A stretch of 64,000 nucleotides of DNA from Comamonadaceae bacterium CG12_big_fil_rev_8_21_14_0_65_59_15 (GTDB lineage Bacteria; Pseudomonadota; Gammaproteobacteria; Burkholderiales; Burkholderiaceae_C). The stretch lies in assembly GCA_002786915.1 (NCBI GenBank), contig PCUV01000094.1, positions 30,264 to 94,263 of the forward strand, given 5' to 3'. The first letter of the stretch is position 1; each line of letters opens with the position of its first letter. The notes under the pieces are model-generated. The model made no database searches. It saw only the letters and a list, made by a program, of their open reading frames with translations, and was not told the origin of the DNA. Shown piece by piece: positions 1-64,000 of this stretch. Both the position numbers and the translations under genes were made by a program.

Positions 1-1
1 A

Positions 2-211
2 CCGTGGACGCTGGTCGAAGCCAACGACAAAAACTTTGCCCGCGTCAAGATTTTGCGCACCCTGTGCCAGCGGCTTGAGGCCGCGCTGGCGGACAGCAAT
101 GCCCGCGCCAAAGCCATCCCCGCTGGCAAAAAATCCAAACCCCCCGCCCCAGCCAAAAAGCCACCCAAGCAGAACAAGACCAAGACGGCCAAGCCGGACA
201 AGCCGAAATAA
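2..211 (+). CDS. PPK2-family polyphosphate kinase/phosphotransferase, C-terminus (partial, 5' end outside window)
   Basis: Frame 2 reads PWTLVEANDKNFARVKILRTLCQRLEAAL..., typical of the PPK2 C-terminal segment, then a Lys/Pro/Ala-rich tail and TAA at 209-211. Missed by the ORF track because there is no internal start. Confidence 0.75.
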   Translation, partial: PWTLVEANDKNFARVKILRTLCQRLEAALADSNARAKAIPAGKKSKPPAPAKKPPKQNKTKTAKPDKPK

Positions 212-365
212 ATGCGCCAGTCTTGCTCACCTGCAAAGACTGGTCTCAGGTGTTTGTGATTGATCCCTCAGGTCAATACCCGATGCCAGCCGATGGCAAG
301 AAATGGTACTGTGCGGCGCAGCAGGCTACGTCTGGCGCTTGCCCCGTCCCCAAATCTGTTTACCC

Positions 366-2102
366 ATGCCAACGCCCCCGCGCCCCATCCTGATCGTTGA
401 AGACGAAACCATCGTCGCGCGCGATCTGCAAGGCCAGCTTGAGCTGCTGGGCTACACCGTAGCCGGGCTGGCGCACACCGGCGAGCAAGCCATTGTGCTG
501 GCAGCACAGTTGCAACCCGAGCTGGTGCTGATGGACATCCAGCTCGGCACCGGCATCGACGGCATCGCAGCGGCGCTGGCCATCCGCACACAGCGCGACG
601 TGCCAGTGGTTTTTTTAAGCGCTTTCGCCGCCGACGAAGTTTTGCAGCGCGCCCAACTGGCCGAGCCCTACGGTTACATTCTCAAACCGTTTTCAGAGCG
701 TGAACTGCAAACCGTGCTGAAAATGGCGTTTTTCAAGCAGCAAGCGCAACAGCGAGAGCGCGATCTGATCCACAGCAACCAGGCCATGCTGGACACGCTG
801 ACGTTTTATGACGAACTCACCGGCCTGCCCAATCGCCGCTGCCTGGTTGACAAGCTCGCGCAAGCAGTGGCGGCCAAAGCACAGTCCGGGCAACACGGCG
901 CGCTGATTTTTCTGGACCTGGACCACTTCAGACTCATCAACGACACACTGGGGCCGGGTTTTGGCGACCAACTGCTGCGCGCCGTGGCGCACCGGCTCAA
1001 CCAATGCGTACGCGAAGAAGACACGGTGGCGCATTTGGGCGGTGACGAGTTCATGGTGATGCTTGACACCCTGGGCACGGACAAGGCACTGGCCGCCAAC
1101 CGGGCCGAAGCCGTGGCAGACAAAATTTGCCACGCGCTAAGTCAGCCGTACAGCCTGAGCGGCCACGCTCACCGCAGCTCGGCCAGCGTGGGCATCGTCA
1201 TGTTTGACCAGTACGGCGCCAACACCGACGAGCTGCTCAAAATGGCCGACGCCGCCATGTACCAGGCCAAGTCTGCCGGGCGCAACGCGGTGCGCTTTTT
1301 TGACCCCGCCATGCAAGCACAAATGCAGGCGCGCAACGCGCTGGAATCCGACTTGCAACGCGGCTTGCAGGTGCAAGAATTTGTGCTGCACTACCAGTTG
1401 CAGGTCAACACCCAGGGCGAGCCCCTGGGTGTCGAGGCGCTGGTGCGCTGGCAACACCCCACGCGCGGGCTCGTGTCACCGGTGGAATTCATTGCTTTGG
1501 CCGAAGAAACCGGCCTGATCCTGACGCTAGGGCAATGGGTGCTCGACACCGCTTGTCAGCAACTGGTGCAATGGGCACAGCAGCCGCAACAGGCGCGCTG
1601 GGTCATGGCGGTGAATGTCAGCGCGCTGCAGTTTGCCCAGGACGACTTTGTGCAAGGCGTGGCACAGGCGATCAATTTGTCGGGCGCCAACCCGACGCGG
1701 CTCAAGCTGGAGCTGACCGAGTCGATGCTGCTCAACAACGTCGAAGAAGTCATCAGCAAGATGCACCAGCTCAAAACCATGGGCGTGAGCTTTTCGCTGG
1801 ACGACTTTGGCACCGGCTATTCGTCGCTGGCGTACCTTAAAAGGCTGCCGCTGGACCAGCTCAAGATCGACCAGTCGTTTGTGCGCGACTTGTTGACCGA
1901 CCCCGACGACGCCACGCTATGCCAAACCATTGTGTCGCTCGGGCACAACCTGGGCATGCACGTGATCGCCGAGGGCGTTGAAACCGAAGGCCACCGCGCG
2001 GCACTGGCCGCTATGGACTGCGACGCCTTTCAGGGCTACCTGTTCGCCCGCCCCCAGCCCGCTGACAAGCTGCTAAAAGTTACAGATCAAATGAACGAGT
2101 AA
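366..2102 (+). CDS. Response regulator receiver - GGDEF - EAL protein
   Basis: ILIVEDETIVARD receiver; HLGGDEFMVM; GVEALVRWQHP; DDFGTGYSSL. Start set at ATG 366 (MPTPPRPILIVEDE) rather than 303. Confidence 0.9.
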   Translation: MPTPPRPILIVEDETIVARDLQGQLELLGYTVAGLAHTGEQAIVLAAQLQPELVLMDIQLGTGIDGIAAALAIRTQRDVPVVFLSAFAADEVLQRAQLAEPYGYILKPFSERELQTVLKMAFFKQQAQQRERDLIHSNQAMLDTLTFYDELTGLPNRRCLVDKLAQAVAAKAQSGQHGALIFLDLDHFRLINDTLGPGFGDQLLRAVAHRLNQCVREEDTVAHLGGDEFMVMLDTLGTDKALAANRAEAVADKICHALSQPYSLSGHAHRSSASVGIVMFDQYGANTDELLKMADAAMYQAKSAGRNAVRFFDPAMQAQMQARNALESDLQRGLQVQEFVLHYQLQVNTQGEPLGVEALVRWQHPTRGLVSPVEFIALAEETGLILTLGQWVLDTACQQLVQWAQQPQQARWVMAVNVSALQFAQDDFVQGVAQAINLSGANPTRLKLELTESMLLNNVEEVISKMHQLKTMGVSFSLDDFGTGYSSLAYLKRLPLDQLKIDQSFVRDLLTDPDDATLCQTIVSLGHNLGMHVIAEGVETEGHRAALAAMDCDAFQGYLFARPQPADKLLKVTDQMNE

Positions 2103-2236
2103 AACTTAACTGTCACCTGGCCCCATGAACAAGACATTGCGCCGGAGACTTTAATGGCTGAACTGCGGCCACTCGATGAGGCTGCGATACGGTTGCCGCC
2201 CAAGTGACCAACCGGGCGACATGATATTGCTCTCAA

Positions 2237-2575
2237 TCACTGATTGATGAACCCTGCGCCGGCCCGGTGGGCATTGACATATTCGCGCAGCGCCGCGTTC
2301 ATTCTGCTCTGGTAGCGTTTGCCCGTGCCTCTGAAAAACTGCAGCACATCCGCATCCACACGTAAAGTGATTTGCTGTTTGTTCTCGCTGGGCAGCAGCA
2401 TGCCCGGCCGCGTCCACTGTACCGGCCCGGTCTGGCGCGGGATGTCGCTGTAGTCAATGGCCGCATCAGGCATGGCTGCAATCGCCCCCAAACGCCGCTG
2501 CTGTGCAACAGTTGCAACGGGTGGATGCGCTGGATCGAGTTTGAATTTAACCGTATTGTTTGCGCTCATATGCAT
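2237..2575 (-). CDS. brnA: BrnA-type antitoxin (RHH C-terminus)
   Basis: KQQITLRVDADVLQFFRGTGKRYQSRMNAALREYVNAHR; overlaps the end of the upstream BrnT-like ORF. Confidence 0.75.
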   Translation of the reverse strand: MHMSANNTVKFKLDPAHPPVATVAQQRRLGAIAAMPDAAIDYSDIPRQTGPVQWTRPGMLLPSENKQQITLRVDADVLQFFRGTGKRYQSRMNAALREYVNAHRAGAGFINQ

Positions 2576-2819
2576 CTGCCTTTCTTGCGGAGATCAACCG
2601 AATGGTGTCACCGTCTTGACCCCGAACCGTGTAAACGACCGCCAGCAGCGCAGCGCTGACCCGACCCACAGTTTTCCAGCGATCTTCACCATAATGCTCG
2701 CGACCATCAAATGTCTCGATTCGACAAGGATCCAGAAACACCTCGGCTGCATCCTCAAAACACACACCATGTTTGCCCTGATTGGTCTTGGCTTTCTGGC
2801 GATCCCACTCGAATTCCAT
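2547..2819 (-). CDS. brnT: BrnT-type toxin
   Basis: MEFEWDRQKAKTNQGKHGVCFEDAAEVFLDP...IRLISARKADAYERKQYG matches BrnT family style. Confidence 0.8.
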   Translation of the reverse strand: MEFEWDRQKAKTNQGKHGVCFEDAAEVFLDPCRIETFDGREHYGEDRWKTVGRVSAALLAVVYTVRGQDGDTIRLISARKADAYERKQYG

Positions 2820-2891
2820 CGCCTCAGTTTACTACGTTTGTAACTACAAACCAATTCTGGGCTAGCTGGGCTGCCATGAATAGGAATGGGC

Positions 2892-5810
2892 CTATGGCGC
2901 CAGCGTCACAGCAGGCGCTACGGTAAAGGTAACGGCAAATGCGGTGCCGGGGCCGGGCTCGATCTGTAGCGTGCCTTTGAGTTGTTGCGTCAGGTCCGCC
3001 ACCAGTTGCAGGCCCAGGGACTGGGTGCGCCGGGACTCAAAGTCGGCGCTCAGGCCCACGCCGTCGTCGCTCACGCGCAGGCACCACTGGCTGTTGGCGG
3101 CTTGGACGCCCACGGTATCCACGGCATCCACTGCGCCCACGCCATCCACGGCGTGCAAATCAATGCGTACCACGCCGCTGCGGCCTTCGGGAAAGCCGTG
3201 TTTCAGGCAGTTGCTGATCAGCTCGTTGAGCAGCAGGCCGCACGGCGTGGCCTGGTCCAAGCTAACCCGCACGCTGTCGAGCGCCAACTGCAGGCGCACC
3301 GAGGCGCTGCTTTGCGCCCGAAAAGCCTGGCCGGCGAGCTGCCCCAGGTAGGCCCCCAGGTCCACCCATGCAAAAGTGCCAGCGCGATACAGCGACTCGT
3401 GCAACAGCGCCATGGCGCGAATACGACCCTGCATCTCGGTCAGTACATGTCGCGTTTCGCCCTGACTGCTGCGCCCGGCCTCCAGCCGCAACAGGCTGCT
3501 GATCACCTGCAGGTTGTTCTTGACGCGGTGGTGTACTTCGTTGAGCAGCGCAATCTTGTCAGACAACGATGCCTGCAGCGCCTGCTCGGTGCGCTTACGC
3601 TCGGTAATGTCGTGCTGGAGCCCTACGTAGTGCAGTGTGTTGCCCACACCGCGCACCGGCGCCACCACCGCTTGGTCCACATACAGCTCGCCGCTCTTTT
3701 TTTTGTTGTGAAATTCGCCGCGCCATACTTCGCCTGCGGTCAGGCTGTGCCACAGGCTCTGGTACACCTCGGGCGGGGTCAGGCCGGACTTCAGCACGCG
3801 CGGGTTCTGGCCGTACAGCTCTTCGCGGCTATAACCGGTGCATTGCGTGGCAAAAGGGTTGGCGTACTCGATGTTGCCCGCCAGGTCGGTGACCACAATG
3901 CTCATCGGCGCCTGTTCCACAATGTACGACAAGGTACGCAGTTGGTCCTGGGCGAGCTTACGCTCCGTGATATCGGTAATGAAGCCATGCCACAGCACGG
4001 CGCCATCGGCCAGTGGCTCAGGCAGCGCGTTGCCAAACAACCAGCGCACCGTACCATCGTCAAACTTGACGCGATACTCCTGCTGCCAGGGTGTGAGGCT
4101 GCGCGCTGACTGCAAGATCGAGGCGCGCAGACAGTCAATGTCGTCGGGATGACAAGCGCTAAACGCGCCAGACGCGTCGGTTTTAACTTGCTCCGGGCTG
4201 TACCGGGAGAGCTGGCGTAAACCTTCACTGGCAAATGGAAAGCAGGAGCTGCCATCGGCGCGCAACAGGTACTGATAGACCATGCCGGGCACCTGGTTGG
4301 CAATTTTTTGCAGCCGGGCCAGTGCTTCGTCGCGCGAGCGCTGCGCTGCCACGCGCGCGGAGATGTCGTGCGCCACCGCCTGGGTGGCGCTCTGGCCTTC
4401 AAAGATGACGGCGTGGCCGGTGGCCTCCACGTCAATCACCGTACCGTCAAGCCTGATGAATTTCTCTTGCAGGGTCCCGCCATCGATGTTGTCTTGCTGG
4501 CTACGCCGGATGCGCTCAAACACCACTTGACGAGAGTCCGGATGGATGCGCTCCAGAATGGGCTGACCCAGCAAGTCTTGCGCGGAACTGGCGCCAAAGA
4601 GTTTGACCGTGGCCGGGTTCACATAAATGAATTTACCGTCGCGATGCACAAACATGGCGTCTGGTGTCCAGTCGATCAGAGTGCGATAGCGCGCCTCGCT
4701 CTCGGCCAGCGCAGCGTCGCGCTGACGCAGCGTGGCAAGCATTTGGTTAAAACCCTCAATCAACTGCCCCACTTCATCGGCTCTGTTCACAGCCAGAGGT
4801 GCCGGGAACGGGGCGTTGGGGTCAAACTTTTGCAGGGCGTTTGTGGCGACCTGCAGCGGCGCCAGTTGCCGGCGCAGCAGCCACCAGGTCAGCAAGCCGG
4901 CCAGCAGGGTCAGCACAGATGCAGCCACGGCCATGCGCTGCTGTAGCGCGTGGATGGGGGCAAAGGCTATCTGGGTCGGCAGGGTGATGGCAACGTACCA
5001 ACCGGCAGCGGGGATGTTTTTGGCTGAGACCAACACCTCGACGCCAAGGGGGTTGATAAAAACGTCGCTGCCCTCGTGCCCCTGCGCATAGCGATCCAGC
5101 GCGGGAATCACGCCGGGCGCAGGCAACGCGGCCATGATGCGGCTCGGGTTGGAGCTGGTCACGTTAAGTCGGTGCTGCGATGCCACCACATAATAGTTGC
5201 TTCGGTCTGGATCGTGGCGCCGGGCTACCCGATCCAGAAAATTGGGGCGGTTCAGGTTCACTACCCCGGCCAAAACACCCATCACGCCACCACTGGCCGC
5301 CCTGATGGGTACCGCCATGACCAAGCTCGGGTTCTGTGTGATTTTGCTTCGCGTCGGCTTGCCAACGGTGGCTTTGCCGTCTTTGAGCGGGCCAATGATG
5401 TAATCTCGCTCGCTGAAATTGGCACCCAAGCGCCCACTCTGCTTCGGAAAATCAGCCAGCACCGTGCCGTCCACGCCGGTGCTCGCTACACCCTGGTTGA
5501 ACAATTGCGCCAGCAGTGGGCGATGCTCCAAAAAAGCTTGCAGGTCGGCAGGACGCTGCAGCATGGCCGGGGTGATTTCGCTGGCAATGGTTGTCAGCGC
5601 CTGTAGCCGGTCGGCCACTTCATGATCAATTTCTTCGGCCAGCAAAGTCACGGTGGCGAACTGTTGTTCAGCCAGTGTCTGTTGCAGGTCGTCATGCAAC
5701 ATCCGGCTGACAAAAAAAGTCAGCGACCAGATGCTGACCAAAAAGACGCCCATGGTGAGCAGCGTGATGCGCGTCTTGAGCGATTTCGTTCCCAATGTGA
5801 GTTTCGTCAT
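2892..5810 (-). CDS. Membrane sensor histidine kinase: Cache-like domain, HAMP, several PAS, HisKA_2/HATPase
   Basis: N-terminal TM, extracytoplasmic region, HAMP-like PLQVATNALQKF, PAS repeats ending in DITERK, HHRVKNNLQVISSLLRLE typical of HisKA_2. Confidence 0.85.
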   Translation of the reverse strand: MTKLTLGTKSLKTRITLLTMGVFLVSIWSLTFFVSRMLHDDLQQTLAEQQFATVTLLAEEIDHEVADRLQALTTIASEITPAMLQRPADLQAFLEHRPLLAQLFNQGVASTGVDGTVLADFPKQSGRLGANFSERDYIIGPLKDGKATVGKPTRSKITQNPSLVMAVPIRAASGGVMGVLAGVVNLNRPNFLDRVARRHDPDRSNYYVVASQHRLNVTSSNPSRIMAALPAPGVIPALDRYAQGHEGSDVFINPLGVEVLVSAKNIPAAGWYVAITLPTQIAFAPIHALQQRMAVAASVLTLLAGLLTWWLLRRQLAPLQVATNALQKFDPNAPFPAPLAVNRADEVGQLIEGFNQMLATLRQRDAALAESEARYRTLIDWTPDAMFVHRDGKFIYVNPATVKLFGASSAQDLLGQPILERIHPDSRQVVFERIRRSQQDNIDGGTLQEKFIRLDGTVIDVEATGHAVIFEGQSATQAVAHDISARVAAQRSRDEALARLQKIANQVPGMVYQYLLRADGSSCFPFASEGLRQLSRYSPEQVKTDASGAFSACHPDDIDCLRASILQSARSLTPWQQEYRVKFDDGTVRWLFGNALPEPLADGAVLWHGFITDITERKLAQDQLRTLSYIVEQAPMSIVVTDLAGNIEYANPFATQCTGYSREELYGQNPRVLKSGLTPPEVYQSLWHSLTAGEVWRGEFHNKKKSGELYVDQAVVAPVRGVGNTLHYVGLQHDITERKRTEQALQASLSDKIALLNEVHHRVKNNLQVISSLLRLEAGRSSQGETRHVLTEMQGRIRAMALLHESLYRAGTFAWVDLGAYLGQLAGQAFRAQSSASVRLQLALDSVRVSLDQATPCGLLLNELISNCLKHGFPEGRSGVVRIDLHAVDGVGAVDAVDTVGVQAANSQWCLRVSDDGVGLSADFESRRTQSLGLQLVADLTQQLKGTLQIEPGPGTAFAVTFTVAPAVTLAP

Positions 5811-5830
5811 CGGCGGGTGCTGCTCAGTTT

Positions 5831-5891
5831 GATGAAAATAATGATAGCTGTCTAGGCTTGAAAGACGTGGGCCAATGCCTGTTTTATCTTA
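5831..5891 (-). repeat. Copy A of a ~55-bp imperfectly palindromic interspersed repeat (intergenic)
   Basis: Core TGATAGCTGTCTAGGCTTGAAAGACGTGGGCCAATGCCTGTTTTAT aligns by eye with copies at 36059, 53922 and 60715. Confidence 0.55.
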
Positions 5892-6057
5892 ACAAATCGC
5901 AAGAGATGGTGGTTAGGGACTGGGATCAGGATAAATTTGTTCTCAGGTTTTGCCGATGCCGCATTGGGGTATTGACCTGATGTTGCAGGGGCACCAAAGT
6001 GCCTACAGTGCCACCCATGCGAATCGATCTTTTGCAAATTAACGTTGGGTGGCGTGC

Positions 6058-6444
6058 ATGACACTCAACATCCTGCTGGTTGACGACAACCTCACTTTTT
6101 TGGCCTCGGTCAAACATTTGCTGACCCTGCAGCCGCACACCCGCATCGTGGCTGAGGCGCACAACGGTGCGCAGGCGCTAGCGCTGGCGCAGCAACACCA
6201 GCCCGACCTGGTGCTGCTTGACATCGTGATGCCGGGCATGAGCGGGCTGGAGGTAGCCAAAACCCTGCAAACCTGGCCCAACCCGCCCAAGGTGCTGTTT
6301 TTGACCCTGCACGACAATGACTCGTACCGTAGCGCGGCCAAGGCGTTGGGCGCACTGGGGTTGGTGGGTAAAGCCAACTTTGTCTCAGAGTTGCTGCCCA
6401 TCATCACCCAACTGAGCCAGGACTGCCCGGAGGACGCGTCATGA
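6058..6444 (+). CDS. Response regulator (receiver domain)
   Basis: [20 protein letters not shown]...[17 protein letters not shown]...[12 protein letters not shown]. Stop overlaps next start. Confidence 0.85.
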
Positions 6445-7595
6445 CCAGCTTTATCCCAGCGCGCAAGCAAAAATACTATCCAGCGGCCTTGGGTGCTGCG
6501 GGTGCAGCTTCTGTTTTAGTAGCATGTGGGCTGGGTACCGTGCCCCTTGGGCTGGCCATTGTGCTGCTGCTGGCGGGCCTGCTGCTGGGCAAAAAGATCA
6601 ACCAGCGCCAGGCTGACTTGCAGCAGGCCGTGGCTGACTTCATGGCCGGCCAGGCAGACTTTGGCGCACAAGTCACGCCGGTCTGGGGCAACCACATCGA
6701 GTCGTCACGCGAGCAAATGGCATCTGCCATCAACTCGCTGACCGAGCGCTTTGGCGGCATTGTTGACAAGCTTGACACCACCCTGCGCACCGCCACACAG
6801 GCCACCGACAGCGTGGAAGGCGGCGGCACGGATCTGGTCGCGGTTTTTGACAAGAGCGAAAAAGACCTCAAGGCGCTGATCACCGTGCAACAGGCGTCCA
6901 TGGCCAACATGGAATCCATGCTGACCAAAGTGCAGGGGCTGGACCGCTTTATTGCAGAGTTGCAAGACATGGCCTCTGACGTGGCACGCATTGCCCAGCA
7001 AACCAATTTGCTGGCCCTGAACGCGGCCATAGAAGCCGCCAGGGCGGGCGAGCTAGGACGTGGCTTTGCCGTGGTGGCCAAAGAATTCCGCATGCTGTCC
7101 AACCAGTCGGGCCAGTCGGGCAAAAAAATTGCCGAAACCGTCAAGGTCATCAGCGCCGCCATTGTTGACACTTGCACCACGGTGCGCGAATCAGTGCTGG
7201 CTGAAGACCAGTCGCTGGAAGCCGCGCACACCACCATTGACCAGGTGATGGCCGATTTTCGCAACATCACCGAAGCGTTTCAGCAGTCCAGCGACCTGCT
7301 GCAAAGTGAGAGCATGAGCATCCAGTCTGAAGTGAACCAGGCGCTGGTTCAAATGCAGTTTCAGGATCGTGTCAGTCAGATCATGACGCAGGTTGTCACC
7401 AACATCGAACGCCTGCCCACCATCTTGCAAGAGCAGCAACAGCACTACGCACAAACCGGTGCGCTGGTGGCACACGACCCCCAAGACATGCTCGACGAGA
7501 TGAAAAAGTCTTACGTGATGGCCGACCAGCACGTGATCCATGAAGGCGGAAAAGTGGTGGCAAGCAGTGGCGCAACGGATATCAGCTTTTTTTAG
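6441..7595 (+). CDS. Methyl-accepting chemotaxis protein with TM hairpin and no obvious periplasmic ligand domain
   Basis: [35 protein letters not shown] signalling tip; closely spaced N-terminal hydrophobic segments. Confidence 0.88.
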
Positions 7596-7605
7596 AGGAT
7601 AAGAC

Positions 7606-7974
7606 ATGGCCAAACTGATCATGATTGTGGACGACTCAGCGTCAATGCGGCGCGTCGTAGGCATCTCACTCAAAGGCGCTGGGTACGACGTCATCGAAGG
7701 CTGCGACGGCAAAGACGCCCTGTCCAAGCTGACCGGGCAAAAAGTGCACCTGATCATCAGCGACGTGAACATGCCCATCATGGACGGCATTGCGTTTTTG
7801 AAAGCCGTCAAGCAAATGCCGGCCTACAAGTTCACGCCGGTCATCATGCTCACCACCGAGTCGGCGGAAGAAAAAAAGCGCGAGGGCCAGGCAGCCGGTG
7901 CGCGCGCCTGGGTGGTGAAACCTTTTCAACCTGAACAACTTGTGAACGCCGTACAACGGCTGTGCCTGCCATGA
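7606..7974 (+). CDS. cheY: CheY-like response regulator
   Basis: MIVDDSASMRRVVGISLKGAGYDV...ISDVNMPIMDGIAFL...VVKPFQPEQLVNAV. Confidence 0.9.
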   Translation: MAKLIMIVDDSASMRRVVGISLKGAGYDVIEGCDGKDALSKLTGQKVHLIISDVNMPIMDGIAFLKAVKQMPAYKFTPVIMLTTESAEEKKREGQAAGARAWVVKPFQPEQLVNAVQRLCLP

Positions 7975-8273
7975 GCCAAAACACTTTAAAAATTGAAGGC
8001 GAGCTCACCATCTTTCGTGCCATGGAGCTCAAGCCTGCCTTGCTGGCTACCCCGCCGGTGGATGAAATTGACCTCTCTGGTGTGACCGACCTTGACACCG
8101 CCGGCGTGCAACTGCTGATGCTGGCCAAAAAAACCGCATTGGCGCAGCAGCGCGACGTCAAGCTCACAGGCCATAGCCCGGCCGTGCTGGATGTGTTTGA
8201 GCTGCTCAACGTGGCAGGCTACTTTGGCGACCATCTGGTGATGGATTCGGCCAAAAACAATTCAAGGAGCTGA
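7971..8273 (+). CDS. STAS-domain protein
   Basis: TLKIEGELTIFRAMELKPALL...EIDLSGVTDLDTAGVQLLMLAKK; ATGA overlap with cheY stop. Confidence 0.8.
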   Translation: MSQNTLKIEGELTIFRAMELKPALLATPPVDEIDLSGVTDLDTAGVQLLMLAKKTALAQQRDVKLTGHSPAVLDVFELLNVAGYFGDHLVMDSAKNNSRS

Positions 8274-8274
8274 C

Positions 8275-10449
8275 ATGGAAATGGACGACGCACTAGAGAC
8301 ATTCATTGTTGAATGTCGGGAGCTGCTCGATGACATGGAAACCGCGTTGTTGGGCGTGGAAGCAGCGGACGACAAAACCGAGATGATCAACGCCATCTTT
8401 CGCGCCGCGCACACCATCAAGGGATCCAGCGGGCTGTTCAGCCTGGACCATGTGGTGGCCTTTACCCACGTAGTGGAAAGCGTGCTCGACAAGGTGCGCG
8501 GCGGCAAGCTGGCGCTGGCTGACAAGCTGGTGGTATTGCTGCTGGCGTGCAACGACCACATTGGCAAACTGGTGGACGGCGTGGCGGCGGGTGAACACGC
8601 CGGTACGCCCGAGCTGCTGGCAGCGGGAGAACCGCTGGTGGCGCAATTGCGCGCTTACCTGGATGTTCCCAAAGATCAAGCCAATGCCAATGCTGGTGCA
8701 CGCCGCGTACCCACCGCCGACACCGAGCAGGTGCAGCGCATCAACGCCGACACGGTCAACGCAGACCACTGGCACATTTCGGTGCGCTTTGCCCCCGACG
8801 TGTTGCGCAACGGCATGGACCCGCTGTCGTTCATACGCTACCTGGGCACCATGGGCAAGATCAAGGCGATTGAAACCGTAGCAGATGCCCTGCCCGACGC
8901 CGACGCCATGGACCCCGAGCTGTGCTACCTGGGCTTTGAGATGGCCTTTCAGACCCGGGTGGACAAAGCGGCGATTGAAAAAGTATTTGAATTTGTGCGC
9001 GACGACAGCCGCCTGGTGATCTTGCCCCCGCACAGCCGTATGTCAGAGTACGTCAGCCTGATCAGCATGCAGCCGGGCGAACTGACACGCCTGGGCGACA
9101 TGCTGGTGCGCTGCGGCACGCTCACACCCAACGAGCTCGACATGGCGCTGGACAAGCAAGCCGACACGCCCGCCAAGCCGATTGGCACCATTCTGGTGGA
9201 ACAGGGCTCGGTTCGGCCCGAGGTGGTTGAAGCGGCCTTGACCAAACAAAAGCTGGTCAAGGAAACCGCAGCCACTGAAAGCAAATCCATCCGTGTGGAT
9301 GCCGACAAGCTCGACAGCCTGATCAACCTGGTGGGCGAGCTGATCATTGCCGGGGCCAGCGTGAACCTGATCGCGCACCGCTCCAAAGTGATCGAGCTGA
9401 CCGAATCCACCTCCAAGCTGGCCACACTGGTTGAAGAAGTGCGCGACAGCGCCCTGCAACTGCGCATGGTGCGCATTGGCGCCACGTTTAACCGCTTTCA
9501 GCGCGTGGTGCACGACGTGTCGCGCGACCTGGGCAAAGACATTGCCTTGCAGATTGACGGCGAAGACACCGAGCTGGACAAAACCGTGGTGGAAAAAATT
9601 GGCGACCCGCTGATGCACCTGGTGCGCAATTGCATGGACCACGGCATTGAAAGTGCCGAGCTGCGCCAGCAGCGCGGCAAGCCGGTACAAGGCATGGTCA
9701 AGCTCAACGCTTTTCACGACAGCGGCTCAATCGTCATCACGGTCGAAGACGACGGCGGCGGCCTTAAAAAAGACCGTATCCTGGCCAAGGCGGTGGAGCG
9801 TGGTCTGGTCGAGGCCGGCCACCACCTGAGCGATGCCGACATTTACGGCCTGGTGTTCGAGCCCGGTTTTTCTACCGCAGAGAAGGTCACCAACCTGTCG
9901 GGCCGCGGTGTCGGGCTGGACGTGGTCAAGCGCAACATTACCGCGCTGCGCGGCACGGTGGGCATCACCAGCAACGAGGGCGTGGGCACCAAGGTGTCGA
10001 TCCGTCTGCCGCTCACGCTGGCCATCATCGACGGCTTTTTGGTCGGCATTGACAAAGCCGTGTATGCCATTCCGCTGGACATGATCGAAGAGTGCGTGGC
10101 CTACAGCGCCGAGCCAGGCCACGACTACACCAACCTGCGCGGCGAGGTGTTGCCCTTTATTCGCCTGCGTGAGCTGTTTTCGGTACCAGGCAAACCGGCC
10201 AAGGGCGAAAACATTGTGGTGCTCAAACACGCCGGGCAAAAGGCCGGGCTGGTGGTGGACACCCTGCTGGGCGAGTTTCAGACCGTCATCAAACCGCTGG
10301 GCCAGATGTTTGCGCAAAGCCGCTGCATCAGTGGTTCCACCATTTTGGGCAGTGGCGACGTGGCGTTGATTCTGGACGTGCCGCAACTGGTGCGCCAGGC
10401 GATGGAAAAAGGTAGCCAAGTAGGGCAAGAACACGCGGTATTGAATTGA
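8275..10449 (+). CDS. cheA: Chemotaxis histidine kinase CheA with internal MshEN/GspE-N-like tandem motif
   Basis: HPt [11 protein letters not shown]; dimerisation [20 protein letters not shown]; HATPase [24 protein letters not shown]; CheW-like C-terminus. Confidence 0.93.
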
Positions 10450-10477
10450 AACTGTTTTTTTAAAAAGGGGTAACGAC

Positions 10478-12133
10478 ATGTTTGCAAATATGAAAATCGG
10501 CCTGCGCTTGTCGCTGGGCTTTGCCATTGTGTTGGCATTGATGGCCGCGCTGGCGGCGGTGGGTATCAACGGCATGGCCAATGTGCAGGAGCGGCTTGAT
10601 GGCATCGTGAATGACAACATGCACAAAATCGCACTCAATACCGACATGTCGCAGCAGATTCATATCGTTACACGCTTGATGCGCACGACGGTTTTGCTGA
10701 AAGATCCGGCAGCGATTGCAGCCGAGCACAAGAAGATTGCCGATGCCCGCAAGAAATACGCCGAAGCCTTTGATGCGCTGGAAAAAACCACGGCGAGCGA
10801 AAAAGGCAAAGCTTTGCGCGGCAGGATCAAATCAGCGTTGGCCGAAGCTACCCCGTTGAATGACAAGGTGCTGGAGCTCGACTCAGCGGGGAAAGACGAA
10901 GAGGCAGTGGACTTTCTGATCAAGGTTGCCGCACCGGCTACGCAGAAAGTGCAAGACATCCTGGAAGAAAACATGGTTTTCCAGGACGATGATGCTGATG
11001 CCGACCATGCTGCCGCCAAAGCCGCCTACGCATCAGCCCACACCCTGATGCTGACACTGGCAGCGGTGGCCATTGGCCTGGGTGCGCTGTTGGCCTGGAT
11101 ATTGACCCGCTCCATCACCCAACCGGTGAACGAAGCCCTGAACGTGGCCAACCGCCTGGCCGACGGCGACCTGACCGTGCGCATTGACAACCCGTCCAAA
11201 GACGAGACCGGGCAAATGCTGGCCGCCATGCAAGGCATGATCGGCAAGCTCACACAAGTCGTTACCGACGTGAACGGTGGCGCGCAAGCACTAGCCAGCG
11301 CCTCAGAGGAGGTGAGCGCCACCGCGCAGTCTTTAAGCCAGGCGGCCAGCGAACAAGCCGCCGGTGTGGAAGAAACCTCGGCCAGCATCGAGCAAATGAC
11401 TTCGTCGATTGCGCAGAATACCGAAAACGCCAAGATCACCGACGGCATGGCCAGCAAGGCCGCCAAAGACGCGGCCGACGGCGGCGAAGCCGTGAAGGCC
11501 ACGGTCGAAGCGATGAAGCAGATCGCCAAGAAGATCGGCATCATCGACGACATTGCCGCACAAACCAACCTGCTGGCCCTGAACGCCGCCATTGAAGCCG
11601 CGCGCGCTGGTGAGCACGGCAAAGGCTTTGCCGTGGTAGCCGCAGAAGTGCGCAAACTGGCCGAACGCAGCCAGGTGGCCGCGCAAGAAATTGGCGAAGT
11701 GGCTGGCAGCAGCGTGGAACTGGCCGAAAAGGCCGGCAAGCTCCTGGACGAGATCGTGCCCAACATCCGCAAGACATCAGACCTGGTGCAAGAGATCACC
11801 GCCGCATCTACAGAACAAAGCAGTGGCGTCGGCCAGATCAACAGCGCCGTGAGCCAGCTCAACACCACCACGCAGCAAAACGCCAGCAGCTCTGAAGAGC
11901 TAGCCGCCACCAGTGAAGAGATGAGCAGCCAGGCCGAACAGCTGCAACACACCATGATGTACTTCAAGCTCGACGGTGCCAGCCAGGGCGGGGGCAGCTT
12001 TGCGATCCACAAGAGCAGCGCCAGCAGCAAAAAGGCCGCGCAGCCCAAAGCCGCAGCCAGCGCCAAAGCCGCACCCAAGGCCACCGCTACAGCCAGCGCC
12101 GATCTGGACGAAACCCAGTTTACGAAGTTTTAA
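10478..12133 (+). CDS. Methyl-accepting chemotaxis protein (4HB-type sensor, HAMP, signalling domain)
   Basis: [19 protein letters not shown]...; [46 protein letters not shown]. Confidence 0.92.
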
Positions 12134-12224
12134 CATGAAAAACGCCGAGCTTCGTCATTCCCGCGTAGGCGGGAATGACGGGCCCATTTCATCGTTTGGG
12201 CGGCTGTGCAGGCATGGCAGATAG
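12128..12224. repeat. REP-like interspersed repeat, copy 1, with perfect 12-bp hairpin CGTCATTCCCGC-GTAG-GCGGGAATGACG (12153-12180)
   Basis: Hairpin read directly; flanks TTTAACRTGAAAAACGCCG ... GGGYCxATTTCATCxTTxGGGxCGGCTG shared with 53173-53290. Confidence 0.75.
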
Positions 12225-12252
12225 CTCTGTCCCCAACTGAAAGGAATTCATC

Positions 12253-12816
12253 ATGGACGAAATAGTTCCAGCCAATACAAAACTTGTAGCTGCCCAGGCA
12301 AGCGCAGCAAGCGCTAGCGAGGCAAAACAGTACTTGACTTTTATGCTCGGCGGCGAGATGTTCTCGATCGGCATTCTGTGCATCAAAGAGATCATCTGGT
12401 ACGCTAACCTGACCGAAGTGCCGATGATGCCCGCGTGCATTCGCGGGGTCATCAACCTGCGCGGCGCGGTGGTGCCGGTGCTGGATTTGTCCAACCGCTT
12501 TGGCAAACCTTCTACGCCGGTGATCAAAAGCACCTGCATCGTGATTGTGGAAGTGCCCACCGCCAATGAGGGTGAGCACCAGAACATGGGCATCGTGGTC
12601 GATTCAGTGCAGGCGGTGCTGGAAATCCCCACGTCTGAGATTGAGCCCGCGCCCAGCTTTGGCACCAAGATTCGAAGCGAATTCATTGAAGGCATTGCCA
12701 AGGTGGACGGCAAGTTTGTGATTCTGCTGGACGTGGCCAAAGTGCTGTCGATGCAGGAGATTGGGCAACTGGGGCAGGTGGCGGCGCTGCCAAATGTGGC
12801 GCCGGCCGAGGCCTGA
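12253..12816 (+). CDS. cheW: Chemotaxis adaptor CheW
   Basis: QYLTFMLGGEMFSIGILCIKEIIWYANLTEVPMMPACIRGVINLRGAVVPVLDL. Confidence 0.92.
   Translation: MDEIVPANTKLVAAQASAASASEAKQYLTFMLGGEMFSIGILCIKEIIWYANLTEVPMMPACIRGVINLRGAVVPVLDLSNRFGKPSTPVIKSTCIVIVEVPTANEGEHQNMGIVVDSVQAVLEIPTSEIEPAPSFGTKIRSEFIEGIAKVDGKFVILLDVAKVLSMQEIGQLGQVAALPNVAPAEA
12281..12322 (+). repeat. Possible copy E of the ~55-bp in-frame repeat, inside the cheW N-terminus
   Basis: AACTTGTAGCTGCCCAGGCAAGCGCAGCAAGCGCTAGCGAGGC shares CTTGTAGC and GCGCAGCAAGCGC with the reverse complement of copy D (60715-60771); needs small gaps. Confidence 0.4.
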
Positions 12817-12883
12817 TGCCAAGATTTTTCTTACTGAGAGTATGGCAAGGCAATACCAGTCACTAACCACTGGAAAAAACACC

Positions 12884-13174
12884 ATGACTGTGAGTATTGC
12901 CAAACCCTTGTCGGTCAAACTCGACGCGCAAACGCGGGCGCGCATTGAGAACCTGGCTGCGTCGCGCCGTCGCACCACCCACTGGATGATGCGTGAAGCG
13001 ATTGCACAGTACATTGAGCGCGAAGAACAGCGCAACAGTTTGCAGCAGGATGCGGTTGCCGCATGGGAGGCTTATCAAGCCAAGGGATTGCATTTGACGC
13101 TGGAAGAGGCCGATGCCTGGATGGCCAAGCTTGAAGCTGGGCAAGACGTGGAGCCGCCACCATGCCACGTCTGA
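12884..13174 (+). CDS. RHH/CopG-type antitoxin (RelB/ParD-like)
   Basis: LSVKLDAQTRARIENLAASRRRTTHWMMREAIAQYIEREEQRN...YQAKGLHLTLEEADAWMAKLEAG. Confidence 0.75.
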   Translation: MTVSIAKPLSVKLDAQTRARIENLAASRRRTTHWMMREAIAQYIEREEQRNSLQQDAVAAWEAYQAKGLHLTLEEADAWMAKLEAGQDVEPPPCHV

Positions 13175-13254
13175 TTTGGCCACCGCCTGCGCTGCTGGAT
13201 TTTGTTAGACACCAGAAAGAGCTTGGCTACCAAGATCGGCACACCACAGCATGA
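13162..13254 (+). pseudogene. Truncated ParE/RelE-type toxin remnant
   Basis: Reads MPRLIWPPPALLDFVRHQKELGYQDRHTTA*; start overlaps antitoxin end as in parDE operons, N-terminus resembles ParE (MPRLIWSP.ALLD), then stops after 30 codons. Confidence 0.6.
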
Positions 13255-15788
13255 AGCTTCAAAGCAAAATCTGGCTGAGTTGTGGCGCGGTGGTGGCCGT
13301 AGTGATGGCCATCGACTTGGGCGTAGGTTACCGCGATGTGCAAGCCGGTGTGCATGCCCAGGCCAGCGACGATGCACGCATTGTGCAAAGCTTGCTGATG
13401 GCCACGCGGCGCATCTACCACCAGCAGTTTCTGGACAGTGGGATAGAACTCAATTCACACACCATTGGTTTTTTGCCGGCGCATGCGATGAGCAAAATTT
13501 CGGCAGATTTGCCCAATTGGCTCAAGAGCGGCCTGCGTTTTAACAACGTGTCAGACCGCCCCCGCAACCAGAACAACGCCGCTGATGCGGTGGAGCTTGA
13601 AGACATGGCCTGGTTTCGGGCCAACCCCAAGGCGAAAGACCGCAGCCTGGATATCCGGGATGCATCAGGCAAACGTTTTTATCACTTTGCCGCCCCGATC
13701 TGGATCGAGCCCTATTGCCTGAAGTGCCATGGCGAGCGCAGTGCCACGCCGGCTGCCATTCGAGATACTTATGACCAGGCCTATGGCTACAAAGTAGGTG
13801 ATTTGCGCGGTGTGCTGAGCATCCACGTGCCCACCGACGAGCTGCGTGCCAGTGCCCTGCAAACTTGGCTGGAGCGCAGCGTAGGCCGCTTGGTGGGCTA
13901 CGCGGCCTTGCTGTTGCTGCTGGGCTTGATGTTGCAGCACCTGGTGGCGCACCGGTTAACCGCACTCGGGCTTGCCGTGAAGCGCCTGCAAACGGGCGAG
14001 CTGGCTACGCGGGTAGATGCTTCTGGAAACGATGAGTTGAGCGAACTCTCGCAGGGGTTCAACCACATGGCCGAAGGCTTGGCCAAGCGTGATGCTGCGG
14101 TGCACGAAAGCATGTTGCAGTTGCGCGAGAGCGAGTCCAAGTACCGCTCGGTGTTGGCCAGCTCGCAGGATGGTTTTTTGCTGGCAAACGCGCAGGGGCG
14201 GCTGCTTGAAGTCAACGATGCCTATGTGGCCATGACCGGCTTTAGCCGCGAAGAACTGTTGCAGATGAGCGTGGCGGATTTGAAGGCAGACGAGTCCAGG
14301 GCGCAGGTGCAAGCGCAGTTGCAGGCCATCATGGCGGGCCAGCCGGGTTTGTTTGAAACCCTGCACCAGCGCAAGGATGGCCAAGTGATACCGGTGGAGA
14401 TCAGCGCAACTTTTAATTGGGCTGAAGGCGGCGTATTTGCCGCATTTGTGCGCGACATTTCAAAACGCCAGGAGACCGAGTCGCGCATTCGTCAACTCAA
14501 ATTTTTTGACGGTCTGACCGGGCTGCCCAACCGCGCGATGTTTGTCGAGCGCTGCAACGTCGCATTGCAGCAAGCCCGGACTGTAGCCTCTGGTGCCGCC
14601 GTGATTTGCCTCGATCTGGACCATTTTGGCCATATCAATGACAGCCTGGGACATCAGGCCGGCGACCAGATGCTGGTGCTGCTGGCAGAGCGCTTTCAGA
14701 GCATGCTCGGACCCCATGACTTGCTGGGCCGCCCAGGTGGCGACGAGTTTTTGATCTTTTTGGCCGACACTGACAACGCACGAGCCAACGCCATCGTGGC
14801 CCAACTGACCCAAAGCGTTGCCAGCCCCTTGCGTCTGGAAGGCAAAGACATCGTCATGACCTTGTCGCTGGGCGTGGCCATGGCCCCGCAAGACGGTACC
14901 GATGCTGAAAGTTTGTTGCGCGCAGCAGATACGGCAACCCATTGGGCCAAAAAATCGGGGCTCAATTCGGTGCGTTTTTTCTCCGCCGAAATGCGTCAGT
15001 TGGTTAGCCACCAGATGGCCTTGGACGCTGACCTGCATGAGGCCATGGGGCGCGCCGAGTTTTTGCTGTTTTACCAGGCCCAGGTGTCAGAAGACGGCAC
15101 CGTGGTGGGTGCCGAAGCCTTGATACGATGGCAGCATGGCACACGCGGACTGGTGTCGCCCGCAGAATTTATACCGTTGGCCGAAGAAAATGGCCTGATC
15201 TTGCCACTGGGACAATGGGTGCTCGAGATCGCTTGCCGACAACTGGCTAGGTGGGCCGATCTGCCAACCCTGTCGGCACTGACGATTGCGGTGAATGTCA
15301 GTGCCAAACAATTTCAACTGCCCGACTTTGTTGACAAGGTCACGACGGTCTTGAAACTGACCGGGGCAAATCCAGCGCGACTCAAGCTGGAGCTGACCGA
15401 AAGCCAGTTGGTCAGTGATGTCGAAACCACCATTGAAAAAATGCGCACGCTCAAAAATCTGGGGGTGCAGTTTTCACTGGACGACTTCGGCACCGGCTTT
15501 TCGTCGCTGTCTTACCTGAAGCGCTTGCCGCTGGATCAGCTCAAGATCGACCAGAGTTTTGTGCGTGACATTCTGACTGACCCCGAGGATGCAGCCATAG
15601 CCCGCGCCATCGTGGTGCTGGCACGCGCCATGTCGCTGGAAGTGATCGCTGAAGGGGTCGAGACCGAGGCGCAACGCAACAGCTTGCTGGCACTCGATTG
15701 CCACCTGTTTCAAGGCTATTGGTATGGCAAACCCGTGCCGTTGGCCAACTTTGAGGCCTTTGTCCTGGCGCAGGCCAACAAGGATTGA
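13251..15788 (+). CDS. Membrane c-type-heme sensor (Tll0287/DUF3365-like) - HAMP - PAS - GGDEF - EAL
   Basis: Signal/TM, CLKCHG haem motif (13716-13730), second TM, HAMP, PAS, GRPGGDEFLIF, VGAEALIRWQHGTRG. Confidence 0.85.
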   Translation: MKLQSKIWLSCGAVVAVVMAIDLGVGYRDVQAGVHAQASDDARIVQSLLMATRRIYHQQFLDSGIELNSHTIGFLPAHAMSKISADLPNWLKSGLRFNNVSDRPRNQNNAADAVELEDMAWFRANPKAKDRSLDIRDASGKRFYHFAAPIWIEPYCLKCHGERSATPAAIRDTYDQAYGYKVGDLRGVLSIHVPTDELRASALQTWLERSVGRLVGYAALLLLLGLMLQHLVAHRLTALGLAVKRLQTGELATRVDASGNDELSELSQGFNHMAEGLAKRDAAVHESMLQLRESESKYRSVLASSQDGFLLANAQGRLLEVNDAYVAMTGFSREELLQMSVADLKADESRAQVQAQLQAIMAGQPGLFETLHQRKDGQVIPVEISATFNWAEGGVFAAFVRDISKRQETESRIRQLKFFDGLTGLPNRAMFVERCNVALQQARTVASGAAVICLDLDHFGHINDSLGHQAGDQMLVLLAERFQSMLGPHDLLGRPGGDEFLIFLADTDNARANAIVAQLTQSVASPLRLEGKDIVMTLSLGVAMAPQDGTDAESLLRAADTATHWAKKSGLNSVRFFSAEMRQLVSHQMALDADLHEAMGRAEFLLFYQAQVSEDGTVVGAEALIRWQHGTRGLVSPAEFIPLAEENGLILPLGQWVLEIACRQLARWADLPTLSALTIAVNVSAKQFQLPDFVDKVTTVLKLTGANPARLKLELTESQLVSDVETTIEKMRTLKNLGVQFSLDDFGTGFSSLSYLKRLPLDQLKIDQSFVRDILTDPEDAAIARAIVVLARAMSLEVIAEGVETEAQRNSLLALDCHLFQGYWYGKPVPLANFEAFVLAQANKD

Positions 15789-15794
15789 ACGAAC

Positions 15795-16604
15795 GTGTTA
15801 CCGGTTCTTATTACTGATGCCGAATTTGCCAGATTCCAGCACTTCATTTTTGAGCGCGCCGGCATTTCCATGTCACCGGCCAAAAAAGCGCTGGTAAGCG
15901 GGCGGCTGAGCAAACGGCTGGCGCTGCATGGGCTGGAGAGCTTTGGCGCTTATTTCAAGCTGCTCTCAGACGGGCATCACCCCGACGAGGTGCAGATGGC
16001 GGTAGATTTACTGACAACCAATGAGACTTATTTTTTCAGGGAAATCAAGCATTACGAATTCATGCGCACCCAGGTGCTGGCCGCGCGCAGCCGCCCCACG
16101 CCATGGCGCATCTGGAGTGCAGCCAGCTCCAGCGGCGAAGAGGCCTACAGCATGGCCATGGTGCTGCAAGACTGTATGCAGACCACACCCTGGGAGGTGC
16201 TGGGCACGGATATCAGCACCCGGGTGATCGCCGGGGCGCAGCGCGGACTGTACTCGATGGAGCGCGGCCGCCACATTCCGCCGGACTATCTGCGCCGCTT
16301 TTGCCGCAAGGGCAGCGGCGAATACGAAGGCATGTTGCTGGTAGACCGCGCCCTGCGCAGCAAAGTGACGTTTCGGCAGGCCAACCTGAACACGGCACTG
16401 CCCGAACTGGGCCAGTTTGACATGGTTTTTTTGCGCAATGTGATGATTTACTTTAACAACGACACCAAGCGCGAGGTGGTGGCGCGGGTGATTGCCACCC
16501 TCAAGCCGGGCGGTTACTTTTGCATCGGCCATTCAGAGAGCTTGAACGACATCAGCACGGCGGTGCAGATGGTGGCGCCATCGATTTACCAAAAGCCAGT
16601 GTGA
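15795..16604 (+). CDS. cheR: Chemotaxis methyltransferase CheR
   Basis: LLTTNETYFFREIKHYEFMR; WSAASSSGEEAYSMAMVL; DMVFLRNVMIYFNNDTKREV. Confidence 0.93.
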   Translation: MLPVLITDAEFARFQHFIFERAGISMSPAKKALVSGRLSKRLALHGLESFGAYFKLLSDGHHPDEVQMAVDLLTTNETYFFREIKHYEFMRTQVLAARSRPTPWRIWSAASSSGEEAYSMAMVLQDCMQTTPWEVLGTDISTRVIAGAQRGLYSMERGRHIPPDYLRRFCRKGSGEYEGMLLVDRALRSKVTFRQANLNTALPELGQFDMVFLRNVMIYFNNDTKREVVARVIATLKPGGYFCIGHSESLNDISTAVQMVAPSIYQKPV

Positions 16605-16605
16605 T

Positions 16606-17136
16606 ATGCACCAAATCGACAATTTACTGGATATTTTTTTACAGCCGGGCGAGCTGTTTGTGGCCGACTCGGGCTACCAGATCCGCACCATTCTGGGCTC
16701 GTGCGTTTCGATCACGCTGTGGCACCCAGAGACCGGTTTGGGGGGTATGTCGCATTTTTTGCTACCCACCCGTGGCCACAAGGTGCACCACAGTGAATTC
16801 GATGGCCGCTATGGCGACGAGGCGTTGGCGCTGATGCTGGCCGACTTGCGCGCGCGCGGTGTGGAGCCGCAAGAATGCCAGGGCAAGATTTTTGGTGGCG
16901 GCAACATGTTCCCCGGCATGGGGCACGCCAGCGGCATCAAGGTGGGACACCGCAACGGCCTGGCCGCGCGTGAAATGCTGCGCCAGCATGGCATTCCAGT
17001 GGTAACCGAGAGCCTGTTTGGCATTGGTCACCGACAAATCATTTTTGACCTGAGCCGCGGCGACGTGTGGGCGCGGCAGGTGAAACCCACGCAGCAAGAA
17101 CTGGAAGCGCAGCCCAACATGGACAAACAATCATGA
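16606..17136 (+). CDS. cheD: Chemoreceptor glutamine deamidase CheD
   Basis: [38 protein letters not shown]. Confidence 0.92.
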
Positions 17137-18203
17137 GCAGAATTAAAGTATTAGTGGTAGATGATTCAGCGGTGGTGCGCCAGGTGGTCACCAATATTCT
17201 TGGTGCCGACCCCGACATTGAAGTGATTGCCGCTGCAGCAGACCCCATTTTGGCGATTGCCAAAATGAACGTGCAGTGGCCCGATGTGATTGTGCTGGAC
17301 ATTGAAATGCCGCGCATGGACGGCATCACTTTCCTTAAAAAAATCATGGCCGAGCACCCTACGCCAGTGGTGATCTGCTCCACCCTGGCCGAGGCCGGCA
17401 CGCAAACATCGATGGCAGCGCTGGCCGCCGGCGCGGTGGCGATCATCACCAAGCCCAAAGTGGGGCTGAAACAGTTTCTGGAAGATGATTCTGAGGACAT
17501 CATCAGCGCCGTCAAGGCCGCAGCCAAGTCCAACATGAGCGCGGTGATGCGGGTGCATGCCAAAAACACCGCCGACGTGATCATGCCTGCGGCCGACAAG
17601 CACGGCGCCATGATCCAGACCACCGACCGCGTGGTGGCCATTGGCACATCCACTGGGGGAACGCAGGCGCTGGAGGTGGTGCTGACGATGTTGCCGCGCG
17701 TCACGCCCGGCATGGTGATCGTGCAACACATGCCCGAAAAATTTACCGCTGCCTTTGCCGAGCGGCTCAACGGCCTGTGCCAGATTGAGGTGAAAGAAGC
17801 ACAGAACAACGACCGCGTGATCAACAGCCGCGCACTGATTGCACCCGGGGGCAAGCACATGCTGCTGCGCCGCACCGGTGCCCAGTATTACGTGGAGGTG
17901 ATGGACGGCCCGCTGGTGAACCGGCACCGGCCCAGCGTGGATGTGCTGTTCCGCTCAGTCGCCAAATGCGCCGGAGCCAACGCGCTGGGCGTGATCATGA
18001 CCGGCATGGGCGACGACGGTGCCGCTGGTCTGGCCGAGATGCGTAACGCTGGCGCCCGCACCGTGGGGCAAGATGAGGCCACCTGTGTGGTCTATGGCAT
18101 GCCCAAAGAAGCGGTCAAGCGCGGTGGGGTTGAAAAAACCGTGCCGCTGGGCGCCATTGCGCGTGAGATCATGCAACAGATGTCGGGGGTAATGGTGCGT
18201 TAA
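17133..18203 (+). CDS. cheB: Protein-glutamate methylesterase CheB
   Basis: [68 protein letters not shown]. Confidence 0.94.
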
Positions 18204-18204
18204 A

Positions 18205-20097
18205 TCAACGCTGGATAGGTAGCTCTAAACTCACGCAGGTGCCCGCGCTGCTGGAATCCCAGCTCATCTTGGCACCGATCGATGTCGCCCTGCTGAGCTG
18301 GTTTTTTAACCCTTTTCCGCCTTTGCTGAGGCACTGTGCAACATCAAAACCCTGGCCGTTGTCAATCAGAGTGACGACAATCCAATGCGTGTCATGGCTG
18401 GTAACCACCCGAATTTCGCTCGCATGGGTGTGCTTGACAACGTTGGTAAAGGCTTCTTGAAGTATGCGCAGGATGTGCAAGGCATTGCGTGGATCGAGCC
18501 AGTTCAGCGCGGGCAAATTTTGAACTTGCCAGCGCAATGCAATGCCTGCACTTTCCAGCCTGGGCTCAAGACGATAGCGCAAGGTAGCCAATACCAACAG
18601 CAGATCGGCCTGCACCGGTTCCATGGCATCGATGGTGAGTTTCAAGTCATCGATACAGTCTTTCAGCAAGTCGGCCGTGGTAGCGGTGTCAAGATGACCT
18701 TTTTCGACCGCCAACAGTGTGGTTCTCAGGGTTGAACCCAGGCCATCGTGCATATCTTGCATGATGCGCTGACGCTCGTCTGCCAGGGTTTGCCGGTGCG
18801 CGATATCACGCTGCTCACGATGAATGTGTTCCAGTTGGTTTTCACGCTCTTGCAAGCGCTGTTCCAGACTGGCGTTGACTTGTATGACCTCGTTGATGGC
18901 CACGACATAGCGTCGGAACATGATGTGTAAAAAAAGCAAAAACGCGACAGCATTGGTGTAGGGGCCAATGTAGATGCCTTCAATGCCAATGTAGTTGTTT
19001 TGCAGCAGCCAGTCGTACAGCCAAAAAATCATACCCATCAAGCACCAGGCACTTAGCAGCTTCCCGTCTTGGGTATGGGCTCGCTGTGACTGAAAAAAAC
19101 CTGCCACGCCAACAGTCACCCCCATGAACAACAAAACAATGTAAGCCAGTGGCGACAGCACATACACATTGGGCCACAGCGTGAGACCCGGCAAGGTGAT
19201 CAGCGCCACGCCGATTTTTAGCAGCACAACGCTGCGATCAAGCCAAATCAGTGAGTGTTGATGCAAGTGATTAAGGAAAAAATGCACCCCGGCAATCAAC
19301 CAGAACAAGGAGTTGACGGTGATCCAACTGAACCACTCGTCAGAGATGAGCAGTCGGTTTCCACCTACGTGATAATGCAGCGTACGCAAAAAAGAAGCCA
19401 ATGAAACCAGAAAAAACCATAAAAAAAGTTTTTCTTTGCGTTGACGCAGCCACAACAGCAGAGAAAACAAGCCGGCCGTTAAAAATGCTGCACTGCTCAT
19501 GTAAGGAAACTCTGCTTGCAGCAAATAGCGAAATTGGTAGCGCCAAGCCAGGCTATCGTTTTCGCCCAGCCAAACCGTTGAAATGCCACCACCAGTGACG
19601 CGTGGGTGCTGGATTCGGATCAAAATTTCGGTGGGTGTGGTCGAGTCTGCCGTGTCATCCAGCGCAATCCACAAAGGAATGTTCCAGCCGTTCCAAAAAG
19701 TGTTGGCGTGCGACTGAAAAAGTAACCGCTTGCCGCCATACACGGCAATCTGCCCGTCAGTTTTCCAGCGTGGGATGTAGATGTAGCGCGGTGTCGGCGA
19801 GGGCTCCAGCACCGGCAGGGGCAATCGATACCAGGTGATGAGGGTGGCTGGATCAAATACAGGTGGAGACTCTTGTGCGGGAATGAGTGGGCGCAGCAAG
19901 ACGTGTGGCAACAACACCGTTTGCCAATTCAGAGGCAAGTTTTCCAGCTCGGCTTCATACGGTGGCGCACTGTAGCCTTGGGTCTCGATACTCAAAATCT
20001 GGGCCGTTTCCAGATGCAAGGCAGGTTCGGCGTGCGCCAACCCAGACCCGAGCAAACAAACCAGTGTCAGCAGCCACAACAGAGGGCGTTCAATCAT
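18205..20097 (-). CDS. 7TMR-DISM sensor histidine kinase (HisKA_3/NarX-type)
   Basis: Signal peptide, extracellular region, about 7 TM segments, ERQRIMQDMHDGLGSTLRT and C-terminal HATPase. Confidence 0.85.
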   Translation of the reverse strand: MIERPLLWLLTLVCLLGSGLAHAEPALHLETAQILSIETQGYSAPPYEAELENLPLNWQTVLLPHVLLRPLIPAQESPPVFDPATLITWYRLPLPVLEPSPTPRYIYIPRWKTDGQIAVYGGKRLLFQSHANTFWNGWNIPLWIALDDTADSTTPTEILIRIQHPRVTGGGISTVWLGENDSLAWRYQFRYLLQAEFPYMSSAAFLTAGLFSLLLWLRQRKEKLFLWFFLVSLASFLRTLHYHVGGNRLLISDEWFSWITVNSLFWLIAGVHFFLNHLHQHSLIWLDRSVVLLKIGVALITLPGLTLWPNVYVLSPLAYIVLLFMGVTVGVAGFFQSQRAHTQDGKLLSAWCLMGMIFWLYDWLLQNNYIGIEGIYIGPYTNAVAFLLFLHIMFRRYVVAINEVIQVNASLEQRLQERENQLEHIHREQRDIAHRQTLADERQRIMQDMHDGLGSTLRTTLLAVEKGHLDTATTADLLKDCIDDLKLTIDAMEPVQADLLLVLATLRYRLEPRLESAGIALRWQVQNLPALNWLDPRNALHILRILQEAFTNVVKHTHASEIRVVTSHDTHWIVVTLIDNGQGFDVAQCLSKGGKGLKNQLSRATSIGAKMSWDSSSAGTCVSLELPIQR

Positions 20098-20788
20098 CCA
20101 GCAGACCCAGACTGCGCGCTTCGTAAATAGCCTCGGTTTTGGAGTTCACCTCCAGTTTGCTGTAAACGCGCCGCACAAACGTCAATACCGTATGGCGCGA
20201 AACCCCCATCAGTTGCGCGATTTCATCGGATGTAAAACCTTTGGTGATGAATTCCAGTACCTGCTGTTCCCGCACTGACAATGCTGCGCGTGGTTTCTCC
20301 GGATCGAGCGGAGCTGGGCGACCATGGGTTGATGCAGGTCGGCTGGATGAAACAAAGCGCGTCAGTATCTGGCGTGCAATCAGCGGGCTGATTGGGCTGC
20401 CACCTGCGTGCAGGTTGCGAATCTCGCCCAGCATGCGCTTGGACGTACTGTCTTTGAGCAGATACCCCGCCGCGCCCGCTTCAAGCGATTGCATCACATG
20501 CAACTCGTCGCCAAAGGTCGTACTGACCATGATGCCGCAGCTTGGCCAGCAGGCATGTGCGGCGCGAATGACATCTATGCCTGAGCCATCGGGCAGACCC
20601 AAATCGATCAGCAAAACATCAACCGGCTCACCCTTGAGCAAGCACAAGCCTTGTAACCGTGTGCTTGCCACCCACTCAAGCGTCATGTCGGGCGCGTTTT
20701 TAACAGTGTCCTGAAAAACCTGTTGGAAAACAACATCGTCTTCTACCAGAGCGAGACGAATGTGTGGCGGTGTTGTGCTGCTTTGCAT
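20090..20788 (-). CDS. NarL/LuxR-family response regulator
   Basis: LALVEDDVVFQQVF...DVLLIDLGLPDGSGIDV; LSVREQQVLEFITKGFTSDEIAQLMGVSRHTVLTFVRRVYSKL. Confidence 0.92.
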   Translation of the reverse strand: MQSSTTPPHIRLALVEDDVVFQQVFQDTVKNAPDMTLEWVASTRLQGLCLLKGEPVDVLLIDLGLPDGSGIDVIRAAHACWPSCGIMVSTTFGDELHVMQSLEAGAAGYLLKDSTSKRMLGEIRNLHAGGSPISPLIARQILTRFVSSSRPASTHGRPAPLDPEKPRAALSVREQQVLEFITKGFTSDEIAQLMGVSRHTVLTFVRRVYSKLEVNSKTEAIYEARSLGLLDD

Positions 20789-20946
20789 GGTCAGCAATGT
20801 TGCCACAAGTTGAAAAAGTGGTACGCGCTGTCGCTAGTTTTGGGGACAGACAGATGCGCAGGCTTTTCCTACATTCAGGCCAAGTCGCGCCAGGGACCTT
20901 GATTTTGATATTCCAGCGCGCAGTACCTTCACTTTAAGGAGTTTTC

Positions 20947-39528: not shown

Positions 39529-40410
39529 TTACAAATGCGCCAGCAAAGCCGACTCGGCCAGCAATTCGCCCGGGTCTCCCAGCGCGGATCGCACGGTTGA
39601 CAGGTCGCCCCCCAGGCGCGCTGCCACGCAGGCGGGCCACAGCGGTGGGCCCACATAACCACCAAAATCTTGCCCCCATGCCTTGCTGATCTGGTTGGCC
39701 GCGAAGACGCACGCGGTCATGGGGGTGTCCCACTGCTCAGGGTGGTGCTGATGGCGAATGGTTTGCACCAGGTCTGATGCGAAGCGCCATCTTTCAGCGA
39801 GCATGGCCCCCACGTCTGCATGGTCTGCACCCAGCACGTTGTGCAACGCCAGGTGCAGCGGTTGCTCCTGCCACAAGCTGGCTTCCAGCGCACGACGAAA
39901 CTCTACCGGCATGAACTGCGCGACAACCACTTTGCCAAAGTCGTGCAACAAGCCCGCAATAAAGGTGTCATGCGGGTCAGCCGCCACCTGTGGCAGCGCA
40001 GGCAAGAGCGCACCGCTTTCCTGCGCCTGAGCCAATTGACGCGCTAGCGCGGCGGTCAAGAGCGAATGCTGCAAATAGCCCTGCCCGTCAAACCCGGCCA
40101 GCGGGTTGCTGGGCAACATGCTGATGGCCGTCAGGCTCAGGGCCAGGTTCTTGATGGTATTGAAGCCCAGAAACAGCACCGCGTGGTCAATGGAGGTGAT
40201 TTGCTTGTCCAGTCCATAATAAGCAGAGTTGACCACGCGCAACACCTTGACAGTCATGACGGGGTCATTGCGGATGACTTGCACCATATCTTTGGGTGAG
40301 CAGGCAGCGTCACGCGTGAGCGTAAGAATACGCCTTACAGTGCCAGGAAAAGCCGGCATGGCCTCCACGGCAGAAACCAGGCGGGCTGACAGGTCAGCAC
40401 TTGCTGTCAT
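39529..40410 (-). CDS. HDOD-domain protein
   Basis: LPAFPGTVRRIL-like start, KDMVQVIRNDPVMTVKVLRVVNSAYYGLDKQITSIDHAVLFLGFNTIKNL. Confidence 0.9.
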   Translation of the reverse strand: MTASADLSARLVSAVEAMPAFPGTVRRILTLTRDAACSPKDMVQVIRNDPVMTVKVLRVVNSAYYGLDKQITSIDHAVLFLGFNTIKNLALSLTAISMLPSNPLAGFDGQGYLQHSLLTAALARQLAQAQESGALLPALPQVAADPHDTFIAGLLHDFGKVVVAQFMPVEFRRALEASLWQEQPLHLALHNVLGADHADVGAMLAERWRFASDLVQTIRHQHHPEQWDTPMTACVFAANQISKAWGQDFGGYVGPPLWPACVAARLGGDLSTVRSALGDPGELLAESALLAHL

Positions 40411-40476
40411 GATGGACGAAAAAAGTATTCAGCCACATGACACGAAGTATGACACGGGTCGCCTCCTAGCCTTGAG

Positions 40477-40615
40477 TCAACCTTTGCCAAAAGCCGCACC
40501 GATGATGACCGCGTGGGCGCATGCGTGTGCCTCATCCAACGCGCGGTGCTGCCGAGATGGCAAACCGTTACAGCTTGTTCCTGTGTTTCCCAGGAGGACG
40601 GATACCCACGGGTAA
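40477..40615 (-). pseudogene. Possible remnant of DEDDh 3'-5' exonuclease C-terminus
   Basis: Minus-strand frame reads ...LLGNTGTSCNGLPSRQHRALDEAHACAHAVIIGAAFGKG*, similar to the HRALDDA motif of DnaQ-like exonucleases; no supporting N-terminal region. Confidence 0.35.
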
Positions 40616-40678
40616 GGGCAACCCGTTACGCCACATGCATTACTATTCAGTCTGAATTCTGACGATCAAAAAGTACCC

Positions 40679-41659
40679 ATGCATCCGACAACAGCGCCGG
40701 TCTTATTTCATTTTTTGGCCCATCGCCAAGGGACGCCAGGTGCTGTCTTGCTGGATTGTTCAGACGCCGCAGTCGAGGCGCTGCACACCCTATCGACGCA
40801 CCCTGATTTTGCGACTTTTGCGGCTGAATTTGCGTGCCTGCTGGCGTCCAGTCAAGCCAATGGCCTTGCACCCAATGTATTGGCCAACCTGCAAGCTGCG
40901 GGTTGCGTTGTTGTCAACGATGCATCCATTTGTATGTGCAACGACGCTGGCAAGCCGCAGCCACCACCCGAAGCTGTCTGGATTGACGGCAACTGGTATT
41001 TGGCACCCCCAAGCTCTGCGCAGTCGCCATCTGCATCGAGAACGCTGGCGCTCAAGTTGTTGCAGCTGGTCAACGCCGATGCAGATACGCGCGACATTGA
41101 AGATGTGTTGCGTCAGGATGCAGCACTCTCCTACCATTTGTTGCGGCTGGTGAATTCTTTGGGGATGGGAACCACCCGCCGCATTACCAGCTTTTCACAA
41201 GCGATTTTGATCCTTGGGCACAACCAGTTGCGGCGCTGGCTGAATTTGATGCTTTTTGCGGCGCGCACAGACGACCCTCGCGCACCTATGCTGTTGGCCA
41301 ATGTGACCGTGCGCGCCCGCACGATGGAGTTGCTGGCCAAAGAGTGTGGTCTGGACCGTGCAGACCAGGACATGGCTTTCATGGCGGGTATGTTTTCACT
41401 GCTGGGGGTTTTGTTTGGTACGCCGCTGGCAGAGCTGATCAAGCCCTTGCAGTTGAGCGAGGTGCTGGTCAAGGCTGTCACCAGCCACCAGGGCACAGTT
41501 GGCCAACTGTTGCTGGCAATGGAGCTTGCCGCACAACGCAATGCCTGCGGTGTGGCCCCTGTGCTGGCAAAGCTACAAATCAGCGCCGGGCAATTTACCC
41601 TGGCTAGCCTGAGTGCCTGCCAATGGATGCACGACATGGCCCGGGAGATGCAGCAATGA
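40679..41659 (+). CDS. HDOD-domain protein (EAL-HDOD-like layout with short divergent N-terminus)
   Basis: DIEDVLRQDAALSYHLLRLVNSLGMGTTRRITSFSQAILILGHNQLRRWLNLMLFA. Confidence 0.85.
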   Translation: MHPTTAPVLFHFLAHRQGTPGAVLLDCSDAAVEALHTLSTHPDFATFAAEFACLLASSQANGLAPNVLANLQAAGCVVVNDASICMCNDAGKPQPPPEAVWIDGNWYLAPPSSAQSPSASRTLALKLLQLVNADADTRDIEDVLRQDAALSYHLLRLVNSLGMGTTRRITSFSQAILILGHNQLRRWLNLMLFAARTDDPRAPMLLANVTVRARTMELLAKECGLDRADQDMAFMAGMFSLLGVLFGTPLAELIKPLQLSEVLVKAVTSHQGTVGQLLLAMELAAQRNACGVAPVLAKLQISAGQFTLASLSACQWMHDMAREMQQ

Positions 41660-43716
41660 CATCAATGCCACAAGAACTCAGGCCGAATGCCTGGCGCATC
41701 ATTGAGCAGTTGCCGGTACCCATCCTGACTATGGATATGTCAGGTTACCTGACCAGTTGGAACCTGGCTGCCCAAGCGTTGTTTGGCTACACCGCGCAAG
41801 AGGCGATCGGCCGACATGTGCTGTTTTTGTACGCCGCCGACTCGGCTGCGGATGATCCTGAATTGATAGAACTTCAACCCGGCACAAGCGGCAGCGTAAT
41901 GGAGGTGTGGCGGCGCAAAAAGTCTGGGGAAAACTTCAAGGCCATGCTGACGCTTTCGGTCTTGCATGACGATACGCAGCAGCCGCTGGGGCTGCTGGCG
42001 CAATTGTCAGAGGTATCGCAGACGCTGCCGCCGCAAGACCGGCAAAAATTGCATTCCAGCATCATTGAAGACAGCGACCAGGGCATTTTGATCACCGATG
42101 CGTGCGAGCGCATCGTGTCGGTGAACGCCGCCTTTACCACCATCACCGGTTACACCGCGCAAGAGGCTTTGGGGCAAACCGCAGATTTGCTGCGCTCTGG
42201 CGTACACCCTGCTGACTTCAGAGCCCAGGTGCGCGCGGCCATGCTGGGCAGCGGGCCCTGGCAGGGCGAGATTATTGGCAAGCGCAAAAATGGCGAGCTG
42301 TTTCCACAGTCGGTGTCGATCAGTGCGGTGCGCAACGACGCAGGCCAGGTAACGCATGCGTTTTCCATTTTTTCTGACATCAGCATCCTGCGCGCAGCCG
42401 AGGAGCGCATGCAGCATCTGACAAATTTTGACAGCCTCACCGGGCTGCCCAACCGCACCCATTTTCACCAGGTGGTGGACGTCGCACTGGCCTCGGCGCG
42501 CCGCCATGACGGTTACGGCGCCATACTGGCGCTTAACCTGCGGCGCTTTCACGCCGTCAACGACACCTTTGGCCACGAGTTTGGCGACGCCTTGCTGCGC
42601 CAAATTAGCCAACGCCTGCGTGAGGCGCTGCGCGACGAAGACGTGCTGTCACGCTTTGGCGGTGATGAGTTTGTGGTGGCCTTGCTGGATGTGCACAAGC
42701 GTGAGCACAGCGGCATCGTGGCGCAAAAGTTGCTGACAGCGCTCAAACCAGTGTTCAACATTGAGGGTGTCGAGGTGCATACCAGTGCCAGCATCGGCAT
42801 ATCGGTTTTCCCCGAAGATGGCACCGACGTCGCCACCCTGCTGCACCACGCCGATATTGCGGTCAAGCGGCTCAAGACGGAAGAAGATTCGGGTTATCTT
42901 TTTTACAGCCTGGAGATGGACCAAAAGGCTCGGGAGCGCTGGCAACTTGAAGGCGAGTTGCGCCAGGCGTTGGCGGACCGGCAGTTGCAGTTGCATTACC
43001 AGCCCAAGGTGAGCCTGCGCAGCGGCAAGATCGTGGGAGCCGAAGCGCTGATCCGCTGGCGGCACCCCACCAAAGGCATGATTGCGCCTGGTTTTTTCAT
43101 CCCAGTGGCAGAAGAAACCGGGCTGATTCTGGACCTTGGCGACTGGGTGCTGCAAGAGGCCTGCCGACAGATCAGCGTTTGGAGGCGCAGCGGTCTGGAG
43201 GTGCCGTTGATCTCCGTGAACCTGTCGGCACGGCAGTTTGACCCGCTGTTGCCCACCCGCATGCAAGCGGTGCTGGAGCACTACCAGCTGCCCGCGGCAA
43301 GCCTGCAACTTGAAATTACTGAAAGCTTGCTCATGCGCGGGGCTGAAGCGGCCATCCAGATCATGAATGCGCTGGTCGCCATGGGGTTGGCGCTGTCGAT
43401 GGATGACTTTGGTACCGGTTATTCCAGTTTGGCTTACCTGAAGAAATTTCCGATCAACACGCTCAAAATTGACCGCTCGTTTGTGATGGGCATCCCAGCT
43501 GACCAGAACGACTGCGCGATTGCCCGCGCGATTGTCACCATGGCGCAGCAGTTGCGCCAGGAGATTGTGGCCGAAGGCATCGAAACCCGCGAACAGATGC
43601 GTTTTTTGCGCGCGCTCGGTTGTGATCAGCTCCAGGGGTTCCTGTTCAGCCCGGGCGTGGATGCGCAAGCGTTTGAGACCATGGTACGCACGCAGCAGCG
43701 GTTGGCTTTGGACTGA
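41656..43716 (+). CDS. PAS-PAS-GGDEF-EAL protein
   Basis: Two PAS segments, SRFGGDEFVVALLD, GAEALIRWRHPTKG, DDFGTGYSSLAYLKKFPI; ATGA overlap with upstream HDOD gene. Confidence 0.9.
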   Translation: MTSMPQELRPNAWRIIEQLPVPILTMDMSGYLTSWNLAAQALFGYTAQEAIGRHVLFLYAADSAADDPELIELQPGTSGSVMEVWRRKKSGENFKAMLTLSVLHDDTQQPLGLLAQLSEVSQTLPPQDRQKLHSSIIEDSDQGILITDACERIVSVNAAFTTITGYTAQEALGQTADLLRSGVHPADFRAQVRAAMLGSGPWQGEIIGKRKNGELFPQSVSISAVRNDAGQVTHAFSIFSDISILRAAEERMQHLTNFDSLTGLPNRTHFHQVVDVALASARRHDGYGAILALNLRRFHAVNDTFGHEFGDALLRQISQRLREALRDEDVLSRFGGDEFVVALLDVHKREHSGIVAQKLLTALKPVFNIEGVEVHTSASIGISVFPEDGTDVATLLHHADIAVKRLKTEEDSGYLFYSLEMDQKARERWQLEGELRQALADRQLQLHYQPKVSLRSGKIVGAEALIRWRHPTKGMIAPGFFIPVAEETGLILDLGDWVLQEACRQISVWRRSGLEVPLISVNLSARQFDPLLPTRMQAVLEHYQLPAASLQLEITESLLMRGAEAAIQIMNALVAMGLALSMDDFGTGYSSLAYLKKFPINTLKIDRSFVMGIPADQNDCAIARAIVTMAQQLRQEIVAEGIETREQMRFLRALGCDQLQGFLFSPGVDAQAFETMVRTQQRLALD

Positions 43717-43893
43717 AGCAACGCCTTGCCGACGACTGCATCACCTACCCCTTTTGCCTATTTGCGTCTAGCACTGCTTCCCAATCCGGTGGGGCTGTCC
43801 GTTAGAATCAGACGCTTACATTGACTGGCTATCGTCCGTGCGCATTAGCGGGTCCATGTAGTTACAGCTCGTCTCACAGTGGTAATTCAGTCC

Positions 43894-45105
43894 ATGTCGC
43901 TATTTTTCAAATGTTTTATTAATGCCACCCGGCAACGAAGCGTAGGCATTTGGCCGGTTTTGGCGGCCATTGTGCTGAGCGGTTGCGCCTACGCGCCCGG
44001 CATGTATGTGGGCAAACCTGCGGCAGAACCAGAGAAAGCCGCCAGCACTTGGTCACTCAGTCAATTCCCCTATTTTGGTAGCGCCGCGACGGAGCCAGCA
44101 GCCGCGCAAGACACCCCACCGCCCGGTCGGCTGACCCTGATCACCCCCAGCCTGATTCGCCAGCAGCGCGCCAAGCGCAACGCTGATGTCCCACTTGCAG
44201 TCAAGCAACTGTTTGACCAGCCCAAGCCTTATGTCATTGGCGCTGGTGATGTACTCAACATTGTGGTGTGGGATCACCCCGAGCTGACGATTGCCGCCGC
44301 CGGCAGCTTGGCCACTGACGCCGGTAGCCTCGCTGCCGTTGGCAACGGGTACAACATCAGCCCCCAGGGCCTGATCCAGTTTCCCTACGTGGGTACAGTC
44401 AAGCTAGCGGGGCTGAACGAATACGAAGCGCGTGACCTGCTCACCCAGCGCCTGACCAAGTACATCAAAGATCCTCAAGTCACGGTGCGTATTCAGTCGT
44501 ACCGCAGCGGACGGGTTTATATTGACGGTGAAGTACGCACGCCAGGTCTGCAGGCCGTGAACGACATCCCCATGACCCTGCCAGAGGCCATTGGCCGCGC
44601 CGGCGGTTTTTCCGCAGCGGCCGACCGATCTTCTATTGCTATCACCCGCAACGGCAAGACTGCACTTGTGAACCTGCCCCAGCTCACTGAGCGCGGCATC
44701 AATCCCAGCAACATTCTGCTTGGCAGTGGTGACCTGGTGCGCGTGCTTGGGCGTGAGGAAGCCAAAGTATTTGTGCTGGGCGAGGTGCTGCGCCCCAACA
44801 CCCAAACCTTGCGCAATGGGCATCTCACCCTCAACGAAGCGCTGGGCGAGTCTGGCGGGGTCAACCAAAACTCTGGCGACCCACGCCAAATCTTCGTTAT
44901 CCGCGCAGCCAACACCGAACAGCCCGAGATCTATCACCTGGATGCCCGCTCGCCCACCGCTTACGCTCTGGCAGAGGGTTTTGAGCTGCAAGCGCGCGAC
45001 GTCATTTACGTGGATCCAGTGCCTGTGGTGCGTTGGAACCGGGTCATCAGTCTGATTTTGCCCAGCGCACAGGCTGTAAACACCGCACGCAGCACCATCA
45101 ATTGA
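43894..45105 (+). CDS. wza: Polysaccharide export outer membrane lipoprotein, Wza family
   Basis: Lipobox VLSGCAYAPG; YVIGAGDVLNIVVWDHPEL; SLBB-like repeats. Confidence 0.92.
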   Translation: MSLFFKCFINATRQRSVGIWPVLAAIVLSGCAYAPGMYVGKPAAEPEKAASTWSLSQFPYFGSAATEPAAAQDTPPPGRLTLITPSLIRQQRAKRNADVPLAVKQLFDQPKPYVIGAGDVLNIVVWDHPELTIAAAGSLATDAGSLAAVGNGYNISPQGLIQFPYVGTVKLAGLNEYEARDLLTQRLTKYIKDPQVTVRIQSYRSGRVYIDGEVRTPGLQAVNDIPMTLPEAIGRAGGFSAAADRSSIAITRNGKTALVNLPQLTERGINPSNILLGSGDLVRVLGREEAKVFVLGEVLRPNTQTLRNGHLTLNEALGESGGVNQNSGDPRQIFVIRAANTEQPEIYHLDARSPTAYALAEGFELQARDVIYVDPVPVVRWNRVISLILPSAQAVNTARSTIN

Positions 45106-45545
45106 TGCAGCGCATCCTGACCCTGTGTATCGGCAACATCTGCCGCAGTCCGCTGGCGCAGGCCCTGCTGGCGCGCGAACTGCCGCAGCACACCGTCTGG
45201 TCGGCCGGCTTGGCCGCGCTGGCGGGTCAGCCTGCCGACCCTCTTTCCATAGCGGTTGCAGCCGCCCACGGGCTAGACATCACGGCGCACCGGGCGCAGC
45301 AAGTGACCAGCTTTTTGTGCCAACAAACCGAACTCATCCTGGTCATGGAGCAGTCACACAAAAGCCAACTTGAGCAACAGTTCCCCGCCGTGCGTGGCAA
45401 GGTCTTTACCCTGGGCCAGTTTGGCAAGTTTGACGTGGCCGACCCCTACCAGCAGCCCGTGGACGCGTTTGAGTCAGCCTACGCCGCAATTGCCCAGGGC
45501 GTGGCCGACTGGATACCGCGTATTCGCCAATTGAGCGCTCATTGA
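45105..45545 (+). CDS. wzb: Low-molecular-weight protein tyrosine phosphatase, Wzb family
   Basis: ILTLCIGNICRSPLAQALL (CX5R loop) and DVADPYQQPVDAFESAY; ATG overlaps wza stop. Confidence 0.9.
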   Translation: MQRILTLCIGNICRSPLAQALLARELPQHTVWSAGLAALAGQPADPLSIAVAAAHGLDITAHRAQQVTSFLCQQTELILVMEQSHKSQLEQQFPAVRGKVFTLGQFGKFDVADPYQQPVDAFESAYAAIAQGVADWIPRIRQLSAH

Positions 45546-45574
45546 TCCAAACGCTTTCATCATCCGTTTTTTGC

Positions 45575-47842
45575 ATGAACTCTTCTACTCTCGCCCCTGT
45601 TTCGTCCCCCCAAGCACTACAGCCCATGCAGTCGATGCAAGACGACGAAGACAGTATTAATCTGCTCGACCTGTTTGACGTTGTCTTGGATCAACGCTGG
45701 CTCATCGCCGCAGTGACTGCCGTGGTGATCGCCCTGGGCGGTGCCTATGCTTATGTTGCCACCCCCATTTATGAATCCAACACGCTGATCCAGGTAGAGG
45801 ACAGCAAAAGCGGTGCAGGCGGTCTGCTTGGTGACGTCGGTACTTTGTTTGACATCAAATCGCCCGCCACGGCCGAGATCGAAATTTTACGTTCACGCCT
45901 GGTGATTGGCCAAGCGGTGGACAACCTGCAGCTTGACCTGAACATCACACCCAAGTACCTGCCATTGTTTGGTAGATGGTTGGCGCGGCGTGCCACGACG
46001 CCGTCCGAACCGGGTTTCATGGGTCTTGGCGGCTATGTGAGCGGTACGGAGTCGTTGCAAGTCGCCCATCTGGTCGTGCCGCAAGCGCTGGAAGGCGTGC
46101 GCTACTCGGTCATCCTGACAGCACAAGGCTACGACTTGGTTAGCCCTGATGGTGTCAAACTGGGCCAGGGCCGCCCTGGGCAAGCCCTTCTTTTCAAGCA
46201 CGAAGGCGCAACCGGAGACCTGCTGGTTGCGGACGCCATTGGCCAGCCCGGTGCCGAGTTTTACCTGACCAAACTCTCCCGCCTGGGTGTCACAGAAGCG
46301 CTCCAAAAAGACATCACCATTGCCGAGCAAGGCAAGCAGTCGGGTGTTATCCGTGCCAGTCTTGAGGGTGCTGACCCCGCTCGCATTTCCCAGATATTGC
46401 AACAGGTGGGCGCCCTGTATGTACGCCAGAACATTGAGCGCAAGTCGGCGGAGGCCGAAAAATCCATCAATTTCCTCAGCAGCCAATTGCCGCAACTGCG
46501 TAAAGAACTGGAATCTTCAGAGGGAAAATTCAACCAGTTTCGCAACCGAAACGGCGTTTTTGACCTGGGCGGCGAGGCCAAGGTGATGCTTGACCAGTCG
46601 GTCAATCTGCACCTGAAACAACTCGAACTACAGCAAAGGCGCAAAGAGCTTGAATCGCGCTTTACGGCGCAGCACCCCAGCGTGCAGACCCTGGACGCGC
46701 AGCTTAAACAAATCACCACCCAAATTGGCGTCCTGGAAAGCAAGTCCAGAACCTACCCCAATGTCGAGCAAGACATGCTGCGCCTGATGCGGGACGTGAA
46801 GGTCAACAACGAGCTCTACACCACCTTGCTCAACAGCTTTCAGCAGTTGCGACTGGTCAAAGAGGGCAAAGTGGGTAACGTGCGCATTGTTGACGTGGCC
46901 TCTGTACCCGAGCAACCCATCAAACCAAAACGCAGTATGGTGGTTGCGCTGGCCGGTGTGCTCGGCCTGCTCGGCGGCCTGGGGCTCGCGTTCTTGCGCA
47001 ACAGCCTGCACCCTGGCATCAGGAACCCGGACGATATTGAACAGCATCTGGGCTTGCATGTGTTTGCCACCGTACCGCACTCCAAAGACCAGGAAGAGCT
47101 GGCCGCAGAGCACAAAAACCAAACAGGCAGTACACAACTGCTGGCAAACCTGCGCCCGGAAGATCCGGGCATAGAGAGTCTGCGCAGTTTGCGCACCGCG
47201 CTGCAATTTGCCATGCTGGACGCCCCCAACAACCTGGTCCTTATCACCGGCCCCACCCCCAGCATCGGCAAGTCGTTTACCAGCGCCAACTTTGCGGCCG
47301 TGCTTGGCGCCGGCGGCAAGCGTGTGCTGCTGATCGACGCCGACATGCGCAAAGGCCACCTCAACAAGTCATTTGGCCTGGAACGCGGCCATGGCTTGAG
47401 CGAACTCATTGCCGGCAGCCAAACACTGGCCCAGGTACTGCACAAAAATGTGTCGGCCCAAGTGGATATGATCACCACCGGCAGCATGCCACCCAACCCG
47501 GCTGAGCTGCTCATGTCGCCCAACACCGTGGCGCTCCTGCAAACGCTGTCAAGTCAATATGACATCGTGCTGATCGATACCCCCCCCGTGCTGGCCGTGT
47601 CTGACACGCAGGTGCTGGCACCCCAGTGCGGCACCGTGTTCTTGCTGGCCCGCGCCGAGGTGAGTACGCTGGGCGAGTTGCAAGAGTCCGGCAAGCGATT
47701 GAGCCAATCCGGCGTGGCTGTGCGGGGTGTCATTTTTAACGACCTGAACGTGAGCAAGCGACGCTATGGCTACGGCAACGGCTACAAATATAGCCGTTAC
47801 CGCTATACGCAGTACCATTACGGGCAGCCCACGCGCAATTAA
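45575..47842 (+). CDS. wzc: Polysaccharide co-polymerase/tyrosine autokinase, Wzc family
   Basis: Wzz-like N-terminus, ITGPTPSIGKSFTSANFAAVLG, VLLIDADMRKG, Tyr-rich C-tail YGYGNGYKYSRYRYTQYHYG. Confidence 0.92.
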   Translation: MNSSTLAPVSSPQALQPMQSMQDDEDSINLLDLFDVVLDQRWLIAAVTAVVIALGGAYAYVATPIYESNTLIQVEDSKSGAGGLLGDVGTLFDIKSPATAEIEILRSRLVIGQAVDNLQLDLNITPKYLPLFGRWLARRATTPSEPGFMGLGGYVSGTESLQVAHLVVPQALEGVRYSVILTAQGYDLVSPDGVKLGQGRPGQALLFKHEGATGDLLVADAIGQPGAEFYLTKLSRLGVTEALQKDITIAEQGKQSGVIRASLEGADPARISQILQQVGALYVRQNIERKSAEAEKSINFLSSQLPQLRKELESSEGKFNQFRNRNGVFDLGGEAKVMLDQSVNLHLKQLELQQRRKELESRFTAQHPSVQTLDAQLKQITTQIGVLESKSRTYPNVEQDMLRLMRDVKVNNELYTTLLNSFQQLRLVKEGKVGNVRIVDVASVPEQPIKPKRSMVVALAGVLGLLGGLGLAFLRNSLHPGIRNPDDIEQHLGLHVFATVPHSKDQEELAAEHKNQTGSTQLLANLRPEDPGIESLRSLRTALQFAMLDAPNNLVLITGPTPSIGKSFTSANFAAVLGAGGKRVLLIDADMRKGHLNKSFGLERGHGLSELIAGSQTLAQVLHKNVSAQVDMITTGSMPPNPAELLMSPNTVALLQTLSSQYDIVLIDTPPVLAVSDTQVLAPQCGTVFLLARAEVSTLGELQESGKRLSQSGVAVRGVIFNDLNVSKRRYGYGNGYKYSRYRYTQYHYGQPTRN

Positions 47843-47936
47843 AAAAAGCCCGGTTCAGACTCTACCCTTGATAGATAATCGGTGCAGCTGATCAAAAAAA
47901 ATATAAATCGGTCAGCCACTTTGATGGAGGTGAGTT

Positions 47937-49040
47937 TTGAGCCTAGTGTTGATCGTTTTTTCTGTTGCGTTCGTGTGCAGTCTGGCGCTGGTTCTGACCA
48001 AAGGCTGGCATGGTCGGTACAGCATGGACAGTTCTTTTGGGGTGCAAAAAATTCATTTGCAAGCCACGCCCCGCATAGGCGGCGTGGCCATTGCGCTGAG
48101 CCTGCTGCTGGGCTGGTGGGTAGCGCCCCCGGCCGTGCAGGCCATCTTGCGTGTGATGCTGCTGGCGGGCATCCCGGCCTTTGCCTGTGGCCTGCTCGAA
48201 GACATTACCAAAAAAGTGAGCGTGCGCAACCGTTTGCTGGCCACCATGTTCAGCGGTGGCGTGGCCTGTTATCTGACCGGTATTGCGATGCAAAACACCG
48301 GTTTTGCACCGCTTGACTGGCTGCTACAGTGGATGACGCTGGCCGTATTGTTTACCGCGTTTGCAGTAGGCGGCATCGCCAATGCCATCAACATCATTGA
48401 CGGTGTTCATGGCCTGGCTGCCGGCGCCGTGGCCATCATGCTGAGTGCTCTGGGGCTGATTGCGTTGAACGTCGGTGACTCGGCCCTGGCAACCGTTTGT
48501 TTTGTGGTAGCCGCCTGTGCGCTGGGTTTTGGCGCTGTCAACTGGCCCCTGGGGAAACTTTTTCTGGGCGATGGAGGTGCCTATCTGCTGGGTTTTATGC
48601 TCGCCTGGCTGGCTGTGCTGCTGCCCATGCGCAACCCGCAACTTAACGCCTGGACCAGTCTTTTGGTGGTGCTGTACCCGGTGTTGGAAGTGATGTTTTC
48701 CGTATTGAGACGCTGGCGCCGCGAAGGCCACAACCCGGGTCAGCCCGATAAGTTGCACATGCACCACCTGATTTATCGGCGCATTGTCAGCACGCTCTGG
48801 AAGGGCTTGCCTGGCGTCCTGAAAAATGGCATGACCAGCCCAATCTGCTGGGTCTTTGTCGCGCTGCCGGCTACTTGGGCAGTGATGTTTGCACAAAACA
48901 CGGCCATGCTGGCAGGAGCTGCGGTGGTGTTTGCTTTGGCCTATTCGTCGTTGTACGCCCGCTTGACCCAGTTTGCCTGGTGCTTTAGCGCACTGACGCT
49001 ACAGCGTAGTGCTGACAAACCGTCAACCAGCCACGCGTGA
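47937..49040 (+). CDS. WecA/MraY-family undecaprenyl-phosphate glycosylphosphotransferase (TTG start)
   Basis: RIGGVAIALSLLLGW, NIIDGVHGLAAG, FLGDGGAYLLGF, HMHHLIYRR; TTG preceded by GGAGGT. Confidence 0.88.
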   Translation: MSLVLIVFSVAFVCSLALVLTKGWHGRYSMDSSFGVQKIHLQATPRIGGVAIALSLLLGWWVAPPAVQAILRVMLLAGIPAFACGLLEDITKKVSVRNRLLATMFSGGVACYLTGIAMQNTGFAPLDWLLQWMTLAVLFTAFAVGGIANAINIIDGVHGLAAGAVAIMLSALGLIALNVGDSALATVCFVVAACALGFGAVNWPLGKLFLGDGGAYLLGFMLAWLAVLLPMRNPQLNAWTSLLVVLYPVLEVMFSVLRRWRREGHNPGQPDKLHMHHLIYRRIVSTLWKGLPGVLKNGMTSPICWVFVALPATWAVMFAQNTAMLAGAAVVFALAYSSLYARLTQFAWCFSALTLQRSADKPSTSHA

Positions 49041-49574
49041 ATGACAGCCTGCGGTGAGCCAGTTGGGCCCGCGACAGCGCCCCTGCACTGGTATCTGATC
49101 CACACCAAGCCGCGCCAGGAAACATTGGCGTTGGAAAACCTCGTACGACAAAACTTTAAGTGTTACCTGCCTCTGCTCAAACTGCAAAAAATTCGCCAAC
49201 GCAAAACCGTCTGGGTCACCGAGCCGATGTTTGCACGCTATTTGTTCATTCAACTCGACGCCCGTGACTTTGGCCAAAACTGGGCACCGATCCGATCCAC
49301 GCTGGGCGTGCACCAGATGGTGCGGTTTGGTGGACAGCCAACCAAGGTGGATAACGACCTGATTGAACTGATCCGTGCGCGTGAACAGGGCAGCCCGGCA
49401 CAAACCCTCTTCACGGCAGAGCAAAAAGTCATCGTCACTGACGGCCCGTTTGCAGGGCTTGAAGCCATTTACCAAACCACCGATGCCCAGAGCCGATCCA
49501 TGATTTTGCTCAACATCCTGAGCAAGCCGGTCGCCCTGCATATTGACACCGCCAGCCTGCGCCGGGCAGACTGA
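49041..49574 (+). CDS. NusG-paralogue/RfaH-like transcription antiterminator
   Basis: HWYLIHTKPRQETLALENLVRQNFKCYLPLLK...EPMFARYLFIQLD...RSTLGVHQMVRFGGQP. Confidence 0.88.
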   Translation: MTACGEPVGPATAPLHWYLIHTKPRQETLALENLVRQNFKCYLPLLKLQKIRQRKTVWVTEPMFARYLFIQLDARDFGQNWAPIRSTLGVHQMVRFGGQPTKVDNDLIELIRAREQGSPAQTLFTAEQKVIVTDGPFAGLEAIYQTTDAQSRSMILLNILSKPVALHIDTASLRRAD

Positions 49575-49725
49575 CAGCTTAACTTTCCATCCAACCGACC
49601 CAAGTAAAAAGCAAAAAAACAAACCAGATTTTGCACTGTTGTTTATTTGCCGAGCGGGTTAAAGCATGGGTAGAAATTCACGACACAAAAAAACAGCAAG
49701 TAAATCAATCACTTGGGGCTGCATT

Positions 49726-49818
49726 TGGCGGAAACGGAGGGATTCGAACCCTCGATGAGGCTCTACACCCCATACTCCCTTAGCAGGGGAGCACCTTCGG
49801 CCACTCGGTCACGTTTCC
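49726..49818 (-). tRNA. tRNA-Ser(GCU)
   Basis: Minus strand begins GGAAACGTGACCGAGTGG, anticodon context CTGCTAA, long variable arm, GGTTCGAATCCC T-loop, ends CGTTTCCGCCA with encoded CCA. Confidence 0.93.
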
Positions 49819-49862
49819 TGAAAAATCAGAGCCGCGATTATGTCACGACTCAGGCAGGTTTT

Positions 49863-51131
49863 TCAGGCGGCTGCCTGCTCCAGCTTGAAGGCTTTGTGCA
49901 GCGCCTTCACGGCCAGTTCCATGTATTTCTCATCAATCACCACCGAGGTCTTGATTTCGCTGGTGGAAATCATCTGGATGTTGATGCCCTCTTCGCTGAG
50001 CACACGGAACATGGTGCTGGCCACACCCACGTGGCTGCGCATGCCGATGCCGACGATCGATACCTTACAAATCTTGGTGTCGCCCACCACCTCTTGTGCG
50101 CCCAGCTTGGGTAGCACCTGGGTCTTGAGCAAATCCATGGTCTTGGCGTAGTCACCGTGGTTGACGGTAAAGCTGAAGTCGGTGCTACCGCCCTTGCTGA
50201 TGTTCTGGATGATCATGTCCACTTCGACATTGGCGTCGGCCACGGCGCCCAGAATCTGGTACGCAATACCGGGCTTGTCGGGCACGCCCAGCACTGAAAT
50301 TTTGGTCTCGTCGCGGCTGAACGCGATGCCTGAAACGATGGCTTGCTCCATGTTTTCGTCTTCCTCAAAAGTGATCAGGGTGCCAGACTTGGCCTCTTCA
50401 TTGATGTCAATGTCCCACGGCGTGAAGCTAGAAAGCACACGCAGCTTGACCTTGTACTTACCAGCAAATTCAACCGAACGGATTTGCAGCACCTTGGAGC
50501 CCATGGAGGCCATTTCCAGCATTTCTTCAAAGCTGACGGTGGATAGGCGCCGAGCCTCGGGTACGATGCGCGGGTCGGTGGTATAGACCCCATCGACGTC
50601 GGTGTAGATCAGGCATTCGTCGGCCTTCATGGCTGCGGCCACCGCCACCGCCGAGGTGTCGGAGCCACCGCGCCCGAGCGTGGTGATGTGACCCTGGTCG
50701 TCAATGCCCTGAAAACCGGTCACGATCACCACCTTGCCCAGCGCCAGGTCGCCGCGCACGCGCGCGTCGTCAATGGATTCAATGCGCGCCTTGGTGTAGG
50801 CGCTGTCGGTGCGGATCGGTACTTGCCAGCCGGTGTAGCTGACAGCCTCCAGACCCAGCGCCTGCAAGGCAATGGCCAGTAGCGCGCTGGAGGCCTGCTC
50901 ACCAGTGGCTGCGAGCATGTCCAGTTCCCGGTAATACGCATCGGTTGGCTGACCCGGCGCCAGCTCTTTGGCCAGCGCCAGCAGGCGGTTGGTTTCACCG
51001 CTCATGGCGCTGGGCACCACCACCATCTGGTGGCCGGCACGCGCCCATTTGGCCACGCGCTTGGCGACATTGCTGATGCGCTCGGTCGAGCCCATCGACG
51101 TGCCGCCGTATTTATGAACAATCAGGGACAT
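49863..51131 (-). CDS. lysC: Aspartate kinase
   Basis: MSLIVHKYGGTSMGSTERI; ACT domains with KISVLGVPDKPGIAYQILGAV. Confidence 0.95.
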   Translation of the reverse strand: MSLIVHKYGGTSMGSTERISNVAKRVAKWARAGHQMVVVPSAMSGETNRLLALAKELAPGQPTDAYYRELDMLAATGEQASSALLAIALQALGLEAVSYTGWQVPIRTDSAYTKARIESIDDARVRGDLALGKVVIVTGFQGIDDQGHITTLGRGGSDTSAVAVAAAMKADECLIYTDVDGVYTTDPRIVPEARRLSTVSFEEMLEMASMGSKVLQIRSVEFAGKYKVKLRVLSSFTPWDIDINEEAKSGTLITFEEDENMEQAIVSGIAFSRDETKISVLGVPDKPGIAYQILGAVADANVEVDMIIQNISKGGSTDFSFTVNHGDYAKTMDLLKTQVLPKLGAQEVVGDTKICKVSIVGIGMRSHVGVASTMFRVLSEEGINIQMISTSEIKTSVVIDEKYMELAVKALHKAFKLEQAAA

Positions 51132-51182
51132 AAAAAGAGAGAGGTAAGACGTTTAAGAGGCCAGGGACATTCTTGGAAATCC

Positions 51183-52133
51183 CTAGGGATTGTACCAATG
51201 CAGGCAGTCGCCTCGGCGTTCGCAAAAACCGTTGGCAACCTTCAGATGCAGCGCATGGCCGCGTGTGCTGCAAGCGTCAATCTGACGCATCAACTCGTCG
51301 AGTTGCGCGCGGGTGGGGGCCACCTGAAAGCGACTGCGCAACCAGTGCCGCAACAGATTGGCCAGCCGCGGCCGACTTAGCACCTGTAGGGCGCGGATCA
51401 GCGGTGGGGCACCCACCTGCTGCAAATCCTGCGCCGCCACTTCGTCTAGCAACGCCTGCGCCTGCGCCGCGTGCGCTGCACTGCGCGCAAAGGTATCAAG
51501 CGCCTGGGGGAAGCCTTCGACCAGCACCGGCATCACGCGCGCGCGGATGCGGTTGCGCGTGAAGCGCTTGTCGCTGTTGCTGGGGTCATCCACCCAGTCC
51601 ACGCCTTGCGCAACCAGCCATTGGCGAATATCGGAACCGCTGACCTGCAACAACGGCCGGTGGTAATCGATGCCACCACGACGCCAATAAGCTGGCATGG
51701 CACTCAGGCCAGGCAACCCGGCGCCACGGCTCAATGCCAACAGCATGGTTTCCACCTGGTCGTCAGCATGCTGCGCAATCGCGATGGACTGAAAGCCATG
51801 TTGCCCGCCGTTTGATTGGGCCAGCGTCTCAAAAGCCTGATAGCGTGCACGACGTGCTGCGTCTTCCGGGCTCTGCCCCAACGCGTGGTGCGCATCCACC
51901 CGCTGCACTGAAAGCGGCACCGACAACGCATCACACACTCGTTGGCAATGGCGCGCAAAATCATCGGCGGCTTCCTGCAAGCCATGATGCACGTGGATGG
52001 CGCTGACCTGCCCCGGCAACTTTTGCACACACGCCAGTAGCAGCGCGGTGGAATCCGCGCCGCCGCTGAACGCCACTGCCAGCGGCAAGGCGGGCTCAAA
52101 TGCCGCCACGGCCTGAGAAAAAGGCTGTGTCAC
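51183..52133 (-). CDS. tilS: tRNA(Ile)-lysidine synthase
   Basis: LAVAFSGGADSTALLLACV; IAQHADDQVETMLLALSRGAGLPGLSAM. Confidence 0.93.
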   Translation of the reverse strand: MTQPFSQAVAAFEPALPLAVAFSGGADSTALLLACVQKLPGQVSAIHVHHGLQEAADDFARHCQRVCDALSVPLSVQRVDAHHALGQSPEDAARRARYQAFETLAQSNGGQHGFQSIAIAQHADDQVETMLLALSRGAGLPGLSAMPAYWRRGGIDYHRPLLQVSGSDIRQWLVAQGVDWVDDPSNSDKRFTRNRIRARVMPVLVEGFPQALDTFARSAAHAAQAQALLDEVAAQDLQQVGAPPLIRALQVLSRPRLANLLRHWLRSRFQVAPTRAQLDELMRQIDACSTRGHALHLKVANGFCERRGDCLHWYNP

Positions 52134-52155
52134 GACGCCGCCGCAGTTTCAAGAA

Positions 52156-52193
52156 AAATAATTGGAATCTGACCCCAATTATTCCAATTATTT
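52156..52193. repeat. AT-rich 13-bp-stem hairpin overlapping accA 3' end, REP/RAYT-like motif
   Basis: AAATAATTGGAAT (52156-52168) / ATTCCAATTATTT (52181-52193), loop CTGACCCCAATT. Confidence 0.7.
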
Positions 52194-53162
52194 GACGGCT
52201 TTGGTATCGGTGAAGCGGCCGTAGCTTTGCAGACGCTCAAAGCGGCGTTCGAGCAGCTCTTTCACCTTCAGGTCGCTCACCTGGCGGAAGGCATCGTTAA
52301 GCGCGCGCTTGAGGAAAGTGGCCATCTGCTTGGGGTCGCGGTGCGCGCCGCCCACCGGCTCGTTGACGATCTTGTCGATCACGCCCAGCGCCTTCAGGCG
52401 GTGCGCGGTGATGCCCAATGCGTCGGCAGCTTCCTGCGCTTTGTCGGAGGTTTTCCAGAGAATCGAGGCGCAACCTTCGGGGCTGATCACCGAGTAAATC
52501 GAATACTGCAGCATCAGCAGCTGATCGCCCACCGAAATCGCCAGTGCGCCACCCGAGCCGCCTTCACCAATGATAGTGACAATGATCGGCACTTCGAGCT
52601 GCGCCATCTCGAAAATATTGCGCCCAATGGCTTCTGCCTGACCGCGCTCTTCGGCGTCGATACCCGGGTAAGCACCGGGTGTGTCAACAAAAGTAAACAC
52701 CGGAAGCTTGAATTTTTCAGCGGTCTTCATCAGGCGCAGCGCCTTGCGGTAACCCTCGGGCTTGCTCATGCCGAAGTTGCGCAGGCCGCGCTCTTTGGTG
52801 TCGCGCCCTTTTTGCTGACCAATCACCATGCACGGCGTGCCGTTGAAGCGCGCCAATCCGCCGATGATGCTCAGGTCGTCGGCAAAATGCCGGTCACCGT
52901 GCAGTTCAACAAAGTGGGTAAAAATTTCGTTGACGTAGTCCAGCGTGTAGGGACGTTCGGCATGGCGCGCAATCTTGGTGATTTGCCACGGTGTCAGGTC
53001 ACTGTAGATGTCTTTGGTGAGCTGCTGGCTTTTTTTGGCCAACTGATTGATTTCGGCCGAGATATCCACTGCCGATTCGGTCTGCACATAGCGCAGTTCT
53101 TCAATCTTGTTTTCCAGCTCGGCAATCGGGGTTTCAAAGTCGAGAAAGGTTTTCTTGGCCAT
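52188..53162 (-). CDS. accA: Acetyl-CoA carboxylase carboxyltransferase subunit alpha
   Basis: [63 protein letters not shown]. Confidence 0.96.
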
Positions 53163-53172
53163 CAGGGCTCCT

Positions 53173-53290
53173 GTTTAACGTGAAAAACGCCGCACTTCGC
53201 CATTGACGCCTGCGCGGGAATGACTGGAATGCGCGCGGTAATCACGGGTCAATTTCATCATTGGGGGCGGCTGCGCCGACACGGCAGTTA
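53173..53290. repeat. REP-like interspersed repeat, copy 2 (partly degraded palindrome)
   Basis: TTTAACGTGAAAAACGCCGCACTTCGCCATT...GCGGGAATGAC...GGGTCAATTTCATCATTGGGGGCGGCTG...GGCAGTTAG aligns with 12128-12224. Confidence 0.65.
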
Positions 53291-53950
53291 GTAAGCCACC
53301 GGTAGCGGGTCCAACGAGCGCCAAATATACCAAGTCGCAACGGTACGGTAAGGATCCCAAGCCTGCGCCACCTCGCGTGCGTCGCTACGGCTGACCACGT
53401 CGCCCGAAAAATAGCACTGGCTGATGCCGTTGATCAGGCCCACATCGTCCAGCGGCAGCACGTTGGGGCGCATCAGGTGAAAAATCAAAAACATCTCGGC
53501 GGTCCAGCGGCCAATACCGCGGATCGCCACCAGTTCGGCAATGATCGCCTCGTCATCCATGCGCGACCAGTCGTCCACATGCACGCGCGCGCCATCAAAA
53601 TGCAGCGCCAGGTCCACCAGGTATTCCACCTTGCGCGCGCTCAAGCCCGCAGCGCGCATGTCGTCAATTTTCAGGCGCAACACCTGCTGGGGTGTCAGCG
53701 CCTGCGGCAATCTGGCAAAGCGGTCCCAGATGGTTTGCGCCGCCTTGACGGAAATCTGTTGCCCCACCACGCTGCGCGCCAGCGTTACAAACGCGTCACC
53801 ACGGCTTTGCAGGCACGCTGCGCCAAAGCGCGGAATCAAGCGCTTCATGACACGGTCTTTCTTCATCAGGTGCTTGCACGCGTCCGTCCAATAGGCTGGT
53901 GCTGTCAGCAAAGGCGCTGCACTTTCAGTAGCTTTAAGCGCTTGATTCAT
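53288..53950 (-). CDS. AlkA-like DNA-3-methyladenine glycosylase (HhH-GPD)
   Basis: VGQQISVKAAQTIWDRFARL; HhH-GPD ELVAIRGIGRWTAEMFLIFHLMRPNVLPLDDVGL. Confidence 0.9.
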   Translation of the reverse strand: MNQALKATESAAPLLTAPAYWTDACKHLMKKDRVMKRLIPRFGAACLQSRGDAFVTLARSVVGQQISVKAAQTIWDRFARLPQALTPQQVLRLKIDDMRAAGLSARKVEYLVDLALHFDGARVHVDDWSRMDDEAIIAELVAIRGIGRWTAEMFLIFHLMRPNVLPLDDVGLINGISQCYFSGDVVSRSDAREVAQAWDPYRTVATWYIWRSLDPLPVAY

Positions 53951-53979
53951 AAGGGCTGCAAGCCAATTTGATATAAAAC
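53922..53979 (-). repeat. Copy C of ~55-bp palindromic repeat, containing the alkA-like start codon
   Basis: CAGTAGCTTTAAGCGCTTGATTCATAAGGGCTGCAAGCC; coding strand reads A-L-M-N-Q-A-L-K-A-T-E. Confidence 0.65.
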
Positions 53980-53981
53980 GT

Positions 53982-55358
53982 TCACTGCACAGACTCCCAC
54001 GTCGTGCCCACTGCCGTGTCTTTGAGCGCAATGCCGCGCACCAGCAGCTCCTGGCGAATTTGGTCCGCTCGGGCAAAGTTCTTGGCCGCCTTCGCCGCCG
54101 CGCGCTCTGCAATCAGCGCCGCAATGGCAGACTCGTCCAGTCCGGCACCCGCCTGCAAATACGTCTTGGCGTCTTCCTGTAGCAGGCCCAGGCAGCCGCC
54201 CAGCGCCTGCAACAAACCGGCCAGCGCGCCAGAACGTGTGCGATTGACTTCGCCCGCCAAATCAAACAGCACCGCCACCGCTTCGGGCGTGCCAAAGTCT
54301 TCGTCCATGGCAGCTTTGAAGCGCGCTGCGTACAGATTGGTCCAATCAATCGGAGCGCTTTGTGGCGGTACCGCGTCCAGCGTGGTGTACAGGCGGCGCA
54401 AGGCCTGGCGCGCGTCGTCCAGATGCGCGTCGCTGTAATTCAGGGCGCTGCGGTAATGCGCGCGCAGGATGAAAAAGCGCAGCGTTTGAGCGTCGTAGCG
54501 CGCCAGAATTTCGCGGATGGTGAAAAAATTGCCCAGGCTCTTGGACATTTTTTCGTTGTCGCGTGTCACAAACCCGTTATGCATCCACCAGCGCGCCAGC
54601 GGCACCCCATTGGCGCCCTCGCTTTGCGCAATCTCGTTTTCATGGTGCGGAAACTGCAAGTCAGCGCCGCCACCGTGAATATCCACCGTTTGCCCCAACA
54701 ACTCGCCGCACATCGCTGAACACTCAATGTGCCAACCCGGTCGCCCCAGGCCGTAGGCGCTGTCCCACTTGGCGTCCGCCGGCTCCGTGGGCTTGGCCGA
54801 TTTCCAGAGCACAAAATCCAGCGGGTCGGCCTTGCCATCGGCTACCGCCACACGCTCGCCCGCGCGCAATTCGTCCAGCGATTTGCCGCTGAGCTTGCCG
54901 TAGCCGGCAAACTTGCGCACCGCATAGTGCACGTCGCCGTCGCTCCCCTGGTAGGCCAGACCCTTGCCCTGCAAGCGCTCAATCAGCGCCAGCATGGCCG
55001 GCACATGGTCGGTGGCGTGCGGCTCCAGCGTGGGCCGCAACATGCCCAGCGCGTCGGCATCCTGGTGCAGTGCGTCGATCATGCGGCTGGTCAGCGCCCG
55101 GATAGGCTCGCCATTTTCCAGCGCGCGCTTGATGATCTTGTCGTCAATGTCGGTCACGTTGCGCACATGGGTTACCCGGTACCCGCTGGCTTCCAACCAG
55201 CGGCGCACCACGTCAAACGCCATCATCGACCGCGCATGACCCAAATGGCACACGTCGTACACCGTCATGCCGCACACGTACATGCGCACATGCCCGGGTT
55301 CGAGTGAAGAAAACGGCTCGATCTGCCGTGTCAGCGTGTTGAAAATGCGTAAACTCAT
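53982..55358 (-). CDS. cysS: Cysteinyl-tRNA synthetase
   Basis: [59 protein letters not shown]. Confidence 0.96.
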
Positions 55359-55545
55359 GGGCCAAATCAGATACGGTGAAGCGGGCCGACTGACGGCCAC
55401 TGAGGTCATCCACGCGACAGGGGCAAGGTGCACGCCGCCGCTTTCGGTAGAACGTACGAAAACCACCCCCTCGGGCTACAATGCGCGCCAGTATAAAGCC
55501 GCGCCACCGCCACCCGTATCCTCCCGTATTTAGCTGCATCAATCC

Positions 55546-56592
55546 ATGAAACTCACCCGTTCTGTTGTTTTAATAGCGTTGCGTCTGATTACCTTAGCGG
55601 CTGCCTGTACTGCCTTGACCAGCCAGGCTGATGGCTATGCTGACATCAGCCAATTGGTGAAAAACAATAAATTTGCCGAGGCCCTGACCCAAGTAGATAG
55701 CCAATTGGTCAGCAAACCCACTGACCCGCAGTTACGTTTTTTAAAAGGCGTGATCCAGCGCAACTTGGGCAAACAAAACGAAGCTGTAGCCACCTTCACC
55801 AAGCTCACCCAAGACTATCCGGAGCTGCCTGAACCGTACAACAACCTGGCCGTGCTGTACGCCAGCCAGGGCCAATATGACAAGGCCCGTGCAGCGCTTG
55901 AAATGGCCATCCGCACCAACCCCAGCTACGCCACGGCGCACGAAAACATGGGCGATGTGTATGCCCGCTTGGCCAGCCAAGCCTACAACAAGGCATTGCA
56001 GCTTGACAGCAGCAATCACGCGTTGCCGCCCAAGCTGGCGTTGATTCGTGAAGTGTTCAAACCTAATTTAGCCAACCCCAAGCCAGCTGCGGTCAGCAGC
56101 ACGGCGACGGCGACCGTCACACCAGCACCGGCAACACCCGTGACCGTTAACAAACCCGCGCCGACATCGTCGGCGACGCCAGCCAAACCTGTAACGGCCA
56201 TATCAGCACCGGTCGCAGTGGCTAAACCAATACCGACACCACTCGAGTCAGATGCCAGCAAAGAGGTTGAAGCTGCCGTCATGGCCTGGGCACAGGCCTG
56301 GTCTGACAAAAACATGGAAACCTATTTGGCTGCCTACAGCCGCAACTTTGCCACCCCCAACAATCAACCGCGCAGTGCCTGGGAAAAAGACCGTCGTGAT
56401 CGCATTACTGGCAAGTCACGTATCAGCGTCAAAGTGTCTGAGCTTCGCATCCAGGTCACTGGCAATGAAGCGATCGCCAAGTTCCGCCAAAGCTACAAGG
56501 GGGGCAAATTGTCAGTATCAAGCAGCAAAACCCTCCAGCTAAAAAAACAGGGTTCGCATTGGCTGATCAGTCGGGAATCCACTGGAAGCTAA
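55546..56592 (+). CDS. TPR protein with C-terminal NTF2/Cds6-like domain
   Basis: TPR-like PEPYNNLAVLYASQGQYDKARAALEMAI; C-terminal MAWAQAWSDKNMETYLAAYSRNF...HWLISRES. Confidence 0.8.
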   Translation: MKLTRSVVLIALRLITLAAACTALTSQADGYADISQLVKNNKFAEALTQVDSQLVSKPTDPQLRFLKGVIQRNLGKQNEAVATFTKLTQDYPELPEPYNNLAVLYASQGQYDKARAALEMAIRTNPSYATAHENMGDVYARLASQAYNKALQLDSSNHALPPKLALIREVFKPNLANPKPAAVSSTATATVTPAPATPVTVNKPAPTSSATPAKPVTAISAPVAVAKPIPTPLESDASKEVEAAVMAWAQAWSDKNMETYLAAYSRNFATPNNQPRSAWEKDRRDRITGKSRISVKVSELRIQVTGNEAIAKFRQSYKGGKLSVSSSKTLQLKKQGSHWLISRESTGS

Positions 56593-56644
56593 GGGTGTTG
56601 ACTTTTGTAGTTTGGGTTGTCGTCCCATTTTGTTGTTAGCACGC

Positions 56645-57925
56645 ATGCCTCGTTTGATACAAAACCTGCTGACCTTTGGACTGCTGGCATTCAGCCTGGG
56701 GCTTGGTACCGGCCAGGCTTGGGGCAAATCAGCTCAACATGGAAAAATTTCCCACCACGTGAAGGCGACCAAAGCAGCGGCCAAACCCGTGCGCCATGTC
56801 ACATTCAATGGGCCGAATGCAGGTTTGGCTGAGGCACGCCTGATCGAGATTTACCAGCTGATCGGCAAAGCGGATACGGCGCGCGCCTTGCTCAAAGCCG
56901 AGCAACTCGTTACAGAGTTCCCGACTTTTGCTCTGGCTCAGTTGGTGTATGGCGACTTGTTGTCGGCGCGCAGTCGCCCGCTCAACCGGTTTGGTGATGT
57001 CCCGGCGGAGCAACTGAAAAACGTCAGCAGCGCCTTGAATGAGCTTCAAGATGAATCGCGCATGCGGCTCAAAGCCCTGCGCGAGCGGCCACCCGCAGGC
57101 ATGGTGCCGGCAGAATTTGTGCAGCTTTCGCGCTATAACAAACACGCTATTGCCGTTGATGCCGACCGCTCGCGTCTGTATTTGTTTGAGAACCGGGGCA
57201 ATGGACTCAGTCTGGTGGCCGACTACTACATCTCAGTGGGGAAATTGGGCATTGAAAAAATGGTGGAAGGTGATCAGCGCACGCCGTTAGGCATTTATTT
57301 CGTCACCAGCAAACTTGATGCGAAAAACCTGAAAGATTTTTACGGCGCTGGTGCGCTGCCCATCAATTACCCGAATGAGCTCGACCTCAAACGCGGCAAA
57401 ACCGGTGGTGGTATCTGGTTGCATGGCTCGCCCCCCGGCGAATTTTCGCGCCGTCCGTTGGCCAGCGACGGCTGTGTGGCACTGGCCAACCCGGATCTGG
57501 AACAAATCATGCGCACGGTGGAAGTCCGCTCCACGCCAGTGCTGATCTCGCGCAGCCTCAAGTGGGTGCCGCCGCAAAGTATGCAACCCCGTTTTCAGGA
57601 GTTCAAAACCCATTTGGATGCCTGGCTCAAGGCCAAATCCGCAGGGGACGTCAACCAGTTCAGCCAGTTTTACGCGCCCGACTTCAACAACGGGAAGACC
57701 TTGACCGAGTGGCTACCCAAGCTGCGCAACCAAGTGGCAGCGGTGCAGGGGCGCCAACTGGCCATCAAAGACCTGTCGCTGTTGCATTGGGTCGATACCA
57801 GCGAAACCATGGTGGTCACTTTTGGTGAAGTGGCGGCCGGCCAACGCAGTGGCAGCACCCTGCGCCAATACTGGAGTCGGCAGCAGAATCAATGGAAAAT
57901 TATTCACGAAGGAGTGATCGGATGA
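56645..57925 (+). CDS. L,D-transpeptidase (YkuD) with C-terminal NTF2/Cds6-like domain
   Basis: GGGIWLHGSPPGEFSRRPLASDGCVALANPDL (HG...SDGCV); C-terminal LDAWLKAKSAGDVNQFSQFYAPDF...QWKIIHEG. Confidence 0.88.
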   Translation: MPRLIQNLLTFGLLAFSLGLGTGQAWGKSAQHGKISHHVKATKAAAKPVRHVTFNGPNAGLAEARLIEIYQLIGKADTARALLKAEQLVTEFPTFALAQLVYGDLLSARSRPLNRFGDVPAEQLKNVSSALNELQDESRMRLKALRERPPAGMVPAEFVQLSRYNKHAIAVDADRSRLYLFENRGNGLSLVADYYISVGKLGIEKMVEGDQRTPLGIYFVTSKLDAKNLKDFYGAGALPINYPNELDLKRGKTGGGIWLHGSPPGEFSRRPLASDGCVALANPDLEQIMRTVEVRSTPVLISRSLKWVPPQSMQPRFQEFKTHLDAWLKAKSAGDVNQFSQFYAPDFNNGKTLTEWLPKLRNQVAAVQGRQLAIKDLSLLHWVDTSETMVVTFGEVAAGQRSGSTLRQYWSRQQNQWKIIHEGVIG

Positions 57926-58608
57926 ACAACAAGTCATTGACCAGAGTGGCGCGCACTTCGATTGCGTGTGTGGCTCTTTATAGCGTCTTAACCTTGGCGC
58001 TGGCAGAAGAGCTTCGCCAGGTCAAACTGACCACCAGTATGGGCGACATCGTGGTTGAGCTGTACTCTGAGAAAGCGCCCAAGACGGTGGCCAACTTTTT
58101 GCAGTATGTGAAAGACAAGCACTATGACGGCACCATCTTTCACCGTGTGATTGGCAACTTCATGATCCAGGGCGGCGGTTTTGACGCCAACTATGTGCAA
58201 AAGCCAACGCGCGCGCCGGTTGAGCACGAAGGCCGACAGGCGCTTGAAAAAGGCGGCCCGCGCAACGTGCCCGGCACGCTGGCCATGGCGCGCACCAGCG
58301 ATCCACAGTCGGCCACGGCTCAGTTTTTCATCAACGTCAAGGCCAACGGCTTTCTAGACCCCGTGCTGATTCCACCCGGTGACCCGGTGCCCGAGTTTCA
58401 GTACCAGGGCGAAACCTACCGCAATGTGCCGCGCGCAGAGTTGTTGAACGCCAACAAGCTGTTTGGCTACACCGTGTTTGGCCGCGTCATCTCCGGCATG
58501 GACGTGGTCGAAAAAATCAAGTCCACCCCCACGGGCTCGGGCGGTCCCTTTCCCACCGACGTTCCCAAGACAGCCGTACTCATCCAATCCGCAACTCTGG
58601 TGAAATAA
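57922..58608 (+). CDS. ppiA: Periplasmic cyclophilin-type peptidyl-prolyl isomerase
   Basis: Signal peptide; [34 protein letters not shown]. Confidence 0.9.
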   Translation: MNNKSLTRVARTSIACVALYSVLTLALAEELRQVKLTTSMGDIVVELYSEKAPKTVANFLQYVKDKHYDGTIFHRVIGNFMIQGGGFDANYVQKPTRAPVEHEGRQALEKGGPRNVPGTLAMARTSDPQSATAQFFINVKANGFLDPVLIPPGDPVPEFQYQGETYRNVPRAELLNANKLFGYTVFGRVISGMDVVEKIKSTPTGSGGPFPTDVPKTAVLIQSATLVK

Positions 58609-58611
58609 ATC

Positions 58612-59118
58612 ATGAGCAACCCACAAGTCGAACTGCATATTGCCAACTACGGCACCATCACGCTGGAGCTTGATCAGGACAAGGCCCCCAAGTCGGTGGC
58701 CAACTTTTTGAGCTACGTGAACAAGGGGCATTACAACAACACGATTTTTCACCGTGTCATTCCCAACTTCATGATCCAGGGTGGCGGCATGGAACCCGGC
58801 ATGGGTCAAAAAAGTACCGACACACCGATCACCAACGAAGCCAACAACGGTCTGAAAAATGTCAAATACAGCGTGGCCATGGCGCGCACCGGTGACCCAC
58901 ATTCGGCCACCGCGCAGTTCTTCATCAACGTCACCGACAACAGTTTCCTGAACCACACGGCACCGAGCCAGCAGGGTTGGGGCTACGCGGTGTTTGGCAA
59001 AGTGGTGGTCGGCACCGACGTGGTGGACAAGATCAAGGGCGTCAAAACCGGTCGCAAGGGTTACCACGACGACGTGCCGGTCGAAGACGTGGTGATTGAA
59101 AAGGCGGTTGCCCTCTGA
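58612..59118 (+). CDS. ppiB: Cytoplasmic cyclophilin-type peptidyl-prolyl isomerase
   Basis: [53 protein letters not shown]. Confidence 0.93.
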
Positions 59119-59942
59119 AACGTACCTGCCGGCAGACGCCTGAGCTGAAGGCACCGGCGCACTGGCGCTGCGTTGATTTCATTTCAGACCTGCACCTGCA
59201 AGCCAGCCAGCCCAAGACTTTTCAGGCTTGGCAACGCTATCTGGCGCACACCCCAGCCGACGCGGTGTTAATCCTGGGTGACCTGTTTGAGGTCTGGGTG
59301 GGCGACGACACCGTTGCCCTGCAAGGTGCAGCGGGGGCCAACGATGCCCCGTGCTTTGAGCTGCAATGCCAGCGGGTACTGGCACAAGCGTCGCAACGCC
59401 TGGCGCTGTACTTTATGCACGGCAACCGCGACTTTCTATTGGGCTCGACGTTTGCCAGCGCCTGCAGCATGACGTTGCTGGACGACCCCACCGTGCTGGT
59501 GTTTGACGCGCAGCGCTGGCTGCTGTCGCACGGCGATGCACTGTGCCTGGACGATACCGACTACCAGCAGTTCCGCGCCCTGGTGCGCTCTGCGTCGTGG
59601 CAACAAGACTTTCTGGCCCAGTCGCTTTCGCAACGCCAGGCCGTGGCGCGTGATTTGCGTGCGCAAAGCCGGGCCCGCAAAGCCAGCGGTGCAGCTTATG
59701 CCGATGTGGACCGCAGCGCTGCGCTGCACTGGCTGCAAGAATACGATGCCACCACGCTGATCCACGGCCACACCCATTTGCCGGCCGACCACACGCTGCA
59801 CAGCGCCGATGGTCACACGTACCAGCGCCGCGTGCTCAGCGACTGGGACGCCAGCGCCCTGCCGCCGAGGCTACAGGTGCTGCGGCTGCAGCGCGCACAG
59901 GCACCGCAGCGCATCAACCTGACGACGTCAAGGCTTGAGTAA
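59115..59942 (+). CDS. lpxH: UDP-2,3-diacylglucosamine diphosphatase; non-ATG start inferred at CTG 59115
   Basis: Frame upstream of the called GTG (59265) reads [69 protein letters not shown] and GDLFE are essential metal motifs; [19 protein letters not shown]-like [11 protein letters not shown]. Confidence 0.85.
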
Positions 59943-62702
59943 CACCTTGAGCGCGTTTTGCAGGCGGCGTGCCGCCGCTGCGGCAAACGCACCGGCCATC
60001 ACCGTGGCGCTGTCCTGACCCCAGGTTTCACGCGGCGCGGGGTCGTTACGCCGGGTGAGCAACTGCAACTGCAACATGCGCCGCTCGCTCAGGTGTTCCG
60101 CCGGTGTGGGCACCTCGGCGGCCATTTCCAGGCGCAGCAGCGCGGTACCCGCATCACCGGTGGACGCGGCAGAAATGGCCTTGAGCCAACCCGCACGGGT
60201 GGCCGGACTGACCCGCGCGCCCAACTCCTGCACGCCGGGCACGGCGCTGGCGTCACGTTTTTCCCAGGCCGTCAACAACTGCGTCAACGCCTCACCATGT
60301 GCCTGCGCGGCCAGCTTGCGCAGTGCAAACTGCGCCTGCTCCAGCGCGTCGCGCTGGGCGCGAAAAGCCGCATCGCCCAGACGGGGTGCCAGCGCACGTT
60401 CGCCCATGACCAGACCGCGATCGTCGCGCCGCCCAGCGTCGCGCGCCATGTCGCGCCCGGGTTTGCGTGCGCCGTCTGCGCGGTCGCCAAACTTGCCGCT
60501 GCGCGGTGCTGCGACGACTTCCCGGCGCATACCGGGCCGGTCATCACCGCGCATCGCCACCACCGGCTTGCGCGCGGGCACGGATTGCGCAGGCGCGCTG
60601 GCGGCAGGCGTAGCGCTGTCAATGGCTACGTTGACATGCGCTGCCGCTGGTGTGTCGGCGCTACCCTCAGAACTTGGTGTGCTGGGCGCGGCAGCCTGTG
60701 CCACATCACTAGCTGCTTCATTGTTAGTCGCTTCTTGCGCTTGCTGCGCTTGGGCTACAAGTTCTTTTTCTTCAGAAGTCTGAGCACTGGCTGCAACGAC
60801 CGCCTGGGCCTGTGCTTGGCCACGCAGTGCTGCCTCGAGTGCAGCCATGGCGCTGCGAATGGCCTGTGCATCACCCGACGCGTTGGCCGTCTGTAGCGCC
60901 TTAGATGCGTTCAGCACGCCCTGGTCGATGGCGTTCAGGGCGCTTTGCGCGCGCTCGCGCTCGGCACTCTTGCGCTGGAAAGCCTCATCGATCGGCTTGC
61001 GAAACGCGTCCCACAGCTTTTGCTCCTGGCGCCGCTCCACCGGCACGCGGTGCGCTTCGGCCTGCCAGCGTTGCTGCAAGGCCTTGACCGCGTCGATGCG
61101 CAGGTTGTCTTGCGCGCCCAACGCGCGGGCTTCTTCGATCATCAAGTGACGCACCGCCAGGCTGTCTTTTTGCAACGCCTCCAGAGGAGCCGCCGCCTCG
61201 TCGATGGCCGCCTTCCACAGCGGCTGCAACTCGGCAAACATTTTTTCACCCACGTGACCACAGGCACGCCAACGGTCGCCAAACTGGTACAGCACGCGGT
61301 TAAAGCCCTTCCAGTCGTCGTCCAGCGCACTGCGGTTGGCCGCAGCCCAAGCCTTGACTTCATCGATCAGCGCCAGCCTTTGCGCGCGGTGCTCGGCGGT
61401 TTCGGCCTTGAGTTTGTCCAGCCAGGCCTCGACCACCTTGTGCGCTTCATTGCACGCGTCATCAAAACGCTTCCACAGCGCATGGTTGGGAATACCGCCT
61501 TGATCGGTCTGCTTCCACTGTTCACGCAGCTGGCGCAGCGTTTCCTGCATCTTGCGCCCGCCGATCGCCTGCCCGTCTGGGCGCTTGAGCAAGCCTTCAG
61601 CCTTGACCACCAGTTCTTCACGCAACTGGTCGGCACGCCAACGCTGCCAGCCTTCGAGCTCGCCCGCGGCGGCCAGTGCGGCGTGCGCCTGGTTTTCCAG
61701 CTTGTCGTCGATCAGCCGACCAAACTCCTTGAGCGCGTTGCGCAGGGCATTGGCGGCACCCGCGCTAGCCTTGCCGTGACCTTGGGCAACTTCCTTTTCC
61801 AGCACCGACAGCGCATCGCTCACGCTAGCCGTGGCGCGGGCCTTGACTTCAGGGTCCACCGGCGTTTTGGCGGGCTTGGGCGCAGGCTCGAGTGCTATGC
61901 CACGCGCCAGGCGCAATTCATCGGCCCAGACCGGCACTGGCGGCAGCGGCGCGCTAGCGTCTTCCGATGCCTTGATGGTCTGCGCCAGCGCACCCTCAAA
62001 CGCCTCCCACACCAACGCCAGTTGCGCCTGCGACGCCTGCAACAGCGGCGGAAATTTGACATCGACACTGGGCCAATTGGCATCGGCGGCCAACGCAGCA
62101 GCTTCGGTCTGCCAATGGGACACGTCGTCGGCCAGGGCCACCTGCACCGCCTGCGCGTCGCGCCACGGTTTGGTGGACAGCACCTCGATGCGCTGCGCCA
62201 CCAGCACGGCCGCTTCGCGCTGCACCTGCACGCGGTGTTGCAAATCTTCGATGGCACGCACGCGCTCCATCAGTTGGCTTTTAAGTTCTGCTAACGGTTC
62301 CTTGCTTAAGGGGGCACCCGCCTTGGCCGCATCACGCTGCCAAGCCAGCGCATCGGCCAGATTGAGTTTTGGCAGCGCCAGCAAGGCACGGGCCTTGTCG
62401 GCCCAGTCCTGAGCGATGGATGCCTGTTGCTTGCTACGCTTGATTTCATCAAGACGCTCGCGCAGCAACTTGGCCGCGCCCTTGTCTTTGCCACTGAGCT
62501 CCTTGAAGACTTGCTGCATGTGTTCAACGCTTGGGTCACTGGCCAGCCAGGCACGGATGCAGGCCATGCGCTCGCCCGAAGTCGGTGCTGAAAATGCGCC
62601 GTGGGCTATCGCGTCCAGCGGATGCGCGTCGTGCGCGGGCGTCCCCACCACAGGAGCATCGTTTAAGGGGGCGGCCGGTTGGTTTTTGGAAAAGGGAAAC
62701 AT
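59928..62702 (-). CDS. DUF349-repeat protein
   Basis: Repeats of the L...W...G........LW..F...C.....: LREQWKQTDQGGIPNHALWKRFDDACNEAHKVVE, LYQFGDRWRACGHVGEKMFAELQPLWKAAID. Start at ATG (62702) MFPFSKNQ. Confidence 0.8.
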   Translation of the reverse strand: MFPFSKNQPAAPLNDAPVVGTPAHDAHPLDAIAHGAFSAPTSGERMACIRAWLASDPSVEHMQQVFKELSGKDKGAAKLLRERLDEIKRSKQQASIAQDWADKARALLALPKLNLADALAWQRDAAKAGAPLSKEPLAELKSQLMERVRAIEDLQHRVQVQREAAVLVAQRIEVLSTKPWRDAQAVQVALADDVSHWQTEAAALAADANWPSVDVKFPPLLQASQAQLALVWEAFEGALAQTIKASEDASAPLPPVPVWADELRLARGIALEPAPKPAKTPVDPEVKARATASVSDALSVLEKEVAQGHGKASAGAANALRNALKEFGRLIDDKLENQAHAALAAAGELEGWQRWRADQLREELVVKAEGLLKRPDGQAIGGRKMQETLRQLREQWKQTDQGGIPNHALWKRFDDACNEAHKVVEAWLDKLKAETAEHRAQRLALIDEVKAWAAANRSALDDDWKGFNRVLYQFGDRWRACGHVGEKMFAELQPLWKAAIDEAAAPLEALQKDSLAVRHLMIEEARALGAQDNLRIDAVKALQQRWQAEAHRVPVERRQEQKLWDAFRKPIDEAFQRKSAERERAQSALNAIDQGVLNASKALQTANASGDAQAIRSAMAALEAALRGQAQAQAVVAASAQTSEEKELVAQAQQAQEATNNEAASDVAQAAAPSTPSSEGSADTPAAAHVNVAIDSATPAASAPAQSVPARKPVVAMRGDDRPGMRREVVAAPRSGKFGDRADGARKPGRDMARDAGRRDDRGLVMGERALAPRLGDAAFRAQRDALEQAQFALRKLAAQAHGEALTQLLTAWEKRDASAVPGVQELGARVSPATRAGWLKAISAASTGDAGTALLRLEMAAEVPTPAEHLSERRMLQLQLLTRRNDPAPRETWGQDSATVMAGAFAAAAARRLQNALKVLLKP
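60715..60771 (-). repeat. Copy D of ~55-bp in-frame palindromic repeat within the DUF349 gene linker
   Basis: TAGTCGCTTCTTGCGCTTGCTGCGCTTGGGCTACAAG aligns ungapped with copy B (27/38 identities counted by eye); coding strand reads VAQAQQAQEATN. Confidence 0.55.
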
Positions 62703-62922
62703 CGAATGAGCGCAAACAAATAAATGAATATCCGCCATGGGCAGCGGGAATAGGGCAGCTATTTTCGCCGGGTTTGCAGCCCATGCCAAAAACAATTGCA
62801 TCGGGGTGCGATTCGAAGTGGTGTATCGGAGCAAAATTCTGGGGCATCCACTTGACATCCGGCTTTTGGAATGGAGTCATTGGGGGTCATCAGTTCAAGG
62901 CAAAAACCAACGATTTCCAGGT

Positions 62923-62955
62923 ACGGCGCGGCGACTGATCCAGTCGCCGCGCCGT
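62923..62955. other. Perfect 15-bp GC-rich hairpin (intergenic)
   Basis: ACGGCGCGGCGACTG-ATC-CAGTCGCCGCGCCGT. Confidence 0.85.
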
Positions 62956-63030
62956 GCATCGATGTTTTCAAATACACATGCACCCTGCGCTGTTTCAGAC
63001 GCAGCAGCACCAACCCGCAGCGCTGGCGGC

Positions 63031-64000
63031 TCATTGCGCCGCCAAATGAAGCTCGGCGTGCGGCTGCCACTTGACATCCGGGGTGACAACTTTGACAGCG
63101 CCCAAAAACAGGCGCTCCATGGGCAACTTCTGGCTGGCCAGGTGGTCGCGCACGGCCACGCCACGCTGCAAGGCCAGCGCCTGCATGGTCGCCTCGGTGG
63201 CGTCCAGATGGCTCAGCAGCAAGGCTTCCATCTCGGGCACGGGGAGGTCTTTGGCCAGGCCAATCAGGTTGCGCGGTTTGGGAAAATCCGCGCGCTTATA
63301 GACCACCTTGAGCAGCGCCGGGTACTCCTGCGGCGTGACCTGTGGCACGACGGGTTGCCCTTGCGCTGCCTGCGCTACAGCGGCACCCAGGCCGCGCCGC
63401 TTCTCGTTGTGTACCAGCGTTTGCAACTGCGCACGTTTATAAGCGTCGCGCTCAGCCTGTAGGCTGGCCGTGCCCACCACGGTCATTTTCAGCGCCGGGC
63501 GGTCTTGCAGCGCCTTGGCCACTTTGCCCAGGCTGGCCTTGGCGGCGTCGGTCAACACGGCAGAACCGGCGTCAAACGGCACGCTGCTGAGCTCGTCGCC
63601 GCCGCCGCCAAAGGCATTGGCCAGCAGGCTGAACGGTGCCGTGATGGCCTTGACGATCAGGTTGCCGATCACCTTGAACACCAGCGGCAACAGGCGGAAC
63701 TGCGGGTCGTTGAGCGAGCCACTGATCGGCAGATCAATGTCGATCACCCCGTTGCGGTCGGCCAGCAGCGCCACCGCCAGCTTGACCGGCAGCGTGTTGA
63801 CCGCGTTGGGGATGGCGTCGCCAAACTTGAGCTGGTTAAGCACCACCTTGTTGTTGGCGCTAAGCTGGCCGTCGGGTTGCACCTTGTAAGTGACATCCAC
63901 GCTGAGCTTGCCACGCTCGATGCCATAGCCCGCGTAGCGCGCCGAGTAGGTGGACAACGGCGCCAGCTCTAGGTCACGCACCTTGCCGCTGATGTCCAGC
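63031..64000 (-). CDS. DUF748-type protein, C-terminal part (continues past window end)
   Basis: LAPLSTYSARYAGYGIERGKLSVDVTYKVQPDGQLSANNKVVLNQLKFGD...NGVIDIDLPISGSLNDPQFRLLPLVFKVI. Confidence 0.8.
   Translation of the reverse strand, partial: LDISGKVRDLELAPLSTYSARYAGYGIERGKLSVDVTYKVQPDGQLSANNKVVLNQLKFGDAIPNAVNTLPVKLAVALLADRNGVIDIDLPISGSLNDPQFRLLPLVFKVIGNLIVKAITAPFSLLANAFGGGGDELSSVPFDAGSAVLTDAAKASLGKVAKALQDRPALKMTVVGTASLQAERDAYKRAQLQTLVHNEKRRGLGAAVAQAAQGQPVVPQVTPQEYPALLKVVYKRADFPKPRNLIGLAKDLPVPEMEALLLSHLDATEATMQALALQRGVAVRDHLASQKLPMERLFLGAVKVVTPDVKWQPHAELHLAAQ

Follow-up and report, generated by a model that had tools for sequence, protein, structure and literature searches.

A predicted MshEN_N-type c-di-GMP-binding domain in a Comamonadaceae CheA kinase

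In the 64,000-nucleotide stretch of Comamonadaceae DNA analyzed here (the window), a CheA chemotaxis kinase carries a 54-residue insert between P2 and P3, which would be a four-helix MshEN_N domain able to bind one c-di-GMP. Based on sequence and structural models, CheA residues 272–325 are a genuine MshEN_N homologue, and this domain call is well supported. We consider it fairly probable that the domain binds c-di-GMP and resets the kinase output of CheA; the proposal starts from the observed sequence, homology, fold prediction, conservation and operon, and from these we infer binding, its transmission and the direction and magnitude of the kinase response. MshEN was linked to CheA by Wang et al. 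(2016), who in one sentence, backed by a supplementary table, list 'chemotaxis protein kinase CheA' among its partners and report no function for the fusion (PMC5013675). As that sentence describes them, those fusions share the architecture class of the window CheA, which by its sequence is a further, well-supported case of the MshEN–CheA architecture already named in 2016. No experimental study of any MshEN–CheA was found in the open-access literature searched.

CheA is a 724 amino acid protein with Pfam matches, all above cut-off, to Hpt (residues 6–92), H-kinase_dim (336–395), HATPase_c (444–581) and CheW (587–708), and therefore has what identifies a CheA: an Hpt domain with its His, and dimerization, ATPase and CheW-like domains. 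The phospho-acceptor H46 and the kinase motifs are invariant in a 44-row alignment. Between residues 92 and 336 the Pfam scan gave no assignment, and P2 is placed only by its position and α/β prediction. The same scan of CheA gave a sub-threshold match to DUF4388 (16.8 bits, cut-off 25). The nearest named homologues of this CheA are from Rhodoferax, with full-length identities of up to 87%, and by sequence the source genome is Rhodoferax-like (Comamonadaceae, Burkholderiales). The features of CheA are as follows.

8275..10449, +, CheA histidine kinase, 724 aa, P1(Hpt)-P2-MshEN_N-P3-P4-P5 (translation, Pfam)
9088..9249, +, predicted MshEN_N-type tandem c-di-GMP-binding motif, CheA 272–325 (NF053729, PDB profile matches, AlphaFold2 and Foldseek)
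9088..9159, +, motif I: R272, L273, G274, L288, L292, Q295; 6/6 key residues identical to MshE (sequence compared with PMC5013675, conservation)
9178..9249, +, motif II: P302 in place of Arg, I303, G304, V318 in place of Leu, L322, Q325 (sequence, conservation)
9217..9384, +, helix α4 (CheA 315–337), short low-confidence linker (335–340) and first P3 helix (343–370) (full-length AlphaFold2 model)

Domain assignment and predicted fold

The original prediction described a tandem motif in CheA, at window positions 9088–9249 and just before P3, in which each 24-residue half fits the MshEN signature, the second with P/I/V substitutions. Translation of 8275–10449 places the motif exactly there, at residues 272–325 and directly N-terminal of P3, and the substitutions are present as P302, I303 and V318. 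The two halves do form the tandem motif, but position 11 is T/S in each and not hydrophobic. The arrangement is 24 + 6 + 24, and the spacer is thus of six residues compared with five in MshE. That the signature marks an MshEN-type domain is borne out for MshEN_N by a curated HMM, profile–profile comparison, PDB profile search, the predicted fold and the conserved pocket residues.

The curated NCBIfam model NF053729 ('c-di-GMP_motif, MshE-related', cyclic di-GMP-binding domain-containing protein; 53 positions) matches CheA 272–325 over positions 1–53 of 53 with 42.9 bits (cut-off 38, E 3.1e-11), and it is matched at E≤0.001 by 45/45 aligned CheA homologues. In a six-frame search of the 4.3-Mb genome, it scored above cut-off only in the window CheA and two further ORFs (600 and 859 aa), which also match Pfam PF05157 and which, from their sequences, we read as secretion or pilus ATPases. 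The 859-aa ORF (G000:C67:29743-30081; L173, L174) contains two tandem copies of the motif domain, both above the NF053729 cut-off, in addition to PF05157. A profile built from the CheA domain finds every tree-set CheA with the tandem motif at 36 bits or more, and gave zero matches at E≤1 in the 20-odd tree-set CheAs that lack it. By hhalign the CheA domain aligns with the ATPase MshEN_N domains, taken from PF05157-bearing ORFs, over 53 columns (98.7%, E 2.6e-16). A single-sequence search of the PDB reaches Thermus PilF at 6e-13, and a profile of 23 CheA domains finds PilF (1.5e-25), PilB (5e-10), MshE 5HTL (9e-9) and the PilF–c-di-GMP complexes (~1e-7), with no unrelated protein below E 0.6.

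One check proposed with the original prediction came out negative: Pfam T2SSE_N/MshEN (PF05157) does not match CheA at E≤10. This miss is uninformative because PF05157, a model of 90 positions named 'MshEN', describes the neighboring downstream MshEN_C, starting after the tandem motif. In the 600-aa ORF (minus strand), the PF05157 match covers 55644–55907 and the tandem motif 55908–56066, so that the Pfam match begins where the motif ends. PF05157 was rejected as a test of the CheA domain, since it covers the next subdomain. From its sequence, CheA is an MshEN_N-only protein that has the N-terminal half and lacks MshEN_C. In Vibrio cholerae MshE, the isolated N-terminal half (1–62) has a slightly higher affinity for c-di-GMP than the complete domain (PMC5013675).

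AlphaFold2 predicts the CheA domain, modeled with 45 homologues, as a four-helix bundle (mean pLDDT 79). The superposition on MshEN that had been proposed as a check agrees well, with an rmsd of 0.7–0.9 Å over ~55 residues to c-di-GMP-bound MshE and PilF. In Foldseek against the PDB, the top-ranked structures are c-di-GMP-bound (probability 1.00): 8pfa at 0.8 Å over 55 residues, 5htl (MshE) at 0.7 Å over 54 residues, and 9glg and 8pdk at 0.8–0.9 Å. The X. citri PilB superposes more poorly (1.7–1.9 Å). The short length of the domain (~55 residues) keeps the Foldseek E-values weak, the best being 0.12. In the full-length CheA model (pLDDT 77, pTM 0.45) the four helices span residues 273–280, 285–297, 303–309 and 315–337; the placement of the domain relative to P3/P4 is unreliable because of the pTM of 0.45.

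The MshEN_N of V. cholerae MshE (5HTL, NF053729) has the same tandem 24-residue motifs, four-helix bundle and Gly/Leu/Gln pocket residues. The window domain differs from it in that its host is a CheA kinase and not a pilus ATPase, in the absence of MshEN_C, in the longer spacer and in a motif II that starts with Pro instead of Arg. By sequence, the closest structures are GSPII-C and GSPII-B of Thermus thermophilus PilF (6F8L, 8PDK; the E of 1.5e-25 is for the whole chain, with GSPII-C as the best stretch), both reported to bind c-di-GMP (PMC11731258). In contrast to CheA, PilF is an ATPase host with three GSPII domains in series and a third motif copy in GSPII-C.

Pocket residues and c-di-GMP binding

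Conservation of the putative pocket was counted over 49 non-redundant CheA domains, with the key residues mapped on MshE (PMC5013675). This check of CheA orthologues, proposed with the original prediction, shows hardly any variation at the Gly and Gln of the pocket: G274, G304 and Q325 are each found in 49/49 domains, L292 in 48/49 and Q295 in 47/49. Position 272 is Arg in 38/49 and Lys in 3/49. Positions 293, 294 and 323, next to the glutamines, belong to the most variable ones. The mean entropy of the pocket positions is 0.55 bit versus 1.99 for the remainder, and none of 20,000 random position draws was as low; buried leucines account for part of this difference. Compared with MshE, motif II has identical G304, L322 and Q325 and conservative I303 and V318, and P302, which replaces R38, is outside the extended consensus. 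Over both motifs, 11 of the 12 key ligand positions are within the consensus, P302 being the exception. Position 302 is P, R, L, K or V in 43/49 domains and otherwise Q or H, and it is never Ser.

Several PilF precedents bear on P302. GSPII-B, where Lys and Leu occupy the two Arg sites, bound c-di-GMP at 6 nM; its L196R change weakens binding and Q190E+Q218E abolishes it (PMC11731258). For GSPII-C the reported affinity is close to that of MshE (PMC11731258). It is the PDB domain closest in sequence to the CheA domain and its motif II likewise reads K-P-L-G; it carries three motif copies, and which pair binds is uncertain. The counterpoint to binding is the absence of the stacking Arg from motif II, as Ser at the same site abolished binding in an engineered PilF GSPII-A construct (PMC12002112). 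Even with a perfect consensus, GSPII-A in its full context did not bind, owing to contacts between subdomains and to an N-terminal helix cap, an extension that hinders binding (PMC12002112); unlike it, helix α1 of the CheA domain begins at L273 in the AlphaFold2 models, with no N-terminal extension before it. Taken with the sequence and the models, we regard it as quite probable that the CheA domain binds c-di-GMP, and each 24-residue half would then hold one guanine.

The main alternative is that the domain persists as a ligand-free relic of the MshEN fold and serves in docking; the precedents are XpsE and GSPII-A, both of which kept the fold and lost the ligand despite a near-consensus sequence (PMC5013675; PMC12002112). 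The X. citri PilB N-domain, which binds PilZ (structures 7lkm/7lko), gives an example of docking, and among CheAs the motif II Arg and G311 are relaxed. However, the Gln pair that binds ribose and phosphate, the Gly that contacts guanine and the Leu clusters show almost no variation while the surface positions that flank them vary freely; the main changes that accompany the loss in XpsE (G11V, L29R, G40L, L54H and Q61V) are absent at the corresponding CheA positions, and the model is closer to c-di-GMP-bound structures than to X. citri PilB. The conserved polar pocket suggests that such a relic is disfavored, and we consider it unlikely.

The CheA subfamily and its operon

The spread of the architecture was surveyed with a profile of the domain plus P3, which gives a clean separation of the CheAs. 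In 31 of 150 Burkholderiales-order genomes a CheA matches over both parts (E≤1.4e-43), and other CheAs there, including related ones without the domain, match the P3 part only. Free-standing domain matches in these genomes are separate hits in ORFs of ~570–640 aa and cover about positions 2–64 only. A class-level survey gave full domain + P3 matches in 15/232 genomes. Outside Pseudomonadota, short-linker relatives come from single genomes of Spirochaetales, Desulfuromonas and Desulfobacteraceae, and Anaerolineaceae has a more distant one. The spirochaete and Desulfo-type CheAs (L105, L106, L107 and L108) have motif I without its linker and most also lack its final Gln; judging from these sequences, c-di-GMP binding is less certain in the short forms, which may mark a loss of binding or a different ligand mode.

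In a P3–P5 tree the MshEN label needs 5 changes, versus 18.3 expected with shuffled labels. One large proteobacterial clade bears the domain, with isolated losses (L098, L029 and L030), and since these few related CheAs lost it, the domain is not essential to this kinase class. In L098, a Comamonadaceae orthologue in the same operon, the domain is cleanly missing between P2 and P3 (~residues 294–304 of the CheA ORF), which makes it a natural domain-less control. An orthologue of the window CheA is encoded by R. antarcticus (L054), a culturable Rhodoferax. The source genome has two MshEN CheAs, the window copy and a diverged paralogue (at C78) that scores below the NF053729 cut-off, and its remaining CheAs in the tree set (C22, C19 and C20) are without the domain. 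By these sequence comparisons, the architecture marks a CheA subfamily across Burkholderiales and other Gammaproteobacteria.

The window CheA is encoded in an operon with the order REC – MCP-like – CheY – STAS – CheA – MCP – CheW – RHH – GGDEF-EAL – CheR – CheD – CheB. The genes around cheA, together with a further GGDEF-EAL gene upstream, are:

303..2102, +, REC-GGDEF-EAL protein (Pfam, synteny)
6049..6444, +, single receiver-domain protein, REC (Pfam PF00072)
6441..7595, +, MCP-signaling-domain protein, 384 aa (Pfam PF00015)
7606..7974, +, CheY-like receiver (Pfam PF00072)
7962..8273, +, STAS-domain protein (Pfam PF13466/PF01740)
10478..12133, +, methyl-accepting chemoreceptor with 4HB sensor (Pfam)
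12253..12816, +, CheW (Pfam PF01584)
12866..13174, +, small RHH/CopG-type protein between the CheW and GGDEF-EAL genes
13251..15788, +, Tll0287-HAMP-PAS-GGDEF-EAL protein in the che operon (Pfam, motif check)
15795..16604, +, CheR (Pfam)
16606..17136, +, CheD (Pfam)
17067..18203, +, CheB, REC + methylesterase (Pfam)

The core order MCP-like/CheY/STAS/CheA/MCP/CheW ... CheR/CheD/CheB is maintained across Burkholderiales. In gene content the cluster resembles F7-type chemosensory clusters (STAS anti-sigma-antagonist, cheY, cheA, cheW, receptor, cheR, cheD and cheB; PMC7184735), to which it adds the REC, an extra MCP-like protein and the GGDEF-EAL protein. The window che cluster is separate from the CheA at C22, which we take to be the flagellar one. 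The interval between the RHH/CopG-type gene and the next ORF is too short for a partner toxin gene, and the RHH/CopG-type gene is retained in the near-identical L097 (Rhodoferax STB_186).

The GGDEF-EAL protein that the original prediction noted in the operon is indeed there (13251–15788), with intact PGGDEF, EALIR and DDFG motifs, but orthologous operons do not, in general, carry it in this place. As a conserved partner of CheA it was rejected: among the loci compared, besides the window only L046 has a GGDEF-EAL protein downstream of CheA, with a different N-terminal sensor. In ten Comamonadaceae-type loci, a GGDEF-EAL gene homologous to 303–2102, followed by a PAS histidine kinase gene, lies upstream of the che operon on the same strand; in L049 the two are 2 bp apart and the REC follows within 70 bp. 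This upstream GGDEF-EAL gene, different from the one inside the operon, is conserved in Rhodoferax relatives. The window PAS/HisKA_2 sensor kinase (2892–5810, minus strand) is inverted relative to its homologues in Rhodoferax relatives, where it is co-directional between the GGDEF-EAL and REC genes, and from the gene order this would be a local inversion or replacement in the source genome. As the gene neighborhoods indicate, c-di-GMP turnover genes accompany the che operon in Rhodoferax, and not everywhere. It was also considered that CheA might, in a general Wsp-like scheme, phosphorylate the REC-GGDEF-EAL protein encoded upstream (303–2102), and this was rejected; it does not generalize because the homologues in L049 and L054 have PAS, not REC, as N-terminal domain at the locus edge.

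The window as a whole is rich in nucleotide second-messenger genes, among them a CHASE2-adenylate/guanylate cyclase, a REC-HD_5 (HD-GYP-like) protein, an HDOD protein and a further PAS-GGDEF-EAL protein (33113–35347 and 38100–43716). At 20947–32781 (+) lie genes for a 1665-aa cadherin/Big-repeat protein and, after it, for two ABC transporters, an HlyD-type adaptor and an outer-membrane efflux protein; this gene content suggests an adhesin secreted by a type I system together with its exporter, adjoining c-di-GMP genes.

Possible control of the kinase

One question raised by the position of the domain is how a bound ligand could reach the kinase. Binding of c-di-GMP would order the four-helix bundle on the P2–P3 linker, and the long last helix would pass via a short linker into the first P3 (dimerization) helix. 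In the model, α4, the linker and the first P3 helix form the likely transmission path. Ligand occupancy may then alter the P3/P4 geometry, or the access of P1/P2, and reset CheA autophosphorylation in the array. Weighing sequence and models, we lean toward control of the CheA kinase by c-di-GMP, and the effect may go either way.

Another hypothesis is that the domain does bind c-di-GMP and yet governs array assembly or localization, or the choice of CheA partners, instead of catalytic activity. MshEN_N sits on the P2–P3 linker, distant in sequence from the P4 active site, and its GspE/PilB-type relatives are parts of secretion and pilus machines, both of which would fit such a role. The position of the domain directly before the P3 helix would, however, favor a conformational effect on the dimer, and we consider this hypothesis rather improbable. 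That the motif is a chance helical repeat, conceivable since helical repeats rich in Leu and Gln are common and motif II departs from the strict pattern, is refuted by the curated HMM score above cut-off, the whole-genome specificity, the profile E-values, the fold match and the conservation across phyla.

Direct input of c-di-GMP into chemosensory signaling, predicted here for the window CheA, is known from the PilZ chemoreceptors Tlp1 and Cbp1 and from MapZ–CheR1 (PMC6454048), though in those systems a PilZ domain acts at the receptor or methyltransferase and not in the kinase. Through an MshEN_N domain that binds c-di-GMP and resets the kinase, a che operon with c-di-GMP synthesis and degradation genes would gain a direct second-messenger input and possibly a feedback loop. 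A wider and more tentative view is that an ancient CheA subfamily, spread over several phyla, lets c-di-GMP gate the kinase via a built-in MshEN_N domain, and that in Rhodoferax the GGDEF-EAL genes in the gene block close a feedback loop between the array and the c-di-GMP pool. If true, c-di-GMP sensed within the core kinase would act upstream of all receptor signals in the array, and an input at the kinase would explain a chemosensory system that is set by the motile or sessile state of the cell.
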